A stretch of DNA of 64,000 nucleotides from Candidatus Methanoperedens sp. GTDB lineage: Archaea > Halobacteriota > Methanosarcinia > Methanosarcinales > Methanoperedenaceae. Where the stretch lies: positions 1 to 64,000 of the forward strand of contig VEPM01000015.1 of the NCBI GenBank assembly GCA_012026795.1, read 5' to 3'. Of the stretch, positions 1-64,000 are shown in pieces; position 1 is the stretch's first letter, and every line of letters starts with the position of its first letter. Position numbers and translations under genes: made by a program. The notes under the pieces were generated by a model. The model searched no databases and was not told where the DNA came from. It saw nothing but the letters and a program-made list of their open reading frames with translations.

Positions 1-130
1 CTTGAAACCTCACCTAAAAAGAGACCTCTTAAGGACTCTCGTAAAAGACGAGTTTGATAGAGTCGGGGTGTAAGCACCAAGGTGACGAGGTGTTCAGCCC
101 GTCGACTACTAACGTCCAGGCTAGATTTTG
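1..130 (+). rRNA. 23S ribosomal RNA, 3' end (partial)
   Basis: The first ~130 bases carry the conserved 3'-terminal part of archaeal large-subunit rRNA, including the stretch around 'ggggtgtaagcaccaagg' and the following region ending in 'gtcgactactaacgtccagg'. The gene enters from outside the window, so only its tail is present. The exact 3' end is set by processing and cannot be fixed by eye; 120-135 is likely. A 5S gene follows on the same strand, as expected for an rRNA operon. Confidence 0.85.
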
Positions 131-188
131 CTTCACTGCATTCGGGCGATATCCAGGATTGCGCATTTTATACATGGTCTTAATCAGT

Positions 189-208
189 CCCCGGACTTAA
201 GCCCGGGG
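189..208 (+). other. Hairpin in 23S-5S spacer
   Basis: The spacer contains a G/C-rich inverted repeat, ccccgg (189-194) and ccgggg (203-208), with an 8-base loop. It lies between the 23S 3' end and the 5S gene. A role in rRNA processing or as a local structure is inferred from position only. No oligo-T follows, so a terminator is less likely. Confidence 0.45.
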
Positions 209-221
209 TCTTTACCGTCAT

Positions 222-355
222 AAGCGAGTATAGCGGCCAAAGCGGCGGGGAAACACCTGTACCCATTCCGAACACAGAAGTTAAGCCTGTCAACGTTTTA
301 CACTGTACTAAGATGTGCGAACTCTCGGGAACTGTAAAAAGTCGCTATGCTCACT
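222..355 (+). rRNA. 5S ribosomal RNA
   Basis: The conserved 5S core is present: 'cacctgtacccattccgaac' followed by 'acagaagttaagcc'. The two ends pair: 'aagcgagtatagcg' at the 5' end matches the reverse complement of 'cgctatgctcactt' at the 3' end apart from G-U type changes, which gives the terminal helix and sets the boundaries. The span of about 130 bases is slightly longer than a usual 5S (~120), so the true ends may be a few bases inside. Confidence 0.9.
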
Positions 356-395
356 TATTTCAATTAAATTTTTTAAAAAATTATATAATATAGTA

Positions 396-1058
396 TTAAA
401 ATATTGATATTCTACATTTTGTAATATTTTCACCATCAAAAACAATTACATTACCAGAAAAATTATCAGGCAGCGACTTCATACTGTCAATATTTAACTT
501 TAACTTATCCCCTATTTGTTTTATTATTCGGATATAGCTACGAAGTTTCTCAATCTCATAATGCTTTAGAGCCCTGCTAATTTTCAAGGCATTTTCATGT
601 ACCGTTATTTCCTTTAAATTATTGCAATACATAATTTCAATTCCGCTCTCACCCATAAAAAAAGGATAACATCTACATATCAATGGACGACAACTGTATA
701 TAGTGCACAGGCCATTCCTGTAAAATACGCAACTATTCCCATTATCTTTTCTGCGCTTAAGAATCCATCCCACCACAACATTCTCCTTCTCTAAAACACA
801 TGAATATATATCCGGTTCTGCCACTTCATCCCATTTGCACCCGGTCATTTTGATTATGCGCCTTATATCGCTCGGAAAGATCGATATCGCATTGGAAGGG
901 CGTAGAATATTCTCAGTAATCCTGATATTGAAATTCCTGCAACAGCACCATCCACAGCAGGCGCAGGCAAAACCGGATTTCTCAATTTCAGGGATAAGCG
1001 ATGAGGAGGGCGTATGGACAAGGCGATCTATCCTTCTGCGCAGAGAAATAATATCCAT
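396..1058 (-). CDS. YkgJ-family cysteine-cluster protein
   Basis: A 220-residue soluble protein. It carries an N-terminal cysteine cluster (CACCGWCCC near residues 32-40) and a second cluster CxxYxCRPLICRCYP in the middle. This spacing is typical of the UPF0153/YkgJ family, thought to bind zinc or an Fe-S cluster; the biochemical role of the family is poorly defined. The C-terminal 70 residues are charged and helical without a recognised domain. It lies just after the rRNA genes on the opposite strand with no obvious operon partner. The family call rests on the cysteine pattern; function is unknown. Confidence 0.75.
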   Translation of the reverse strand: MDIISLRRRIDRLVHTPSSSLIPEIEKSGFACACCGWCCCRNFNIRITENILRPSNAISIFPSDIRRIIKMTGCKWDEVAEPDIYSCVLEKENVVVGWILKRRKDNGNSCVFYRNGLCTIYSCRPLICRCYPFFMGESGIEIMYCNNLKEITVHENALKISRALKHYEIEKLRSYIRIIKQIGDKLKLNIDSMKSLPDNFSGNVIVFDGENITKCRISIF

Positions 1059-1141
1059 GGATAGACATTAGAGAAGAGGAATATTAATGCTATGGCCTCA
1101 ATAGGACTTCTGATTTATTTAATAAATTATATATCACTATT

Positions 1142-1780
1142 TTATCCTCCAAGGGCTATGACAACGGCTGTAATTGCAATGCCGACAGCCAGCATAATAA
1201 CACCAGTCTGAAACCTGCTTCTCCCCACATAGCCTCCCCACCTGTAGCCGATGGCAAATAGCATGATAAAACCAATAATGCGGGAAAGTCTTAATGCCCA
1301 GGTGTCATCAAGAAACAAAAACGGTAAAAGGGGAGGTATCCCTGAAATGAAAACAAGTGTGCCAGCGGCGATCCCCCCGAGAATATCCTCCTTTGTCGCA
1401 TGCGTATGATTCTCGACTGGCTTAAGGCGAATCAGAATGTGTTGTGCTACTTCATGTCTTTCGCGTTCACTCAGGGTATCCACGATCGTGCCTTCAAGCT
1501 CTTCTTTTACCTTTCTGAGATCGCATCCTTCCCCTGTGCATGTGGAAGCTTCCTGTGCAGCCAGCGCAATCCTGCCTCTCTCAAGGAGGCTGCCGTATAC
1601 ATAAATTATACCGTCCACAAGCCCCCATGCAATGCATGCGCCTATCCCGGCACTGATAATTGCCATTCTGGAACCTGTTGCGAGCTCTACCGTTCCTATT
1701 ATTGTCAGCACCATGATTAGCCCGAAAAGTATCTCAGAATGACGGTCTGAAGGCGAAAGAAGAGAGCGAAATTTCATCAT
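1142..1780 (-). CDS. VIT1/CCC1-like membrane protein
   Basis: A 212-residue protein with hydrophobic segments near residues 16-36, 40-60, 134-155, 166-182 and 192-210. A soluble stretch rich in E/R/H (about 75-130) sits between the second and third segments and contains CTGEGC. This layout (two helices, charged insertion, three helices) recalls the vacuolar iron transporter (VIT1/CCC1) superfamily, which moves Fe2+ or Mn2+ across membranes. The family call is by layout and sequence feel, so transport activity is inferred. Two adjacent ATG codons make the start ambiguous by one residue. The gene is monocistronic. Confidence 0.6.
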   Translation of the reverse strand: MMKFRSLLSPSDRHSEILFGLIMVLTIIGTVELATGSRMAIISAGIGACIAWGLVDGIIYVYGSLLERGRIALAAQEASTCTGEGCDLRKVKEELEGTIVDTLSERERHEVAQHILIRLKPVENHTHATKEDILGGIAAGTLVFISGIPPLLPFLFLDDTWALRLSRIIGFIMLFAIGYRWGGYVGRSRFQTGVIMLAVGIAITAVVIALGG

Positions 1781-1810
1781 ATTGATGCACTACTGCGCCT
1801 GGAATAATAA

Positions 1811-2008
1811 TGGCTGCGTTTTTCAGGGAGGGCCATATCCTGCATTTTTGAAATCCGGCTTAAACTTCCTGAAATCGTAAAAGGAGCAAAGCCTGATAGG
1901 GCAGGAGGTGATGTTGCGGCTTTTATGAATGCAATGGCATCCAGAGCTGATAAAGTAGTAGAGACCAATATCATTTATGAAGTTTTGAAATCCGAAATTA
2001 AATCGTAA
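1811..2008 (+). pseudogene. C-terminal remnant of an unrecognised gene
   Basis: An open frame of 65 codons follows two in-frame stops and has no plausible start codon. Its second half reads like real protein, with balanced charged and hydrophobic residues such as GGDVAAFMNAMASRAD and ending EVLKSEIKS. This looks like the tail of a gene whose 5' part has been lost. I do not recognise the parent family. The bases also lie in the upstream region of the leftward VIT-like gene. Confidence 0.3.
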
Positions 2009-2057
2009 CATTCAAATAGAATAATCCATACCAAAGGGTTTTGTGGTGATATAATAT

Positions 2058-2519
2058 ATGAATTTAAAAGTAGCACTATTATTTCTGTTAACATTGATAA
2101 TTCTTGTAGGAATACCTGAGACTTTTGCACTATCTCAGTATGTTACAAATCTCAGTGAAGTGTATGGCAATGGCTCATGTAATACTTGCCATCTTAATGG
2201 CGCAAGCGACGGACCACGTACCGCTTACGGAATATTATTTGAGAACCAGCCGAACCATGCTAATGATCCCGGTGCAGCCCTGAGAGTTATTGGAGCACCA
2301 ACCACAAACCAAAGCCCGGTTATCACACCGACCCCGGCAGCCACAAATCTGGTGAACAATATCACAGACATAGACGAAGCAAATGAAGACGAAACAAATA
2401 CAACGGAAATTTCAGATGAAATTCCAGTATCGACTACTAAGTCATCATCTGGATTTGGATTAGTAATGGCTATAATGGTCGTCCTATCGGTAATATATCT
2501 ATCTGGAAAAAGAAGGTAA
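2058..2519 (+). CDS. Secreted monoheme protein with sorting-type C-terminus
   Basis: A 153-residue exported protein. An N-terminal signal peptide (residues 1-24, ending ETFA) is followed by a small domain with one c-type haem motif, CNTCH, near residues 42-46. After that comes a T/P/N/E-rich linker (about 85-125) and a C-terminal block of SGFG, a ~17-residue hydrophobic helix and KRR. The tail resembles PGF-CTERM-type archaeosortase signals, which are cleaved and lipid-linked at the archaeal surface; that match is by pattern. The protein probably carries one haem on the outer face of the membrane. It could donate to larger multiheme proteins, but nothing nearby proves this. Confidence 0.7.
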   Translation: MNLKVALLFLLTLIILVGIPETFALSQYVTNLSEVYGNGSCNTCHLNGASDGPRTAYGILFENQPNHANDPGAALRVIGAPTTNQSPVITPTPAATNLVNNITDIDEANEDETNTTEISDEIPVSTTKSSSGFGLVMAIMVVLSVIYLSGKRR

Positions 2520-2534
2520 AATAAGAGAAACATA

Positions 2535-2979
2535 CTGCTGATCTTTTAAAGTTCTACGTATCTCTTTTATCACAAATTCATTTACAGAAAGTGATATCAA
2601 TCCTCGAAAAAAATATAGAAAATCACTGACGATCTTATCACCCTCAAGCCAGAGGTCTACATTTTCTTTTTCCCCATGGCTCGGTCAATCTCCTCAGGTA
2701 TCCCTATCATACGCCTTCCTCCGCTTACGGTGACCTTATGTTTGAAATCGCCGGTCTGCGGAATTTATTTGCGATCTCAAGGGATTTTTCGCTTGAATCG
2801 GCATCCAGTTATTCCTCTTTGCACACCGGACAGCGTGAGCCGGTAAGACCGGTTATTACTATCTCTCTTCCATCCACTGTTGTGGAAACTATGAAAGCAA
2901 TCTGGATGTTTCTGCTTTCCTGGTTCCATCCCCACAATGTGTATCTTATATCTCCATACTCATCGGTTTTCTGTTTATA
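2535..2979 (-). pseudogene. Decayed gene with internal stop and frameshifts
   Basis: Read leftward, the region gives convincing protein in pieces. One piece of ~55 codons (2979-2809) has the pattern RYTLWGWNQES...TTVDGREIVITGL...CPVCKEE and ends at TAA. About 27 more codons follow in the same frame to another TAA at 2725. Then in other frames come VTVSGGRRMIGIPEEIDRAM and DLWLEGDKIVSDFL. There is no start codon. The CPVC pair and hydrophobic pattern suggest a small metal-binding protein, but I do not recognise the family. It lies directly downstream of the PIN toxin gene on the same strand. Confidence 0.4.
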
Positions 2980-2986
2980 CTACAAT

Positions 2987-3469
2987 TCAGAAGCGTTCGA
3001 TTTTTTCTCGTGCCCAAAGATAAAGTTCCAGGCTCATTCTAAAGTCTCCCGAAGATAGTTTACTGATTGTCTCTAAAGCGAGCTCCCTTGTTATTTTCTT
3101 AGTTCCTGCGGCAGCAACAATAAGTCCAAGTAAACCGGTGAACTTTAATCCTTTTGATTCAGCAAACCTTCTCGCATTTGCTTCATCAAGAATAAGCCGA
3201 TCATTAGCTTGCGCTGCAAGGAATAGACTTGCTTCCCCCACATCCAGCCCATATTTTCTAAACTCTTTTGGCTTCCCTTTGTAATCAATAATATTGATCC
3301 AGCGATTAATAGCATCTTTAAAAACTTCCGTCTCCGGAAAATCTTCCCTGAGAATTTCTTCCTTAATTACTGTAGTGATATATATCTCTTTGAAAATAAT
3401 CTCAAGTATGTTGAGTTTGCCTATCTTTGCCAGAGCGATGAGGGTGGATGAATCAATGAGTACACGCAT
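2987..3469 (-). CDS. PIN-domain toxin, DUF3368 type
   Basis: A 160-residue PIN-fold ribonuclease of the DUF3368 group. Candidate metal-binding acids are D6 in the LIDSSTLI start, E79 in DVGEAS and D95/E96 in LILDEAN. PIN toxins cut RNA and are held inactive by a partner. Here the partner is the UPF0175 gene directly upstream: its TAA is followed by one base and then this ATG, so the two are translated together. The length is normal for the group and the gene looks intact. RNA target specificity cannot be read from sequence. Confidence 0.85.
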   Translation of the reverse strand: MRVLIDSSTLIALAKIGKLNILEIIFKEIYITTVIKEEILREDFPETEVFKDAINRWINIIDYKGKPKEFRKYGLDVGEASLFLAAQANDRLILDEANARRFAESKGLKFTGLLGLIVAAAGTKKITRELALETISKLSSGDFRMSLELYLWAREKIERF

Positions 3470-3470
3470 T

Positions 3471-3779
3471 TTATAGCCAGTTTTTTGCCTCTATTACATC
3501 CCTTTCGCTCTCTTCTACAGTTTGCTTAAAAAAGGGAATACCTCTTTGGGCCAGGTATTTTGCCATCTGCTGTATAGATACATTGGAAAATTCTGCTGCT
3601 CTGCATAATGAAAATTCTTCATCAATGTATTTCTCCATAGCAATTTTCATACGCAATTCTTTGATACCCCCGTCTATTATCCTTCGTATAACTTCAGATC
3701 TTGATGAACTGAGCATTTGCGCAAGTTCATTCAAATCCTTCATGTTTTTTTCATCGATTCGTATCTGTACACTTTCCAT
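3471..3779 (-). CDS. Antitoxin: ribbon-helix-helix plus UPF0175
   Basis: A 102-residue protein with two parts. Residues 1-40 look like a ribbon-helix-helix DNA-binding domain (VQIRIDEKNMKDLNELA, then SRSEVIRRII). Residues 45-102 match the UPF0175 pattern (RAAEFSNVSIQQMAKYLAQRG, then E.D..EA..WL). UPF0175 proteins are well-known partners of DUF3368 PIN toxins, which is exactly the downstream neighbour. The antitoxin probably represses its own operon; a pair of 8-bp direct repeats sits 11 bases upstream of its start. Confidence 0.8.
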   Translation of the reverse strand: MESVQIRIDEKNMKDLNELAQMLSSSRSEVIRRIIDGGIKELRMKIAMEKYIDEEFSLCRAAEFSNVSIQQMAKYLAQRGIPFFKQTVEESERDVIEAKNWL

Positions 3780-3789
3780 GATTGTACAT

Positions 3790-3807
3790 TGTAATTATGT
3801 GTAATTA
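3790..3807. promoter_or_regulatory. Candidate antitoxin operator
   Basis: Two direct copies of tgtaatta (3790-3797 and 3800-3807) are spaced 10 bp, one helical turn, just upstream of the ribbon-helix-helix antitoxin gene. Ribbon-helix-helix repressors commonly bind such direct repeats on one DNA face. The site is short and in an AT-rich context, so chance is possible. Confidence 0.35.
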
Positions 3808-3835
3808 ATTTTTTCGTTTTGGGTATTTAGGTGTA

Positions 3836-3873
3836 GATTTTAGCCTGCTTGAATATTTTGATTATATTTATTA
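3836..3873 (+). pseudogene. 38-bp fragment of the methyltransferase gene
   Basis: These 38 bases differ at only a couple of positions from 6303-6340 of the decayed methyltransferase copy. They match the 3' part of the intact gene near 4988-5025 less closely. The similarity stops sharply on both sides. It is a leftover of duplication or recombination, not a gene. Confidence 0.6.
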
Positions 3874-3882
3874 AACCGAAAG

Positions 3883-4011
3883 ATGTTCCTTTATTTCGCA
3901 GACGGTTTCTTGGGTGCGCAGAAATCGAATCGCCCACTGTCAACCGGGAATGTGACCGCGATCATAAAGCGCTGGGCTGGGACAGCAGGGAACCTAAAAC
4001 GTGCATATTTC
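3883..4011 (+). pseudogene. Tyrosine recombinase (integrase) remnant
   Basis: In the frame starting at 3883 the product contains QKSNRPLSTGNVTAIIKRWA followed by GTAGNLKRAY. This resembles the tyrosine recombinase segment just before the catalytic HxxR box (family pattern: ...PLS...V...IK.W...AG). The box itself and the rest of the catalytic domain are absent, and the open frame runs on antisense to the next gene. I read it as a short degraded piece of an integrase, in keeping with other mobile debris nearby. Confidence 0.45.
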
Positions 4012-4025
4012 AAATTCCAATGCCA

Positions 4026-4277
4026 TTATTTACAGCCTTTTTCTTTCCAGTCTTTGTCATACTTAAAGCCCCAGGAAGTCCACATAACTCCGAGAATCAC
4101 TGTCGCCACGAGTAAGGCAATCAGAATAACAGCAATCTGCTGAAAAAGGCTGAAGGATGAAGCGAAAAATGCAACATAAATTATTGCAAAAATCAACAAG
4201 CCAAAGAAAACTATTATTGATACAACGACTCTTGATGTGAGTCCGGGTGGAGTTTCCAGATTTTCATTCCCATTCAT
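4026..4277 (-). CDS. Small two-helix membrane protein
   Basis: About 83 residues from the ATG at 4277, chosen because a strong GGAGGT lies 9 bases upstream; a longer reading to 4367 lacks this. Two hydrophobic segments (about residues 18-38 and 45-66) follow a short polar N-terminus (MNGNENLETPPGLTSR), and the tail is charged (KYDKDWKEKGCK). I do not recognise the family. The layout suggests an integral membrane protein with both ends on one side. It stands alone, divergent from the methyltransferase gene. Confidence 0.6.
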   Translation of the reverse strand: MNGNENLETPPGLTSRVVVSIIVFFGLLIFAIIYVAFFASSFSLFQQIAVILIALLVATVILGVMWTSWGFKYDKDWKEKGCK

Positions 4278-4451
4278 ATTCAATATACCTCCCAATTTCG
4301 GTTGATGGTTAACCACTTCCCTCTTATGATTAATACTTAATTCTGATACCTTATAAAAGTAACTCAAATCTATTTTTTCAAAACAGTTATTTATTCGTGA
4401 TATAATTGTATTAAGAATGATACTTTCCGCTAAATACGCGGGGGAATAAAG

Positions 4452-5084
4452 ATGAACACCTCAATTAAAGAACACTGGAATGAAATTTATGAGGCATTGG
4501 ATCCGGATGAGCTAACCTGGTATGAAGAAATTCCTGAACCGTCTATAAAATTACTATCCAGATGCAATATTAATAAAGATGAACCTATATTAGATGTGGG
4601 AACAGGCGCATCAACATTTATTGATTATCTTGTTGACCAGGGATTTAAAAATATCATTGCTGCTGATATCAGTGAAATAGCTCTGGACAAGCTGAAAGAA
4701 CGATTGGGTAAAGAAAAAGCCTCCTTAGTGAAATGGATCGTGGATGATATTACCCGGCCAATCCATATCCAGAATTTAAGAGATGTTGCGGTGTGGCACG
4801 ACAGGGCGGTTTTACATTTCTTATTAGAAGAAGACCAGCAGCAAACATATTTATCCACACTGAAAAAAGTGATCAAAAAAGGCGGTTATGTTATTATCGC
4901 TGCTTTTTCATTAAAGGGGGCAAAAAAATGCAGCGGTCTGGATGTTAAGAATTATGACCAGGATATGCTTGCGAAATTCCTGGGAGAGGATTTCAGGTTG
5001 CTTGAATATTTTGATTATACTTATTATATGCCTTCGGGTAAGCCGAGGCCGTATGTATATGCTTTATTCCAGAACAGGTGTTAA
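4452..5084 (+). CDS. Class I SAM-dependent methyltransferase
   Basis: A 210-residue methyltransferase with the Rossmann SAM-binding fold. Motif I is ILDVGTGAST (about residues 46-55), an acidic end of strand 2 is AADIS (70-74), and VDDIT (about 97-101) is the motif III region. The N-terminal HWNEIYEA...WYEE resembles small methyltransferases related to the thiopurine/tellurite-resistance type, so a small-molecule substrate is plausible; the actual substrate cannot be told. The gene is intact. A frameshifted partial copy lies 1 kb downstream (6099-6398) and a 38-bp scrap lies upstream, so this locus has duplicated and decayed. Confidence 0.8.
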   Translation: MNTSIKEHWNEIYEALDPDELTWYEEIPEPSIKLLSRCNINKDEPILDVGTGASTFIDYLVDQGFKNIIAADISEIALDKLKERLGKEKASLVKWIVDDITRPIHIQNLRDVAVWHDRAVLHFLLEEDQQQTYLSTLKKVIKKGGYVIIAAFSLKGAKKCSGLDVKNYDQDMLAKFLGEDFRLLEYFDYTYYMPSGKPRPYVYALFQNRC

Positions 5085-5151
5085 TTCCTAATCGGAATAT
5101 ATAATATTGTTCTATTTCATCGGAATACAATCGCGCTTTCCGGTATTTGAA

Positions 5152-5406
5152 TCATTTGCCGAATAGTATTTTATGATGTCGATAAAAGATATTCATAATA
5201 ACAGAATTTGCCACACCCATGGCATTTACCAGTTTTTCACCTGTATAAATAAGGAGATCAAAAATCCCGTGTCTGTCAAGATCAAGAATGATCACATCCC
5301 TTTTGCGCCAGTCCTGGGGAAGTTCATCTGCAATAATAAGAACATCAAAGTCTGAATATTTCTTTGCTGTTCCACTTGCGCGAGAACCAAAGAGTTCATA
5401 TTTCAT
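5152..5406 (-). CDS. Minimal nucleotidyltransferase (MNT) domain, short N-terminus
   Basis: An 84-residue protein beginning almost directly at the nucleotidyltransferase signature: GS at residues 7-8, ten residues, then D19 and D21. These are the conserved positions of the MNT fold, which in HEPN-MNT systems AMPylates a toxin partner. The helix and strand that normally precede GS are missing. A TGA lies two codons upstream in frame, and the start overlaps the end of hicA by 11 bases. It is either a truncated gene trimmed against hicA or a genuine short form. No HEPN partner is visible next to it. Confidence 0.65.
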   Translation of the reverse strand: MKYELFGSRASGTAKKYSDFDVLIIADELPQDWRKRDVIILDLDRHGIFDLLIYTGEKLVNAMGVANSVIMNIFYRHHKILFGK

Positions 5407-5629
5407 TCCTCAATTTCTCGTAATCTTCTCTTGATAATTCAACCTGTCTCATTATTTCTTTGATAAGCCCAATACTAAGTTCTTCGTTTCCATGAACCGA
5501 TACTACAGTTCTCCTGCCATCGGAATGAACATATCTGACATGGCTTCCCACCTGATGGATTTTCTTAAAACCGAGCTTTTCTAGAATTTTACACATCTCC
5601 TTTCCAGAAACGGGAAGGAGCCTTGTCAT
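5396..5629 (-). CDS. hicA: HicA-family mRNA interferase toxin
   Basis: A 77-residue double-stranded-RNA-binding-like toxin of the HicA/YcfA family. It shows the usual N-terminal LLPVSGKEMCKILEKLGF, then VGSHVRY with the catalytic histidine at residue 30, then VSVHGNEELSIGLIKEIMRQ. HicA degrades mRNA when free. Its start overlaps the stop of the upstream hicB gene by four bases (ATGA), which ties toxin to antitoxin translation. Its own end overlaps the MNT gene. Normal length, intact. Confidence 0.9.
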   Translation of the reverse strand: MTRLLPVSGKEMCKILEKLGFKKIHQVGSHVRYVHSDGRRTVVSVHGNEELSIGLIKEIMRQVELSREDYEKLRNEI

Positions 5630-5853
5630 ACTTTGACCTCTAACTGCGCCACTCCAATGAATTTTAATGGTGTAATTTCTTCTTCCCTGTCGGCTTCAAT
5701 GCAAACCTGTATCGCTTCTTTAATGCGCTCCATAGCCTGGTCTATGGTCTTACCCTGCGTATAACAACCTCTGATGTCGGGTGCTTTTACAATATACATG
5801 CCATCCTCATCTTGTTCGATGATCACACTGAAGTTTAACAATTTATGTTTCAT
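5626..5853 (-). CDS. hicB: HicB-family antitoxin
   Basis: A 75-residue protein with the HicB partial RNase H-like fold: FSVIIEQDEDGMYIVKAPDIRGCYTQGKTIDQAMERIKEAI. HicB binds and blocks HicA. It lacks the extra C-terminal DNA-binding domain found in longer HicB proteins, so autoregulation would need another element. It is the first gene of the leftward hicBA-MNT unit. A TATA-like ttTAAATA lies about 30 bases upstream of the start, which would give a nearly leaderless transcript. Confidence 0.9.
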   Translation of the reverse strand: MKHKLLNFSVIIEQDEDGMYIVKAPDIRGCYTQGKTIDQAMERIKEAIQVCIEADREEEITPLKFIGVAQLEVKV

Positions 5854-5891
5854 GTCAATCTAAGGAGTACTTATGCGATTGGTATTTAAAT

Positions 5892-6086
5892 ATGATTCGA
5901 GATGAACCAATTTTCATTGATGCAAATGGTTTCCATATGATAAATATGCGATGATCATTTCCGCTTTATCTTGAAACTACGCTAAAACATAATGCGATCC
6001 TCATATGTATGGATGATAAAGATTTCTTAATGAGAATAAAAGGAAAGGGTGGGATAAAAGTATGTCACCCAAAAGATTTCCCTTAA
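5892..6086 (+). pseudogene. PIN-domain toxin remnant with internal deletion
   Basis: One frame runs from ATG at 5892 to TAA at 6086 with a TGA after 20 codons. The start reads IRDEPIFIDANGFH, like the first strand of a PIN domain. The later part reads LKHNAILICMDDKDFLMRIK...VCHPKDFP, like the last strand and helix of the fold. The middle ~80 residues are missing. It appears to be a toxin gene that lost its core and then gained a stop. It sits divergent from hicBA. Confidence 0.55.
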
Positions 6087-6098
6087 AGTAAGGTATTC

Positions 6099-6398
6099 TT
6101 ACCGGCCTGCGGTGTGGCATGACAGGGCAGTTTTACATTTCTTATTGGAAGAAGACCAGCAGCAAATGTATTATCTACCCTTAAAAAGGTGATTGAAAAA
6201 GGCGGTTATTATCGCCGCATTTTCATTAACGGGAGCAAAAAAATGCAGCGGCTTGGATGTTAAAATTATGACCAGAATATGCTTGCAGAATTCCTGGGAG
6301 AGGATTTTAGGCTGCTTGAATATTTTGATTATACTTATTATATGCCTTCGGGTAAGCCGAGGCCGTATGTATATACTTTGTTTCAGAACAAGGGATGA
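6099..6398 (+). pseudogene. Decayed partial copy of the 4452-5084 methyltransferase
   Basis: From 'gcggtgtggca' to the stop, the bases follow the intact gene's last ~300 bases closely. They include a 5-base deletion (in the segment reading ggcggttattatcgcc) and a 1-base deletion later (gatgttaaaattatgacc), which break the frame. The 5' half is absent: similarity begins after a 'cggcc' shared with the intact gene, as if the intervening bases had been deleted. It is non-functional. Confidence 0.85.
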
Positions 6399-6423
6399 GC
6401 GTGCCGCTATTTTCTGAAAGGGT

Positions 6424-6555
6424 ATGATAAAAACCAAAAGAATCGCTGATTTATACGCAGTTTTTAACAGGCATTTACAAGAAAACAATAGCCTAAAGAC
6501 GAGATTATCAACTCTCTCTTATATTGTCTATAATGGTTCCATAAATGAGCTATGA
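6424..6555 (+). CDS. Small ORF, 43 residues, uncertain
   Basis: ATG to TGA in 44 codons, product starting MIKTKRIADLYAVFNRHLQ and ending NGSINEL. It has mixed charge, a helical look and no known domain. There is no strong ribosome binding site. It follows the dead methyltransferase copy and could be the N-terminal piece of a lost gene or a real small protein. The remainder of 6556-6734 is AT-rich without other coding signal. Confidence 0.25.
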   Translation: MIKTKRIADLYAVFNRHLQENNSLKTRLSTLSYIVYNGSINEL

Positions 6556-6734
6556 ACGATTATTTTCTTAGGGGAAGGTTTAGATTTTTGGATTGTGCCG
6601 TTCAAGTATAAGCAACATAGAAACATTTAAACCCAAATAGTAATTTATTCACATGTTTTAGGATTGAACCATTATTGATTTCAATAATAGAATGGTTGTA
6701 ATAATGTAAATTCTTACGTACTAGGAGAGAAATA

Positions 6735-7001
6735 ATGATGGCTAAAAATATAAGAGAAAGTAAAAAACAAAAATCTGAACCCAAGAAAAATAATGATCCA
6801 ACTGATAATCAAAAACCTTGTGAGAAAAAGGATGATGGTTGGGGCAAACCCACCCCTACAGAAAAAATAGAGCATAATAAGTGGGTGCCTATTCAGACTG
6901 TACAACTGCAGGAGCATAAAGCACTAAATCATACAGCTCTTGAGTCAGAGAATGAAAAAGAACTCAGAAATGGAAGAAGACAGAAAGTGAATAGAGAATA
7001 A
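6735..7001 (+). CDS. Small highly charged hypothetical protein
   Basis: An 88-residue protein (87 if the second ATG is used) made largely of K, E, N, Q and P, with no hydrophobic core. The N-terminal 40 residues are lysine-rich. It is probably unstructured or nucleic-acid binding; no family is recognised. A GGAGAG five bases upstream of the first ATG supports translation. Its last ~35 bases overlap the end of the convergent membrane-protein gene. Confidence 0.4.
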   Translation: MMAKNIRESKKQKSEPKKNNDPTDNQKPCEKKDDGWGKPTPTEKIEHNKWVPIQTVQLQEHKALNHTALESENEKELRNGRRQKVNRE

Positions 7002-7422
7002 GTAAAAATACACTAAAGCCTAATGCATATATTGCATGTCTGAGATCTTTTGCTTTGGAGTTTGCAGCCATCCTTAAGGTATTTTCCGATACTGCTATAG
7101 TATCAATTATACCTTTTAACTGGTGTTCTTTTTCCCTATTTTTTATATCATTAACTAAATTACTGGTTGAAACTGCTTCGGTATATCTCGTTTTTATTGT
7201 AAAAACGCAAAATAAAATAGTGACCAAAAAAGAAAGAGCGGTCAATAAAAAAATAATTGTACTTATTTTTCCAGAATCTGCCGATTTCATAAGGAAAGTG
7301 ATCAAAATGCCAGTAATTGTTATTATTCCTAGGACCTTAGTATCAATATCCTTGAAGCGATTAGCCTCACTTTCCAAATTTTTACAAGCAACTATTAGCA
7401 AAGCATCTTCAAAATCCTTCAT
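6964..7422 (-). CDS. Membrane protein, possible Pycsar/SLATT-type effector
   Basis: A 152-residue protein with hydrophobic segments near residues 31-47, 56-75 and 132-150. A soluble helical part (about 80-128) separates the second and third. The start (ESEANRFKDIDTKVLGIITITGIL) and the late segment (NSKAKDLRHAIYALGFSVFLL) resemble the membrane modules of Pycsar TM and SLATT-type defence effectors, which open pores after a nucleotide signal. No cyclase gene is adjacent, so a defence role is only a possibility. The gene lies beside a Tn3-derived element. Confidence 0.45.
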   Translation of the reverse strand: MKDFEDALLIVACKNLESEANRFKDIDTKVLGIITITGILITFLMKSADSGKISTIIFLLTALSFLVTILFCVFTIKTRYTEAVSTSNLVNDIKNREKEHQLKGIIDTIAVSENTLRMAANSKAKDLRHAIYALGFSVFLLILYSLSVFFHF

Positions 7423-7460
7423 AACAATTTAATTAACATTTAGAGTAATAAATCTTTGTA

Positions 7461-7500
7461 AGGGTATCGCCACGATTCGTCCGTAAAGTACCAATAAGAC
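7461..7500 (+). repeat. Left terminal inverted repeat
   Basis: Left end of the Tn3-derived element; pairs with 7906-7945. The shared core is acgattcgt, then gtaaagt, then ataagac. Confidence 0.8.
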
Positions 7501-7513
7501 ATTAATTAAATAA

Positions 7514-7762
7514 TTATCTCACCATATCTTTATTGAGCTTATATTCCTCATATAAAATAACATTACTCCATGCAATTGGACTAATGTGAGAAAGCAGCAT
7601 AATATCAATACCAACTTGATAAGCAAATCCCAGTTTGTTCTGCATTCCTCTATTTTCATTGACCCTTTTGATATCACTATCAGACAATTTTGCAACTTGA
7701 GCTAACTGTTCCTGTGTAAAACGTGGTTTGTTCATAGGAAAGTCGTGTAGTACCAAACCCAT
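7514..7762 (-). pseudogene. Tn3 transposase with large internal deletion
   Basis: An 82-codon frame. Residues 10-50 (MNKPRFTQEQLAQVAKLSDSD, then RGMQNKLGFAYQVG) match the DUF4158 N-terminal DNA-binding region of Tn3-family TnpA. The rest (LSHISPIAWSNVILY.EYKL) matches the extreme C-terminus of the same protein. The ~900 residues between, with the catalytic DDE core, are missing. It is non-functional but perhaps still end-binding. It lies inside the inverted repeats. Confidence 0.75.
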
Positions 7763-7905
7763 TAAAAAAAGCAGTGGTTACGAGTTTGAGGCGGAAATCA
7801 CTCAAGACAGAACAAAAATAGGGAAGATCGCTAAGCTTAGCTGCAATTTATTGCTTGGTGAATACAAGCTCAATAATAATATCATATGATAATTATTTAA
7901 TTACT

Positions 7906-7945
7906 GTCTTATGGACACTTTACAGACGAATCGTAGTGGTACTCT
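7906..7945 (-). repeat. Right terminal inverted repeat
   Basis: Right end of the Tn3-derived element. Its reverse complement begins agagtaccactacgattcgt and ends ccataagac, aligning without gaps to the left repeat. Confidence 0.8.
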
Positions 7946-8247
7946 TAATATCTATATTTTTAGATCCATAAATTACTCAACAACATTTTCATAACTAACT
8001 GCATATAAGGCTAAATTAGATGCAAAATACTTTCTTTATTCTTTTACAATGAACCCATTCCGCGGAAGAAGGGATTTTCAAATACTTCGTCTATGAAAAT
8101 AAGTTACATATTTAAAAACCTATGAATAATATATAATTTATATTTATACTCTCTGGATTTTTATAAGTAATAAGAATTTCGTCTGTTTTATTACCAGATA
8201 TTAACATCAGATTACTCTCTCCAGGCACTTCTTCGCCTCACTTCCCG

Positions 8248-8260
8248 ATATATTAATAAT
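8248..8260 (+). promoter_or_regulatory. TATA box for aspS
   Basis: gatatattaataa lies about 37 bases before the aspS ATG, the spacing expected for a transcript with a very short leader. There is no Shine-Dalgarno match before the ATG, consistent with near-leaderless initiation. The rest of 7946-8247 is AT-rich and shows no gene. Confidence 0.5.
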
Positions 8261-8290
8261 CCTCCTGCTCATTAAAGCCCCCTGATACCA

Positions 8291-9589
8291 ATGATAAGAA
8301 CTCATTACTCAAACCAGATAACCCCGGAAATGAACGCAAACACAGTCACCGTTTGCGGATGGGCGCATGAGATACGCGATCTTGGCGGGATTATGTTCCT
8401 TGTTGTGAGGGACAGGGAAGGACTTATACAGGTCACGCTTTTTAAGAAAGCTATTGATAAGGATGTGCTTGAGATCGTTAAAGGCATAAGCCGCGAATCG
8501 GTCGTTTGTGTTACTGGAACTGTCAAGAAAGAGGCAAAAGCGCCAAATGGCTATGAAATAGTCCCGACAGCCGTTACTGTACTTGGAAAAGCCGAATCAC
8601 CGCTGCCTATGGATACTACAGGCAAAGTGGAGGCAGATCTTGATACCCGCCTGGATGTGCGCTTTATGGACGTGCGCCGCCTCAGGACAACATCTATATT
8701 CCGCCTTCGCAACCTTCTTCTGAAAAGTATCCGCGAATATCTTGACAGGGAAGGTTTTGTGGAGATCACAACCCCAAAAGTAGTAGCTACAGCCACTGAA
8801 GGAGGAACAGCGCTTTTCCCGATCACTTATTTTGAACGCGAGGCATTCCTTAACCAGAGCCCGCAATTATTCAAGCAGCTTATGATGTCTGGAGGACTTG
8901 ACCGCGTTTATGAGATAGGCCCGATTTTCCGGGCAGAGGAACATGATACAAGAAAACACCTGAATGAAGCTACATCTATTGATATTGAAGCAAGTTTTGT
9001 TGACAACGAAGATGTAATGGTGATACTTGAGAACCTCGTAAATTATGTTTACAAATACATTGCGGAAAATGGCCAGGTCTATTTGAAAAACCTGGGAGTT
9101 GAAATAAAAATACCGCAGCTTCCTTTTAAACGGATAACCTATACTGAAGCCGTTAAGATCGCAAAAGACAATGGCGAACAGATCGAATGGGGCGACGACC
9201 TTTCCACTGAATCCGAACACTCAATAGGAAAAACGATCGGTGAGCATTATTTCATCACTGACTGGCCTTCTAAGATCAAACCATTCTATGCTTTGCCGTA
9301 TGAAGATAAACCCGAATTATGCAGGGCATTTGATATGATGCATCCGCGCATGGAGTTATCCTCAGGGGCGCAGCGCGTTCATGATCCTGGATTATTACGT
9401 GAACGGATTACTGCCCAGGGACTTAATGCCGATGGTTTTGATTTCTACCTCAAGGCTTTCAAATACGGCATGCCGCCCCATTCCGGCTGGGGAGTCGGGG
9501 CAGAACGCCTGCTAATGACAATGCTGGGGATTGAAAATATACGCGAAGTCGTATTATTCCCGCGGGACAGAAGGCGTTTATCTCCATAA
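8291..9589 (+). CDS. aspS: Aspartyl-tRNA synthetase (archaeal type)
   Basis: A 432-residue class IIb aminoacyl-tRNA synthetase, the usual length for the archaeal/eukaryal AspRS group. An N-terminal OB-fold anticodon-binding domain (about 1-100, [13 protein letters not shown]...[13 protein letters not shown]) is followed by the catalytic domain. Motif 2 is [14 protein letters not shown] (about 215-228) and motif 3 is [12 protein letters not shown] near the end. It charges tRNA-Asp in the cytoplasm. Archaeal enzymes may also charge tRNA-Asn when AsnRS is absent; that cannot be judged here. It is followed after 95 bases by the coiled-coil/smc unit. Confidence 0.95.
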
Positions 9590-9684
9590 ATTATTTAACT
9601 TAAAAGTATGTTTATAATGCGAAGAGTCAAGATTTACCAAAAACTATTTGACCATTTTGACCGTTAAGAGAAAGAGGGATTAAG

Positions 9685-10371
9685 ATGAGCACTGAAAGGG
9701 ATATCATAATAGAGAGGCTTGAACAAAAACTGGCTGCCAGGGATAAAGAGTTCACACAAATGCAGGAAGCATTGCGGGAGTCCATTGTCATTGAAATGGA
9801 AAAACGTTTTACTGATAAAATAAAGCTCCGGGAATCGACACTTGAAGACCTGAGGACAAAATTTGGCGAAAAGATCAATGAGATAATCCAGATGAATAAA
9901 TCCCTGCGGGATTCGGTCATGGAGAAAAAAAGCACTGAAACAAGCACACTGCGTAACTATGAGACCCGTATGGAACGAATGGAACGCAGGCTCATCGAGC
10001 TTAATAGCGCTTATGATGGTGTCATGAAAGAGCTTCTTGACCAGAAATCAATAATCCAGGAATTAAGACCTCCCAAACCGGAGGTAAGGGTAAGACAGGA
10101 GGCCAGGCCAAAAGAAGAAACAAAACGTAAAGAAGAGGCAAAGCCTGCTGAAAAGGAAAGGCCAAAGACCCAATATATCATAGCAGATAATTATGTTCCC
10201 AGGGAAAAAAGAAAACAAGCACCAATAATTGAAGCTGACGAAAAGCCAATTGATGCTGATGAAAAGGCAAGAGAACAGCAGAAAGAACAATTTAAGAAAC
10301 CGGCATCAAAGAAAAGTGAAAAGATAATGGAAGGAGTGGAAATAAGCGAGACCTTGAGAAGAGGTAAATAG
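9685..10371 (+). CDS. Coiled-coil protein coupled to smc
   Basis: A 228-residue protein. Residues 1-125 form a long charged coiled coil (IIIERLEQKLAARDKEF onward). Residues 125-175 are a K/E/P-rich linker, and the end contains EGVEISETLRRGK. A GAGGGAT lies upstream of the ATG. Its TAG overlaps the GTG start of smc by one base, so the two are very likely co-translated and may act together in chromosome organisation. No enzymatic motif is visible and I know of no assigned function. The tandem tttgacc repeats at about 9647-9662 upstream could be regulatory. Confidence 0.75.
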   Translation: MSTERDIIIERLEQKLAARDKEFTQMQEALRESIVIEMEKRFTDKIKLRESTLEDLRTKFGEKINEIIQMNKSLRDSVMEKKSTETSTLRNYETRMERMERRLIELNSAYDGVMKELLDQKSIIQELRPPKPEVRVRQEARPKEETKRKEEAKPAEKERPKTQYIIADNYVPREKRKQAPIIEADEKPIDADEKAREQQKEQFKKPASKKSEKIMEGVEISETLRRGK

Positions 10372-13300
10372 TGCATATCAAAGAGATAGAGCTTCAAAAT
10401 TTCAAATCCTTTGGAAAAAAAGTAAAAATACCTTTCTTTGATGATTTCACGACCATTTCCGGCCCGAACGGAAGTGGTAAATCAAATATAGTCGATAGTA
10501 TCCTGTTCTGTCTTGGCCTCTCAAATTCCAGGGTTTTGCGGGCTGAGAAACTTACAGATCTTATATTTAATGGTGATACAAAAGTAAAAAGGGATTTTGC
10601 CCAGGTCACTATCCGTTTTGACAATACCGACAGGGAAATGCCTGTGGATTCAGACATTATCGAAATAACCCGCAAGATTAGACGCACGGAATCAGGTTAT
10701 TACAGTTATTATTATTTCAATGAAAAAGCAGTAAGCTTAAATGATATCCATAATTACCTTTCAAAAGCAAAGATAACGCCGGAATGTTATAATGTGGTCA
10801 TGCAGGGAGATGTCACAGCTATAATCGAAATGACCCAGACTGAGCGGCGAAAAATCATAGATGAGATAGCAGGCGTTGCTGAGTTCGATGAGAAAAAAGA
10901 CCAGGCTCTGAATGAACTGGATATCGTCCGTGAGAGAATTGAACGGGTGGACATCATTCTTGCTGAAGTCGATGACCAGATGAGTAAACTAAGGCAGGAA
11001 CGCGACCAGGCTTTAAAATACCAGTCGCTTCGTGATGAAAAAAGAAAATATGAAGGTTATATTCTTCTTGCAAGGCAAAAAGATGCGAAAAAGGAACTGG
11101 AAAGACTTGGCGGGGAATTGCAGGATAAAGAGACAAAAAAAATAGATGTCATAAAACAGATTGAAGATCGCAAAAAGGAGCTTCTTGATATCGAAGAAAA
11201 TCTTTCAACATTAAATTCTCTAATAGTCCAGAAAGGCGAGAACGAACAGATAACCCTCAGGAAAGAGATCGAAACAATAAGGGGTGAAATATCCCGCTGC
11301 ATGAGCGCGATCGAACTTGCGGAAAATGAGATAAATGATATCGACTCCCGGAAAAGGAAAGCTTTCCTTGATGTAGATGTTGTCCAGGGTAATATAAAGG
11401 AATTTGATGCCAGACTGAAAGAAGAGACCCAGCGCAATGAAACCATTAAAGGAGAAATCAGCAATAAAAATACACAACTTCTTATTTTAAAGAGCAAGAT
11501 ATCGGAAGTTGATGCAAAGTTTGTTGAGATCCGCGACAGGCTAACAGCCGCAAAACTTGGTCTTGAGACCCTGAAGAATGAAAAAAATGAACTGATGCGG
11601 GAAGAAGACCGCCTGCTTGATTCTGCGCGCAGGAAGTCATCAGAAAGCAGGGACAGGGAGCTTGAGATTGAGGATGCCGTATCCAAGATGAAGTCTGCTG
11701 GTCTTGATGCTACAAATGCAAAGGCGGGAATCGAAGAAATAAGTGGCAAGAAACGCGAGCTTTCGCGCGACCTGATCGATCTTGAGAAAAACAGGGTGCA
11801 GATAAAAAGTGTGATTTCAGACATTGAAAATACCCTCAGGACGTTCCACCAGGAGTATGCAAAATCAGAGGCAAGGATCAGGGCTGCTGCTGAGATCAGT
11901 TACAGCGGGCCTGTTGATGCAATCCTGAGCGCCCGGAAGAACAGGGAATTGCCGGGTATTTATGGCACAATAGCAGAACTTGGCAAAGTGGATAAGAAAT
12001 ATTCTGTTGCCCTTGAGATAGCAGCAGGCGCGCGTTTACAATCCGTTGTGGTTGATTCTGATGAAGATGCCGCCCGGGCGATCAATTACCTGAAAGAACG
12101 GCGCCTTGGCAGGGTGACATTCCTTCCCCTTAACAAGATGGAAGTAGCGCAAAAAATGTCAAAAACAGAAAAAGAAGGCATTATCGATTATGCTATCAAC
12201 CTCGTGAATTATGATGCAAAGTTTGACCCCGCGTTCTGGTATGTATTCCGGGATACCCTTGTTTCGGAAAATCTCACGACTGCAAGGCGGCTTATGGGAA
12301 ATAAGCGGTTGGTGACTCTTGATGGTGAACTCCTGGAAAAAGGCGGGGCAATGACAGGCGGTTCGATAAAATCAAGGCTCTCGTTTGCAAGCGGTGAAGA
12401 AGACAATATCAAGAAAATCGCAGAGCAGATATCAGAATACGAAGGCAGGCGAAAATCCGCTGTAAAGAAACTTGAAACACTGGAAGAACATCTTTCAGGG
12501 ATCAGGTCAGAATCTGCTGGTTTTGATAATGAGGTCACAAGGTTAAAGATGCAATTAGCTGAAATCGAGGGACGCGGCACCCGTTTAACTGAAGTGATCG
12601 AAACGAGGAACAGGGAACTTAAGGAGATCGAAGCTGCCCGCATAAAGATCAAAAGTGATATGGATAATGTGGAAAGCCAGAAACGAGAGAAAGATGCAGC
12701 GATCAATACGATACTTGAAGAAATTGGTAAGATCGAATTGTTGCTAAAAGGTTCTGAGGTTCCTGAACTTAACAACAGGGCAACACAGGTCGAAGAGGAG
12801 ATCCAGAGGCTTGAGAGCAGGATCAGGGATATTGAAGCAGGGATCAATGCAGTAACACTTGAGCGTAAATATGCACAGACAAAGATCGATGAGACCCGTC
12901 AGAGGCTTCTGGAACTTGATACAAAGAAAGAAGAACACCGCTTGAAGGTCAATGGCTTGAAGGAAAACATCAAGTCTTTTGAATCAGACCTGGATCTTAA
13001 GAGATCAAGGGAAAAAGAATTGGGCGGGGAACTCCTGGAGCTTCAGGATAAAAGGGCGCTGGTACAGAAAGAACACTTATCCTTGAAGGACAGGCTAATG
13101 GATGCCGAAAGGCTGAAAATCGATATTGACAGGAATTTGCAGGCATTATATTCCACGAAAGACGCATTGACAGAGCAGATTATCAGGCTTGATAATGAAA
13201 TTGCAGGGCTTGGAATAGAACGAAATGAAGAGATACCGTCATCTGAAGCGATCACCCAGAGATTACAGGCGCTTACAAGGGCGATGGAGAAACTTGAACC

Positions 13301-13883
13301 TGTGAATATGAGGGCGATCGATGAGTATAACGAGGTGGAGAACAGGCAAAAAGACCTTAAATCAAGACGTGACATACTGTTCAATGAAAGGGAAGAACTG
13401 TTGATCCGCATTAAGAAATATGAGGAACTCAAGAAAGAATCATTCATGGAGACTTTTAATGGTGTCAATGAGCAATTCAAGCAGGTCTTTGCAGAATTAT
13501 CCGAGGGAACAGGCTCGTTATTCCTTGAAAAACCTGATGAGCCATTCACAGGCGGATTAACAATAAAAGCCCAGCCCTCTGAAAAGACATTACAGCGCCT
13601 TGAAGCCATGTCCGGCGGCGAGAAGAGCCTGACTGCATTATCGCTGCTTTTTGCTATCCAGCAATACAGGCCAGCGCCTTTTTATGCGTTTGATGAGATT
13701 GATATGTTCCTTGATGGCGTAAACGCTGAAAGGGTGGCAAGGCGCATCCAGAAATCCGCAGGCAATGCGCAGTTCATAGTAGTGTCGCTGAGAAAACCAA
13801 TGATAGAGGCAGCCAAACGCACCATCGGGGTTGCGATGCAGGAGAATAACATATCGAGTGTAACGGGGATCAAGTTGAATTGA
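10371..13883 (+). CDS. smc: Chromosome segregation protein SMC
   Basis: An 1170-residue SMC ATPase of normal length. The Walker A loop GPNGSGKSN is at residues 31-39. A first coiled-coil arm follows, then the hinge (about 512-665, starting GPVDAILSARKNRELPG), then the second arm. The ABC signature MSGGEKSLTALSLL is near 1080 and the Walker B region FYAFDEIDMFLDG near 1104. SMC dimers entrap and organise DNA using ATP. Translation starts at GTG, overlapping the stop of the coiled-coil gene by one base. The kleisin gene scpA, often next to smc, is not downstream here; instead there is a broken scrap of smc and a vapBC pair. Confidence 0.97.
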   Translation: MHIKEIELQNFKSFGKKVKIPFFDDFTTISGPNGSGKSNIVDSILFCLGLSNSRVLRAEKLTDLIFNGDTKVKRDFAQVTIRFDNTDREMPVDSDIIEITRKIRRTESGYYSYYYFNEKAVSLNDIHNYLSKAKITPECYNVVMQGDVTAIIEMTQTERRKIIDEIAGVAEFDEKKDQALNELDIVRERIERVDIILAEVDDQMSKLRQERDQALKYQSLRDEKRKYEGYILLARQKDAKKELERLGGELQDKETKKIDVIKQIEDRKKELLDIEENLSTLNSLIVQKGENEQITLRKEIETIRGEISRCMSAIELAENEINDIDSRKRKAFLDVDVVQGNIKEFDARLKEETQRNETIKGEISNKNTQLLILKSKISEVDAKFVEIRDRLTAAKLGLETLKNEKNELMREEDRLLDSARRKSSESRDRELEIEDAVSKMKSAGLDATNAKAGIEEISGKKRELSRDLIDLEKNRVQIKSVISDIENTLRTFHQEYAKSEARIRAAAEISYSGPVDAILSARKNRELPGIYGTIAELGKVDKKYSVALEIAAGARLQSVVVDSDEDAARAINYLKERRLGRVTFLPLNKMEVAQKMSKTEKEGIIDYAINLVNYDAKFDPAFWYVFRDTLVSENLTTARRLMGNKRLVTLDGELLEKGGAMTGGSIKSRLSFASGEEDNIKKIAEQISEYEGRRKSAVKKLETLEEHLSGIRSESAGFDNEVTRLKMQLAEIEGRGTRLTEVIETRNRELKEIEAARIKIKSDMDNVESQKREKDAAINTILEEIGKIELLLKGSEVPELNNRATQVEEEIQRLESRIRDIEAGINAVTLERKYAQTKIDETRQRLLELDTKKEEHRLKVNGLKENIKSFESDLDLKRSREKELGGELLELQDKRALVQKEHLSLKDRLMDAERLKIDIDRNLQALYSTKDALTEQIIRLDNEIAGLGIERNEEIPSSEAITQRLQALTRAMEKLEPVNMRAIDEYNEVENRQKDLKSRRDILFNEREELLIRIKKYEELKKESFMETFNGVNEQFKQVFAELSEGTGSLFLEKPDEPFTGGLTIKAQPSEKTLQRLEAMSGGEKSLTALSLLFAIQQYRPAPFYAFDEIDMFLDGVNAERVARRIQKSAGNAQFIVVSLRKPMIEAAKRTIGVAMQENNISSVTGIKLN

Positions 13884-13936
13884 TATTATAGAATTAATAA
13901 GGTTGCCAGGACCATTCATTGAGAACTCGCTAAAAA

Positions 13937-14020
13937 AATAAAAACCCAGTCATCCGAGAAGACATTACAGCGCCTTTTTACGCATTTGATGAGATCGATA
14001 TGTTCCTGGATGGCGTAAAT
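13937..14020 (+). pseudogene. Fragment of the smc 3' region with a 79-bp deletion
   Basis: The bases follow smc from about 13563 ('ataaaagcccag') through 'gaagacattacagcgcct', then jump to the smc segment starting 'tttttatgcgtttgatgag', ending 'gatggcgtaaa'. In smc the two joined places are each marked by the 9-base repeat cagcgcctt (13593-13601 and 13672-13680), which lie 79 bp apart. The fragment is therefore a diverged duplicate that lost the bases between the repeats. Not functional. Confidence 0.85.
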
Positions 14021-14052
14021 TATAAATACACGTAAGAATACACTTAATTTCA

Positions 14053-14277
14053 ATGTCACATAAAACACTTACAATTTCAGAAGAAGCTTATGAGGCACTG
14101 GCAGATCTCAAAAAAGAAGGGGAGAGCTTTACTGAGCTTATTAAGCGCATTACCCAACCTTTCAGGAAGAAGAAACTGAGCGAATTTGCAGGTATCATAA
14201 AAGATGAAGATTTTGAAAGAGCAGCGCTTGAAATAAGGCACCTGAAGAGTAAAAAATTAAACAAGGTAAAACTATGA
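14053..14277 (+). CDS. vapB: VapB-type antitoxin
   Basis: A 74-residue protein of the archaeal VapB (DUF217) type: a short N-terminal strand and helices (KTLTISEEAYEALADLKKEGESFTELIKR) for DNA binding, then a basic/charged tail that would wrap around the toxin. It partners the PIN gene that follows, sharing the four-base ATGA overlap. A TATA-like taaattataaata at 14016-14028 suggests transcription starts just before the ATG. Confidence 0.85.
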   Translation: MSHKTLTISEEAYEALADLKKEGESFTELIKRITQPFRKKKLSEFAGIIKDEDFERAALEIRHLKSKKLNKVKL

Positions 14278-14657
14278 CCGTTCTGGATACAAATTTTTTA
14301 ATAGATTTACTCAAAGACAAGCCGGGCACTTCAGAAATAGCGGATTCCATAGAGCATCCAAAAACAACAACGATAAATGCATTTGAATTATATTATGGAG
14401 CAAATAGTTCTGCAAGACCGGAAGAAAATATTTCAAAAATCAACTATTTACTAAAATCCATAGTTGTACTCGAATTTGATAAAAATGCTGCTTTGAAAGC
14501 AGGAAATATTCAGGCAAAATTAATGAAACTGGGAAAGCCAATAGACCCTTATGATGTTCTTATAGCAGGTATTGTCATGGCAAATAATGAAGAGATTATG
14601 ACCCGGGATATTAATCATTTCAATCGCATACCAGGTCTTAGATTTAGGTCATGGTAG
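14274..14657 (+). CDS. vapC: VapC PIN-domain toxin
   Basis: A 127-residue PIN ribonuclease. The acidic residues expected in the active site are present: D5 (VLDTNFLIDLL), E38 (NAFELYYG), D94 (DPYDVLIAG) and D112 (MTRDINHF). VapC toxins cleave tRNA or rRNA; the target is not predictable from sequence. Length is typical. It is coupled to vapB by ATGA. The stop is about 55 bases from the stop of the convergent flavoprotein gene. Confidence 0.9.
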   Translation: MTVLDTNFLIDLLKDKPGTSEIADSIEHPKTTTINAFELYYGANSSARPEENISKINYLLKSIVVLEFDKNAALKAGNIQAKLMKLGKPIDPYDVLIAGIVMANNEEIMTRDINHFNRIPGLRFRSW

Positions 14658-14713
14658 TTCCTTTTCCCGAAGCGTCTTCTGCCGCCTGCCCGGGTTCATT
14701 TATTGGCTTGGAA

Positions 14714-15271
14714 TTATTTCTTGCTCTCGATATGTTTTTGCACTATCTCTCTTATTTCATCCGGATTCCTGAGCACAGTTATCCCCCTCATTTTCCGCAG
14801 TTTCTCCACGGCATCAAGATCAATATCCCGCATCGTAAGCGTCAATTTCTTGCCTCCGGGCAGGTCTGTGACAATATCCCCCTTAGTCTGGTCAGCCGGG
14901 AAAATATATACAGGCACTTTTGCTTTCATAGCCTGGGCAGCAGCGTTTGAGAGCAGGGTATCCGATATTCCTGCTGCGATTTTTGCCACTGTATTGGAAG
15001 TGGAGGGTGTGATTATGATAAAATCATACTTCCCGAGCTGCAAATCCCCCACAAGGAAGGGGACATTGGGGGATTTTTCAGAATACGTTCTGGGAAAACT
15101 CGTTTTTAAGTCATTAAAGAGCTTGTACCATTTTACGACCATCTCGCCTGCCTGGGAAAGAAACACCCTGACATCAAGGTCATATTCAAGCGTCAGCTCT
15201 TTCATTATATCGAAGCTTTCTTTGAGATAATCGCCGCAGCCTGTTATTCCCCATGCGATTTTTATAGTCAT
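14714..15271 (-). CDS. Archaeoflavoprotein AfpA / DmrB-like
   Basis: A 185-residue flavodoxin-like protein of the archaeal AfpA/DmrB group within the flavoprotein (UbiX-like) superfamily. It begins KIAWGITGCGDYLKES. FMN-binding signatures are TPSTSNTVAKIAAGISDTL and the later PVYIFPADQ segment. Family members carry FMN. AfpA of Archaeoglobus accepts electrons from ferredoxin, and DmrB in Methanosarcina reduces dihydromethanopterin. Which applies here is not decidable by eye. The gene stands alone with a TATA-like 'aaatatttat' upstream. Confidence 0.8.
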   Translation of the reverse strand: MTIKIAWGITGCGDYLKESFDIMKELTLEYDLDVRVFLSQAGEMVVKWYKLFNDLKTSFPRTYSEKSPNVPFLVGDLQLGKYDFIIITPSTSNTVAKIAAGISDTLLSNAAAQAMKAKVPVYIFPADQTKGDIVTDLPGGKKLTLTMRDIDLDAVEKLRKMRGITVLRNPDEIREIVQKHIESKK

Positions 15272-15296
15272 ATAAATAATAAATATTTAAAGAACC

Positions 15297-15322
15297 GCAG
15301 ATGAACGCAGATGAACGCAGAT
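15297..15322. repeat. Short tandem repeat, 10-bp unit
   Basis: gcagatgaac occurs twice and then partly a third time, between the leftward flavoprotein gene and the end of the cyclophilin gene. Function unknown; possibly a dispersed repeat of this genome. Confidence 0.6.
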
Positions 15323-15351
15323 TTGTTCATCAGGCATCTGCGAAATTAAGG

Positions 15352-15780
15352 TTATTGTATTGTGACTTTTATGATCTTGTCGCCTTTTTTGATGCTTTCG
15401 ACCACGTTCTGGCCTTCTGTTACCTGTCCGAACACAGAATGTTTCCCATCAAGGTGGGGTTGTGGTGCTTCTGTGATAAAGAACTGGCTCCCCCCGGTAT
15501 TCGGACCTGCATTAGCCATAGATACAGCACCTTTTGTGTGTTTTAATTTTGGATGAAATTCATCACGTATCATATACCCCGGACCGCCTGTTCCATCTCC
15601 TTTAGGACACCCGCCCTGAATCATAAAACCGCGTATGACCCTGTGGAACGTAAGCCCGTTATAGAACCCTTTTTGGGCAAGATCTATGAAGTTCTTTGTA
15701 GTGATCGGTGCTTCTGATTCCTTAAGTTCGAATTTTATAATTCCCTTCGTGGTCTCTAAGATTGCAGTTCTGTTTGCCAT
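15352..15780 (-). CDS. Peptidyl-prolyl cis-trans isomerase, cyclophilin type
   Basis: A 142-residue single-domain cyclophilin without a signal peptide, hence cytoplasmic. It catalyses cis-trans isomerisation of proline bonds during folding. The core is clear: [25 protein letters not shown] (catalytic R in FHR), then [19 protein letters not shown], then [14 protein letters not shown]. Length is at the short end for the family but complete. It is the last leftward gene before the cytochrome region. Confidence 0.95.
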
Positions 15781-15942
15781 ATTTATCCTTGTAGCTTAGT
15801 GGAGGTCATGGTATAATTGCTTTTTGCCGGGACTGCATATCGGGAAAATTTAAGGTTACCGGAAAGCTGCATAACGTTTTTTCGAAAGATTTAAGTAATA
15901 AAAGAATATTGATAATAATCAATAACTTACGTGAAAAACGGG

Positions 15943-16059
15943 GAAAACGGGATTTAACCAGACAGAGATTATCCGGATTAAGAAAACGGGATTTAACCAG
16001 ACAGGGATTATCCAGATCAGGAAAACGGGGATTGACCAGCAACGGGGAAATCCAAAAAC
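15943..16059 (+). repeat. 39-bp tandem repeat upstream of first giant cytochrome
   Basis: The unit starting gaaaacgggatttaaccaga recurs with exactly 39-bp spacing at 15943, 15982 and 16021; the third copy is diverged. A related single block (gggaaaaacgggattag) lies at 23838-23854 before the second cytochrome gene. Because 39 is a multiple of three the repeat might be coding debris, but no start codon supports that. A regulatory role is possible. Confidence 0.75.
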
Positions 16060-16111
16060 ATGCATGAGCCCATGCAAGACCGATAATAAATTAGTAGAGG
16101 ATAGGATAGGT

Positions 16112-19100
16112 ATGATAGCTAAATCAGTATATAAAATCTCGTATCGAATAAATATAAATAATATATATACAAAATTTTATCTTTATGCATTATTGATATT
16201 CCTTTTATCAATAACCCTTATGCTGGCCATTAATCCATCATCAGCAGCCCCGGCTTCAACCGGGGATAAATGGAAGATAGTTTTTGACCAGGGTACTGAT
16301 CTGCCATATAATTATTCGGCTTCATTCAGGCCAAAGATATGGCTTTATAACCAGGCTGATATCCCTGTATCAAGTGGTGTCACAGTCTCCTACAGTTATG
16401 TTAATGTCAATACAGGAGGCACAATATCAAGCGGAACCGCTACGAGTAATGGGGACGGCTCATATACCGGCGGTACCATCAACATGCCTTCCAACGATAA
16501 GAATTATATAAACATAAAATTTTCCGTTCCTCAGAATTCCAATATAATTTCAGAGCAGCATGTGGTGTTTGCAGGTACGGTAGAAGCATCAAAAGGAGCT
16601 ATCTGGAAGATTGTTCCTTTCAACACTTCATCTGGTCCTTCATGGGACCGCAACCAGAAGCAGAATATATACATTATCCTGTACTCGGATGCCCGGACGC
16701 CCATAAAAAACCAGCAGGAACAGCCAACCATAACTATAAAAAATTCAGCCGGTACAGTAGTCAATAGCAGTTCCATGACATACCTGGATAACGGTATATA
16801 TAATTATACCCTGCCTGCCAGTTCAATAACTTCAGACGGAGAATACTATTTTGAAATAACCAGCAGATGGTCATCCAGGAAAGTAACAGGCGGAAAGTCA
16901 AGATACACAACCGCGATAGCAGGATTCAATATCGAAGCTGTGGGAAACCAGGGGGATGAATCACCTCCAGATTTACTTAACTGGAAACAGACCCCTAATT
17001 TCCCAACCCCGATCGATAATGTAACATTAAGCGCAGAGGTTTTTGATAATGTGAATGTCTCTTCAGTTACAACTTATTACAGTGTAAATAACGGTACTAT
17101 ACAAACAATACCGGTGGAAAATGGTATGTTTACTTACCGGGGCATAATCAGCAGATATTTGATGGAAGACCATATCAGATATTGGATCTCGGCAAGCGAC
17201 GGGATTAATATGAAGAACAGCTCAATAAATGATTATGTAGTGACTGAACCTGCAGGAAGCCCGAATACCTCATTTTCATACATGAACCATCCTGTTTACT
17301 ACTTTGGTTATTCGAGAGCAGGAACTGCAAACGATGCAGGCGGGGACACCGGTTATGATGGGACATGGACGAGCGGTGAAAAAGATGGCGTTTATTATAT
17401 GCAGGCAAATCCCCAGGTATATACATTTTTCAGGGACATGACCACGATCAAAATAAAAACAATGATCCTTGACTCAAAGGGTAAGCCTGTCCGGGGTCTT
17501 AAGAATGTGAAAGCATGGCTCCAGGAGAATAAAACCCAGCCATCCGGCGCGAGAAATGCGAATAAGACCATGACAGAAGTTGAAGGTGAGGATGGAATAT
17601 ACATTGCTGCATGGGAAGGGTCCCCTGCAATGAGTGGCACATCGGTAACATGGAATGATGATGCAAAAGTCATCTGGGGAAAATACGACAGCGGACAAAT
17701 ATACAGTGCGTATGTGGACTTTAATAATGATAGTGTGGCGGATGAGAATATCACCTGGCTTGCATATACTTTCATGGATACATTCGTAGGTTCTTCCCAG
17801 GATGGAAAAGGTCTGCATGGCAGCAATATCGAAGCTTCAAACAATTGCGGCAGGGCATGCCATCAGGGCATGGTGGGCTCAACAAGCAGGGTGGATGCAG
17901 AACCCACCTGTCCGGACTGTCATGGTGTTGAAAAGACAGCAAATGGAGGTTCATGGCCAATTTCCGGGAATACTGATGCTACCGACAGGATACTATACGG
18001 CAATAGCTCATCTCACTCACGATTAAATACATCAGGGAATTCCACTTATTGCGGTGACGAATCATGCCATAATTCTCTATGGGGAGCAACTCCGGTCAAC
18101 CCTGCGCCAATACCAGGATACAATCCAGGCGATCCTCTTGAAAATATGTTCAACAACTCAGGCTATCCGGTGCCTGCGCAATGCGGTGAATGTCATACAT
18201 ACAAAAACGGCACAATACCTTCAGTTGACGGGCATAATGCGATGATAAATTGTAAGTTCTGCCATGGTTCATATCACAGGCAGCACAGGATAACGGATTA
18301 CATTACTTCTCCTGTAAAGGATGATGTAATAAGGGGAACTCCCGGCTATGTTGGAACAGGAGGAGAGAATGGAAGCGGGAACTATGCAGGAAACTGCTAT
18401 AAGGACTGCCATAAGACACAGGTCGAGCATTCGCTCGTGGGAAGACAGGGAAATCCGGTAAATGAGATAGTACCATGTGATGAATGCCATAAGAATTTTG
18501 ATAAAGCATCCATGCATCTTGATGATGTTGGACCTTATGATGATAGGGATACCTGCGGGGGATGCCACCAGGTGAATGAAACAATAACGCATAACGTATC
18601 TTATTCGATGAATCCGCCAGTAGTCACAGATCCGGTACGACATTCTGAGAACATTATCGGGAATAAATGGAACAGGACAGGGACGCGTCCCTTCTGGTCT
18701 GAATATGAGAACTCGTGCAGGTTCTGCCACGGCAGGTCATACAATGATGCATACGGTCTTGGCAGGAATCTGGATCATATGGGTACAAACAGTATAAACG
18801 GTACCATCAATTCCACAAGTTATTGGTGTGCGTCATGTCATGTTGATACATACAGGAGTGGGAATACTACATTTGATGACATGGTCAAAACTTATAATGA
18901 CTCCTTTGGAGTAGTTCCTCCTGAGATCACAGGAAATGCCACCTGGAAGTCAGATCGAAATGGTTATATTGACCATCAAGCGCGGGAGTTTACTGACAGG
19001 AACAATTCAAGCACATTTTCAGATGATATATGTTATGAATGCCATGGCCGCCTTGCAAATAGTACATCTATGACAGTTTTCATGCATAATGTCGATCTTG

Positions 19101-22100
19101 GCCAGGCCAGGGGAGCCGGGCCGGACTGCATAAGCTGTCATGATACTGGCAAAACAGAATCAGGATATCACATAAATAATACTGCAATGAGCACAGGTGT
19201 CCATGCCAATCTCAATACGAACGCCACAAATACATCGTGGGTGCCTGCAGCCAACAAGAAATGCTGGGGATGCCATGATTCAAACGGGACCCAGCCTTCT
19301 AATACCAGTAAGGGAAGCAGGTTCGATAACCCATACAAATGCTATGAATGCCATAATTCAACGAACAAGCCCTACGCCAGTGTAAGTAATGCGCCGAACG
19401 TGAGTGAACATTTTAAGGGCGGTACCAGTATAAGGGCAGCAACAGCGGCGACTGACAATTCATCATCCTGCATAGTATGCCATAATATTACAGAGATGAA
19501 GGTGACGTATTCTGAGGACGATATATATAATTCCAATTATTCATTCCCATCCCATTATGGTAAGAAAAGAACTGATCTTCGGATATGGGATTCGGGAAAA
19601 TCAGCAAACTGTAGCTACTGCCACCAGAACTCAAGCACAGCCTTTTCAGGAGCAATGGTAAATGAAGCACACACATCCATCCAGAACCACACAAATGCCA
19701 GCTCACCGACCTGTTATAACTCAACCTGCCACAACACAGGATGGATACACAATTCGTCATTGGCAAAGCCAGATATGACATTGCCCAACACCACATTCTG
19801 TCAGAACTGCCATGCAGACAAACAGAAACATAACAATATACAGGACTGCAGCAACTGTCATATCAACACAAGCAGCAGCGATACCATTCATCCTATAAAG
19901 TTCATCCAGACTACTGGCACATATGATACAACAATTACCCAGGCAGCCAACTGTACGGACTGCCACCAGGCGGAATTGCCGGGATTTACAGCAGCCCCGA
20001 TAATCCCGGCTACGTTGAAACACAGCTCAAATATTTCCAATGGTACAATATGGGGGATATTCTGGACATCCGGATCAGATTCATGTTATTATTGCCATAG
20101 TAATACAAAACACAATGCGACCGCACTTGGCAGGATAAACGCTCTCAATAACTCTAACAACATCAGGAATGGTAACCTGAATACTACGGGCTGGTGTGCG
20201 GACTGCCATTACAATGCGTCGTTTAATACCAATTACATAGGCGATCAGTGGAATCCCATCCCGCCGCTCATCACTTTCAATAATGCGGGTAAAAGCGGAT
20301 GGGTAGACCACAGTGACTTCCTGAACAGCGGTTACAATGACAGCAACTGCAGGACCTGCCATGCCCTGAACGGGCCTTACGGGGCTACAACATTGAATTA
20401 TTCGCATAGTTTTGACGCGGGTACGTCAGGAGGTGTGAACTGCACTTCATGCCATAATATTGGCGGTTCGGCAAAGCATGACGTTGATATTGCCAGTATG
20501 AACAACGGCGCCCATGCCAGCCTGAACAATCGCTCGCAGTTTACCGGAGGCAATGCCACAAACAGGAAATGCTGGGCATGTCACGGGACCCTGAACTCAA
20601 ATGGTTTTGCCAATGAAATCGACCAGCCAGCCACATCACACAATACCACAATATACCAGAACCCCAGGGATTGTCCTGATTGTCACAATAACCTTCAATC
20701 AAACTCCAATTTCAGCGCACCACAGGTCGCAGAACACAGAGAGGGCGCTCCTTTCGTACCAACAACAGGAACAGGATGTTCCCTGTGCCACAACAATAGC
20801 CTTACTGTTATCAATGAGAACGATGGCTTCGGGATCACAAATCCCCGGGAGGCCGCAGCATCCCATTACCTGAACGATGCAAACATTAACCTGATGACCG
20901 CCAATAACCATAGCAACGACTGCAGGTGGTGCCATATTCTCAACAATGCTTCACAGGATTGGGGAACACCTTTTGACCCGGCAGGAAGCTCAAAATATGT
21001 CCATACCTCACAAAACGTTGCGCAGAATTCCAATTGTTATCTATGCCACGGAGACTTGTCATTGTCTGTTAAACTACACGACCCAGGGATAACCGGAGGA
21101 AGTGCGGGAGATAATTGTATAGGGTGTCACACTAACGATACTTTACCATACCCTGCAATCGATCTCACATCATTCACAAATCACAGGAACGTAAACCTCA
21201 CGAACGGCACTGGCAACCTGGACAATAACGATTGCACAACATGTCACTATAACAGCACAAACATGACCAGAGTCCTGACAAGATCATGTGAAGACTGCCA
21301 CACAAGCGGTAATTACAATGCAACGGTCATAAGCAACCATAAACAGGGTGGAGCGAACATCACCACAGCAGCATACTGTTCAGGCTGCCATAACAACAGC
21401 GTGAGCCAGTACAAATATAGCCAGAATGCAAGTGTTAGCCACTATGGCACAAGAACCGGCCTGATCCCCACAGCGGACTGCACTAACTGCCACAAGGACC
21501 CAGCAAACGCCAGTCTCTGGGGCAATGCAACAGATCCGGCCCATAGCGGCACATTCCCGCACAGTATCGCAAATACTCCAGGAGAAGACTGCTATGCATG
21601 CCATAATTCTGCTGCCGACTTCCATAACGTCAGTATTTCGAAACCCTCAGTCTCCTCAGTAACATGCCTCGACTGCCATAAGACTACAGCCATCATGGCA
21701 CACAAGAAGATCGATTCTGGCGTGATTGCATCCGGGAGCCACAAAGACAGGGCATGTGAGAACTGCCACGCCAACGCAACAGACAATAACATGGACAGCT
21801 ATTCCTTCACTACCGATCCGGCAAAGACATGTACAGACTGCCACACAGGATCGGGAAACTTCAGTGCACCATTAGTAGCAGAACATAACCAGGAAGCACA
21901 GCAGATTCTGACCCTCGCAGCATGTACCACATGCCATAGCAACGGCGGCATGTATTTCTCCAACACTGGAACCAACGGTACAGGCAGCGCAATAACACAT
22001 TACATAAAAGACGTAACAAATACATCAACAAGTCCGTACCAGCACAATGGCCCGATCAATACCTCGAATTGTATCGACTGCCATAATGGTGCATACACCA

Positions 22101-23635
22101 ATAACTCAAGCTGGGGCTCCCCTGTCAACATCACAACAAGTTCAAAGAGAATACATATCGAAACCCTGACAGACCAGTGCGACCAGTGCCATAAAGACAG
22201 TACAGTCTCAAGCCTGTCCTTGGTGGATTTCCATAATGCAAGCGTTCAAACGATATCCATGGATAATTGTCTCTCCTGCCATGATACTGGCGGTCAGTAT
22301 AATACCAGAGTCGATTCGGCATCCCTTGGCATGCATGGAAATATCAACAACACCGATGGTGGAATTACGAATGCTGATTGCGCGACATGCCATTACGATA
22401 CCACTGATATGGGTTCAAATTATACTGTCCAGGCCGGTGTAAATGTCCGAGTCTGCAATGACTGCCACATGAACCAGAATGTTACCTCACCAATGGTCAG
22501 TGAGCACTATCCCGGTGCTAATATTAATGTAACCACAATGAATTGTGAGAACTGCCACAGCAACAGTTTGAATATTCCCAATCCGAATTCGAGTGTAAAT
22601 ACAGCAATGGGAAATGTTACACATTACGGTACAACAACAGACCTTATAACACCAAGCGCAGGAGCTTACAATACCGCATGCAATAACTGCCACAACAGCG
22701 CTGTGAATAAGACCGGCTATGGTGTGGTGAATAAGCAGGTAACCGTACCTCATACGGGCGCAGGTACATGTAACGAGTGCCATGTAGATGGCAGTGCATC
22801 TGACCTGCATAATAGTTCACTTGGAATGCCGGTAACTGTATCATGCATTGCCTGCCACACAACATATGCATCAAAATATAATTCATCGAACCTTACAGGA
22901 ACGCCCATGGACGATTATTCAACATGTGGTGGTGGAAATTGCCATGGCACCGATATTTCAGGCAGCCTGGATACCCTGGCAAGGCATAATGTTAGCAGGA
23001 CCTTTGCAGGTACAGGAGGTTCTACAAATACGGTGTATCTGAATAATAATATTTTACTTACCATCACAAAAGGAACTCCTGTTGAAATAACATCCATGAT
23101 CAATGATGCAAATGGTGCTGCTTCGCGTGTTGGTGGAGCTGAATATTATCTCGATGTTGATCCTGGCCGGGGTAAAGGAATACCTATGTCAGCAGCAGAC
23201 GGCCTGTATGATGCAACCAGAGGAAACTGGGAGAATGTAATAGCAACACTTGATACAGGCAACCTCTCAGACGGTAACCATACTATATTTGTCAGGGGTG
23301 TTGATATCGGTAAACAGTGGAGCACTCCAAAGAATGCAACGCTAGTTGTCCAGTCCCTGGGATATATCAACGTGACAGTAACAAGCGTAGACGGGCCTGT
23401 AGTAAATGCAGATGTATGGATAGATAGCGAAGATATCAAGAAAACAGATATTAACGGTAGCTATTTATTTGCAGTACCAGCCGGAACATACAATGTTACA
23501 GTTAGCAAACAGCCCACACACAACGACAATACAAGTACGGGTGTGGTTGTTACACAGGGCAACACAACTCCATTACCGGTATATCTCCAGAAAAAACCGA
23601 CAGGAACAATCAGCGGCACAGTTACGGATGCATGA
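16112..23635 (+). CDS. Giant secreted multiheme c-type cytochrome (49 candidate haems)
   Basis: About 2507 residues from the ATG at 16112, preferred over the ATG at 16064 because a GGATAGG lies just before it. An N-terminal signal helix ends SSAAPA. Immunoglobulin-like beta domains fill roughly the first 580 residues. I counted 45 CX2CH motifs, one CX3CH (CYKDCH) and three CX4CH (CGDESCH, CYNSTCH, CGGGNCH), about one per 35 residues. The tail has an Ig-like domain and a carboxypeptidase-regulatory-like domain, then stops at SGTVTDA, the start of what would be another domain. There is no membrane anchor. It most likely conducts electrons at the cell surface. Its 3' 1.1 kb is nearly identical to the next gene. 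Confidence 0.93.
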   Translation: MIAKSVYKISYRININNIYTKFYLYALLIFLLSITLMLAINPSSAAPASTGDKWKIVFDQGTDLPYNYSASFRPKIWLYNQADIPVSSGVTVSYSYVNVNTGGTISSGTATSNGDGSYTGGTINMPSNDKNYINIKFSVPQNSNIISEQHVVFAGTVEASKGAIWKIVPFNTSSGPSWDRNQKQNIYIILYSDARTPIKNQQEQPTITIKNSAGTVVNSSSMTYLDNGIYNYTLPASSITSDGEYYFEITSRWSSRKVTGGKSRYTTAIAGFNIEAVGNQGDESPPDLLNWKQTPNFPTPIDNVTLSAEVFDNVNVSSVTTYYSVNNGTIQTIPVENGMFTYRGIISRYLMEDHIRYWISASDGINMKNSSINDYVVTEPAGSPNTSFSYMNHPVYYFGYSRAGTANDAGGDTGYDGTWTSGEKDGVYYMQANPQVYTFFRDMTTIKIKTMILDSKGKPVRGLKNVKAWLQENKTQPSGARNANKTMTEVEGEDGIYIAAWEGSPAMSGTSVTWNDDAKVIWGKYDSGQIYSAYVDFNNDSVADENITWLAYTFMDTFVGSSQDGKGLHGSNIEASNNCGRACHQGMVGSTSRVDAEPTCPDCHGVEKTANGGSWPISGNTDATDRILYGNSSSHSRLNTSGNSTYCGDESCHNSLWGATPVNPAPIPGYNPGDPLENMFNNSGYPVPAQCGECHTYKNGTIPSVDGHNAMINCKFCHGSYHRQHRITDYITSPVKDDVIRGTPGYVGTGGENGSGNYAGNCYKDCHKTQVEHSLVGRQGNPVNEIVPCDECHKNFDKASMHLDDVGPYDDRDTCGGCHQVNETITHNVSYSMNPPVVTDPVRHSENIIGNKWNRTGTRPFWSEYENSCRFCHGRSYNDAYGLGRNLDHMGTNSINGTINSTSYWCASCHVDTYRSGNTTFDDMVKTYNDSFGVVPPEITGNATWKSDRNGYIDHQAREFTDRNNSSTFSDDICYECHGRLANSTSMTVFMHNVDLGQARGAGPDCISCHDTGKTESGYHINNTAMSTGVHANLNTNATNTSWVPAANKKCWGCHDSNGTQPSNTSKGSRFDNPYKCYECHNSTNKPYASVSNAPNVSEHFKGGTSIRAATAATDNSSSCIVCHNITEMKVTYSEDDIYNSNYSFPSHYGKKRTDLRIWDSGKSANCSYCHQNSSTAFSGAMVNEAHTSIQNHTNASSPTCYNSTCHNTGWIHNSSLAKPDMTLPNTTFCQNCHADKQKHNNIQDCSNCHINTSSSDTIHPIKFIQTTGTYDTTITQAANCTDCHQAELPGFTAAPIIPATLKHSSNISNGTIWGIFWTSGSDSCYYCHSNTKHNATALGRINALNNSNNIRNGNLNTTGWCADCHYNASFNTNYIGDQWNPIPPLITFNNAGKSGWVDHSDFLNSGYNDSNCRTCHALNGPYGATTLNYSHSFDAGTSGGVNCTSCHNIGGSAKHDVDIASMNNGAHASLNNRSQFTGGNATNRKCWACHGTLNSNGFANEIDQPATSHNTTIYQNPRDCPDCHNNLQSNSNFSAPQVAEHREGAPFVPTTGTGCSLCHNNSLTVINENDGFGITNPREAAASHYLNDANINLMTANNHSNDCRWCHILNNASQDWGTPFDPAGSSKYVHTSQNVAQNSNCYLCHGDLSLSVKLHDPGITGGSAGDNCIGCHTNDTLPYPAIDLTSFTNHRNVNLTNGTGNLDNNDCTTCHYNSTNMTRVLTRSCEDCHTSGNYNATVISNHKQGGANITTAAYCSGCHNNSVSQYKYSQNASVSHYGTRTGLIPTADCTNCHKDPANASLWGNATDPAHSGTFPHSIANTPGEDCYACHNSAADFHNVSISKPSVSSVTCLDCHKTTAIMAHKKIDSGVIASGSHKDRACENCHANATDNNMDSYSFTTDPAKTCTDCHTGSGNFSAPLVAEHNQEAQQILTLAACTTCHSNGGMYFSNTGTNGTGSAITHYIKDVTNTSTSPYQHNGPINTSNCIDCHNGAYTNNSSWGSPVNITTSSKRIHIETLTDQCDQCHKDSTVSSLSLVDFHNASVQTISMDNCLSCHDTGGQYNTRVDSASLGMHGNINNTDGGITNADCATCHYDTTDMGSNYTVQAGVNVRVCNDCHMNQNVTSPMVSEHYPGANINVTTMNCENCHSNSLNIPNPNSSVNTAMGNVTHYGTTTDLITPSAGAYNTACNNCHNSAVNKTGYGVVNKQVTVPHTGAGTCNECHVDGSASDLHNSSLGMPVTVSCIACHTTYASKYNSSNLTGTPMDDYSTCGGGNCHGTDISGSLDTLARHNVSRTFAGTGGSTNTVYLNNNILLTITKGTPVEITSMINDANGAASRVGGAEYYLDVDPGRGKGIPMSAADGLYDATRGNWENVIATLDTGNLSDGNHTIFVRGVDIGKQWSTPKNATLVVQSLGYINVTVTSVDGPVVNADVWIDSEDIKKTDINGSYLFAVPAGTYNVTVSKQPTHNDNTSTGVVVTQGNTTPLPVYLQKKPTGTISGTVTDA

Positions 23636-23655
23636 GAAAAATCCAAAATCAACAT

Positions 23656-23675
23656 TGTAGCCTATATAGGCTACA
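23656..23675. terminator. Perfect 20-bp palindrome after first cytochrome
   Basis: tgtagcctatataggctaca is a perfect inverted repeat 20 bases past the stop codon. As RNA it folds to a hairpin and may end or protect the transcript. A partly matching, decayed version lies after the second cytochrome near 33124-33148. A protein-binding site is the alternative. Confidence 0.5.
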
Positions 23676-23756
23676 GATAAATATCAGGAATCGTTCATCA
23701 TAATGCTCATTTCATGGAAACGTAGCCTGTAAAACCCGGAATCTCAAGTAAATAAG

Positions 23757-23772
23757 AACCTTTCGAAAGGTT
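23757..23772. promoter_or_regulatory. Palindrome upstream of second cytochrome
   Basis: aacctttcgaaaggtt is a perfect 16-bp palindrome 154 bases before the second cytochrome start. The same centre (ttcgaaag) occurs at 15881-15888 upstream of the first cytochrome. In both cases an AT-rich stretch and then an aaaacgggatt block follow. A shared regulator is plausible. The interval 23639-23925 contains no gene. Confidence 0.45.
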
Positions 23773-23925
23773 TATGGTAGAAAAAACTATTGGTATTAAT
23801 AATAAAAATAGTAAAACGTAGATAAAAACGAAAGAAGGGAAAAACGGGATTAGTTGAGCGGATATCCAATATATTTGCATTAGCTTATATGTTCTAAATT
23901 ATAGGATAGCAAGGAGAATAGAATA

Positions 23926-26900
23926 ATGGCATCATCAAATGGTTTCAGTCTGGAAATTAGTATTAATAAAGAATATAAAACTGTTTTTCAGCCCGTTAAA
24001 TCATGTATTATTTTGATTTCAGTTTTAATTATATTGCTTATGAGCAGCGTGGCAAGCGCAGCAGTATACAGGTGGGTTCCAGGAAGCGGGGTAGAGATCG
24101 CAACTGGTATCACTACGGACTGGGGTCCATGCGGAACAAACCCTCTTACCAATAGGACAACATTACTTACAGATAACCCGGCTTCAGGCTGCGGCAGTAA
24201 CAGCATAACGTCTGATATAGCAGATCCCATTGGAGAAACATATCCCCTGGTAGAAATGTTCTTCAATACAGCATATTCCCGGGATACTAATGTTACGGGT
24301 GACTGGTATTTTGGAAGAATACACCACGCTGGAATAACCCCCACAACATATACATTCTATCTGATATATGCACTTCCCGATGGCACTAAAATCACCCTGC
24401 CGGGAACCGGAAGCTTGACTATAAGCAGTTCCTCCGATCAAAATTATAATGTCTCTTTAGCACAGATAAACGGAGTAGTCCCAAAAGATGCCAAGCTTGG
24501 CTTGAAAATCACAAAATCAGTGCAATGGGCAAGATATCTCTGGTTTGGGGATATGGCAGCCAACGGGGGTGTCGCATCGGGATATTTTTCTGTCACCGAA
24601 ACACTTCCGGGTGAACAAAAATACTCTTTATCAGGTTATATAACCAGCGGCGGTGCTCCTATTGAGGGCGTATCAGTCCGGGCCAATACCGGCCAGTCTG
24701 ATACTACGGACTCCCAGGGATATTATCTTTTAACAGAATTACCTAATGGCTCATATGTAATCGACGCCAGCCTCCCTGGTTACGTTCCCACCTCTACGAA
24801 TGCCACAATAAACGGGGCAAATAGGATCAATGTTAATATATCACTGTCACAAGAACCCAAATATCTCTTATCAGGATATGTAAAAGACCAGTCCACAGGG
24901 GATGCAATAGCTGATGCATTGGTCACAACAGATACGGATATGTTCACCAACACAAGCGTGACAGGTTACTACAGCTTCCTTCTGAATAACGGCACTTACT
25001 TGATAACAGCCAGTAAGTCAGGTTATTACGATGCCTTTGTTGAGAGAACAGTAAATGGGGTGCCAGGGAATAATTCTAATATTTCGATCACTTCACGTCT
25101 CCCTGTAGTTTCTAAAATTTTAGTAGCCACGAACCGCTATGTAATACTGGATGACCCGATAGATAATTCAAAAACAGCGCAAACTTCAGCAAATTTTTCA
25201 CTCCCGCCCAATACCGGCTGGAGTACATCCAATAATCAGTGGAGCGGAACACAAACACAGATCAAAGGTTTTGCATTATTGGTAGATACAAAAGGAAACC
25301 CTGTTAATAATACAAACGTTACTTTTACTTTATCGAACTGGAATAACGCAACTTCCGAAACCTCACCTGTGATCACGACAGATGCAAACGGAATAGCAAA
25401 TTATACATTCGATATGAACGCCCGGAACTATTATGGTAATTGGAACATTATTGTCAATGCATCCGGGAAATCAGAATCCTCCGGCTTTATTTATAACTGG
25501 TGGGGATGTAACTCCGGAACCGGCTGTAACCAGAATCATGGAACGGATTCGCCCGGAACCGGAAGCTCTTCGATACAGAACTCGCCTTACACACTGGGAC
25601 GGGAAACTATTACATATAATTCAAACCATAGGACTATTTCTAACATTCAAAGCAATAATAATTGTGTGGGATGTCACAGGTCATACGGTGGTACAGGCGG
25701 GGGAACCTCATTTACAGGACAGCCCACAAAGACCTCTGATGTTCATACAACAGATACATGTTCTTCATGTCATAGTTTAATTTCAACTCATAATAGCAAT
25801 TCACAGATCAAATCATGCACTGATTGCCATACAAGGACAGACCTTTCGAAAAAGGGCACAATGGCAGGTTCACCTCTCAGGAGCAATTACTCTGTGGCAT
25901 CATCAGGACACAATCCCAATTCTACAATCCCTTGTATAATATGCCACGGTCCTATGCATAATATTTCAAAACCCGATAAGACCCAGAAGTTAATAAGGAA
26001 CAATGATACGGAATCAAGCCAGTGTATCATATGCCATGCAAGTTATACCACACATAATGCCAGCAATTCAGGAGGTTTGAATTGCACGTTATGCCACAGC
26101 GACGATATTCATGCAATCCAGGTACTGGGGCAGGATGGTTCATATGTAACATATAACAAAGCCAATCCGAATAATGCCAGCGGGAACTGCACTAATTGCC
26201 ACCAGAACACAACATATTTCAATACCCTGAAATCGCAACCAAAAGCAGGTAACTATTCAGGAAGAAACCCATCCTTCATAAGGAACCCGCAGCTTCACAG
26301 CGACGCTCTTGATGCCGGCATAAGATACGGCAACTACTGGTGGATGCAGAACCAGGATGCTTCATGCAGATACTGTCACGGCAAGACAATGCACGATTCT
26401 GTTGCTATCGGGACACCATCTCTTTTTAAAGGCAATAACATAATCAATTCCACGATCGCAGATACAACATGGTGCGCTTCCTGCCATTATCCGGGCTATG
26501 TGGAATATTCGAACATGACCGCTGCATTCATTAAGAGTGGTGCGAACGTGCCCCCATCAATAATAAAAGGTTCGAACTATTATGTCAAAGGACGTGACCA
26601 TTCCGTAGATCCCGGCTTTAATGACAGCAACTGCTATACATGTCATAATGGGAGTACACCTTATACAAAAATAACGCCATTTATGCACGAAGTATATATC
26701 GGCGGTGGAGGGCCGGATTGTCTTTCCTGCCATGAGATCGGAAGTGCAGGATCAGTACTGCATGTAAATAATTCAGCAATGAAACTTTCATTCCATTCAA
26801 ACCTGAACAATAACTCTGTTAATCTATATGGTGTTTCTGCGGAAAACAAGAAGTGCTGGGGATGCCACCAGACAGACGGCATCCAGCCTGGTAATACCAG

Positions 26901-29900
26901 TATGGGTGACAGGTTCAGTTCACCATATACCTGCTATGACTGTCATAAGAACGACGGTAAACCATATCCGAATGTCGAAAATGCAGGAAGCGTGACCAAT
27001 CATATCGATGTTGATTCTATTATCACCCGGATATATACTCATAATGCAACATGCACAACCTGCCATAACAATAGCGTGAACCTGAACGATGCAAAGATCA
27101 CAGATCCAAGAATTGTTTCCGAAAAAGAAAGTGTATCTCATTATGGTTCAAAACAATCGCTTGTGGAATCAATAGGGGATTCGAGCACGCAGGGATGCAC
27201 ATATTGCCATTATAATACGACGAACAGGGCTAAATGGGGTAATGCGCATGATCCAAGATTGAATCCGGTGAAGCCGCATACTGCGACCAAGAACGACCAG
27301 TGTTATATCTGTCATATCCAGGGTGAACTGCCTGCTGATTTCCACAGTGAATCAATGTATTATGCCGGAAATGGCAAAATAGTCCTGGCAACTAACAGGT
27401 ATGTGATACTTGATGATCCTAATCCGGGAAAAGCAGAAACAACTGCCGGATTTTCCACTCCACGTAATAATTGGAACTCCAACTACTGGTCAGGCAAGAA
27501 CACAAGGATTAATGCAACAGCGTTATTTATTGACAGGCACGGAATCCCGCAGTCAGGATCAATAATAAGTTTTACAATATACTGGCCAAATGGGACAGCA
27601 CTGGCAACGATCAATAGTTCCACAAACCCAAATGGACTGGCTAATTTCAGCTATGATATGAATAACAGGAATTATTATGGGAACTGGAAGATAGAAGCTT
27701 CCAGCGGAAGTGTGAAAGCCAATATTACCTTTATGTATAATTGGTGGGGCTGCTCTGTATGTCATGGGTCTGAAAATCCCGGGAGCGGAACTCCTTCTTT
27801 AGCAAATTCACCTTATCTATCCGGAAGGGACGTGATTACCAATAGGGAGTTTGATCACCGTGATTCCAGTGTAAAATGCACGTATTGCCACTCTTCATAT
27901 GATGGCGTACCCGGTGGCGCGGCCTTTACTACCCGGAAAAATAATCCTTCGGATGTTCACAGGAATCTCTCCTGCAATAATGCAAACTGTCACGGTAGTT
28001 TCTCACAGCATGGTACCAACCAGCGGATCAATTCATGTTATAATGCAGCATGCCATAACAGGACAGATATAACAAGAAAAGGCACACTTAATGGAGTAAA
28101 TCTTGATACGGCCCTTAGCATTTATTCTTATGACAATGCTTCATCATTTAATTCCACATTCCATACCCCCAATTCTACTGTTCCATGTATGATTTGTCAT
28201 GGTCCGATGCACAGTATTACAAAAGCCGATCCTGCACAGCGGTTTATTAAGAATAATGATACGGAATATAACAACTGTATTGCCTGCCACCAGGATCAGG
28301 TAAGGCATAATAACAGTGTGAACTGTCCTGTATGCCATAGTGATGATGTACATGCTATCAAGGTTTTAGCACAAAATGCGACTTATGTGACATTGGATCA
28401 TAATAATCCGAATCCGGCAAGAGGTAACTGCACAAACTGTCACCAGAATTCAAGCTTCTTTAATATTTTAATGTCCCAACCGACTGCGGGAAACTATACC
28501 GGAAGGCAATCACCTGTTATCAGGACACCAGTGGAACATAGTGAAGATACCAGGGCGGGAAATATATGGACAGATGAGGGTTACTGGATTCATAATGACC
28601 AGGTTTCCTGGTGTGCATACTGCCATAATAATGAAATGCATGCCATAAGCACTCTTGGAAAAATCAAGATGTTCAATGGAGATAATATAGTAAATTCAAC
28701 TATTGGCAATACCACATGGTGCGCTTCATGTCACTGGCAGGGTTATTCGAATGATTCGACTAAATATATCGACATGGTGGATACATTCACTGGTTATTTA
28801 CTCCCTGTACCTCCCGAAATTACAGGGCATGCGTTATATGCGCCAACAGGCAAACCGGGGTATTTCAATCATACTCTCTCCACATACTCCGACCAGGACT
28901 GCAAGTCCTGTCACAGCACACTTGGTCCGGGTGCAAAAATAACCGAGTTTACACATAATGTTCGTAAGGGCCAGAGCGGAGGTCGGAACTGTACCTCATG
29001 CCATTATGAAGGCAGTCCGACAGCGCCAAATGTAGATATAGTCAACATGGGACTCGGCGCCCATGCCAGCCTGAATAATTTTTCTCAATATACAGGCGGC
29101 AACATCACGAACAGGAAGTGCTGGGCATGTCATGGGACATTGAATGCAAATGGTTTTGCCAATGAAAGTGATCAGCCTGTCGACTCGCATAATATATCCA
29201 TATACAAGAATCCCAGGGGGTGCCCCGGCTGCCATAATAACAACCAGATAAATTCTAATCTAAGAGCGCCCCAGGTCGCAGAACACAGGGAGAGATCTCC
29301 GGTAATCCCGACAAATGGTACAGGATGTTCATTATGCCACAATAACAGTCTTACTACTATTAATGAGAACGACGGGTTTGGCATATCAGGAGGCAATGCA
29401 CAAAACGCAACAGCTTCCCATTATCTGAAAGACGCCAATATTAACCTTATGACTGCCACCAATCACAGTAATGATTGCAGGTGGTGTCATATCCTGAACA
29501 ATGGATCTACGAACTGGGGAACACCGTTTAACCCGAAGAACAGCACAAAATACACTCACTCTGATGAAAATGTAGCGCAGAATTCAAATTGTTATGCCTG
29601 CCATGGCAGCCTGTCATCATCGGTCAGGCTTCATGATTCCGGGATCACAGGTGGTGCTCAGGGTGCACCGAACTGTCTCTCATGTCACTATGCCGGCAGT
29701 CAGTATCCCAACATCGATATTAACGCAGCCGGTATCAGTGTTCATTCCGGGATGAATAGCTATAATGCAACTTCAAAGGGGTATGCTCCTATCGTTGGGG
29801 CATGCTGGGCATGCCACGATAGCGATGGCAATGTCACCAGCGGACATCCTGATAAAAAGGACACACCCAAAGTTTGTGATGATTGCCACGTACAGGGAGG

Positions 29901-32900
29901 AGCATATTATTCACAATCTGCTGGCTGGGGCGGCCTGACTGTAAATGAGCATTTCAGGGGCGGCACGGATATAAAAGCCGGAAATGCAAGCTCCAATATC
30001 GCTTCATGTATAAACTGTCATGAAAATGTAAGTGAGATGATCCTAAACAACGATGACCCTGATACCGGATCATTCGCAGGCGATGGAATGCGCCTCAACG
30101 GGGGTAACAGAAGTTATTACCATTATGGCCGGCCCAGGACTGATTTGCGAGGTGTGGATATTTATTTAAATCCGATTGCAAATTGTATATATTGTCACAG
30201 GAATGATACTACAGCATTTGAAGGAGCAATGCTGGATCCGGATCAAAATAAATATGTTAATGAACATTCGGATGAACCTAATAATCCTTCCTGTTCTTCT
30301 GATAGCTGTCACTCGAAGGGCTGGATCCATAACAGTACCATGACAAAACCGGTTATTAATAATAATGCGTACTGTGGCGAAGGTTGCCACTCAACTAAAA
30401 CGTCACACAACAGGACTGACTTCTACTGCTGGTATTGTCACCAGGACCCCAGTAATCCGAATAAGACAAATCAAAAGGCTCCTCATGGAATGATGTATCC
30501 GAAGACAGATGGAAGTTTCTTAATGTATAATAGGTCTGCATCAAATGCGAATTGTACAACATGCCATATTGATGACCTGGTAAATACAACTTTAAAACCT
30601 GTAAAAATACCCTCCCTGAGCCATTCAACAGATCCGGATTCCGGGAAAAAATGGGGCAACTACTGGGATAATACTTCTAAGTTAACCGCCTGCCAGTATT
30701 GCCACCAGAGTTCACTTCATTCGTATCAAGATTCTTTAATAGGCAACATTTCGTCAATAAAAGGAACAAATACTTATAAGAATCCTGACTTTGCAAATTC
30801 CACATGGTGTGCTAATTGCCACTATGCAGGAGAACCGGAATATAAAGGCAACTTACTAAATCCGGTTCCGCCTGAAATAACAAATTCAAGCCTGGTTGGG
30901 AGTGATGGAACAGTCTTCTATAATCATTCTGGCTTTAGCAATTATAATGATAGCAAATGCAGAGTGTGCCATGCTTTGTCAGGTTCTTATCTTGCAACAT
31001 CTATGAACTACTCTCATAATCTCGGTGAAGGCTCAATGGGAGGAGTAAATTGCACTTCCTGTCATAATACAGGCGGTATAGCTGGTCGGAAGATTGATGC
31101 AGTTAGTATGGATAGCAGCTATCATGCAAACCTGAACAACCGTTCACAGTACACCGGAGGTAATATGTCAAACAGGAAATGCTGGGCATGTCATGGTACT
31201 TTGAATGCAGACGGCTATGCCAATGAGAGCGATCAGCCTGCTGGAGAACACAACAATACGATGTTTAAGAATCCAAGAAAATGTCCGGACTGCCATGATA
31301 ATACCCAATCAAGTTCAAATTTCGGCGCGCTGCAGGTGGTCGAGCATCAATCATCATCTCCTGATGTTATAACTGCTGGTGTAAAGTGCTCAATATGCCA
31401 TAACAATAGCCTGGCATCAATGAATGAGCCAGATGGATTCGGTATAAATGGAGGGGATCCGCAAAATGCAAGCGTTAGCCATTATGGCACGAAGACAGCT
31501 TTAATATCAACACAGAATTGCATATTATGTCATAACGGACAATATACAGGTAACTTTAGCTGGGGAACCCCTGTCAATATTAGCACAAGTCCAAAGATGC
31601 CACATATCCAGAATCAGACAAGCGAGTGTGACCTGTGTCATAATGACGGAACAGTATCCAGCCTGGCCCTTGTTGACTTCCATAACTCAAGTATCAAAGA
31701 AGGAAGTGCAGATAGCTGTATTGCATGTCACGATGTTAGCAGTACGTCATCAGCAAAAACAAGAATAGACTCAGCAGCCATTGGTATGCACAGGAATCTG
31801 AACAGGACAGACGGAAACAACAACCTGACAAACAGTGATTGTGAGACATGCCATTACAACACGGATAACATGAATGCAACTTACAAAGTTCTGCCGGGAG
31901 TTAATGTTCTTCTTTGCAATGAATGCCACCTGGGTCAGAACTCATCAAGGAAAGTGAACGAGCACTATCCCGGTGCTAATATTAATGTAACCACAATGAA
32001 TTGTGAGAACTGCCACAGCAACAGTTTGAATATTCCGGATTCGAATTCAACAGTTAATACAACAATGGGAAATGTTACACATTACGGTACAACAGCGAAC
32101 CTTGTAACACCAAGCGCAGGAGTTTACAATACCGCATGCAATAACTGCCACAACAGCGCTGCGAATAAGAGCAGCTATGGTGTGGTGAATAAGCAGGTAA
32201 CCGTATCCCATACGGGCGCAGGTACATGTGAAAAGTGCCACATAGATGGCAGCGCATCTGACCTGCATAATAGTTCGCTTGCTATGCCGGTAACTGTATC
32301 ATGTAAATCATGCCACACAACATATGCGTCAAAATATAATGCATCGAACCTTACAAATACGGCTATGGGCGGTTCCGGTTATACAACATGCGGTGGTGGA
32401 AGTTGCCACGGCACCGATATTTCAGGCAGCCTGGATACCCTGGCAAGGCATAATGTTGACAGGACATATCCGGGTACAGGAGGTTCTACCAATACAGTCT
32501 ATCTGAATAACAATGTTTCACTTAGCGTCACAAAAGGAACTCCTGTTGAAATAACATCCATGATCAACGATGCAAATGGTGCTGCTTCACGTGTTGGTGG
32601 AGCTGAGTATTATATCGATACAGATCCTGGCCAGGGCAAAGGAATTCCTATGACGGCAGCGGACGGCCTTTATGATGCAAGGCAAGGAAGCTGGGAGAGT
32701 GTAATAGCAACACTTGATACAGGCAGCCTCCCGGACGGGAATCACACAATATATGTCCGCGGCGTGGATATCGGTAAACAGTGGAGCACTCCAAAGAATG
32801 CAACGTTAGTTGTCCAGTCCCTTGGATATATCAACGTGACAGTAACAAGCGTAGACGGGCCTGTAGTAAATGCAGACGTCTGGATAGATAGCGCAGATAT

Positions 32901-33099
32901 CAAGAAAACGGATATTAACGGTAGCTATTTATTTGCAGTACCAGCCGGAACATACAGTGTTACAGTTAGCAAACAGCCCACGCATAACGACAATACAAGC
33001 ACGGGTGTGGTTGTTACCCAGGGCAATACAACTTCAGTACAGGTATATCTCCAGAAGAAACCAACAGGAATAATTAGCGGTACAATTACGAATGTATAA
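23926..33099 (+). CDS. Giant secreted multiheme c-type cytochrome (59 candidate haems)
   Basis: A 3057-residue protein with AGGAGA eight bases before the ATG and a signal peptide ending VASA. Order: a ~190-residue N-terminal domain; two carboxypeptidase-regulatory-like repeats (about 228-385); an Ig-like domain starting ILVATNRYVILDDP (about 397-540); a first haem block with 16 CX2CH; a second copy of the same Ig-like domain (about 1150-1272); and a second haem block to about 2823. In total I count 54 CX2CH, four CX4CH and one CX3CH. The tail matches the upstream paralogue and ends at SGTITNV. Probable extracellular electron conduit. Length and haem count are exceptional. Confidence 0.93.
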   Translation: MASSNGFSLEISINKEYKTVFQPVKSCIILISVLIILLMSSVASAAVYRWVPGSGVEIATGITTDWGPCGTNPLTNRTTLLTDNPASGCGSNSITSDIADPIGETYPLVEMFFNTAYSRDTNVTGDWYFGRIHHAGITPTTYTFYLIYALPDGTKITLPGTGSLTISSSSDQNYNVSLAQINGVVPKDAKLGLKITKSVQWARYLWFGDMAANGGVASGYFSVTETLPGEQKYSLSGYITSGGAPIEGVSVRANTGQSDTTDSQGYYLLTELPNGSYVIDASLPGYVPTSTNATINGANRINVNISLSQEPKYLLSGYVKDQSTGDAIADALVTTDTDMFTNTSVTGYYSFLLNNGTYLITASKSGYYDAFVERTVNGVPGNNSNISITSRLPVVSKILVATNRYVILDDPIDNSKTAQTSANFSLPPNTGWSTSNNQWSGTQTQIKGFALLVDTKGNPVNNTNVTFTLSNWNNATSETSPVITTDANGIANYTFDMNARNYYGNWNIIVNASGKSESSGFIYNWWGCNSGTGCNQNHGTDSPGTGSSSIQNSPYTLGRETITYNSNHRTISNIQSNNNCVGCHRSYGGTGGGTSFTGQPTKTSDVHTTDTCSSCHSLISTHNSNSQIKSCTDCHTRTDLSKKGTMAGSPLRSNYSVASSGHNPNSTIPCIICHGPMHNISKPDKTQKLIRNNDTESSQCIICHASYTTHNASNSGGLNCTLCHSDDIHAIQVLGQDGSYVTYNKANPNNASGNCTNCHQNTTYFNTLKSQPKAGNYSGRNPSFIRNPQLHSDALDAGIRYGNYWWMQNQDASCRYCHGKTMHDSVAIGTPSLFKGNNIINSTIADTTWCASCHYPGYVEYSNMTAAFIKSGANVPPSIIKGSNYYVKGRDHSVDPGFNDSNCYTCHNGSTPYTKITPFMHEVYIGGGGPDCLSCHEIGSAGSVLHVNNSAMKLSFHSNLNNNSVNLYGVSAENKKCWGCHQTDGIQPGNTSMGDRFSSPYTCYDCHKNDGKPYPNVENAGSVTNHIDVDSIITRIYTHNATCTTCHNNSVNLNDAKITDPRIVSEKESVSHYGSKQSLVESIGDSSTQGCTYCHYNTTNRAKWGNAHDPRLNPVKPHTATKNDQCYICHIQGELPADFHSESMYYAGNGKIVLATNRYVILDDPNPGKAETTAGFSTPRNNWNSNYWSGKNTRINATALFIDRHGIPQSGSIISFTIYWPNGTALATINSSTNPNGLANFSYDMNNRNYYGNWKIEASSGSVKANITFMYNWWGCSVCHGSENPGSGTPSLANSPYLSGRDVITNREFDHRDSSVKCTYCHSSYDGVPGGAAFTTRKNNPSDVHRNLSCNNANCHGSFSQHGTNQRINSCYNAACHNRTDITRKGTLNGVNLDTALSIYSYDNASSFNSTFHTPNSTVPCMICHGPMHSITKADPAQRFIKNNDTEYNNCIACHQDQVRHNNSVNCPVCHSDDVHAIKVLAQNATYVTLDHNNPNPARGNCTNCHQNSSFFNILMSQPTAGNYTGRQSPVIRTPVEHSEDTRAGNIWTDEGYWIHNDQVSWCAYCHNNEMHAISTLGKIKMFNGDNIVNSTIGNTTWCASCHWQGYSNDSTKYIDMVDTFTGYLLPVPPEITGHALYAPTGKPGYFNHTLSTYSDQDCKSCHSTLGPGAKITEFTHNVRKGQSGGRNCTSCHYEGSPTAPNVDIVNMGLGAHASLNNFSQYTGGNITNRKCWACHGTLNANGFANESDQPVDSHNISIYKNPRGCPGCHNNNQINSNLRAPQVAEHRERSPVIPTNGTGCSLCHNNSLTTINENDGFGISGGNAQNATASHYLKDANINLMTATNHSNDCRWCHILNNGSTNWGTPFNPKNSTKYTHSDENVAQNSNCYACHGSLSSSVRLHDSGITGGAQGAPNCLSCHYAGSQYPNIDINAAGISVHSGMNSYNATSKGYAPIVGACWACHDSDGNVTSGHPDKKDTPKVCDDCHVQGGAYYSQSAGWGGLTVNEHFRGGTDIKAGNASSNIASCINCHENVSEMILNNDDPDTGSFAGDGMRLNGGNRSYYHYGRPRTDLRGVDIYLNPIANCIYCHRNDTTAFEGAMLDPDQNKYVNEHSDEPNNPSCSSDSCHSKGWIHNSTMTKPVINNNAYCGEGCHSTKTSHNRTDFYCWYCHQDPSNPNKTNQKAPHGMMYPKTDGSFLMYNRSASNANCTTCHIDDLVNTTLKPVKIPSLSHSTDPDSGKKWGNYWDNTSKLTACQYCHQSSLHSYQDSLIGNISSIKGTNTYKNPDFANSTWCANCHYAGEPEYKGNLLNPVPPEITNSSLVGSDGTVFYNHSGFSNYNDSKCRVCHALSGSYLATSMNYSHNLGEGSMGGVNCTSCHNTGGIAGRKIDAVSMDSSYHANLNNRSQYTGGNMSNRKCWACHGTLNADGYANESDQPAGEHNNTMFKNPRKCPDCHDNTQSSSNFGALQVVEHQSSSPDVITAGVKCSICHNNSLASMNEPDGFGINGGDPQNASVSHYGTKTALISTQNCILCHNGQYTGNFSWGTPVNISTSPKMPHIQNQTSECDLCHNDGTVSSLALVDFHNSSIKEGSADSCIACHDVSSTSSAKTRIDSAAIGMHRNLNRTDGNNNLTNSDCETCHYNTDNMNATYKVLPGVNVLLCNECHLGQNSSRKVNEHYPGANINVTTMNCENCHSNSLNIPDSNSTVNTTMGNVTHYGTTANLVTPSAGVYNTACNNCHNSAANKSSYGVVNKQVTVSHTGAGTCEKCHIDGSASDLHNSSLAMPVTVSCKSCHTTYASKYNASNLTNTAMGGSGYTTCGGGSCHGTDISGSLDTLARHNVDRTYPGTGGSTNTVYLNNNVSLSVTKGTPVEITSMINDANGAASRVGGAEYYIDTDPGQGKGIPMTAADGLYDARQGSWESVIATLDTGSLPDGNHTIYVRGVDIGKQWSTPKNATLVVQSLGYINVTVTSVDGPVVNADVWIDSADIKKTDINGSYLFAVPAGTYSVTVSKQPTHNDNTSTGVVVTQGNTTSVQVYLQKKPTGIISGTITNV

Positions 33100-33217
33100 A
33101 TACAAAGAAAACCTGAACATTGTGTATTATATGCTATAGATTATACATTATTGAGTTTATGTAGAAAAGTATATATATTATAAAAGAGGTTTTTTAGTAT
33201 AGATAAGGGATATAGGA

Positions 33218-33538
33218 ATGGACTCACTAAAGGTACGAATAAAAAGAAGGCTTGAAGTGTATCTTGAGCTTGATATTGATGGTATCAGGAAATTCATAAT
33301 CGATATCCTGTTACGATTAAAAAGACTTACTGTTGACCAATTGTTTAAAGAGTTGAATAAGAAATTCAAGATCTCATTCAGCGCTGTTGCTTCAACATTG
33401 GGCTATATTCACTCAAAACTGGGGATACTGCACGCGTACAAGGAATCATATAAAACGCCAATAGTATATTCTTTAAAGGAAGAGTATGTGGATATTGTAG
33501 AGAATGTATTGAACAAAAGTGCAGCTAAACCATCATAG
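33218..33538 (+). CDS. DUF2551 family protein
   Basis: A 106-residue protein matching the archaeal DUF2551 pattern, known mainly from Methanosarcinales-type archaea. The central part (KRLTVDQLFKELNKKFKISFSAVASTLGYIHSKLGIL) looks like a winged helix, so a DNA-binding role is likely but unproven. A GGGATATAGG lies before the ATG and a strong TATA (agtatatatattataaaa) about 40 bases upstream. Its 3' end overlaps the convergent HD-domain gene by 14 bases. Confidence 0.75.
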   Translation: MDSLKVRIKRRLEVYLELDIDGIRKFIIDILLRLKRLTVDQLFKELNKKFKISFSAVASTLGYIHSKLGILHAYKESYKTPIVYSLKEEYVDIVENVLNKSAAKPS

Positions 33539-34064
33539 CTGATATTTCATTGTTTAATACGATAAAACGATCGATAACTCTTTCTTCCAGCTTTTTTTTC
33601 CTTAAATTCAGGATAAGTTCGTCAATTGTCCCGATCTCTTTGCCGAAAATAAGGTTGTCTGCGTGAGCAACGATTTTCTCTTCAATAGTCACAGGCATAT
33701 AATCCTTTTCAGGAAGTCCAAGACCTTTTGCTTCTTCTCTGGGAATCCCTGCGCCGATATGCCGTTCAATGATCTTTACTAATTTTTCATCAAGATCGTT
33801 CTCAAGTGCAATTTTAGCACCTGCTACAGCATGACCTATGCCATGCGTCTTTGACCGTCCAATATCATGAAGCAAAGCCCCCGTGAAAACAGCGTCAATG
33901 TCGATCTGTACCGGTTGCTTCTCGTGAATTGATTTGTGTGCGGCATTTTCCCGGATATTCAGGGCAATTTTTTTTGCGTAATCCGCTACAGCCTTGCAAT
34001 GTTCGATAACATCAGCAGAGCATCCTGATCTTATCAATAAATCAATCGCATCTTTTTCATTCAA
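33525..34064 (-). CDS. HD-domain hydrolase (TIGR00295 type)
   Basis: A 179-residue protein of the archaeal HDIG-related family. Metal-binding residues are H22 (EHCKAVADYA), the HD pair in GALLHDIGRSKTH, and the later ERHIGAG and AHADNL. The fold hydrolyses phosphate esters, commonly of nucleotides; the substrate of this archaeal group is unknown. It starts in the last four bases of the transcription factor E gene (ATGA overlap) and ends the leftward trm56 operon. Confidence 0.85.
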   Translation of the reverse strand: MNEKDAIDLLIRSGCSADVIEHCKAVADYAKKIALNIRENAAHKSIHEKQPVQIDIDAVFTGALLHDIGRSKTHGIGHAVAGAKIALENDLDEKLVKIIERHIGAGIPREEAKGLGLPEKDYMPVTIEEKIVAHADNLIFGKEIGTIDELILNLRKKKLEERVIDRFIVLNNEISAMMV

Positions 34065-34591
34065 GCAACTGCACCCGAAGAGGAAGTCAGTTCTTCAAGC
34101 TTAATGATCCTTTGTTTTAATGCATCTATTACAGGTTCATTCTCCTCGAAGATCAATTCACCACCACAAAAAGGGCATTTGAATTCCATCTCGGCCGCTA
34201 TTTCAAACAGGAACCTCCCATCCTGCTTTTCACAGATATAAAATACTTTATCTTCTTCATATTCAAGTTTTGTCTTGAGGTTCTTTAAAAGCTTCTTAGC
34301 TTCAAGTTCGAGCTGGCGGTTTAAATTACTCAGGTCAAGTCTCCAGAGGTATGTCAACCAGCCGCTGTCCGTATCCCTTTCCCTGCGGTAACTGGCAAGC
34401 CTGTTCTCATATAATATGAAAAGGGTACGCCGAACAATATTCAATAAAACACCGGTAGCCTGGGCTATCTTTTCATCCGTAACCTCACCTGCGGGCATAT
34501 TCGCAACTACTTTATACCCTTCCTCACCTACAAGATTTATTAGATAGCCTTTAATAACGGGATCGTTTAAATCAACCAGAAAATTCACCAC
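34061..34591 (-). CDS. tfe: Transcription factor E, alpha subunit
   Basis: A 176-residue archaeal TFE. The winged-helix domain covers residues 5-95 (PVIKGYLINLVGEEG...IAQATGVLLNIVRRTLFILYENRLA). A linker helix is followed by a zinc-ribbon region. TFE helps TBP/TFB open promoters and stabilises RNA polymerase. The ribbon shows C120, C139 and C142, but the fourth ligand position (residue 123) is glutamine in ICEKQDGRF, so zinc binding may be altered. It is third in the operon trm56 - ATP-grasp - tfe - HD. Confidence 0.92.
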   Translation of the reverse strand: MVNFLVDLNDPVIKGYLINLVGEEGYKVVANMPAGEVTDEKIAQATGVLLNIVRRTLFILYENRLASYRRERDTDSGWLTYLWRLDLSNLNRQLELEAKKLLKNLKTKLEYEEDKVFYICEKQDGRFLFEIAAEMEFKCPFCGGELIFEENEPVIDALKQRIIKLEELTSSSGAVA

Positions 34592-34614
34592 ATTATTAAT
34601 GTTTTATTATGACT

Positions 34615-35718
34615 TTAAACTTCCGTTCTTCTTTTAATCAATTCGCAGGATTGTCTGATTTTATCAAGAACTGTCATACGGGTCCGGGATGTTGCAAGTA
34701 AAGTCATTACGGGCTCATCAGGATGGATCGTGAGTCCCTGCCTGGGAATATCGGCCGCTCCACCTTTATCCATGCATTTTATAAGAATATCCGAGATTTC
34801 TTTTGTGATCATCAACTCCTTTTCTGCAAAAATAATGGCCTTTGCAGCAAAACACCTGGATTCTCTTATTTCAGGAAGTTCCCCTTCAAATGATTTTACA
34901 TGCGCATCGAAAATGTTCAATCCGGTTGAAAGCTCAACGGTATCAAGACTTCCCTGGAAACGCGGATTTATCTCAATGACCTGTGTGCCTTTATCGGTCA
35001 CAATGAAATCAACACCGTTAGAACCCCTGAGCTTGAATTCAACAGCGATCTGCTCTGCATATTGCATCATTTCTTCTTTGAATTTTGTATGGAATGGCGT
35101 GATATTACCGCAATATGCAAATGGCACTCCTGTCAGCCACGGCAGACCTATTAGCTGTTCATTCAGAGCAACAACCGCTGCATCATCCCCTGTGCTTATT
35201 AATGAGGCACTGCAGGGTATCCCTTCAATGAATTCCTGGGCTAGGAAATCATGTGTGTCAAAATAATCTTTGAAATGGTTCATTCCAGCTTCGTTCCTGA
35301 CCAGAATATTTCTCATACCTCCCGATCCCACAACAGGTTTGATCATAAGCGGAAAACCTAGTTCATCTGCTTTATCGATCGGTTTTGTCTCCGGGTGGGG
35401 TATTCCCAATGAATCCAGTTTCTCAGGCAGTTTTGATTTATCCCCGGCTTCCCCTGCGATTTTCGGTGTGTTATTCAATGTATTTTTCAAATCCAGGGTT
35501 TCAAAACCCGATCCAGTGATTATTGCATCAACATCCCCGAAGGATTCAACCATTTGCTTTAATTCTGACGTATTTTCAAGAAGCTGCGCCTTATTTGCGC
35601 ATTTTTGCATATCCACATCCCCAAAAAGGTCAAGTGCATAAACAATATATCCTGCTTTTTTTGCAGAGCAGGCGATATTTCGGACGCTGTTGCCGATAAT
35701 GAGGACTTTCCTGATCAT
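34615..35718 (-). CDS. ATP-grasp ligase-like protein (COG2232 type)
   Basis: A 367-residue ATP-grasp enzyme. The N-terminal Rossmann-like part (KVLIIGNSVRNIACSAKKAGY) is typical. ATP-binding loops are PLMIKPVVGSGGMRN and FLAQEFIEG, and the Mg-binding end is QVIEINPRFQGSL. Such enzymes join a carboxylate to an amine or thiol through an acyl phosphate. This archaeal group is related to biotin carboxylase but its substrate is not known to me; a cofactor or modification role is possible. It overlaps the trm56 stop by four bases and precedes tfe by 23 bases. Confidence 0.8.
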   Translation of the reverse strand: MIRKVLIIGNSVRNIACSAKKAGYIVYALDLFGDVDMQKCANKAQLLENTSELKQMVESFGDVDAIITGSGFETLDLKNTLNNTPKIAGEAGDKSKLPEKLDSLGIPHPETKPIDKADELGFPLMIKPVVGSGGMRNILVRNEAGMNHFKDYFDTHDFLAQEFIEGIPCSASLISTGDDAAVVALNEQLIGLPWLTGVPFAYCGNITPFHTKFKEEMMQYAEQIAVEFKLRGSNGVDFIVTDKGTQVIEINPRFQGSLDTVELSTGLNIFDAHVKSFEGELPEIRESRCFAAKAIIFAEKELMITKEISDILIKCMDKGGAADIPRQGLTIHPDEPVMTLLATSRTRMTVLDKIRQSCELIKRRTEV

Positions 35719-36248
35719 TTTAATTTGCTTACTACCTCTTTTCCAACTTTGTGCGGAATTATTTGACGTTCCCCGCCCGGAAATTGCGTCATCAGTGCGT
35801 CTTTACCTGATGCAGCCTGTAGCCTGTCAAGCGTTATTGCAAGGGCCGCAACCTCGGAATGCGGCTGGTTCCCCACGCCAATATTCCAGTCAGCAAGTCC
35901 GTATAATTCGGGCGGGACTTTTTCAGCGCCCACCACGATCATCAGGGCATCGGCTGTAATTTCAGGTATTGCATCGGGAAGATTAATACCATACATGGTA
36001 AGATGAATTACCTTTCCCCCATCATCTTTCCATTTTTTTATCTCGCTTTTCCAGCCTGTGATCCTCCTGACATAGAATGTGCCGCCCCAGCTGGCTACTG
36101 CTTCTTGCAGGCTTTTTTCAATGCCGCTGTCATCAGAATCAAGGAGCATTCCCTCGGCCCCCAGGGCGCGGGCAGTAAGTGCTACATGAGTGGTTATTCT
36201 CTGGTCCCTCTGGATGCGGTGGCCGAGCCGCAATATAACAATTCGCAT
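35715..36248 (-). CDS. trm56: tRNA (cytidine-56) 2'-O-methyltransferase Trm56
   Basis: A 177-residue SPOUT-class methyltransferase of the archaeal Trm56 (COG1303) family. It starts VILRLGHRIQRDQRITTHVALTARALGA, with the conserved knot-forming MIVVGAEKVPPELYGLADWNIGVGNQPHSEVAALA. It methylates the ribose of C56 in the T-loop of archaeal tRNAs using SAM. It is the first gene of the four-gene leftward operon. A TATA-like atttaaat lies ~30 bases upstream, implying a short leader. Confidence 0.93.
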   Translation of the reverse strand: MRIVILRLGHRIQRDQRITTHVALTARALGAEGMLLDSDDSGIEKSLQEAVASWGGTFYVRRITGWKSEIKKWKDDGGKVIHLTMYGINLPDAIPEITADALMIVVGAEKVPPELYGLADWNIGVGNQPHSEVAALAITLDRLQAASGKDALMTQFPGGERQIIPHKVGKEVVSKLK

Positions 36249-36276
36249 AAGGTGAGGTGAATATACGTTCTGGGAT

Positions 36277-37503
36277 TTAAATTATATCTTTGATTTTTAT
36301 AAGCCAGGCATCACTATTACCTGCCCCATACGGCTCTGTAGAGCCGGCGAGGATATAACTGTTATCGGAGGTCTCCTTAATAGAGTAACCTGTTTTTAGG
36401 TTATATTTATCCATCTCTATCCCTTCCAATACTTTTTTCCACTGGAGGTTTCCATTCGCATCCGTCTTTATCAACCAATCATGTATCTTATCAGTATCAT
36501 ATTTAGCGGAGCTTACAAAGATATAACCCCCATCCGAGGTTTGCCGGATGGAGGAATAAAAAGGTCCCCAGGATTGTCCGAGATTTCTGTTCCACTGCTC
36601 ATTACCGCTTGCATTGCTTTTTATTAGCCATATATTATAGTTATCACTGTTAAACAGCCTGATGCCTCCATTTAATCCTTCAATCAGATATCCTCCATCT
36701 CTGGTCAGTACAATAGACTTCGCTCCTTCCCTTTCTCCCCACCATCCATATGTTTTTTCCCATTGCTGGATGTCATTGGTATCCATCTTTATGACCATGG
36801 CGTCAGAGTCACCATAATCCATTAGAGGAATACTTGGCAGGGGATAATAACTATATGAAAGAAACGTATTACCAGCCAGAACATAACCACCATCAAAGGT
36901 CTGCCGCACAGACCATAGCTGAAACTCATGGTTTGTTTTTAATGTTAAGTTCCACTGCTCATTACCGCTTTGATCAACTTTTATAAGTCGTGAGTTCCAC
37001 CAGGGCGAATTATTTGTTGGCGCTTCAACCGCAGCGAGGATGGAACCTCCATCTGAGGTCTCATTCATATCAGTAAAAAAAGTGACATTTTTAACTATAA
37101 GTGTCCTGTTCCATTGTTCCTGTCCGCCAGCATCAATTTTCCTCATCCGGAAATCACTGAGATTTGATATACCTCTGAGGATATAACCTCCATCCGGGGT
37201 AGTGGAAACCTTTCGTATCAATTCTGCTGGATATGTTCTGTTCCATTGTTCCTGCCCATAACGATCAGTTTTTATGAGCCAGGCATATTGATGACTGCTG
37301 TTGTCTTTGGAGTATGTCAAGCCTGCTATAATATAACCATCGTCAGGTGTTTGCTCAACATAGAAGGATTCATCCCAGTATGGTCCTCCAAAAGTCCTGT
37401 CCCATTCTACTATGGGAACTGCATCCGAGCCATTTGTAAGTATTAATAAGAGTGCTGTTATTACAAAAGAATGCGCCAGGATTGATGTTTTTCTCGAAAT
37501 CAT
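36277..37503 (-). CDS. Secreted beta-propeller-like repeat protein
   Basis: A 408-residue exported protein with a signal peptide (residues 1-28, ending GSDA). Seven repeats of ~50 residues follow, each with a DGGYILAG-like strand and a W(L/V)IK.D..G..QWN strand. Seven units suggest a closed seven-bladed propeller. No catalytic residues are evident; binding or surface scaffolding is likely. There is no C-terminal anchor, so it may be released or wall-associated. The same repeat type is common in Methanosarcina-like surface proteins. Confidence 0.8.
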   Translation of the reverse strand: MISRKTSILAHSFVITALLLILTNGSDAVPIVEWDRTFGGPYWDESFYVEQTPDDGYIIAGLTYSKDNSSHQYAWLIKTDRYGQEQWNRTYPAELIRKVSTTPDGGYILRGISNLSDFRMRKIDAGGQEQWNRTLIVKNVTFFTDMNETSDGGSILAAVEAPTNNSPWWNSRLIKVDQSGNEQWNLTLKTNHEFQLWSVRQTFDGGYVLAGNTFLSYSYYPLPSIPLMDYGDSDAMVIKMDTNDIQQWEKTYGWWGEREGAKSIVLTRDGGYLIEGLNGGIRLFNSDNYNIWLIKSNASGNEQWNRNLGQSWGPFYSSIRQTSDGGYIFVSSAKYDTDKIHDWLIKTDANGNLQWKKVLEGIEMDKYNLKTGYSIKETSDNSYILAGSTEPYGAGNSDAWLIKIKDII

Positions 37504-37655
37504 TTTACTATTATGTTTTTATTATGTTAATTATTCTATATATAAATAGCGATTATCTATATGATAATATACTATCTGTTCATATTATTGACTGGCAGAA
37601 ATGCACATAAAATTTCGAGGTTGATCATGAATCCCCTGGCATAGGGAGAAAGTTA

Positions 37656-37760
37656 ATGTCACTAAATGCCCGCCGAATCTATCAGGAAGGAATAGGCACA
37701 GAGAGAATTCTCTTGACTATTGAAGATATCACTGAACGCAAGCTGATAGCAGACCGATGA
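37656..37760 (+). pseudogene. Fragment of a PAS sensor kinase
   Basis: A 34-residue frame (starts MSLNARRIYQEG, contains LLTIEDITERK). It matches the end of a PAS domain, closely like the fifth PAS of the kinase that follows (LLNSKKLYQEG...LLAIEDITERK). It is too short to fold alone and is followed by an (AT)n tract. Probably left by recombination between kinase genes. The rest of 37504-37655 is the AT-rich upstream region of the propeller gene. Confidence 0.6.
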
Positions 37761-37774
37761 ATTGTTATTATTAA

Positions 37775-37808
<34 letters not shown>

Positions 37809-37963
37809 ATACTATAAGCGTCATGTTAATATAAGAACTCATCCTAAGAGTTAATAAATCAATGCCTATAAACTGATTCAAGCAAGGTGGGAGATAGACG
37901 ATTACATCTAAACCTGGAAAACCGGAAAAACCAGAAACTCTGCGCAAGCAGGCAGAGAGAGCA

Positions 37964-40900
37964 TTGAAAGGTCATGCTATAGACCTGAAGAAGCTATCGA
38001 CAGATGATGTCCAATATCTAGTTCACGAACTGCAAGTGCACCAGATCGAGCTTGAGATACAGAACGCACAACTTCGAAATACACAGAGTGAACTTGAAGA
38101 ATCACGCAACAGGTATTCTGACCTGTATGATTTCGCTCCCATTGGTTATTTTACTTTTGATAAAAAAGGGCGAATCATAGAAGTAAACCTCACCGGCACC
38201 AATAAATTAGGCATAGAGAGAAGATTTTTAATCAATAAACTGTTTTCTCTTTATATAGCTTTTAGCAGTAGGGATGTATTTTATCAACACCTGCATAAGG
38301 TTTTTAGAACCAATACCAGTCAAACTTGTGAAATTAAACTTGTAGATAAGAATAAAAATCAGTTTGATACTCGATTGGAGAGCCTGGCAGTACAGGATAG
38401 CAAGGGTAACTTCAACCAGTGTCGAACAGCGATAATAGATATCACAGAACTTAAGAAAGCAGAAGAAAAATTGCAAAGAGCGCACGATGAATTAGAGGTA
38501 CGGGTAGAGGAGCGGACAGCGGAACTTGCACACACCAATGAGGATTTACGTGCCGAGGTTGCAGAGCGCAAGCGGGCTGAGGAAGCGCTGAGGGAGAGTG
38601 AGGAGCGCTACCGCGGGATCATAGAGACAGCCGAAGAGGGCATTGCCACTCATGAGCCCGATGGGACCATTACCTATGTCAATCGGCGCATGGCCGATAT
38701 GCTGGGCTATTCGCCCGAGGAGATCATCGGAAGGTCGAGCCTCGACTTCGTGGATGACGAAGAGAAGAAGAAGGTAATTCAGGCACGTGAAAGTCTGAAG
38801 GAACGCGGCAATCTCGACGTCGAACGGAAATTGTGCCGGAAGGATGGCTCTATCCTATGGACGATAAGCAACCTCTCTCCCCAACGAGACGTGGCCGGCA
38901 ACCTCATTGGCTACCTGGCAATGCACACCGACATCACCGAGCGCAAGCGAGCTGAAGAGGCTCTCATAAAGAGCGAAGCCAGCTTGGTTGAGGCGCAGCG
39001 AATGGCAAGGATCGGAAGTTGGGAATGGGATATCAAGACTGATGAGGTGCGTTGGTCTGATGAAATGTATACTATCTTTGGAGTAGATAAGAAATCTTTT
39101 ATCCCGAATATTACTTCATTCACAGGTTTTATCCATGCGGATGACCTGCCATCCGTAACAGGCGTTATGGAACAGTTAACATCAGAGGGCGGTTCTGGCA
39201 GCATCGATTTCCGCACAGTCCTATCCGATGGCTCGATACGGTTTGTACATGCTGAGGGTGAAATAGTAGCTTTCGACGAATCAGGAAAACCATCTTTAAT
39301 GATTGGCATAGATCAGGACATTACGGAGCGTAAGCGAGCTGAGAAGGCTGTAGAAGAAAGCGAAAAGAAATATCGCGTACTTACTGAGAACACGCCTGGA
39401 ATCATCCAGCGGTTCGATCGGAATCTGAGAATCTTGTACATCAACCCTCAAGTGGAGGAGGCAACCGGAATACATCCGGAAAAGTTCATTGGAAAAACCA
39501 ATGAAGAACTTGGAATGCCTCCGGAGCTGTGTACACTCTGGAAAGATCTTTTCCACAAAGTCGAAGCATCGAAACAACCGCAGGAACTTGCTTTTGATTT
39601 TCCAGGCCTGAAGGGTATCAAAGCGTATTTGTTGAAGGTTATTCCTGAGTTTGCTTCAGATGGTTCCGTCGAATCGTTCCTTGGAATCTCAACTGACATC
39701 ACGGAGCGCAAGCGGGCTGAGGAGGCGCTGCAAAAGGCGCACGATGAGTTAGAACAGCGCATTCAGGAACGAACAGCAGAACTTAATGATGCTAATAAAA
39801 CATTACTGGCTGAAATAGAAGAACGCGAGCGGGCCGAGCAGGCAACACAGGAAGCTCATAAATATGCTACGAACATCGTAGAAACATTACATGAATCTCT
39901 TTTAGTTTTAGATACAGAATTGCGAGTGAAGATAGCTAACCAGACCTTTTACAAGACATTCAAGGCCACACCGGAGGAAACTGAAGGGAAATTGATCTAT
40001 GAACTTGGGAACCATCAGTGGGATGTTCCCAAACTGCGAAAGCTGCTTGAAGAAATCATACCCAAAGACAATCAGTTCCATGATTTCGAGATTGACTACG
40101 AATTCCCGGATATAGGGCGAAAAACAATGCTGCTCAATTCCAAAAAACTCTATCAAGAAGGCAATAGCGCAGAGACTATTCTTCTCGCAATTGAGGATAT
40201 TACCGAGCGCAAGCAGGCAGAGGAGAAAATAAGAGAGCAAGCCAAACTTCTTGATAATGCACAGGAGGCTATAGAAGTCCAAAACTTAGAGCACAGACTC
40301 ATCTACTGGAATAAAGGCGCTGAGCGTCTATATGGGTGGACAGAAGAGGAAGCTATAGGCAAAAATCCTGTCGTGTTTCTGTTTAAAGATAAAGAAGAGC
40401 CACCTCAGCTAATTTCCGCAAAAAGGCTTGTGCTTGAGAAGGGAGAGTGGACAGGCGAGTTGCAGCAGGTAACGAAAGATAGTAGAGAGGTAATTGTTGA
40501 AAGTCACTGGACTCTTATATATGATAGCGAGGGTAAACCGAAATCGATACTTATCATCAACACTGACATCACTGAAAAGAAGATGTTAGAGGTGCACTTA
40601 TTACGAGCACAGCGAATGGAAAGTATCGGCGTTCTTGCAGGAGGTATAGCACATAACCTCAACAATTTACTGACGCCGATGATGATGTCGCTGCATACGT
40701 TAAAGCAAAAGTTCAAAGATGAGCAGAGCCAGAAATTGCTTACTATTCTTGAAAATAATTCCCAGCGCAGTGCTGATTTAATAAAGCAGGTGCTGTCATA
40801 CTCACGGGGTGTAGAGGGTGAACGCGCTCCTCTTCATATAGCAAACATCGTATCTGAAATTGAGAAAATTGTAAAAGAAATATTTCCAAGAAACACTGAA

Positions 40901-41737
40901 ATCCGAACTGATATACCAATTGATATCTGGACCATATCCGGAGACATAACACAATTGCACCAGGTTATAATGAATTTGTGCGTGAATGCACGTGATGCTA
41001 TGCCGGATGGCGGTATTCTGAGAATATCTGCTGAAAATTTCGTGATTGATGAAAATTACAAGAATGTGCACGCTGAAGCTAAAGTCGGTTCTTACGTTGC
41101 CATTTCCGTTTCGGATACTGGAATCGGTATTCCCCCAAAAATAGTTGACAGAATTTTCGAACCGTTCTTCACGACAAAGGAGTTTGGTAAAGGAACAGGA
41201 CTTGGCCTATCAACAGTACTTGCGATTGTGAAGAGCCATGGGGGATTTATAAACGTGGAAAGCGAGGTTGGAGCCGGAACTACCTTCAGGGTATATTTGC
41301 CAGCGATTAAGACCGAAAATGAAATGCAAAATGTAGAGGAGCAGCAGCTTGAATTGCCCAGCGGCCATGGGGAATTGGTTCTCGTTGCTGAGGACGAAGA
41401 TTCAGTTCGTGAGGTTACTGTCTCGATATTAGAAATACATGGGTATGAAGTTCTTGCAGCCAATGATGGTTCACAGGCAGTAGCATTGTATGCTCAAAAT
41501 AAGGATAAAATCAATGTTGTTTTAATGGACATGATGATGCCTGTTATGGATGGTCATGCAAGCATCCGGGCAATTCGTAAAATTAATCCTGAAGTCAAAA
41601 TTATAGCAGTTAGCGGATTAGCAGAGAAAGATAAACTTGCTAAAATTGAGAGCACTCGTGCACAAACTCTTTTACCAAAGCCTTACACTGCTGATAGATT
41701 GTTGAAAACTATGCATGAGGTTTTAAGCGCAGGATAG
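37964..41737 (+). CDS. Hybrid histidine kinase with six PAS domains and receiver
   Basis: At least 1257 residues, soluble. PAS domains lie at about 47-163, 212-329, 339-457, 465-583, 632-749 and 757-873, separated by coiled linkers. The kinase core follows: phospho-acceptor H897 in LAGGIAHNLNN, N box NLCVNARDAMPDGG, G boxes SDTGIGIPP and GKGTGLGLS. A C-terminal receiver (about 1139-1257) has acceptor D1189 in VVLMDMMMP. It senses an unknown cytoplasmic cue. The listed start is TTG. In-frame family-like sequence (KPETLRKQAERALKG) extends upstream, so an ATT at 37901 behind GGTGGGAG may be the true start. Confidence 0.92.
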   Translation: MKGHAIDLKKLSTDDVQYLVHELQVHQIELEIQNAQLRNTQSELEESRNRYSDLYDFAPIGYFTFDKKGRIIEVNLTGTNKLGIERRFLINKLFSLYIAFSSRDVFYQHLHKVFRTNTSQTCEIKLVDKNKNQFDTRLESLAVQDSKGNFNQCRTAIIDITELKKAEEKLQRAHDELEVRVEERTAELAHTNEDLRAEVAERKRAEEALRESEERYRGIIETAEEGIATHEPDGTITYVNRRMADMLGYSPEEIIGRSSLDFVDDEEKKKVIQARESLKERGNLDVERKLCRKDGSILWTISNLSPQRDVAGNLIGYLAMHTDITERKRAEEALIKSEASLVEAQRMARIGSWEWDIKTDEVRWSDEMYTIFGVDKKSFIPNITSFTGFIHADDLPSVTGVMEQLTSEGGSGSIDFRTVLSDGSIRFVHAEGEIVAFDESGKPSLMIGIDQDITERKRAEKAVEESEKKYRVLTENTPGIIQRFDRNLRILYINPQVEEATGIHPEKFIGKTNEELGMPPELCTLWKDLFHKVEASKQPQELAFDFPGLKGIKAYLLKVIPEFASDGSVESFLGISTDITERKRAEEALQKAHDELEQRIQERTAELNDANKTLLAEIEERERAEQATQEAHKYATNIVETLHESLLVLDTELRVKIANQTFYKTFKATPEETEGKLIYELGNHQWDVPKLRKLLEEIIPKDNQFHDFEIDYEFPDIGRKTMLLNSKKLYQEGNSAETILLAIEDITERKQAEEKIREQAKLLDNAQEAIEVQNLEHRLIYWNKGAERLYGWTEEEAIGKNPVVFLFKDKEEPPQLISAKRLVLEKGEWTGELQQVTKDSREVIVESHWTLIYDSEGKPKSILIINTDITEKKMLEVHLLRAQRMESIGVLAGGIAHNLNNLLTPMMMSLHTLKQKFKDEQSQKLLTILENNSQRSADLIKQVLSYSRGVEGERAPLHIANIVSEIEKIVKEIFPRNTEIRTDIPIDIWTISGDITQLHQVIMNLCVNARDAMPDGGILRISAENFVIDENYKNVHAEAKVGSYVAISVSDTGIGIPPKIVDRIFEPFFTTKEFGKGTGLGLSTVLAIVKSHGGFINVESEVGAGTTFRVYLPAIKTENEMQNVEEQQLELPSGHGELVLVAEDEDSVREVTVSILEIHGYEVLAANDGSQAVALYAQNKDKINVVLMDMMMPVMDGHASIRAIRKINPEVKIIAVSGLAEKDKLAKIESTRAQTLLPKPYTADRLLKTMHEVLSAG

Positions 41738-41751
41738 TCACCCCAAACTTA

Positions 41752-41807
41752 TATGGTGTACGATTTGGACAAGGTAATCCAAAAGTGTTATATGAAACCA
41801 CACCATA
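41752..41807 (+). promoter_or_regulatory. Nested inverted repeats before cfbA
   Basis: tatggtgt (41752-41759) pairs with acaccata (41800-41807). Inside it tttgga (41764-41769) pairs with tccaaa (41778-41783). The structure lies between the kinase stop and cfbA, so it may be the kinase transcript end or part of the cfbA leader. Confidence 0.35.
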
Positions 41808-41847
41808 AAAACCCAAAATCAACTATCACGATCAAATGAGGATTTTT

Positions 41848-42261
41848 ATGACTGAAAAAATTGGAATACTTGCACTCGGACATGGAAGCAGACACCCGCA
41901 TAATAAAGAGGTAGTCAGTGGAGTTGCTGAACTGATCGCTAAAAAATATAAGAATGTTGTGGTCAGGATCGGCTTTATGAATATGAACACCCCGACAATG
42001 AAGGAAGGGCTTGATGGTTTCAAAGGGACGGGAGTTTCTAAGATAGTGGCTGTTCCCATTTTCCTGGCTCATGGCGTGCATACGATGGAAGATATCCCCC
42101 AGATACTTGGTATAAGCAGGGATTCGCGAAAAACCATGATAAAAATTGATGGAAAAGATGTGGCGCTTATTTATTCAGACCCTCTGGGTGTTGATGAACT
42201 GGTCGCAGATCTGGCATACAAGAGGGTTAACGAGGCCATTTCCTCGAATTTTAATAATTGA
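41848..42261 (+). CDS. cfbA: Sirohydrochlorin nickel/cobalt chelatase CfbA (CbiX small)
   Basis: About 137 residues, the short archaeal CbiX/CfbA form. The first half shows GILALGHGSRHPHNKEVV with the metal-binding histidine of GHGS; the second metal site is FLAHGVHTMEDIP. In coenzyme F430 synthesis it inserts nickel into sirohydrochlorin; the same protein can insert cobalt for B12. The start at 41848 is chosen because GAGGAT precedes it, although an ATG at 41836 is also in frame. Its neighbour is the last enzyme of the F430 pathway, which favours the nickel role. F430 is the cofactor of methyl-coenzyme M reductase. Confidence 0.93.
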   Translation: MTEKIGILALGHGSRHPHNKEVVSGVAELIAKKYKNVVVRIGFMNMNTPTMKEGLDGFKGTGVSKIVAVPIFLAHGVHTMEDIPQILGISRDSRKTMIKIDGKDVALIYSDPLGVDELVADLAYKRVNEAISSNFNN

Positions 42262-43640
42262 TGCTATTTAATAATTCATCCAGAATAGCTGTACTTGACC
42301 TGACCCATGGCGGGGCTGTAATAGCCAGGAAATTAAGGAAAATCACCGGATCAGTGACTGCTATAGATGTGTACAGGAAGCTCGGTCATGAATTATTGGA
42401 TGAACTTGAAAATGAGGATATAAAAACTTCAAGGGAATCCTTGAAAGCATCGGATTTTGATTTTATGGTAGCCCCGGTGCATCTTGATTCTAATTATCCG
42501 ATGCTTATAGACGCATCAGCGAATAAGATCCCTGTTTTATCCCATCATCAGGCAGTCGGGCAGATTTTATCAGTATCAGGATACGACCTGAAGAACAGGA
42601 CACTTATCGAACTGACCGGCACAAAAGCCAAAACAAGCACTGCAATCCTGCTGGCAGATATTTTATCAAAGAGAAAAAAAGTAGTGTCACATACAAGCAG
42701 GGGTCTTGAGGACTGGAGTACAGGGATAATAATCAGGAAAGGATTAAGCATAACACCGGCAAGCATCCTGACCGCTCTTGATGCTGTTCATGAGGCAGGG
42801 ATTGAATTCGATGTGTTCATATCCGAGATCTCACTTGGAGGGACAGGTTCAGCCGATGTCGGTATAATTACAACTATTGCCAATGATTATAAGATCGCCA
42901 ACAATACAAAGCTTGCAAGTGAAGCTAAACGCAGGATGATACTTGATGCCAGACCCGGAAGCGTGCTTGTTGTAAATAATGATGCTTTGAGGTTCTTCGG
43001 GGCATGCAGGAGGGATATTAATGTTATCTCATTTACTGATTCAATCAATGCTTCATGCAATGTTTATTATGAGAGCATGGACCGCAAAGGCGGAACAATA
43101 GCCTATTTCCTTGGAGATAAACACGGCAGGATCCGTATCCGGGAAGCGGCAGATTACGATATAACTTCTTATAAAACCGCCTTTGTATGTGCAACTGCTG
43201 CTGCTCTTGCCCTGGATATCGATCCCCTGGCAATTGAGCGCACATTGCTGGAATTTAGAGGTGCAGAAGGGCGAATGAAGAGGAAAAACCTTGACGGAAG
43301 GATACTGATCGACAACTCAAACTCAGGAATGGATATCAGGACAGCCGAAATAGCGCTTGGTTATTCAAAAAACGAGGGCAAAAGAATTGTCATGGTGCTT
43401 GGTGAAGAAGCAAAAGAAGTTTGCGAAGGACTTGATCCATCGGGTGTTGACCGATTTATCCATAAGCATATAAATGGACTTGCTGCCATCATACTTGTTG
43501 GGGAAAGGATGAAACAATTCGTTGAAACTGACCCGGCAAAAATCCATCATGCAAATGATCTGCCAGGCGGGATCGAGCTTGCAAAATCATTGACAGAGGA
43601 AAAAGATATTATTTTATCCTGTGTAAAGTGTTTCAGGTAA
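42261..43640 (+). CDS. cfbE: Coenzyme F430 synthetase CfbE (Mur-ligase-like)
   Basis: About 459 residues with Mur-ligase architecture. An N-terminal domain (IAVLDLTHGGAVIARKL) is followed by the ATP loop ELTGTKAKTSTAILLADIL near residue 120, a central domain with FDVFISEISLGGTGSADVG, and a C-terminal domain. CfbE closes the last step to F430 by ATP-dependent ring formation. The ATG overlaps the cfbA stop by one base; a TTG three bases upstream is possible. cfbB, cfbC and cfbD are not adjacent and must lie elsewhere. Confidence 0.9.
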   Translation: MLFNNSSRIAVLDLTHGGAVIARKLRKITGSVTAIDVYRKLGHELLDELENEDIKTSRESLKASDFDFMVAPVHLDSNYPMLIDASANKIPVLSHHQAVGQILSVSGYDLKNRTLIELTGTKAKTSTAILLADILSKRKKVVSHTSRGLEDWSTGIIIRKGLSITPASILTALDAVHEAGIEFDVFISEISLGGTGSADVGIITTIANDYKIANNTKLASEAKRRMILDARPGSVLVVNNDALRFFGACRRDINVISFTDSINASCNVYYESMDRKGGTIAYFLGDKHGRIRIREAADYDITSYKTAFVCATAAALALDIDPLAIERTLLEFRGAEGRMKRKNLDGRILIDNSNSGMDIRTAEIALGYSKNEGKRIVMVLGEEAKEVCEGLDPSGVDRFIHKHINGLAAIILVGERMKQFVETDPAKIHHANDLPGGIELAKSLTEEKDIILSCVKCFR

Positions 43641-43679
43641 AGCGGTAAATCTAAACAATCAAAAGATAACTACTACAAT

Positions 43680-44600
43680 ATGGAGCTAAATAAACCAATC
43701 ATTCCCGCAAGAATAACAGAAAATATGTCTGTTAGCGAGCTTGTAAACTCTTTTTCAGGCTGTGCTTTCGGTGCAGGCCGCATTTATGAGGCTGTTGACA
43801 TATACCGGGAAATGATAAATGATAAGGATTGCACAAAATTCTTCGGCCTTGCAGGTGCGATGGTTCCTGCGGGTATGAGGCATATTGTAAGCGACATAAT
43901 ACGGGGCCGGGAAATAGACATTCTTGTTAGCACAGGCGCTAACCTTGTTCACGATATAATAGAATCCCTGGGACTTCATCATTATAAGGGAACTGATGTA
44001 ACAGATGATATCCAGTTAAAACACGATGCCGTCAACCGTATATATGATGTGTTCCTGCCTGAACACCATTTCACTGATCTTGAAGAGAAGATGCAATCAA
44101 TTTTCAAAGAGATCCCGGAGAAGCTTTCGATTACCGAACTTCTCTCGCATATCGGTAAAAGGCTTGATGACGAGAACTCAATATTAAAAAGTGCATACGA
44201 TATGGGTGTGCCCGTATATTGTCCTGCCATACAGGATTCTATTATCGGATTGCAGGCATGGCTGTATAAGCAGACAAGGCAATTGAATGTGGATGTGTTT
44301 GCCGATATGAGGGGATTGATCGACAGGTGCTATGAGGCAAAACGCGCCGGAGTTGTTATAATCGGCGGCGGTGTACCCAAGAATTTCATTTTGCAATCCA
44401 TGCTCGTTACCCCGCGTTCTTTTGATTATGCTATACAGCTCACCATGGACAGGCCTGAGACAGGCGGACTTTCAGGCGCAACACTTGATGAGGCGCGCTC
44501 ATGGGGTAAGATCGGGGAAAATGCAAGGTCAGTGACAGTATATTCTGATGCGACTATCACGCTTCCAATAATCGTGGCTGCTGCAAAAAAGAGAAATTAA
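43680..44600 (+). CDS. dys: Deoxyhypusine synthase
   Basis: A 306-residue enzyme of the deoxyhypusine synthase family. NAD-binding parts include GCAFGAGRIYEA and LVSTGANLVHD. The active-site lysine is K277 in EARSWGKIG, and GGGVPKNFILQ lies before it. It transfers the aminobutyl group of spermidine to a lysine of aIF5A. Some archaeal members make homospermidine or act on agmatine, so the exact donor is open. It follows cfbE by 39 bases on the same strand. Confidence 0.9.
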   Translation: MELNKPIIPARITENMSVSELVNSFSGCAFGAGRIYEAVDIYREMINDKDCTKFFGLAGAMVPAGMRHIVSDIIRGREIDILVSTGANLVHDIIESLGLHHYKGTDVTDDIQLKHDAVNRIYDVFLPEHHFTDLEEKMQSIFKEIPEKLSITELLSHIGKRLDDENSILKSAYDMGVPVYCPAIQDSIIGLQAWLYKQTRQLNVDVFADMRGLIDRCYEAKRAGVVIIGGGVPKNFILQSMLVTPRSFDYAIQLTMDRPETGGLSGATLDEARSWGKIGENARSVTVYSDATITLPIIVAAAKKRN

Positions 44601-44614
44601 AAATCAGATAAAGA

Positions 44615-45166
44615 TCAAATAATCTTGTTCTCTCCCATTAATTTCTGGGTAGCTATCCACAAACATATGACTGTAAAAGGATAGGTCACAAGACCACCCA
44701 CACCGGCCAGAGCCCCGCCGATACCATTGATCACGAGCAGGATAACCCCAAGTATTATCGAGAATTGAAAATTTTCTCTTCCGATCCTGTAGCTCTTCTT
44801 GAGTGAATCTATACCCCCCAGTTTCTCGCTGATCGCGATCGGAATGGCATACTGGAAAAGGAATATTAGTATCATCCCGGGGATAAAAAGAAGAATAAGT
44901 CCAACCAGTACCGCCAGGCCGCCGATAATAACAATCACCCAGCTTACGGCGAAATAATCAAAACCTTTGAAAACATCTTTTATTTCCACTTCTTCCCCTT
45001 TGATTATTTTCCTTCCCATTATATAGAGACCGAATAGCAGTGGAGGGGCTGTGATTATGAGAATCGAACCTATTGCTGCGACCACTGCTGCAACAATAAA
45101 TACAGCGAATTGTTTCTTGTAAATATCAAAACCTTCATTTAATATGTCTTCTACCTTAAAATTCAA
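44615..45166 (-). CDS. Multi-helix membrane protein of unknown function
   Basis: A 183-residue protein. A short amphipathic start ([19 protein letters not shown]) precedes hydrophobic segments near residues 20-45, 72-100 (dense in I/L/G), 96-112 and 138-170. The pattern of an N-terminal helix followed by several glycine-rich helices and a conserved-looking [14 protein letters not shown] resembles DUF975/DUF4013-like membrane families. No function is known. It is convergent with dys and divergent from DUF61. Confidence 0.6.
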
Positions 45167-45266
45167 ATGACCAACTCTGAGTTAATATCATCTTCAATAA
45201 AATATATAGTTTATCCAGATTGTAATATTCAATTGAAATGTAACAATTAAAGCAGTCAGATTATTC

Positions 45267-45695
45267 ATGTTCAACGAAGACAATTTTGAGAAAAAGATCT
45301 CCATGAAGTTCATACAGACGCTGAACAGGCATCTTCCAACAAAAAGGAGAACGCTCAAGGAACTTCTTGCCGAAGACAGGCCAAACATAAAAAACCTGGA
45401 CAATTCAACTCATTCATTTGACAAAAAAGAACTTGAAAAGATCGCTTTCATGATACCTGAATGGGAGCATGATAAACTGAGACTTCCCATATACCTTGAA
45501 ATGTCCTCTTCAATGGAAAGAGGCACTATTAAGGTTTCGGGAAGGATAGATTGCATGGTAGTAAACAGAGTCCTGTATGAAGAAGGAGAGATCAGGAAAA
45601 AGGAAACTAAGGACTCGATGGTTTTCTACTATCCCCACCTCAGGAAAGTACGAAAAGAGCTTCCAACAACAACACAATTCATGTTTACGATGTAA
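45267..45695 (+). CDS. DUF61 / UPF0216 family protein
   Basis: A 142-residue protein conserved in archaea: KFIQTLNRHLPTKRRTLKELL near the start, then WEHDKLRLPIYLEM and GTIKVSGRIDCMVVNRVL. No function is assigned to the family. It is cytoplasmic, normal in length, with no clear operon partner. The TATA box of the glnA transcript lies 11 bases after its stop. Confidence 0.8.
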   Translation: MFNEDNFEKKISMKFIQTLNRHLPTKRRTLKELLAEDRPNIKNLDNSTHSFDKKELEKIAFMIPEWEHDKLRLPIYLEMSSSMERGTIKVSGRIDCMVVNRVLYEEGEIRKKETKDSMVFYYPHLRKVRKELPTTTQFMFTM

Positions 45696-45705
45696 TTAAT
45701 AGAAA

Positions 45706-45715
45706 ACTATATAAG
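45706..45715 (+). promoter_or_regulatory. TATA box of glnA leader transcript
   Basis: actatataag is a good archaeal TATA element. A start about 26 bases downstream (near 45737) would begin just before a long RNA stem and leave a ~300-base leader before glnA. Confidence 0.55.
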
Positions 45716-45745
45716 CCTGCAAACGGTAGCCTATAGTCGGTCAAT

Positions 45746-45838
45746 ACATATCCTCATTTGAGTTATCTCAAGTTGGGTAAAAACATTGTAAATGTTGTTT
45801 CATTGTAAGCGAATCTGAAAAACCGGATGAGGATATGT
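45746..45838 (+). ncRNA. Structured 5' leader of glnA (candidate cis-regulatory RNA)
   Basis: acatatcctcatttg (45746-45760) pairs with cggatgaggatatgt (45824-45838): 15 bp including two G-U pairs. Inside, aacatt-gta-aatgtt (45782-45796) forms a perfect 6-bp hairpin. ttgag-ttat-ctcaa (45758-45771) forms another that competes with the inner end of the long stem. The arrangement resembles a branched or switching leader. No known riboswitch class was recognised. Confidence 0.5.
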
Positions 45839-45867
45839 GGGACCATAAAATCAAAGGAGAAAAGAAA

Positions 45868-45978
45868 ATGGTAAAATCAATAAAGGATAGGCTTCCGGCT
45901 TCGGGTATCATGAAAAGGCAAAATTGGCAAAGCGGGAAAGGTAAAATGGATTTAATCATAGCACAGAATGATTTATAA
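45868..45978 (+). CDS. 36-residue upstream ORF in glnA leader
   Basis: An ATG with AAAGGAGA nine bases upstream opens a 36-codon frame (start MVKSIKDRLPASGIM, end IIAQNDL) ending at TAA, 60 bases before glnA. The product is basic and small. In Methanosarcina mazei a small protein (sP26) binds glutamine synthetase, so a similar helper or a leader peptide is conceivable. I see no sequence identity to claim. The ribosome binding site is better than that of glnA itself. Confidence 0.5.
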   Translation: MVKSIKDRLPASGIMKRQNWQSGKGKMDLIIAQNDL

Positions 45979-46038
45979 TAACAGATAGTAATAAAGTGAA
46001 AAAGATACGAAAAGTGAAAGGATAAGAAAAGATAAGTG

Positions 46039-47370
46039 ATGAATATGGTAATTACAAATGAAGATATATTAAGATCAATAGATGAAAACCAGGTCAGGTT
46101 TTTAAGACTCCAGTTTGTTGACATTGGCGGGATGGTTAAGAACGTGGGAATACCCGTATCACAGGCAGAAAAAGCACTTACATCAGGAATAGCATTTGAC
46201 GGCTCTTCGATCGAAGGATTTGTCAGGATAGAAGAATCTGATATGATCCTGAAACCTGATAATAACACTTATATGATCCTTCCATGGGATATTAACGGCG
46301 GAAAGGTGGCACGGATAATATGCGATGTTTACAGGCCGGATGGAAAGCCCTTTGAAGGCGACCCTCGCTATGTCTTAAAGAGGGCAATACAGGCAGCTGC
46401 CAAAAAAGGTTTTGTAATGAACACCGGGCCTGAGCTTGAATTCTTTTTCTTCAAGAGAAAAGACGGGCAGGCAACCGTTATCCCCCATGACTTCGGAGGC
46501 TATTTTGACTTTCCTCCCATAGACCAGGCTGAAGAGATACGGCAGAATATAGTAGTAGCCCTTGAGAACATGGACTTCAACATTGAAGCTTCACATCACG
46601 AGGTTTCCATAGGGCAGCATGAGATAGATTTCAAATACAGCGACGCGTTAAAGACGGCGGATAATGTCATTACCTTCAAGTTTGTTACCAAGACCATCGC
46701 GCAGAAAAATGATTTGCATGCATCTTTCATGCCAAAACCAATCTTTGGTATTAATGGCTCAGGTATGCATACAAATATCTCCTTATTTAAGAATGGAAAA
46801 AATGCATTCTATGATGAATCAAAGGATATGCAAGTCAGCGATACTTTAAGATATTTCGTTGGCGGCCTGAAAAAACACGTCAAGTCGTTTACTGCTGTCA
46901 CAAATCCCATTGTTAACAGTTATAAGAGGATCGTTCCGGGTTATGAAGCCCCGGTGTACATCGCATGGTCAGGGGCCAACCGCTCATCCATGATACGCAT
47001 ACCCGCAGCAAGAGGCATGAGCACCCGAATCGAACTCAGGAGCCCTGACCCGTCATGCAACCCGTATCTATCCTTTGCTGTGATCCTGATGTCAGGACTT
47101 GACGGTATTGAAAACAAGATCGATCCGGGCGAACCAACAACACTCAACCTGTTCCATCTTGATGATGAAGGACGCAAAAATCATGGGATCGAATCCCTTC
47201 CAGGCAGTCTTAAAGAAGCGCTTGATAACCTTGAAACCGACGATGTAGTGAAAGATGCACTCGGAGAACATGTCTATGAAGATTTCATGAGACTTGGAAG
47301 GGCAGAATGGGATGCATACAGGATAAGCGTACATGACTGGGAAATTAACCGCTACCTGAATATTATATAA
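46039..47370 (+). CDS. glnA: Glutamine synthetase, type I
   Basis: A 443-residue GSI enzyme that makes glutamine from glutamate, ammonia and ATP. Markers: FDGSSIEGFVRIEESDM (N-terminal substrate region), ASHHEVSIGQHEIDFKY, GSGMHTNISLF (active-site region), and NSYKRIVPGYEAPVYIAWSGANRSSMIRIP. It lacks the long form's adenylylation insert, as in the GSI-alpha type feedback-controlled in archaea. The ATG at 46039 is used; GTG at 46036 and ATG at 46045 are alternatives. The gene follows a structured leader and precedes nrpR, so nitrogen-dependent control is very likely. Confidence 0.97.
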   Translation: MNMVITNEDILRSIDENQVRFLRLQFVDIGGMVKNVGIPVSQAEKALTSGIAFDGSSIEGFVRIEESDMILKPDNNTYMILPWDINGGKVARIICDVYRPDGKPFEGDPRYVLKRAIQAAAKKGFVMNTGPELEFFFFKRKDGQATVIPHDFGGYFDFPPIDQAEEIRQNIVVALENMDFNIEASHHEVSIGQHEIDFKYSDALKTADNVITFKFVTKTIAQKNDLHASFMPKPIFGINGSGMHTNISLFKNGKNAFYDESKDMQVSDTLRYFVGGLKKHVKSFTAVTNPIVNSYKRIVPGYEAPVYIAWSGANRSSMIRIPAARGMSTRIELRSPDPSCNPYLSFAVILMSGLDGIENKIDPGEPTTLNLFHLDDEGRKNHGIESLPGSLKEALDNLETDDVVKDALGEHVYEDFMRLGRAEWDAYRISVHDWEINRYLNII

Positions 47371-47393
47371 GCAGGAGACATATTACAGGACGA

Positions 47394-48389
47394 ATGAACA
47401 CAACAACTATAGACTCAATGGTTCAAAGAAAACTCATAGAGATACTGCGGATACTCCATGAGAACCAGGAGCCCATAGGTGCGCGGCTTATTGCTGACAG
47501 GATGAATGATCGCGGATACCCCATTGGAGAAAGGGGTGTCCGTTATCACCTGCGCATCCTTGATGAACGCGGTCTCACGAAACGCCAGGGTTATGATGGA
47601 AGGATAATCACCGAGCGCGGGACAAAGGAGCTTGGAAATGCACTGGTCGGGGACAGGATGGGTTTTATTATAACAAGAATTGAGAAACTCATTTACGATA
47701 CTACTTTTGATCTTAAGACCGGGCAGGGAAATGTGATCGTTAATACCTCGATCGTCGATGAAAAAGATCTTGATAAAACTCTTGAGGTCATGCAGCATGT
47801 GATAAGTGAGGGTTATTGTTTCAGTCCTTTTGTAAAAATAATGGAGGAAGAGACTTCCAATCCTGATATCAATATCAATATTCCCAAAGGCAAAATTGGA
47901 ATTGCCACTATGTGCAGCATAACGATAGACGGGGTTTTGCTAAAAAACGGTATTCCTGTTACTCCGAAATACGGAGGATTACTGGATGTGAAAAACAGGA
48001 AGCCAACAGGTTTTGAGGATATTATTGTTTATAATGGTACATCTATTGACCCTATGAAGATCTTTATCTCAAGGAAAATGACACATGTGCTTGATGCTGT
48101 TGATACGGGTTCTGGAAGACTTCTTGCAAACCTGCGTGAAATCCCGATGTCATCTGTCATGGAAGCTCAAAAAGTTTTGAAATCTGCAATGAGTATAGGG
48201 ATCGCGGATATTACCCGGATCGGGGAACCAGGAATGTCGGTACTCAATGCCCCTGTTGATTCGGGAAAAGTGGGAGTTGTAGTTTATGCCGGAACGAATA
48301 TAATGGCAGCTGTTGAGGAAAGCGGAATTAATGTAGCTACATTTCCGATATCGGCGATCATGGATTTCAAGGAATTGAAAGCACTATGA
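47394..48389 (+). CDS. nrpR: NrpR-type nitrogen regulator
   Basis: A 331-residue archaeal repressor. Residues 8-75 form a winged helix (KLIEILRILHENQEPIGARLIADRMNDRGYPIGERGVRYHLRILDERGL, abbreviated pattern). Residues 85-331 form one NrpR (DUF128) effector domain with the repeated GTSIDPMKIFI and GTNIMAAVEESGINV motifs. NrpR represses nitrogen genes and is released by 2-oxoglutarate. This is the one-effector-domain form. Placement right after glnA supports the role. ACAGGA lies just before its start. Its last codons overlap the next gene by four bases. Confidence 0.9.
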   Translation: MNTTTIDSMVQRKLIEILRILHENQEPIGARLIADRMNDRGYPIGERGVRYHLRILDERGLTKRQGYDGRIITERGTKELGNALVGDRMGFIITRIEKLIYDTTFDLKTGQGNVIVNTSIVDEKDLDKTLEVMQHVISEGYCFSPFVKIMEEETSNPDININIPKGKIGIATMCSITIDGVLLKNGIPVTPKYGGLLDVKNRKPTGFEDIIVYNGTSIDPMKIFISRKMTHVLDAVDTGSGRLLANLREIPMSSVMEAQKVLKSAMSIGIADITRIGEPGMSVLNAPVDSGKVGVVVYAGTNIMAAVEESGINVATFPISAIMDFKELKAL

Positions 48390-49366
48390 AAATGAATGCG
48401 CAAATCAAGGCTGAACTCATTTCTATCGGTGCAATTGATATTGACCCGTCAATTCTGGGAAGGCTGACCATCCCGACAGCAGGACCGGGCGCAGGCGGCA
48501 AGGCTTTTTTCTTCAAATCAGGCGGTCACCGTGTGCGGCTCGTTGTAGATGAAGGCTCACCTCTTCGCGCGATAAGAGATAATGGCGAGATCGTAATCCT
48601 TAAAGGCGGAAGAGAGTTCGTGAGAGGAACTATCGAGGAAGAACTCATCCACTGTCCTGAGCAGGCATATATTACGATGAGCGAGCGCTGCATTTACGAT
48701 TGTAAATTCTGCCCTGTCCCGAAATTGAATGGAAAGGTCAAATCTTCAGAGGAATTGCTGGCGCTTGTGGAAGAAGCCTTTAAATTGGGGAAGATGAAAG
48801 GAATTTCCCTGACATCAGGGGTTGAAGTGTCACCTGAAAAAGAAGTGGAACGCGCGGCAGAGCTTGTTAAGGAACTGAAAAAATACAATGTCCCGATAGG
48901 TGTTTCTGTCTATCCAACAAAGGATTCATCCCGCATATTGAAAGAGGCGGGAGCAAGTGAAGTTAAATATAATGTTGAGACCATGGACAGGGAACTTTAT
49001 GAAAAATACTGCAAGAAGCCTCCGCTTGATTTCACAATCGAGTGCCTGAAAGATGCCGTTAAGATTTTCGGGAAAAACAACGTTTATACGAACTTTATTG
49101 CTGGCCTCGGGGAGACAGACGAAACAATTGAAAAGAATTATGAGGAACTTGCTAAAATGGGCGTGATCCCCATAATCCGGGCTGTGGGTGTACATCCCCT
49201 GCGCTTTGGTGAACTGGAGGCCGAGCGCCCGACTGCGCAAAGGCTGCTCAAGCTTGCGAAAATGTCACGCAGGATACTTGATAAATACGGGCTTGACGCG
49301 AGTGTTGCGAAAACGATGTGCCTGCCGTGTACGGGATGCGACCTGAATCCGCATGTTGATTTATGA
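48386..49366 (+). CDS. Radical SAM protein (biotin synthase-related, COG2516 type)
   Basis: A 326-residue radical SAM enzyme. The cluster motif is CIYDCKFC (CX3CX2C) near residues 108-115, after an unusual ~100-residue N-terminal domain rich in G/A (TAGPGAGGKAFFFKSGGHRVRL). TIM-barrel motifs such as ISLTSGVEVSP and KYNVETMD follow. The C-terminus has CLPCTGC, a possible second Fe-S site. The substrate is unknown. The ATGA overlap with nrpR suggests co-translation and perhaps a nitrogen-linked or cofactor role. Confidence 0.85.
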   Translation: MKMNAQIKAELISIGAIDIDPSILGRLTIPTAGPGAGGKAFFFKSGGHRVRLVVDEGSPLRAIRDNGEIVILKGGREFVRGTIEEELIHCPEQAYITMSERCIYDCKFCPVPKLNGKVKSSEELLALVEEAFKLGKMKGISLTSGVEVSPEKEVERAAELVKELKKYNVPIGVSVYPTKDSSRILKEAGASEVKYNVETMDRELYEKYCKKPPLDFTIECLKDAVKIFGKNNVYTNFIAGLGETDETIEKNYEELAKMGVIPIIRAVGVHPLRFGELEAERPTAQRLLKLAKMSRRILDKYGLDASVAKTMCLPCTGCDLNPHVDL

Positions 49367-49448
49367 TTAAGGGTGTAATTCCCATTAAGATGACTGATTT
49401 TAATATATATAGAACTTAAAGGATATTCGATAATTTCAGCAGCGTTCT

Positions 49449-51713
49449 CTATTTTGTATTCAGGACATCATATATGGTATTCAATAATTTTTCAGCAGTG
49501 TAAGGCTTCATTAAAAAAGCTTGTACTTGAATATCATCAGTTTTTGCAGTCTTATCCTTCTCTGTTAATCCACTTACTGCAATAATCTTAACTTCAGGAT
49601 TGGTTTTATACAATTCCTGAATGCTCACCGGTCCATCCATAACAGGCATCATCATATCCATAAGAACAAGTTTGATTTCTTCCCCGTGCTGCGAGTATAA
49701 TGCAATAGCTTCTTTTCCATCATTGGCTGTTATTACTCTATACCCGTATGTTTCTAATGTTTTCCTGGTTATCTCACGAATCTGGTCTTCATCATCGACA
49801 ACCAGAATCGACTCTCCATGCCCTGCTGGCAGTTCATGTTGATGCTCTTGTGCTTTTATTGTTTCAGCTGTTGTAATAGCAGGCAAATAGACTTTAAATG
49901 CAGTCCCTTTTCCAACTTCGCTATATGCTGTTATAAATCCGCTGTGGCTTTTCACAATCCCAAGAGCTACAGAAAGACCAAGCCCTGTGCCTTTTCCAGG
50001 TTCTTTTGTGGTAAAAAATGGTTCAAAAATCCTGTCCAGTATACCGGGTGGAATTCCAGTTCCGGTATCAGATACCGTGATGACAATATAGGGACCGATT
50101 TTCGCATCAATATTGATATGAGCATAGTCTTCATCAATGAGAATATTTTCAGCACAGAAGCGAAGTATTCCACCGTCTGGCATCGCATCACGTGCATTTA
50201 CGCAGAGGTTCATTAAGATCTGATGCAATTGTGTGGAATCCCCGGAGATATTCCAGATGGCTTTAGGTATATCGGTTCTGATGTCAATATTTCTTGGGAA
50301 AGTCTCTTTTGCTATTTGCCTTATTTCCGATATAAGTTGTACTACTTGAAGAGTATTGCGTTCCCCCTCAACGCCTTTTGCAAATGACATCACTTGTTTC
50401 ATCAAATCAGCCCCACGGTGCGTACTTCTTTTGATTGTACTGAGCAACCTCAGGCTATCTTTATCTGTTAATTGTTCTTGTAATAGTTCCTGCGAAAGCA
50501 TTATTGGTGTCAGCACATTATTGATATCATGCGCTATGCCGCTGGCGAGAGTACCTATGCTTTCCATCCGCTGCGCCCGGAGCAATTGCGACTCAAGCAG
50601 CTTCTTTTGTGTTATATCCTTCACAGTCCCCATGCTTGCCACCCTGCCGCGAAAAGTAATAAATCCAAAGTTCATATTGACGATTATTCTGGTTCTCCCG
50701 TTCTTGTGCATCATATGGAATTCGTATTCTTTAGGGATATCCTCCCCTGCCTGCCTTCGACGATAATTATCTACAACCATCTCTAAATCATCGGGTGCAA
50801 TAAGTTCTCTGAAGTCTTTCCCGATAACCTCTTCCACTGTGTAACCGCCCACGCTGGCAAATGATTCATTGGCAAATTGAACCTTATCGTCCTGAATAAT
50901 AAAAACGCCATCCTGGATGTTATCTATTAACATCCGATATTTTTCTTCGCTTTCCCGAAGCTTCTCATCCGCACGCTTATGATCGGCAGCACCTTCTATA
51001 TTAAAAATGTTCACAATTTTCCAGAGAGACCAGGCAATTCCAACCGCAATTAAAGCGCGGAAAATTTGAACAGGAATGCCAAACGAGGAAATAAACCACA
51101 CAGTATTTATTGCCGAAGCCGGATAAAAGTTCCCTTGTGGGACTATCCAGCCTCCCAATATCGCATAAAGTCCAAATAATAAACTGATAAGAATAAAATA
51201 TTTTTCAACTTTTGCTTCTCTCAATTTATTAGCTTCACTCTTGTAATATGAGAGAAATCCGATAGCACTTAAAATCGCACCTGGAAAGCCCAAAAAGTAT
51301 CTTGACGAAATATTCCAGGTATCAAAAGATGCTGCTCCGGATAATACTGGCAACCCAACGAATAAAAGCGCTATTGTAAATGGAAACCAGATGCCGAGTC
51401 TTTTTCTCTCACCGATATTAATCATTTGATAACCGAATAAAAAGAGAAATAAGAAGGAGATAAATAAAGCCGAAGCTCCAAGAATTCTCAGGAAAAAAAG
51501 TTCCCCTTTAATAAGCATAAACATATCCATAAATTCGTTTATTCCATGAATAAAGCCAAACCAACCCAGAAGCCATAAAATATTACGCAATTTAAATTCG
51601 CTCTGTTTGGTAACCCGAAGCTGCATGAAGATAATAATCCCAAGGATTGCAAAAGCAAATCCATATATAAAGAAGACAGCATCCAGGTTTGTACTAAAGA
51701 AGTCAGTTAACAT
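49449..51713 (-). CDS. Membrane hybrid histidine kinase (7TM-PAS-HK-REC)
   Basis: About 754 residues from the ATG at 51713, preceded by GGAGGAT; the longer reading to 51728 is less likely. Seven hydrophobic helices occupy residues ~8-235. A PAS domain lies at ~255-370. The kinase core has acceptor histidine 395 (LASGIAHDINN), N box NLCVNARDAMPDGG, and G boxes SDTGTGIPP and GKGTGLGLS. The receiver has acceptor D686 (VLMDMMMP). The kinase-receiver half closely resembles the 37964-41737 protein, so one probably arose by domain exchange. It senses a membrane or redox cue; the signal is unknown. Confidence 0.92.
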   Translation of the reverse strand: MLTDFFSTNLDAVFFIYGFAFAILGIIIFMQLRVTKQSEFKLRNILWLLGWFGFIHGINEFMDMFMLIKGELFFLRILGASALFISFLFLFLFGYQMINIGERKRLGIWFPFTIALLFVGLPVLSGAASFDTWNISSRYFLGFPGAILSAIGFLSYYKSEANKLREAKVEKYFILISLLFGLYAILGGWIVPQGNFYPASAINTVWFISSFGIPVQIFRALIAVGIAWSLWKIVNIFNIEGAADHKRADEKLRESEEKYRMLIDNIQDGVFIIQDDKVQFANESFASVGGYTVEEVIGKDFRELIAPDDLEMVVDNYRRRQAGEDIPKEYEFHMMHKNGRTRIIVNMNFGFITFRGRVASMGTVKDITQKKLLESQLLRAQRMESIGTLASGIAHDINNVLTPIMLSQELLQEQLTDKDSLRLLSTIKRSTHRGADLMKQVMSFAKGVEGERNTLQVVQLISEIRQIAKETFPRNIDIRTDIPKAIWNISGDSTQLHQILMNLCVNARDAMPDGGILRFCAENILIDEDYAHINIDAKIGPYIVITVSDTGTGIPPGILDRIFEPFFTTKEPGKGTGLGLSVALGIVKSHSGFITAYSEVGKGTAFKVYLPAITTAETIKAQEHQHELPAGHGESILVVDDEDQIREITRKTLETYGYRVITANDGKEAIALYSQHGEEIKLVLMDMMMPVMDGPVSIQELYKTNPEVKIIAVSGLTEKDKTAKTDDIQVQAFLMKPYTAEKLLNTIYDVLNTK

Positions 51714-52111
51714 TATGCTATCCTCCATAACTTGGTAGATTTCTCAGATTTAATTATCATCGTTTTTTGCTCTTTTTTCACTTAGCTCACATCTTGAGAT
51801 AGATAATAATTCTAACCAACCATTCTTCGCCTGGATCAATTTTTTAGTTGATTTTTCATAATTGATTTCTGCTAATATTTAAAAATAACGAAAAAAACTT
51901 ATTTTTATCCCTGCATGGTGGCAGCAGGATTTGTACGATACGGCATGGAATAGAGAACATTTTTATTCATCTGAATATATAAAACAGCAGATAAAAAAAA
52001 ATCAATCAAAGGTTTCAAGGAGGTGCTGGTAACCACTCATTAGGCACTTATCAAAAAAAATATATATGATACTGCATATTCGTATATTTTGCTTTGATTA
52101 TTGAAACTCTT
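51714..52111. other. Intergenic region, no clear gene
   Basis: An AT-rich divergent region. One frame on the + strand near 51907-52031 reads AWWQQDLYDTAWNREHFY and ends in a stop without a start codon, possibly a gene scrap. A TATA-like aaatatatatgat at 52060-52072 probably serves the JAMM protease gene. Confidence 0.35.
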
Positions 52112-52513
52112 ATGATTAAGGAATTAGAAATACCACGCACAGAGCTTGATTTGATTCAGGCGGAACTTGAAGCCAACAAACCATATGAAGCCTGCGGGAT
52201 ACTGATAGGTACTATCAATGGAACTACCACAAATGTGGAAAAAGCGCTTCCCATAACAAATATCAAGCGTACTCACAGGAGCTTTGAGCTTGACCCACAG
52301 CAGTTCTATAATGCCTGGAACGAGGCTGAAAAAAATGGCCGGGAGGTCGTGGGAGTTTATCATACCCATCCGGTCTCTAGTGCTGTTCCTTCGCTCTGGG
52401 ACAGGGAAACAATGGAAAACGCTCCCTCAGTATGGCTTATTGCAGGGGCTGATGGGATGAGGGCTTATGTGTGGGAGGGCGGCTTGAAAACGATAAAAAT
52501 AATGGAAGTATAG
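52112..52513 (+). CDS. JAMM/MPN+ metalloprotease
   Basis: About 133 residues forming a single JAB1/MPN domain. The zinc motif is complete: E33 region in YEACGILIG, then VYHTHPVSSAVPSLWD giving HxHP...S..D. Archaeal proteins of this type remove ubiquitin-like modifiers (SAMPs) or release sulfur carriers. The start at the ATG (52112) is preferred to the TTG at 52094. It is monocistronic, downstream of a TATA-like element. Confidence 0.88.
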   Translation: MIKELEIPRTELDLIQAELEANKPYEACGILIGTINGTTTNVEKALPITNIKRTHRSFELDPQQFYNAWNEAEKNGREVVGVYHTHPVSSAVPSLWDRETMENAPSVWLIAGADGMRAYVWEGGLKTIKIMEV

Positions 52514-52557
52514 GCATTTTCCCTGGGGGGAAACTATTTCAATTAGTTTTCCTGTAA

Positions 52558-53991
52558 CTAATATTCTGTCCATTGAGATTTGAAATCCCCAAGATCAAAA
52601 ACCAGATAGCCTTTTTCCCTGAGTTTTTCTTTGTCATCAATACTTTTCCCGATGATCCCAAAATATTCAACTCTGTCTTTTACTTTCCACGGAACAAGCC
52701 TTGACTTCTTTTTTAAGATATCCAGGATTTTCCGGGCTTCACTGGATTTAAGCTCCTGCCACTTACATTCAATAAAAAGACTTTCCATTGAAGTTTCATT
52801 CAGGGCAACGAGGTCGATTTCTAATGTTTTTTTTCCGTCCTCGCCAGGAATATTACCCCACCATCTGCCTATTTTATCAAATCTGAAGGGAAGAGAGCCT
52901 GCATAATTCTTTTTCACACAAAAATCTCTTGATATGTCCTCAAAAGCTCCTCCTATAAATGCCCCATAATTCTGGGAAAATATCTTTTTTAACTCATCGA
53001 CTCTCCCCTGCTCATAGTATGATTCATAACGTTTTATAAATGCAAACCAGAATTTCAGAAAATTATCATTCAGTCTGTAGACTCCAAGTCTTGATTTTCG
53101 CGGATCCTCGGTTATTGGAGTTTCCCTGCGAACAAGCTCATATTCGTTTCGGAGAATGTCAAGATATCGGGAAGCTGTGCCACTTTTACCCTCAAATATG
53201 TTTGCGATTTCACCAACAGTGGTCTTCCCTGAAGCGATCGCTTCAAGAATCGAAAAATATATTTTGTATTCCCCGCCGAACTCGCTTATCAAAACTGCTT
53301 TTCCTTCATCTTTCAAAACAGGCATTCTCTGGTCGAAAAACATAGTATTTATAACATTTTCAAAATCAAGGGTTTTTAAAAGGTCTATATATTCATAATA
53401 TTTCGGCACGCCGCCAAAAACTGCATAGAATTTGATATTTTCCGAAATATCCTTAACACCAATATCATAAAGCATCTGCATTACCGTGCTTATATCCATA
53501 GGGGGAAGTTTCATCATGATATCGGCGCGACCATATAGAGGGTAAGAATAATCGCCAAGTATTTTTTTCATCATTGAAAAACTTGAGCCGCTGACTAGAA
53601 CCGATACATTTTTTGCTTTATGTTTATACTCATCGATCAATTTCTGGAAATCAGAGTAGATGCTCTTTTCCATATAATAAAAATTCTGGAACTCATCAAA
53701 AAAAATATATTTTTTTGTATCAAATAAGTATCTTAGCAAGTCCTGTACAGCAGTGAACTTTGGTATTTTTTCACTTTGTGAAAGCTCATCAAGAAATAAA
53801 TCCACAGTCTTATCTTTCGGAACGAAAACGTATGCATACTCTTTGCCTGTCATGAACTCCTGGACAAGTCGAGTTTTGCCGATCCTGCGCCGTCCGTAGA
53901 TGACTATGAATTTGAAACCTCCAGTTGATGTGAGTTTCTTCAGCAGGGAGAGTTCTTCCAGGCGGTCGTAAAATTTCAAATTAGTATACAT
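52558..53991 (-). CDS. Archaeal AAA ATPase with DUF234 domain
   Basis: About 477 residues. An N-terminal STAND/AAA-type ATPase (FKFIVIYGRRRIGKTRLVQEF, Walker A GRRRIGKT; Walker B IFFDEFQNF) is followed by a winged helix (GKTTVGEIANIFEGKSGTASRYLDILRNEYELV) and a C-terminal DUF234 nuclease-like domain with LFIECKWQE. This family is frequent in archaeal genomes and often linked to mobile or selfish loci; its function is unclear. The ATG at 53991 is chosen. It lies inside a pair of palindromes (53987-54015), suggesting self-repression. Codon use looks AT-rich relative to neighbours. Confidence 0.88.
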   Translation of the reverse strand: MYTNLKFYDRLEELSLLKKLTSTGGFKFIVIYGRRRIGKTRLVQEFMTGKEYAYVFVPKDKTVDLFLDELSQSEKIPKFTAVQDLLRYLFDTKKYIFFDEFQNFYYMEKSIYSDFQKLIDEYKHKAKNVSVLVSGSSFSMMKKILGDYSYPLYGRADIMMKLPPMDISTVMQMLYDIGVKDISENIKFYAVFGGVPKYYEYIDLLKTLDFENVINTMFFDQRMPVLKDEGKAVLISEFGGEYKIYFSILEAIASGKTTVGEIANIFEGKSGTASRYLDILRNEYELVRRETPITEDPRKSRLGVYRLNDNFLKFWFAFIKRYESYYEQGRVDELKKIFSQNYGAFIGGAFEDISRDFCVKKNYAGSLPFRFDKIGRWWGNIPGEDGKKTLEIDLVALNETSMESLFIECKWQELKSSEARKILDILKKKSRLVPWKVKDRVEYFGIIGKSIDDKEKLREKGYLVFDLGDFKSQWTEY

Positions 53992-54015
53992 GGTATGTAA
54001 TATACATGGCATGTA
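53987..54015. promoter_or_regulatory. Tandem palindromic operator at DUF234 gene start
   Basis: tacatggtatgta (53987-53999) and tacatggcatgta (54003-54015) are 13-bp palindromes with one mismatch between them, repeating every 16 bp and covering the start codon region. The second is a perfect inverted repeat around a central base. This looks like a binding site for a dimeric regulator, possibly the winged helix of the gene product. Confidence 0.5.
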
Positions 54016-54347
54016 TTTAATATTTTACCATCTCAATTTGAAATTTCGAACTTCATACGAATAGTTGTTCTGCAAGCCTCAAAAAGATATATTTATAATT
54101 ATTCTGTTTATCTACCACTGAGTCAAGTTTCTTATTTTCTTTTCCGGAGAATTTCGTACTTTTTTCGGGAGTTTTCAACATGAATCCTCAATATATGTCA
54201 CTTATTTTTAATTCAACAATGTTGAAAAAGATATTAAGCTTTAAATATTCATGCATCTAAAAAAATTAATATAATAATTATTATAATCCTCTTTTAAGTT
54301 CTGTTTTATGCTTCCCAGAGAGAAAAAATAAGGAAATTTGTGGGCTT
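54016..54347. other. AT-rich intergenic region
   Basis: Between two leftward genes. It contains the likely promoter of the DUF234 gene and the transcript end of none that I can place. No coding frame, repeat or RNA was recognised. Confidence 0.4.
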
Positions 54348-55748
54348 TTATCCCATCGCCCTCTCCAGCCCCTCCATTGCGGTCTTATTCAACCGCTTCG
54401 CAATATCCTCTGTCTTTCCCTCTGAAAAAACCCTCACCTTTGGTTCTGTCCCGCTTGCCCTCACAAGGAACCAGCCATCTGCGTAATCCACGCGCACGCC
54501 ATCTATATCGGACATCCTCTCATAGTCCTTCGGTATCTCGCTCTTTAGCCTCTCAAGTATCGTGTCTGTATTCGTGCCAGCAGGCAGAGTCTTTGCATCC
54601 TTTATCTGGTGATATTTCGGATAAGTTGCAACAAGTTCTGAAAAGGTCATTTTTTCCTTCGATAAGATCCCTGCCATCACTCCTGCAAGCATTGGACCCT
54701 CGCGGCTCCACTCGATTAGCACCGAGCCATGTTCCTCAAGCCCGACCTGCGCGCCGCATAAAAGTTTTGCCTGCGCCAGATACGGTTCACCAACAGGTGT
54801 AAATATAACTTCTGCGCCCAGATTCTTTGCCACATCTTTTATGAGATTTGAGAATGCGATCGTCACAGCGATCTTCTTATCTTTATCCTTGCATTGTCTC
54901 AGTAAATGGTCAGCTAATATTGCAGCAGAAACATCTCCCTGTACGAATTTTCCGTTCTCATCAACAAACGCAGTCCTGTCACCATCTCCATCATGCGCAA
55001 CACCCAGACTTGCGCCTTCCTTGACCACGAGCTTTTTGAGTTTCTCAAGATTTGCATCCGTAGGCTCGGGATTTCTCTCCCTGAACATGCCGTCATATTT
55101 ACAATTGAATCTTACCACTTCAAATCCCAGGGCTTCAAGTGTCTCCGGCGTCACGGTTGATGCCGATCCACCCCCGCCATCGACCACTATTTTCATTGGC
55201 ATTACCGGGAACATATTTTTGACATACCGGACAATATGGGCGCGATACCTGTCGCTTGCTCCAGTGTCATTCAATCGTTTCCCTTTTTTTGCTTCTGGTT
55301 TCAAATCCCCAAAATATATTTTCTCAAGAGCAAGATCTTCTTCAGGTGAAAATCCCATGCCGCTTTTACTTAAACATTTCATGCCATTATATTCAGGAGG
55401 ATTATGCGATGCCGTGATCATTACACCTGCATCAGCCTGCCTTCCAACTTCAAGTGACAGCGCATTCGGGGTAATGATCCCCAGGGTGAGCGCATTGCAG
55501 CCCTGTTCTATTATCCCTTCGATAAGCGCTTCTTCAAGCATGGGAGATGATATCCTGGGATCTTTCCCTATTGCTATTATTTTTCCGGTGCCCAGGTAAT
55601 CGGCAAGAGCTGCACCGGTACGTTTTGCTTTTTCAGCTCCCATCCCTTCGTTTACCACACCACGGAAGCCGAATGTCCCGAATAATTTTTTTTGTTTTCG
55701 GATCATTTTATAATCATCAAATTTCGACGTAAAATTTTCGCATGACAT
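54348..55748 (-). CDS. glmM: Phosphoglucosamine/phosphomanno-mutase family protein
   Basis: A 466-residue alpha-D-phosphohexomutase. Domain signs in order: LFGTFGFRGVVNEG; catalytic serine in TASHNPPEYNGMK; metal loop AHDGDGDRTA; sugar loop GLEEHGSVLIEWS; phosphate loop VRASGTEPKVRVF. It interconverts hexose 1- and 6-phosphates; the archaeal members include GlmM-type and ManB-type enzymes, and the exact sugar cannot be told. A TATA box ~25 bases before the ATG at 55748 suggests a leaderless transcript. An internal ATG at 55706 is an alternative start. Confidence 0.9.
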   Translation of the reverse strand: MSCENFTSKFDDYKMIRKQKKLFGTFGFRGVVNEGMGAEKAKRTGAALADYLGTGKIIAIGKDPRISSPMLEEALIEGIIEQGCNALTLGIITPNALSLEVGRQADAGVMITASHNPPEYNGMKCLSKSGMGFSPEEDLALEKIYFGDLKPEAKKGKRLNDTGASDRYRAHIVRYVKNMFPVMPMKIVVDGGGGSASTVTPETLEALGFEVVRFNCKYDGMFRERNPEPTDANLEKLKKLVVKEGASLGVAHDGDGDRTAFVDENGKFVQGDVSAAILADHLLRQCKDKDKKIAVTIAFSNLIKDVAKNLGAEVIFTPVGEPYLAQAKLLCGAQVGLEEHGSVLIEWSREGPMLAGVMAGILSKEKMTFSELVATYPKYHQIKDAKTLPAGTNTDTILERLKSEIPKDYERMSDIDGVRVDYADGWFLVRASGTEPKVRVFSEGKTEDIAKRLNKTAMEGLERAMG

Positions 55749-55809
55749 GCGTTCAAATTTGTTTTGAATATATTAAATACTTTGATAATTTATTAGTTAA
55801 TCTGGTTAT

Positions 55810-56442
55810 ATGGACGAAATACAAACTAAAGTGCTAAAATTAATCAACTCCTACAGGGATATTTCAATTCTTGCAGTTACAAAAACAAGAACATTAGATG
55901 AAATAAACTCTGCAATCGGTGCGGGTATCATGCACATAGGCGAGAACTATGTAGAAGAGGCATATGAGAAATACCCGCATATAACTTCAGTGAATGTAAA
56001 AAAACATTTCATCGGGCATCTCCAGAGTAACAAAGCCAGAAGAGCTGTCGAAATATTTGATGTGATCCAGACCGTTGACTCGATAAAACTCCTGGAAAAG
56101 ATCGACAGCTCTGGTAGGAAAATAGATGTTATGTTCCAGGTGAATACTTCCCCGGATTCTAATTATCATGGCGTTTATTTTGAAGAATTTGATGAATTCT
56201 ATAAAAAGGTCTTGGAATTACAACTTCAAAATGTAAATATCACAGGTCTTATGACCATTGCATCAAAGAATGATCCCAGGGCTTGTTTTAAAAGACTTTA
56301 TAATATTAAACAAAAAACAAAGCTGGATGTCGTATTATCTATGGGTATGAGTAATGATTATAAAATTGCTATTGAAGAAGGCGCGACAATGATCAGGTTG
56401 GGTACAAAAATATTTGGGAAAAGACGAACATGGAGAATTTGA
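55810..56442 (+). CDS. yggS: YggS-family PLP homeostasis protein
   Basis: A 210-residue TIM-barrel PLP-binding protein. The lysine that holds PLP is in ILAVTKTRT, followed by GAGIMHIGENYVEEAYEKY, HFIGHLQSNKARRAV, and the phosphate-binding MGMSNDYKIAIEEGATMIRLGTKIFG. It buffers free pyridoxal phosphate and has no known catalytic role. It is slightly shorter than bacterial forms (~230). It is divergent from glmM and overlaps mqnE at its stop. Confidence 0.92.
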   Translation: MDEIQTKVLKLINSYRDISILAVTKTRTLDEINSAIGAGIMHIGENYVEEAYEKYPHITSVNVKKHFIGHLQSNKARRAVEIFDVIQTVDSIKLLEKIDSSGRKIDVMFQVNTSPDSNYHGVYFEEFDEFYKKVLELQLQNVNITGLMTIASKNDPRACFKRLYNIKQKTKLDVVLSMGMSNDYKIAIEEGATMIRLGTKIFGKRRTWRI

Positions 56443-57533
56443 TGGAAGATCTATCAACGATAATAAATAAAGTACAATCATCAGAGGAACTTAGTTTTGA
56501 TGATGGTTTGCTTCTTATGAAATCAAGAAATCTGTCACTTATCGGTGCACTTGCTGACAATGTCAGGAAAAAAACAGCTGGCGATCAGGTCATGTTCGTT
56601 ACGAACTGCCATATAAACTACAGTAATGTATGTAATTCAAAATGCAAGTTCTGTGCATATTTCAGGGAAGAAGGGCAAAACGGGGCTTTCACACTGAGTA
56701 TTGATGAGATAATGGAAAAGGCGCAAAAGGCATCAAACATGGGTGCAACTGAACTTCATATAGTTGGATCGCTTAATCCCGGGTTACCGTTTGAATATTA
56801 TGAGGAGATCCTTATAAAGATCCATGAAAAATATCCATTATTATCACTGAAAGCATATACCGCTGTTGAGATAGCGCATCTGTCCCGGATCTCAGGAATG
56901 AGTGTAAGAGAAGTTTTATTGCGACTTAAAAAAGCAGGTCTCACAGGTCTTCCGGGAGGCGGCGGGGAGATATTTAATGAAAAAACAAGACAACAGGTAT
57001 GTCCGGATAAAATCAGCGGGAAAATTTGGCTCAAAGTCATGGAAACAGCACATGGCCTGGGAATAAGAAGCAATGCCACCATGCTTTACGGTCATATTGA
57101 GACCAATGAGGATATCGTTGATCATATCATGAGGATAAGGAAATTGCAGAAAAGAACACATGGATTCCAGGCATTCATACCATTAAGATTTCATCCTGAC
57201 AATACATATCTTCAAAAAAACGGGATCGTAACAGAAGGACCCACAGGATTCGATGACCTTAAAACAATCGCTGTAGCACGTCTCTTGTTGAATGGATATA
57301 TCAATAACATAAAAAGTTACTGGGTGATGCTGGGTGAAAAAATGTCACAGATCGCCCTTTCCTACGGCGCTAACGATATTGACGGAACTGTCATGGAAGA
57401 GCGTATCACGCATGCAGCAGGGGGCGCTGCGCCTGAGTATATGCCAAAGGACAGGCTCATTCATTTGATCAGGAATGCAGGAAGGATACCGGTTGAAAGG
57501 ACTTCCAATTATGAGATAATCCGGGAATATTAA
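56442..57533 (+). CDS. mqnE: Aminofutalosine synthase MqnE
   Basis: About 363 residues. It is a radical SAM enzyme with CNSKCKFC (CX3CX2C) after HINYSNV, then ATELHIVGSLNPGLPFEYY, KAYTAVEIAHLSRISGMS, and GLPGGGGEIFNEKTRQQVCPDK, the last matching MqnE better than CofH. It adds a C-C bond to make aminofutalosine, the first radical step of the futalosine menaquinone route. The start at ATG 56442 overlaps the yggS stop (TGATG), with GGAG six bases before. An ATG at 56430 is also in frame. Implies a quinone-using archaeon. Confidence 0.85.
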   Translation: MEDLSTIINKVQSSEELSFDDGLLLMKSRNLSLIGALADNVRKKTAGDQVMFVTNCHINYSNVCNSKCKFCAYFREEGQNGAFTLSIDEIMEKAQKASNMGATELHIVGSLNPGLPFEYYEEILIKIHEKYPLLSLKAYTAVEIAHLSRISGMSVREVLLRLKKAGLTGLPGGGGEIFNEKTRQQVCPDKISGKIWLKVMETAHGLGIRSNATMLYGHIETNEDIVDHIMRIRKLQKRTHGFQAFIPLRFHPDNTYLQKNGIVTEGPTGFDDLKTIAVARLLLNGYINNIKSYWVMLGEKMSQIALSYGANDIDGTVMEERITHAAGGAAPEYMPKDRLIHLIRNAGRIPVERTSNYEIIREY

Positions 57534-57585
57534 ATCCCCTATAATACATTTGTCGCAACCGGATTTGATTTGTTTTTACCAAAGT

Positions 57586-57595
57586 CTTATATATT
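57586..57595 (+). promoter_or_regulatory. TATA box for TRAM gene
   Basis: cttatatatt lies ~135 bases before the TRAM start, implying a ~100-base untranslated leader. Confidence 0.45.
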
Positions 57596-57725
57596 CTAAA
57601 GACAGTTAGAATTAAGATTACTGGCTGTTCTGGCAGCATCATTTACGGCAGTTAAATGTTCATTCTATTTTCTGCAGTTATGTTTGCCCTAGCAGACGGT
57701 AATTTAATGTAAGGATGTGTAAAAC

Positions 57726-57935
57726 TTGAGTGAATATCAGGAAAAAGTTGCTCCGGTAAAAGTCGGAGAAAGCTATGATGTATCGATTGATGATATTGCA
57801 AAAGAAGGCGACGGGATTGCCAGAGTAGAAGGCTTCGTCATCTTCGTACCGCAGACAAAAGTCGGCGATAAAGTAAAGATAACAGTCAATAAAGTAATGC
57901 GCAAATTCGCGATCGCAGAAAAGGTGGCAGAATAA
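57726..57935 (+). CDS. TRAM-domain RNA-binding protein
   Basis: A 69-residue protein that is almost entirely one TRAM domain: [47 protein letters not shown]. Small archaeal TRAM proteins bind RNA and act as chaperones. It starts with TTG, since no in-frame ATG exists before the domain; AGGATGTG lies upstream. It has a long leader and its own promoter. Its stop is 20 bases from the convergent helicase gene. Confidence 0.9.
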
Positions 57936-57954
57936 TTTTATTCTGCTTTTGCTT

Positions 57955-60147
57955 TTAATTATAATTTTTTGTTGGTTTTTGCTGCATTTTTCTTATATCA
58001 TTAAAAAAGTTCATCAGTGAATACTTGACGCGTTCAGGTTCCACATCTATGATCTCTGCTCTTTCTTCTTCAGGGAAGAATTTGAACACTGAATATTTTC
58101 CATAACGCTTACCGGATGTGGACGTATAACGCCCATCAAGCAGCACGCGCGCTCCATAATCGCCTGGCGAGCGGACCACACGCCCCAGAGCCTGCCGTAT
58201 CTTCCTGATCGTGGGGATCTCGATGGCATATTCCCAGCCGTGCCCGAATTCTGCGTCATACGCGGATTCTACGGCGCGTGTACGGTCATTGAGGGCAGGA
58301 TACCCAACACCCACGATGACAACTGTCCTTCCCCGGTCATTCTTGTAATCAACTCCTTCTGTTAGCGTTCCCCACATATAGGATATCAGCACGGCTTTCT
58401 TCCCTGATTCGCCCAGCCTGAAAAATTCCTCCCTGATCTGCTGCGCCGAAACTCCTACTTCATCAAGGAATACCGGATTATCGCATTTTATCCGGTTCTT
58501 ATACTGGGTTGCTTCATAAAAGCTCGGGAAAAATATAATCACGTTCCCGTCAGATTGTTCAATTATATCAGTAAGGACTTTTGTGATCACTTCTTTTGTC
58601 TGCGGGCTGTCCCTGTCCTTTGAAAATAAAGCAGGAACAGATACTGCTATGGTAAGGCGCTTTTCTTTCGGGAAAGTCAGGCCGAAAGATAATTCAAATG
58701 TAGGTCGTGAAATGCCGAGTGTGGCTTTAATCGTTTCAAAAGGCGCAAGTGTCGCTGACATAAGGATCGCACTATGAACCGAATTGAATAATGGCGCAGT
58801 GACATTTTTAGGAATACAGGTGAATAATTCAAGCCTCCCTGATATCTCGGAATTCTGGCGCTTTACGTTCAGGATCGGGTAATAGCTTTTATCTTTTGAG
58901 AATTTAACGTAATTCGAAAGAAAGATTGCAGTGATCAGGCTGCTGCATGTTTTTTTGATCGGGCTTTTCCCTTCATTGAATTGTTTTTCATAAAATGCAT
59001 CAATAATCAGTCCGAAACTCCTCAGACGTTCGATAGTCTCGTCGAGCTTTTTAATTCCTGCCTTCTCAAAAGCCAGCATTAGTTTCTCACGGAACATATC
59101 AGTACGCTCCTGCGGATCTGCGATCCTCAGATCATACCAGTCCCTGCCTACTCTTTCACGTTCCCCGAACTTTTTATCAAGAATGATATTATATGTTGAT
59201 CGTATTGTATCAAGGAGAACCTGGAGCAATATTTGAACATCCGCTTCCACTGAAGCTGCCTCGTTCCCTTTGACCTCATCAAGCGCCCTTTTTAAAGTAA
59301 ATTCGGTAAGCGTCATGGATGAATGGGAGCGTGCAGCGGATTCGATATTGTGCGCTTCATCAAAAATGGTAATAACATCAGCAAGACCTTTATCCAGCCA
59401 CCCAAGTACATTTGTGCGGATATCCTCATTAAGAAAATGATGGTAATTGCATATCAAAAGGTCGGCTTCTTTCATATAGCGTTTTAGCAGTTCATACCCG
59501 CATGTATCATTTGATAAAGCCCAGTCTGCCACCTCTTCAGGTGTGCGCACACCATCGAATAGCCACCCGCGGAAATTATCCGTGTCACTTTTAAGTAATT
59601 TATGAAGATAGTCGCAGGAGTTTTTCCTTGTATCATGGAGCTGTCTTTCTTCCTTATCAAATTCCTGGCTCAATTCCCTTTGAATTTGTATGAGGCTTGT
59701 ATCCTTATCCCGTTTTATCTTGTCCCTGATAGACTGCATTTCGTTTTTCAATTGCCCGATATCTTTTTCCTGCTCCGTTAATTTATAGGTATTATCCCTT
59801 AGCAAACTGCATGTGTCATAATCCATGTCCGGCTTTGGACACATCAGCATTTTACCTTTAAGGACAACAACTTTTAATTCTGGCTGTTTCTTTTTTATTT
59901 CACGTGCCTCTTCAATGAATTGGGCCATCTGCTGGTGGACATTCGTAGCAATAACTACTGTTTTTTTCTCAGTTTTCGCGATATGAAGAGCAGGAGCAAG
60001 GGAACTCAGGGTTTTACCGGTACCGCATGCCCCTTCGAATAAAATCACATGTTTTTTTATCAGAGCATCATGAATGGCCTGCATCGCTTCCAGTTGATTC
60101 GGATAGCATAATTTTTTGGGAAAATAGCGAAGAAAGTCCTGTTTCAT
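57955..60147 (-). CDS. XPD/Rad3-like DNA helicase with Fe-S cluster
   Basis: A 730-residue superfamily 2 helicase. Walker A is ACGTGKT (about 40-46) and the DEAH box is at 263-266. Four cysteines suited to a [4Fe-4S] cluster are C103, C113, C178 and C216. Late motifs include SATLAPF, SYMWGTLTEGVDYKN and QALGRVVRSPGDYG. It unwinds DNA 5' to 3' in repair. The spacing between C113 and C178 is long because of a charged coiled insertion (about 120-175). It is longer than typical archaeal XPD (~620) and could also be a DinG-like relative. Confidence 0.88.
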   Translation of the reverse strand: MKQDFLRYFPKKLCYPNQLEAMQAIHDALIKKHVILFEGACGTGKTLSSLAPALHIAKTEKKTVVIATNVHQQMAQFIEEAREIKKKQPELKVVVLKGKMLMCPKPDMDYDTCSLLRDNTYKLTEQEKDIGQLKNEMQSIRDKIKRDKDTSLIQIQRELSQEFDKEERQLHDTRKNSCDYLHKLLKSDTDNFRGWLFDGVRTPEEVADWALSNDTCGYELLKRYMKEADLLICNYHHFLNEDIRTNVLGWLDKGLADVITIFDEAHNIESAARSHSSMTLTEFTLKRALDEVKGNEAASVEADVQILLQVLLDTIRSTYNIILDKKFGERERVGRDWYDLRIADPQERTDMFREKLMLAFEKAGIKKLDETIERLRSFGLIIDAFYEKQFNEGKSPIKKTCSSLITAIFLSNYVKFSKDKSYYPILNVKRQNSEISGRLELFTCIPKNVTAPLFNSVHSAILMSATLAPFETIKATLGISRPTFELSFGLTFPKEKRLTIAVSVPALFSKDRDSPQTKEVITKVLTDIIEQSDGNVIIFFPSFYEATQYKNRIKCDNPVFLDEVGVSAQQIREEFFRLGESGKKAVLISYMWGTLTEGVDYKNDRGRTVVIVGVGYPALNDRTRAVESAYDAEFGHGWEYAIEIPTIRKIRQALGRVVRSPGDYGARVLLDGRYTSTSGKRYGKYSVFKFFPEEERAEIIDVEPERVKYSLMNFFNDIRKMQQKPTKNYN

Positions 60148-60206
60148 CGGCGACCATAAGATTCGATATAATATAAACAGTACGATTGCAGGATTGAATC
60201 TGGAAT

Positions 60207-60269
60207 TTATTTCCGGTCATAACAAAACTATTTTTGGTTATATGAAAAGTATTTTTGTTTATAGTAAAA
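60207..60269. repeat. Three 21-bp tandem repeats in divergent promoter
   Basis: Units 60207-60227, 60228-60248 and 60249-60269 align without gaps (consensus near ntatttttggttatannaaaa). 21 bp is two helical turns. They lie between the divergent helicase and DUF356 genes, so they may bind a regulator. Confidence 0.6.
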
Positions 60270-60376
60270 GACCCAGTAGCACGAAAATGGTCTTTAGTTA
60301 GCACCAGTATTTATATCAGTACCACTACGAAGTAAGTATTATAAAAATGGATACGATAACAAATAAGGGGGAAAAA

Positions 60377-60775
60377 ATGAATTCAATGGCCGTAGTTAGA
60401 GCAGATGACGCATCGAAAGTGAAAATAGCGCTATATGACCTTGTCAGGTATGCAAATTTGACATTTTCAGACCAGGCAAGGAAATTGGAACCGACTTTTG
60501 CAGATAACATTCTTACGCACATAATGAAAAGTCCGCTAAGAGGCTGTTGTTCATCTGCTGCGATAGTTCCTCTTGAAGACCAGGCAAGCGTTGCAATTGG
60601 AAGACTTCGAAAAATACATCCGCCTGCGCATGTTATAATTGTAAGCCCGAGGCATGAAATATACCATGAATTAGTAAATTATGTAGATATATTGCCAGAG
60701 ATAGATGTTAATTTTGAGCAGAATTTCGGGTTTGAAGGAGTCCGTGAAACTGTGAAAGAAACTGTAGAAGCATGA
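60377..60775 (+). CDS. DUF356 family protein
   Basis: About 132 residues from the ATG at 60377, which follows AAGGGGG. The sequence (MAVVRADDASKVKIALYDLVRYA near the start; then IGRLRKIHPPAHVIIVSPRHEIYHEL) matches the DUF356 pattern, confined to methanogen-like archaea. No function is known. It is cytoplasmic and single-domain. Its TATA (ccagtatttatatcagtacc region, 60302-60321) is just past the 21-bp repeats. Confidence 0.8.
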   Translation: MNSMAVVRADDASKVKIALYDLVRYANLTFSDQARKLEPTFADNILTHIMKSPLRGCCSSAAIVPLEDQASVAIGRLRKIHPPAHVIIVSPRHEIYHELVNYVDILPEIDVNFEQNFGFEGVRETVKETVEA

Positions 60776-61006
60776 ATAGATATTCAATAATTTTTTGATT
60801 TTTATTCATTGCTTTTTTATTTAGTTGGAATTCTGTTATTTTCGGATTTTGTTATTTTCTTTTGATTTTGCTTTATGGGACTACGCTAACAAAACCATGA
60901 ATTCCATCCCTGCTGCCCTTGTTGTGTTTAAGAAAACATAATGAAAACATAAAGAAATGTTTAATACCCCGAAATTCTATCCTCTAATAATAAAAGAGTG
61001 TATAAG

Positions 61007-61384
61007 ATGACATTAAATGCAATACTCATAACTGGAAGAACAATAAATCAGGGAGCAACTATCGAGAATAAAACTTCTTCGGACTACCAGGAAGCAACTG
61101 CTTATTGTGAATTGAACCCAAAGGATATAGGTATCCTGGGAATAAGCCCAGGAAGCCGCGTATTGGTTAAAACAGATCATGGTGATGTGGTTGTGAAATT
61201 GAAAGAAAATAAAGGAAATCCCGATGGGATAGCTTTTATCCCCATGGGTCCGTGGGCAAATGCAGTAGTCGATCCGGATACCAAGGGCTGCGGAATGCCG
61301 GGATTCAAAGGTATTCCTGCTCTGATAGAGCCTACGGACAAAAAAGTATTATTAATGAAAGAATTGATCGCGAGGTATAAGTAA
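61007..61384 (+). CDS. fwdD: Formylmethanofuran dehydrogenase subunit D
   Basis: About 125 residues forming the molybdopterin-dinucleotide-binding subunit, matching the C-terminal domain of larger molybdoenzymes. Signs: ILITGRTINQGATIENKTSSDYQEATAYCELNPKD, then GSRVLVKTDHGDVVVK, and PMGPWANAVVDPDTKGCGMPGFKG. With FwdB it holds the Mo/W cofactor for CO2 reduction or, in reverse, formylmethanofuran oxidation. ATG at 61007 is chosen over GTG 60998. The stop overlaps the fwdB start by one base. About 230 bases upstream hold a likely promoter near 60959-60968. Confidence 0.93.
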   Translation: MTLNAILITGRTINQGATIENKTSSDYQEATAYCELNPKDIGILGISPGSRVLVKTDHGDVVVKLKENKGNPDGIAFIPMGPWANAVVDPDTKGCGMPGFKGIPALIEPTDKKVLLMKELIARYK

Positions 61385-62682
61385 TGACAATAATAACAGA
61401 TGCACTCTGCCCTTTTTGCGGCTGCCTGTGCGATGACCTGACAATCGTTGTGGAAGATAACAAAATAACCGATGTTAAACAGGCATGCAAACTTGGCGCG
61501 GCTAAAATAATGGGACATCACAGGATAAAAACTCCCATGATAAGGAAAGACAAAAATTCCGAGTTCAAGGAGGTATCTTATGAAGAGGCAATCAACGAAG
61601 CTGCAAATATCCTTTCAAATTCAAAAAGACCTCTTTTGTACGGATGGGCATCAGCGGTGTGTGAAGTCCACAAGAAAGGCATTCTTCTTGCTGAGGAACT
61701 TGGCGCAATTATTGACAACACAGCAACAGTGTGTCATGCCCCGTCAACTCTTGCAGTTCATGAAAAGGGTCTTCCGTCAGCCACCCTTGGCCAGGTAAAG
61801 AACAGAGCGGATGTTATTGTATTCTGGGGGAGCAATCCGGTACATGCCCATCCCAGGCACATGGGACGTTATTCTGTTTTTGCAAAAGGATTATTCTCTG
61901 AAAAAGGGAGAAAAGGACGCAAAGTTATTGTAGCGGATGTGCGGAAAACAGACACTGCTAACATGGCTGATGAATTCGTACAATTAGAGCAGGGCAGTGA
62001 TTACCTTGTGGTTTCGGCTCTCCGGGCAATACTTTCAGGACATGCGGATGTTGTGCCTGAATCGGTTGGAGGTGTTCCGAAAGAGCAGCTTTCAAAACTT
62101 GTGGATATATTAAAAACAGGAAAATTTGTCGCGATTTTCTTTGGAATGGGACTTACCCAGAGCAAATCACGGTATAAGAACATTGATAATGCCATCTCTT
62201 TAGTAACAGAGTTGAATGCATTTACAAAATGCGTTATTACGCCTATGCGGGGCCACTATAATGTTACAGGATTCGGAAATGTGTGCGCATGGGAGACAGG
62301 TTATGCAACCGCCGTTGATTTTGCGCGCGGCGCTCCTTATTACAATCCCGGTGAGACAGCGGCGAACGATGTGCTCACAAGGAAAGAAACAGATGCGGCA
62401 ATGATAATAGCAGGTGATGCAGGCGCTCATTTCCCGGCTGATTCAGTCCGCCATCTGGCAAGAATTCCGGTCGTACAGATCGATCCTTATTGGAATCCCA
62501 CGACAGAAGTAGCAAATGTTGTCATCCCTGTAGCAATTTGCGGCGTAGAGGTAGAAGGTACTGCATACAGGATGGACGGCGTATCACTAAGGATGAGAAA
62601 AATGGTTGAGCCCACACATCTGCCTGATACCGAGGTCCTTGAAAAAATAACAGAACGAGTGAAAGTATTGAGGGGTGAATAA
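61384..62682 (+). CDS. fwdB: Formylmethanofuran dehydrogenase subunit B
   Basis: A 432-residue catalytic subunit. A [4Fe-4S] cluster site is formed by C9, C12, C16 and C35 (CPFCGCLC and later QACKLG). The Mo/W ligand position is C117 in TATVCHAPS, so this is the cysteine form and not the selenocysteine form. WGSNPVHAHPRH and GDAGAHFPADSVRHL follow. With FwdD and FwdA it interconverts CO2 + methanofuran and formylmethanofuran, the first (or, in methanotrophs, last) step of the C1 pathway. fwdA begins one base after its stop. Confidence 0.96.
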   Translation: MTIITDALCPFCGCLCDDLTIVVEDNKITDVKQACKLGAAKIMGHHRIKTPMIRKDKNSEFKEVSYEEAINEAANILSNSKRPLLYGWASAVCEVHKKGILLAEELGAIIDNTATVCHAPSTLAVHEKGLPSATLGQVKNRADVIVFWGSNPVHAHPRHMGRYSVFAKGLFSEKGRKGRKVIVADVRKTDTANMADEFVQLEQGSDYLVVSALRAILSGHADVVPESVGGVPKEQLSKLVDILKTGKFVAIFFGMGLTQSKSRYKNIDNAISLVTELNAFTKCVITPMRGHYNVTGFGNVCAWETGYATAVDFARGAPYYNPGETAANDVLTRKETDAAMIIAGDAGAHFPADSVRHLARIPVVQIDPYWNPTTEVANVVIPVAICGVEVEGTAYRMDGVSLRMRKMVEPTHLPDTEVLEKITERVKVLRGE

Positions 62683-62683
62683 A

Positions 62684-64000
62684 ATGGAACTTCTTATAAA
62701 AAACGGTTCGGTTTATGACCCGTCTAATGGGATAAATGGTGATAAGGCCGATATCTCCATAAAAGACGGGAAAATAGTAGATAAGGTAAGCAGCAAAGCC
62801 ACAGTGATAGATGCCGGCGGAAGGCTTGTAATGGCAGGCGGCGTAGATGCGCATTCGCATATCGCAGGTGCAAAGGTCAATGTGGGAAGAATAATGCGTC
62901 CTGAAGATACGCGATCAGGGATAAAACCCAGGACAAAGATAACAAGACCAACTACAGGTTATACTGTGCCAAATGTCTATGCGATGGGATACCGCTATGC
63001 CCAGATGGGTTATACAACTGTCTTTGAGGCAGCGCAGGCAATAATGAAAGCGCGCCATACCCATGAAGAGCTCGAAGAAATTCCCATTATCGACAAAGGC
63101 GCTCTTACGTTATTTGGTAGCAACTGGCCCACAATGGACTTTGTGCGGGAGAAGAATATGGATAAACTGGCTGCTTATATATCATGGGGTCTTCTTGCAA
63201 GCCGTGGATTCGGTGTTAAATGCGTAAACCCGGGCGGAGGCGAGATGTGGGGCTTTGGCAAGAACGTTACAGGTCTTGATGATGTTGTCCCGAATTTTGA
63301 CGTAACCCCAAAGGATATAATAGTGTCACTGATGAAGGCCAATGAGATGCTGGGACTGCCGCATTCGGTGCATCTGCATTGCAACAACCTTGGAAAGCCC
63401 GGTAATTACAGGACAACGCTTGCAAGCATGGAACTTGCAAACCAGGTCAAAGCCAGCAGGGACAGGCAGGTGTTGCATGTTACCCACCTGTTGTTTAATT
63501 CAATGGGCGGAACGAACTGGGGCGATTTTGAATCAAAAGCTGATGAAGTAGCCAATTATCTTAACAATCACGATAATGTAACGGGTGATATGGGACAGAT
63601 GATATTTGGCAGCGCGACTACCATGACCGCAGATGGCCCTGTGCAGTATGCAAATGCAAAATTACTGCATGCAAAATGGGGCAACGGTGATGTTGAACTT
63701 GAAGATGCATCAGGTGTTGTACCATTATATTATGTCAAGCAGGTATCGGTTTATGCTATCATGTGGGCTACAGGGCTTGAACTCGGTTTGCTTACAAAAG
63801 ACCCGTACAAGATGCTTTTGACCACAGACCATCCCAATGGCGGGCCTTTTGTGAATTATGCGGAGGTCATTGCACTTCTTATGAGCAACAAGAAGCGCCA
63901 GGAAGAAATAAAGACAGTTCATGAAGCTGTTCACTCAAAAACAAGGCTTCCGGGAATTGATCGTGAGCTTGATTTCAGTGAGATCGCAATAATGACAAGG
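62684..64000 (+). CDS. fwdA: Formylmethanofuran dehydrogenase subunit A (partial)
   Basis: 439 codons to the window edge without a stop; full FwdA is ~570 residues. It is a metal-dependent amidohydrolase: it starts LLIKNGSVYDPSNGINGD, with the zinc-binding HSH in GGVDAHSHIAGAKVN, then PTTGYTVPNVYAMGYRYA, HSVHLHCNN, VTHLLFN and LTTDHPNGGPF. It condenses formate with methanofuran at a dinuclear zinc site. The start ATG has GGGGTG about 10 bases upstream. It follows fwdB directly; fwdC is expected beyond the edge. Confidence 0.95.
   Translation, partial: MELLIKNGSVYDPSNGINGDKADISIKDGKIVDKVSSKATVIDAGGRLVMAGGVDAHSHIAGAKVNVGRIMRPEDTRSGIKPRTKITRPTTGYTVPNVYAMGYRYAQMGYTTVFEAAQAIMKARHTHEELEEIPIIDKGALTLFGSNWPTMDFVREKNMDKLAAYISWGLLASRGFGVKCVNPGGGEMWGFGKNVTGLDDVVPNFDVTPKDIIVSLMKANEMLGLPHSVHLHCNNLGKPGNYRTTLASMELANQVKASRDRQVLHVTHLLFNSMGGTNWGDFESKADEVANYLNNHDNVTGDMGQMIFGSATTMTADGPVQYANAKLLHAKWGNGDVELEDASGVVPLYYVKQVSVYAIMWATGLELGLLTKDPYKMLLTTDHPNGGPFVNYAEVIALLMSNKKRQEEIKTVHEAVHSKTRLPGIDRELDFSEIAIMTR

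Follow-up and report, generated by a model that had tools for sequence, protein, structure and literature searches.

Two tandem genes for giant multihaem cytochromes in Candidatus Methanoperedens, and the C-terminal tail shared with other secreted proteins

Methane oxidation by Methanoperedens archaea releases electrons that are handed on to metals, electrodes or partners, and their route over the last nanometres is an open question. Whether two adjacent giant genes could serve that step is the question raised by a locus of Candidatus Methanoperedens sp., within a stretch of 64,000 nucleotides analysed here as a whole and termed the window (contig VEPM01000015.1 of assembly GCA_012026795.1, positions 1 to 64,000). 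Both reading frames are uninterrupted from start to stop codon.

16064..23635, + strand: protein 1 (P0001), secreted multihaem cytochrome, 2523 amino acids, 49 motifs (open reading frame and motif scan, Pfam)
23926..33099, + strand: protein 2 (P0002), secreted multihaem cytochrome, 3057 amino acids, 59 motifs (open reading frame and motif scan, Pfam)
16064..16246, + strand: protein 1 N-terminal signal-like segment, hydrophobic at about residues 38-56, alternative start at 16112 (hydropathy; boundary inferred)
23926..24063, + strand: protein 2 N-terminal signal-like segment, hydropathy peak at residue 27 (hydropathy; boundary inferred)

A preliminary description gave sizes of ~2500 and 3057 residues. 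The latter holds; protein 1 has its first in-frame ATG at 16064 and comprises 2523 residues, the 16112 start used earlier being an internal ATG. Signal peptides without a membrane anchor had also been proposed, and hydropathy agrees: a single hydrophobic segment lies close to the start of each chain (residue 38 in protein 1, residue 27 in protein 2), and there is no further hydrophobic or transmembrane segment. The signal segments were called from hydropathy only, without SignalP.

A scan for CX2-4CH finds 49 haem motifs in protein 1 (44 CX2CH, two CX3CH and three CX4CH) and 59 in protein 2 (54, one and four, respectively). Both totals had been counted before, as had the division for protein 2; that for protein 1, formerly 45, 1 and 3, is corrected here. 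Shuffled sequences carry on average 0.42 (protein 1) and 0.64 (protein 2) motifs, with maxima of three and five. Mean spacing is 35.3 residues in protein 1 and 38.7 in protein 2; the earlier description gave one motif per 35-38 residues. All CH dipeptides of the two proteins fall inside these motifs. The haem zones also contain 52 and 66 non-motif histidines, or about one per haem, and at 12 positions outside the motifs a histidine is conserved to at least 84% over 34 repeat units, for a unit of 12-14 motifs; these features fit bis-histidine electron-transfer haems. Haem loading in protein 2 is uneven, with 150 residues and a second Ig-like region between haems 16 and 17. The motif map and Pfam matches together give the following architecture.

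16247..17845, + strand: protein 1 haem-free N-terminal region (motif map), weak Ig-like matches (FlgD_ig/MG2)
17846..22942, + strand: protein 1 haem zone, 49 motifs (motif map)
19772..21262, + strand: protein 1 repeat unit of 12-14 haems, query of alignment A3
24064..25659, + strand: protein 2 haem-free N-terminal region, CarboxypepD_reg and MG2 (Ig-like; Pfam)
25660..27312, + strand: protein 2 first haem zone, haems 1-16, spaced as in the N-terminal zone of a 113-haem protein (see below)
27313..27747, + strand: protein 2 haem-free Ig-like spacer between haems 16 and 17 (150-residue gap; second MG2 stretch)
27748..32406, + strand: protein 2 second haem zone, haems 17-59 (motif map)
32485..33054, + strand: protein 2 C-terminal beta region, transthyretin-like (CarboxypepD_reg; model, pLDDT ~80-94)

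The haem modules match Cytochrome_C7 (1.4e-49 in protein 1, 4.5e-59 in protein 2) and MtrC/F II-IV (3.8e-41 and 1.3e-57), and Cytochrom_c3 domains are also among the Pfam matches; the S-layer domain (PF07752) was found by Pfam in neither protein. A profile of the haem unit matches MtrF (1.8e-11) and decahaem structures of the OmcA/MtrC family in the PDB, and a phmmer search with the whole of protein 2 gave no PDB match. The likeness to the MtrC/MtrF/OmcA decahaem cytochromes lies in Pfam and profile matches to the haem modules; the pair is archaeal, has far more haems and a different overall architecture, and TIGR03507 (OmcA/MtrC family) matches in pieces only, scoring 91.6 bits where the cut-off is 209.3. 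Haem-region models reach a pLDDT of ~30 (protein 2) and ~58 (single haem unit). A prediction for residues 1868-3057 of protein 2 has a pLDDT of 40.7, the C-terminal domain alone being usable. The single haem unit, predicted with 34 repeats, has a pLDDT of 57.8; 13 of its 14 motifs lie on or adjoin predicted helices, and at that pLDDT the model has no fold match in the PDB. The preliminary description suggested that each protein could form a continuous haem wire tens of nanometres long if folded like known stacks; models of this quality leave that a conjecture, and protein 2 has its 150-residue stretch free of haems.

The C-terminal ends are shared with other proteins. Contig C7 of the same genome encodes three more giants, with 54, 58 and 64 motifs, and the latter two carry a C-terminal cassette 88-92% identical in DNA to those of the pair. 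Among these four paralogues the final 1.3-1.4 kb is 82-92% identical in DNA and the remainder has diverged; between proteins 1 and 2 the identity is 82%, starting at 22066.

22277..23639, + strand: protein 1 C-terminal cassette, DNA 88-89% identical to two C7 giants
31709..33099, + strand: protein 2 C-terminal cassette, DNA 90-92% identical to two C7 giants
23591..23632, + strand: protein 1 C-terminal tail KKPTGTISGTVTDA
33055..33096, + strand: protein 2 C-terminal tail KKPTGIISGTITNV, unstructured in the model

The abrupt C termini might suggest frameshift artefacts; they are taken as real, as no frame continues in the downstream DNA and other species show the same end. PGF-CTERM/archaeosortase substrates have a PGF motif, a transmembrane helix and a basic end at the C terminus; neither protein has a C-terminal hydrophobic segment, and each ends in a PTGxISGxV tail. 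The tail consensus is (K)PTGxI[S/T]GxV. Of 49 coding occurrences, 48 close the protein, the stop codon falling 10-15 residues past the P; the remaining one (L119) is internal, and the protein in question has the tail at its end as well. In 12 of 34 genomes of the family the tail is common to cytochromes, subtilases and beta-helix proteins, and dozens of secreted proteins of these archaea besides the pair carry it.

A guess at its role is attachment of the protein to the cell surface or its assembly there. It is tentatively proposed, with rather less than even confidence, that the transthyretin-like domain and the terminal PTGxI[S/T]GxV strand form a Methanoperedens signal for surface sorting or assembly, one undescribed in the libraries searched. 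Its carriers would be secreted proteins with no membrane anchor, among them cytochromes, subtilases and beta-helix proteins. The tail, which is free, resembles a spare first strand of the preceding domain, and strand addition may be its way of docking into a partner. If so, the two giants would be exchangeable conductive parts with a common plug. The shared tail offers a sequence handle for predicting proteins exported to the same place. The same resemblance, to the first strand (GYINGTV), is also what one would see if the tail were without function, being just where the CarboxypepD_reg domain naturally ends or what is left of a tandem-repeat array. That origin is possible but somewhat improbable: the tail stands at the stop codon in nearly every coding occurrence, across unrelated protein bodies and all 12 genomes, and its conservation exceeds that of most of the preceding domain.

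As to function, the two proteins are very probably secreted, modular, paralogous c-type cytochromes that carry electrons beyond the cytoplasmic membrane to extracellular acceptors, which may be metal oxides, partner cells or other surface cytochromes. Each would consist of an N-terminal Ig-like part, then MtrC/OmcA-like and c7-like modules of ~8-14 bis-histidine haems each, and a C-terminal transthyretin-like domain closing in the conserved tail. We infer haem attachment, an extracellular location and electron relay along each haem zone. The preliminary description had linked the pair to the large multihaem cytochromes of ANME-2d used in extracellular electron transfer. The motifs, cytochrome domains, signal-like segments and missing anchors support secreted multihaem electron-transfer proteins of an ANME-2d (Methanoperedenaceae) archaeon, most likely in that role. 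Cytochrome-mediated extracellular electron transfer has been demonstrated in Ca. M. nitroreducens (PMC10542353). Housekeeping neighbours and the 150-residue haem-free break in protein 2 speak against the electron-carrier assignment.

That break would also suit an electron reservoir (capacitor) in the extracellular matrix, with charge stored on the many bis-histidine haems, as would the want of a membrane anchor or S-layer domain linking the proteins to the membrane. Long-range transport would then fall to others, such as the OmcZ-like filaments that are the candidate long-range wire of the genus (PMC10874420). It is unlikely that each protein is such a store and not a directed conduit; regular spacing, repeated haem modules and the additional conserved histidine for each haem are just as compatible with ordered relay chains.

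The pair occupies a clean, lineage-specific insertion.

15827..33114, no strand assigned: 17.3-kb insertion whose content is exactly these two genes; the site is empty in three relatives
15352..15780, - strand: cyclophilin-type prolyl isomerase, left flank, adjoining DUF2551 in relatives
33218..33538, + strand: DUF2551 gene, right flank

Flank homology to the relatives stops at 15826-15832 and resumes at 33115, and the empty site implies that such giant cytochrome genes come and go between closely related species. Beside the pair there is neither a quinol:cytochrome oxidoreductase nor a further cytochrome gene, the neighbours being housekeeping genes. OmcZ-type nanowire clusters have a neighbouring OzpA-like subtilase and a dedicated prolyl isomerase, whereas neither was found here: no subtilase is among the neighbours, and the adjoining cyclophilin lacks a signal-like start and also flanks the empty site in relatives. 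The draft assembly has 68 contigs and the cassette is repeated in the genome at 82-92%, so that collapsed repeats or a chimeric contig joining two fragments might be suspected. Such an artefact is very improbable, however: both long frames are intact and their modules ordered, there are no N bases, the repeats are not identical, and the unique flanks on both sides match the empty site.

The size and pairing of the genes had been thought unusual. This did not hold, as the genome has the three C7 giants, relatives have 59-120 motifs per open reading frame (up to 113-120), and tandem arrays of such genes are also found on BLZ2 and LFW-24 contigs. Multihaem cytochromes with more than 50 haems occur in 7 of 16 family MAGs, one with 113 (Leu et al., 2020; PMC7327174). 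The two giants are therefore additions to a known cytochrome class. The 54-motif C7 protein is 40% identical to protein 1 over 2,261 columns, and the C7 giants differ from the pair in the number and kind of repeat units (8-haem/255-amino-acid units in the 64-motif protein). With the patterns tried, no relatives were found on viral contigs.

In an alignment of 1,596 columns, residues 397-1924 of protein 2 share 51% identity with residues 401-1957 of a 5615-amino-acid protein (L075:2745-19589). With exactly 113 CX2CH motifs and an S-layer domain, the latter can, judged by sequence, almost certainly be equated with the 113-haem cytochrome published for Ca. Methanoperedens manganireducens, which is reported to be highly expressed in Mn(IV)-dependent methane oxidation (Leu et al., 2020; PMC7082337). 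Protein 2 shares its haem-spacing string over haems 3-27 and the same 12-14-haem units. Proteins 1 and 2 are half its size, lack its S-layer domain and hydrophobic C terminus, and end instead in the transthyretin-like domain and tail. ANME MHC types A, B and C (Chadwick et al., 2022; PMC9012536) are likewise very large, with 20-86 haems, and types A and B have an S-layer domain and a C-terminal transmembrane helix. An S-layer conduit of the type A/B kind, suggested by the shared genus and by the S-layer domain of the 113-haem protein, the closest long relative, can be practically dismissed, since both proteins lack that domain and that helix and the genome's S-layer matches in haem-bearing frames sit elsewhere (contigs C27, C45, C47 and C1). 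The same S-layer matches speak against HGW-1 as the species of the window, since that genome is said to lack such a fusion (PMC7327174). In-frame TGA flags in these S-layer cytochromes raised the matter of recoding; the one flag inspected, on C47, is a match that runs beyond the gene end toward the next gene.

The window opens with the end of an archaeal 23S rRNA followed by a 5S rRNA and is contig C15 of an archaeal genome of 3.59 Mb in 68 contigs. Two open reading frames on the same strand encode giant multihaem cytochromes:

16064-23635, + strand: protein 1, 2523 residues
23926-33099, + strand: protein 2, 3057 residues

A motif scan confirms the 49 and 59 haem motifs of the preliminary description: 44 CX2CH, 2 CX3CH and 3 CX4CH in protein 1, and 54, 1 and 4, respectively, in protein 2. 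Shuffled sequences give means of 0.42 and 0.64. All CH dipeptides lie inside haem motifs, and only one cysteine in protein 1 and five in protein 2 fall outside them. No other motif-rich open reading frame was found by the same scan over the whole window.

Each protein has a single hydrophobic segment, at its start; no second one was found in either whole sequence. A haem-free N-terminal part of 580-600 residues matches Pfam domains, weakly Ig-like in protein 1 and CarboxypepD_reg plus MG2 in protein 2. The haem zone runs from residue 599 to 2293 in protein 1 and from 583 to 2827 in protein 2, where a haem-free stretch of 150 residues follows haem 16. Pfam matches are to Cytochrome_C7, MtrC/MtrF II-IV, Cytochrom_c3_2 and Cytochrom_CIII; the decahaem models OmcA/MtrC and DmsE of NCBIfam align only piecemeal and score under their cut-offs.

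The haem zones have 52 histidines outside motifs for 49 haems and 66 for 59 haems; across 34 repeat units drawn from seven genomes, 12 such histidines are kept at 84-100%. These numbers fit about one distal histidine per haem, and on that account the haems would be relay haems with no open catalytic site. AlphaFold models, built without haem, are too weak for the geometry of the continuous haem wire proposed earlier, which would be a hypothesis, and the haem unit model has no fold match. The proposed role in extracellular electron transfer holds as the probable work of giant cytochromes of a known kind.

Size and pairing, first thought outstanding, are not. The haem counts are mid-range among those known, and three further giants lie on contig C7 of the same genome:

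C7 1-8804: giant cytochrome of cluster L011-L013, 54+ motifs, running off the contig end and possibly larger
C7 13682-22444 and 25285-33831: giant cytochromes of the same cluster, 58 and 64 motifs

Other giants found have 59, 65, 74, 77 and 83 motifs. Of 16 family MAGs, 7 are reported to have MHCs with >50 haems (PMC7327174, group of Leu et al.), and ANME MHCs reach 86 haems (Chadwick et al., PMC9012536). Ca. M. manganireducens has 113-, 52- and 19-haem MHC/S-layer proteins, the first highly expressed (Leu et al., PMC7082337). The protein at L075:2745-19589 (5615 residues; exactly 113 CX2CH plus 7 CX4CH), 51% identical to protein 2 over 1,596 alignment columns, appears to be this 113-haem MHC; the published count would become 120 if the seven CX4CH sites bind haem. 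It carries an S-layer domain, whereas neither protein 1 nor protein 2 has a Pfam match to one.

Haem-spacing strings reveal tandem units of 12 haems in ~448 residues in the L075 protein and the C7 54-motif protein, and five copies of a unit of 8 haems in 255 residues in the C7 64-motif protein. Spacing in protein 2 haems 3-27 aligns with L075 haems 3-26 (score 56; shuffled maximum 19), and proteins 1 and 2 have a common run of ~19 haems (score 31; shuffled maximum 16).

Pairing is unremarkable in the genus. Elsewhere in the genome, a 5323-aa frame with 38 motifs (C24:35597-51568) is followed by a 1270-aa open reading frame with 29; both bear the C-terminal tail described below. Tandem arrays of tail-bearing cytochromes are seen in L061 (BLZ2; 38 (cut), 19 and 15 motifs) and L059 (LFW-24; 12 (cut), 19 and 15); an electrode-induced pair with 37 and 15 haems (PMC10874420) might be related to them.

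The neighbours of both genes are housekeeping genes (aspS-like synthetase, SMC and cyclophilin; DUF2551, HD, TFE and Trm56). In three genomes of the same genus (G024, G004 and G030) the cyclophilin-DUF2551 gap is only ~150-210 bp. Alignment of the flanks to empty sites (L069, L070 and L071) ends at 15826-15832 and restarts at 33115, which delimits a segment present here only, compared with three relatives:

15827-33114: insertion of 17.3 kb between the cyclophilin and DUF2551 genes, holding exactly the genes of proteins 1 and 2

Flank identity pairs G024 with G004 (94.6%), with the present genome next (92.4-92.8%) and G030 outermost (88.8-90.5%). Because of this order, insertion in the present lineage would be more parsimonious than two losses, as judged from 1.44 kb of flank DNA. 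No target duplication is evident at the insertion. GC3 of the two genes (0.45 and 0.40) resembles that of the neighbours (0.45-0.46) and so gives no sign that they were recently imported from a distant source.

Over their final 1.3-1.4 kb both genes match two C7 giants at 88-92% DNA identity, and at this end they share 82% identity with each other across 1.59 kb; elsewhere in them, DNA matches are at most ~77%. Such likeness suggests gene conversion or an exchange of modules. The cassette consists of the final haems, an Ig-like stretch, a transthyretin-like domain (model pLDDT ~80-94) and a tail of ~14 residues, unstructured in the model. The modelled transthyretin-like domain resembles a human carboxypeptidase D domain (TM-score 0.84-0.87 by target).

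The tail, (K)PTGxI[S/T]GxV, was sought at the DNA level in the loci examined, as PTGxI[S/T]Gx[V/I/M]:

23591-23632 and 33055-33096, and loci L082-L131: tail, ending at the stop codon

Among 50 distinct occurrences, 48 stop 10-15 residues past the P; L093 is an out-of-frame chance match, and L119 is internal to a protein whose end also has the tail. Among the bodies that carry the tail are multihaem cytochromes, subtilases, NosD-like beta-helices, a metallophosphatase with a PKD domain and a PD40 propeller. Nearly all complete frames have an N-terminal hydrophobic segment and lack a C-terminal helix. True tails occur in 12 of 34 family genomes; ten of the non-family loci, from ~176 other genomes of the class, were inspected and yielded one, L149, which belongs to a different family within the order. 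Across 84,980 named genomes, a scan confirmed 12 loci, in records named Methanoperedens(aceae) or in those of LFW-series archaea. NCBIfam and Pfam searches matched no model to the tail, and a limited literature search found no prior description. It is hypothesized that the tail may be a surface sorting or docking signal.

Further along the window, a 408-aa protein (36277-37503, - strand) with a signal-like start and repeated T.DGGY motifs has no Pfam or PHROGs match and is probably a beta-propeller. At 41836-43640, a CbiX-like chelatase adjoins a Mur-ligase-like protein, a pair that we take to be possibly CfbA/CfbE of coenzyme F430 synthesis.

Follow-up and report, generated by a model that had tools for sequence, protein, structure and literature searches.

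A probable cis-acting leader RNA ahead of nitrogen-assimilation genes of the Methanoperedens family

Methanoperedens archaea couple methane oxidation to nitrate. In the 64,000-nt stretch of DNA that was analysed (the window), which belongs to a 3.59-Mb genome, the glutamine synthetase gene glnA lies behind a long leader, and the question raised by this locus is what that leader does. The initial annotation had proposed a TATA box that sets transcription just before a 15-bp stem, hairpins enclosed by this stem, one of them competing with it, and a 36-codon ORF, and had suggested a new nitrogen-sensing RNA, a leader peptide or a small partner protein of glutamine synthetase. The leader is flanked by a DUF61 gene upstream and by glnA, an nrpR-type gene and a radical-SAM gene downstream; the window itself opens (positions 1-350) with the last part of an archaeal 23S rRNA gene, and with a 5S rRNA gene. 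The features of the locus are listed in Table 1.

Table 1. Coordinates of the glnA leader, its promoters and the genes behind it (positions in the window).
Feature	Position	Strand	Remarks
TATA box, promoter 1	45708..45714	+	TATATAA, 28 nt ahead of first conserved RNA base G45736
Promoter-1 box CGGTAGCCTATAGTCGG	45724..45740	+	conserved, between TATA and putative start site
Structured leader RNA	45736..45846	+	covariance-model match, 111.5 bits with R1, this RNA being one of the 12 sequences used to build R1
Helix P1a, 5' arm GGUC	45739..45742	+	pairs with 45841-45844; 93.5% of cells paired
Helix P1b/P1c, 5' arm	45746..45760	+	stem of the initial annotation; pairs with 45824-45838
Apical core CTCAAGTTGGG	45767..45777	+	exact in 17/29 loci
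Helix P1c/P1b, 3' arm	45824..45838	+	evidence as for 5' arm
Helix P1a, 3' arm GACC	45841..45844	+	pairs with 45739-45742
Shine-Dalgarno AGGAGA	45855..45860	+	in relatives, that of glnA'
36-codon ORF	45868..45978	+	probable stump of deleted glnA'
Promoter 2 of glnA (GAATGATTTATAATAACAGATAGTAATAAAG)	45967..45997	+	second TATA-type promoter, just before glnA
glnA, type I glutamine synthetase	46045..47370	+	ATG probably 46045
nrpR-type nitrogen repressor gene	47394..48389	+	HTH_12 and NRD1_2

The 15-bp stem was present as claimed, with 12 unbroken Watson-Crick pairs followed by two U-G pairs and one G-C pair, and it proved to be the foot of a leader RNA of approximately 110 nt that is closed by an additional outer helix (GGUC/GACC). 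The folding energy of positions 45736-45868 was -35.1 kcal/mol, compared to -21.7 ± 3.3 kcal/mol for 200 shuffled versions; this value lies 4 SD below the mean of the shuffles, none of which was as low. The TATA box was likewise confirmed in the sequence, and at each of the 29 loci at which the RNA was counted a TATA-like box lay 25-29 nt ahead of its start; for L039, CTATTTAA at -28 was taken as this box in place of an earlier match. Judged by this spacing, transcription would start at the foot of the P1 helix, as had been proposed.

Covariation in homologous leaders, whose absence the initial annotation had named as a refuting result, was looked for across the family loci, and the RNA came through this comparison. 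Two covariance models were used, R1 (built from 12 leaders) and R2 (built from 27). In the 27-row alignment 91.0% of the cells were paired, compared to 86.5% in shuffled and at most 54.6% in slid versions; 10 of 26 pairs were altered on both sides (a mean of 4.3 when shuffled and 2-8 when slid), and the covariation score was 0.190 (shuffled 0.119, with 0/500 reaching the observed value; slid at most 0.073). Within the P1b/P1c stem a 9-pair helix was 94.4% paired, and 6 of its pairs were altered on both sides. Since this alignment, whose sequences are related, had been fitted to the structure, an alignment-free test was also carried out, in which each 5' arm was hybridised with the 3' arms of all species. 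The mean for a leader's own arms was -29.2 kcal/mol, compared to -21.8 kcal/mol with the arms of other species (0/20,000 permutations), with the own partner ranking just 6th to 14th of 29 for several leaders and modestly for several close relatives. It ranked last in L062, where the model match extends past the 3' arm.

When the matched-arm test was applied to single helices, with arms cut by hand, P1ab passed (0/20,000 permutations), as did P1c (p = 0.00015; p = 0.019 with 19 sequences). P2, in which 45756-45762 pair with 45767-45773 to form the competing hairpin, showed no covariation (matched -4.48 vs -4.41; p = 0.31 with 29 sequences and 0.35 with 19) and was rejected as a covarying switch helix. 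The stem is thus established and the competition is not. The compact variants G022 and G023 also retain P1 despite their different sequence, and, on comparative sequence evidence, conservation of the long stem P1 via compensatory changes can be regarded as established. The putative competing hairpin can form, but it is unused in the predicted minimum-energy fold.

The leader RNA was found with R1 and R2 at 29 loci in 28 of the 34 genomes of the Methanoperedens family, two of these loci being in G015; GlnA matches were present in 31 of the 34. Regions upstream of glnA were read at 29 loci (L009-L037), L038 beginning inside glnA and G033 providing no locus. Reverse-strand matches of the near-palindromic RNA were not counted, nor were the weak matches in G006 (E = 0.45), G016 (E = 0.53) and G013 (E = 0.83), the last of which was discarded as chance from a raw tally of 29 genomes. 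The compact variants G022 and G023, which also score weakly (per-genome E with R1 of 0.17 and 0.46), were counted because they have the same position, the same promoter box and the same core. Among the six uncounted genomes, the stem was deleted in G005, with the promoter retained, and the apex in G013; G014 gave no glnA match at the cut-off, the G018 contig ends in glnA, and that of G026 ends inside the RNA, with an apparent 3' arm and Shine-Dalgarno sequence visible. In G033, which represents another genus within the family, the leader RNA was not found, and its glnA' likewise had no such leader. G005 and G013, both of which have no glnA', have thus lost the RNA or its apex, and the RNA is dispensable there.

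Outside the family, matches were at chance level only, as judged from these searches. Across 185 genomes of the order, R1 gave matches in the family alone (26 genomes); R2 recovered 27 family members and G172 (E = 0.044) from 237 genomes of the class, and 4 family members and G452 (E = 0.0017) from 392 genomes of the phylum, these large scans having been run with stricter filters, by which weak matches are lost. The G452 match (L179) was rejected as a distant relative and taken as chance, approximately 0.7 such matches being expected per 392 genomes; several of its P1 pairs are broken and the nearest gene behind it lies on the opposite strand. Without filters, the best R2 match among 21 glnA loci of other families had an E-value of 0.39. 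The core pattern occurred in 24 stretches among 84,980 species genomes, and the 6 that also had an R2 match at E≤1 came from archaea throughout, five under the titles Methanoperedens or Methanosarcinales (including Methanosarcinales archaeon METP1) and one as an uncultured archaeon. Within the window clade (the four nearest genomes), the five parts of the region from the TATA box to glnA differed by 5.5-11.7%, compared to 38% for the upstream flank and 20-41% at synonymous sites of glnA.

A nitrogen-assimilation gene was found downstream of the RNA at all of the 29 counted loci. The first full-length gene was glnA at 19, amtB (Pfam PF00909, 3.6e-126) at one and, at 9, glnA', a second type I glutamine synthetase gene whose product is approximately 47% identical to GlnA. 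The amtB case is the second RNA copy of G015 (contig C73; L178, approximately positions 5717-5879, minus strand), which lies ahead of the ammonium transporter gene. A 17-codon ORF separates the two, and its stop codon overlaps the amtB start (ATGGATAA), suggesting that its translation may be coupled to that of amtB. Eight further glnA' copies that were inspected (L072, L073, L075-L078, L080 and L147) follow P-II genes directly, which were recognised by Pfam PF00543 in five cases and by the same sequence pattern in three, and none of the eight has such a leader; the G026 genome carries three glnA' genes.

This gene context bears on two other readings of the RNA. That the stem is a mere 5'-end hairpin, which guards the mRNA against decay from its 5' end or sets the spacing of the ribosome binding site and whose core is no sensor, is rather unlikely: P1 does start within a few nucleotides of the TATA-inferred start at the 29 loci, and no part of the RNA is better supported than the long helix, but a plain stabiliser should not be confined to nitrogen genes, and the apical core is exact at more than half of the loci (Table 1), although it has no covariation-supported helix of its own. 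At the other loci the core differs mostly by one or two changes (12/29). The RNA might alternatively be a small RNA gene of the sRNA154 kind, acting in trans or with a dual function, and its UCUC core would then pair with the ribosome binding sites of other mRNAs. It has its own promoter, UCUC is complementary to the GAGA of Shine-Dalgarno sequences, and sRNA154 acts on glnA2 via its ribosome binding site, according to PMC11456600. We nevertheless consider this reading improbable, as a nitrogen-gene coding sequence follows the RNA throughout, the second copy precedes amtB, no T5 run occurs within 60 nt after the RNA at any of the 29 loci, and R1 and R2 found nothing credible in the other families of the order.

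A metabolite riboswitch proper, responding to glutamine, 2-oxoglutarate or another nitrogen signal and switching by exchange of P1c and P2, is a reading that can be held only tentatively. It would fit a downstream gene set of glutamine synthetase and ammonium transporter genes and an apical region that holds a conserved core, and P1c and P2 have AUUUG in common, both helices still being formable in L062 despite a change. This core is short, however, the exchange partner P2 lacks covariation support, and neither a T-run terminator nor masking of the Shine-Dalgarno sequence was predicted. Masking by the UCUC core or a P1 arm was rejected, with summed pairing of at most 0.04 in 28/28 leaders scored (L062, with no recognised Shine-Dalgarno sequence, was left out), and in the predicted fold this sequence was mostly open, with a mean of 0.72 unpaired across the 28 leaders, at least 0.8 in 11 of them and 93% in the window. 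The Shine-Dalgarno sequence is thus predicted to be mostly free and unpaired with the core, so no on/off mechanism is visible, and binding of the core by a metabolite or a protein is therefore favoured. A bolder proposal is a new archaeal riboswitch class for nitrogen status (glutamine, 2-oxoglutarate or ammonium-linked) that controls glutamine synthetase and ammonium transport in the anaerobic methane-oxidising Methanoperedens, and that was relocated or duplicated among glnA', glnA and amtB in the course of gains and losses of glutamine synthetase genes; this we regard as speculative.

The 36-codon ORF behind the RNA does have a ribosome binding site stronger than that of glnA, as had been claimed (AAAGGAGA precedes its ATG, compared to GTGATG for glnA). 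AGGAGA was found at 24/29 loci and other purine-rich forms at 4. Six of 17 homologous ORFs, the window's not among them, were clear truncated GlnA' N-termini that scored above all 500 shuffles; those of L034 and L035 read MATPTP(E/K)KLLEFIKEKNV..., which is the start of GlnA'. The protein encoded by the window's ORF showed no similarity to GlnA' (300/500 shuffles were equally good), and its DNA was identical to the 5' end of glnA' at 19 of 33 nt, a value reached by 0/20,000 base shuffles. This DNA-similarity test was passed by 6 of 7 ORFs and failed by L028 (p = 0.19). Taken at sequence level, the 36-codon ORF is probably the stump of a deleted glnA'.

That this ORF instead encodes a partner protein of glutamine synthetase, like sP26, or a leader peptide is very improbable. 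Its strong Shine-Dalgarno sequence would suit such a product, as would the window clade, in which the ORF has the same length and no gaps and its DNA diverges by 9%, below the synonymous sites of glnA. In three other species pairs, however, its DNA divergence is 2.5-21%, and there was no sign of selection at the amino-acid level: of six pairs of nearest genomes, five had a pN/pS of 1.0-1.6, on few sites (the sixth, with one change, was undefined), compared to 0.05-0.07 for glnA. Both readings are further weakened by the GlnA' stumps among the homologous ORFs, by lengths that vary from 8 to 43 codons and by sister-genus loci L036 and L037, where the RNA runs directly into glnA with no ORF between; the ORF was also not seen in L020 or L062. 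Given the 9% gapless divergence in the window clade, some constraint at the nucleotide level may remain, which speaks against a pure relic.

The promoters of the locus were compared as possible sites of transcriptional control. The promoter-1 box CGGTAGCCTATAGTCGG gave 31 matches with up to 2 mismatches in 27 of the 34 family genomes. All 25 matches with 0-1 mismatch sit at promoter 1, two of them ahead of the eroded RNAs of G005 and G013; in total 26/31 were at promoter 1, and the 5 found elsewhere, each with 2 mismatches, were comparable to the backwards control pattern (36 matches). As the matches are concentrated at promoter 1, the box is no regulon-wide operator. It was present at 24/29 RNA loci (≤2 mismatches). 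The box has stayed intact ahead of glnA in both L014 and L028, which have a deletion of the RNA stem (L014) or apex (L028), so the promoter outlasts the RNA.

A second glnA promoter was overlooked in the initial annotation; its TTTATAA doubles as the source of the stop codon of the 36-codon ORF. The motif AATG(A/G)TTTAT was found 47-75 nt ahead of the glnA match in 26/29 loci, and was missing in L018 and in the sister-genus loci L036 and L037. By eye, promoter 2 seems to contain an inverted repeat, though an imperfect one; this possible regulator site shows most clearly in loci such as L023 or L032. The NrpR-controlled glnA promoters of methanogens resemble this locus in that the window has an nrpR-type gene directly behind glnA and a conserved box between TATA and start site, but they differ in that the box is not an inverted repeat and that GGTA-N6-TACC, which we take to be the NrpR operator form, has no counterpart at the Methanoperedens glnA loci. 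Of 12 comparison loci from another family, 11 had this repeat within the 200 nt ahead of glnA, compared to 0/29 Methanoperedens glnA loci within 420 nt, where other operator forms are possible. In the comparison loci (L158 and L159-L169, probably Methanosarcina) it was seen 58-77 nt before the glnA match.

No Rfam 15 family matched at threshold. In six loci there was no match at E≤5, RF01739 included, and at E≤10 the window region gave two sub-threshold matches, neither of them RF01739. Among the literature matches listed, mostly non-subscription papers, there was no apparent description of such an RNA in Methanoperedens. The closest in role appears to be the cyanobacterial glnA RNA, a structured leader of glutamine synthetase and ammonium transporter genes according to PMC2864571. 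Together with the Downstream-peptide RNA, this glutamine riboswitch (RF01739) is alike in gene context, but it comes from different organisms, and the Methanoperedens RNA has no Rfam covariance-model match at threshold. In Methanosarcina mazei, sRNA154 is described as a nitrogen-linked RNA acting on glutamine synthetase mRNAs; by description it is a separate trans-acting sRNA, whereas the Methanoperedens RNA is a leader joined to its gene. The 23-aa sP26 of M. mazei, reported to bind GlnA1, is also a small ORF connected with glnA; compared by description, it differs from the window's ORF, which is probably a GlnA' stump and shows no sign of selection on its amino acids.

On balance, the element is likely to be a 5' leader RNA that acts in cis on nitrogen-assimilation genes and is conserved within the Methanoperedens family, an undescribed element that probably tunes these genes after transcription starts. 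Carried on the mRNA of glnA, glnA' or amtB, it would be bound at its core (CUCAAGUUGGG...) by a nitrogen-related metabolite or protein, and binding would alter translation start or the stability and decay of the mRNA. The single amtB case among 29 loci weighs against this explanation, as do the erosion of the RNA in G005 and G013, the predicted openness of the Shine-Dalgarno sequence and the glnA' copies that have no such leader. Of the proposed nitrogen-sensing RNA, the structured RNA stands and its glnA, glnA' and amtB context fits a nitrogen role; that it senses nitrogen is what we infer. The ancestral order would have been promoter 1, RNA, glnA', promoter 2 and glnA, an arrangement that G002, G011, G015 and G027 have retained. 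In the lineage of the window, glnA' would have been deleted down to its first codons, after which promoter 1 and the RNA would precede the 36-codon stump and, by read-through, a glnA that has its own promoter 2.

These findings suggest that a leader RNA may outlive its gene and then come to precede the next one. Few natural archaeal riboswitches have been predicted and fewer validated, according to PMC11549558. A defined RNA is now available for probing, and a covarying leader of glutamine synthetase genes, and once of an ammonium transporter gene, would be a concrete candidate for nitrogen control at the RNA level in archaea.
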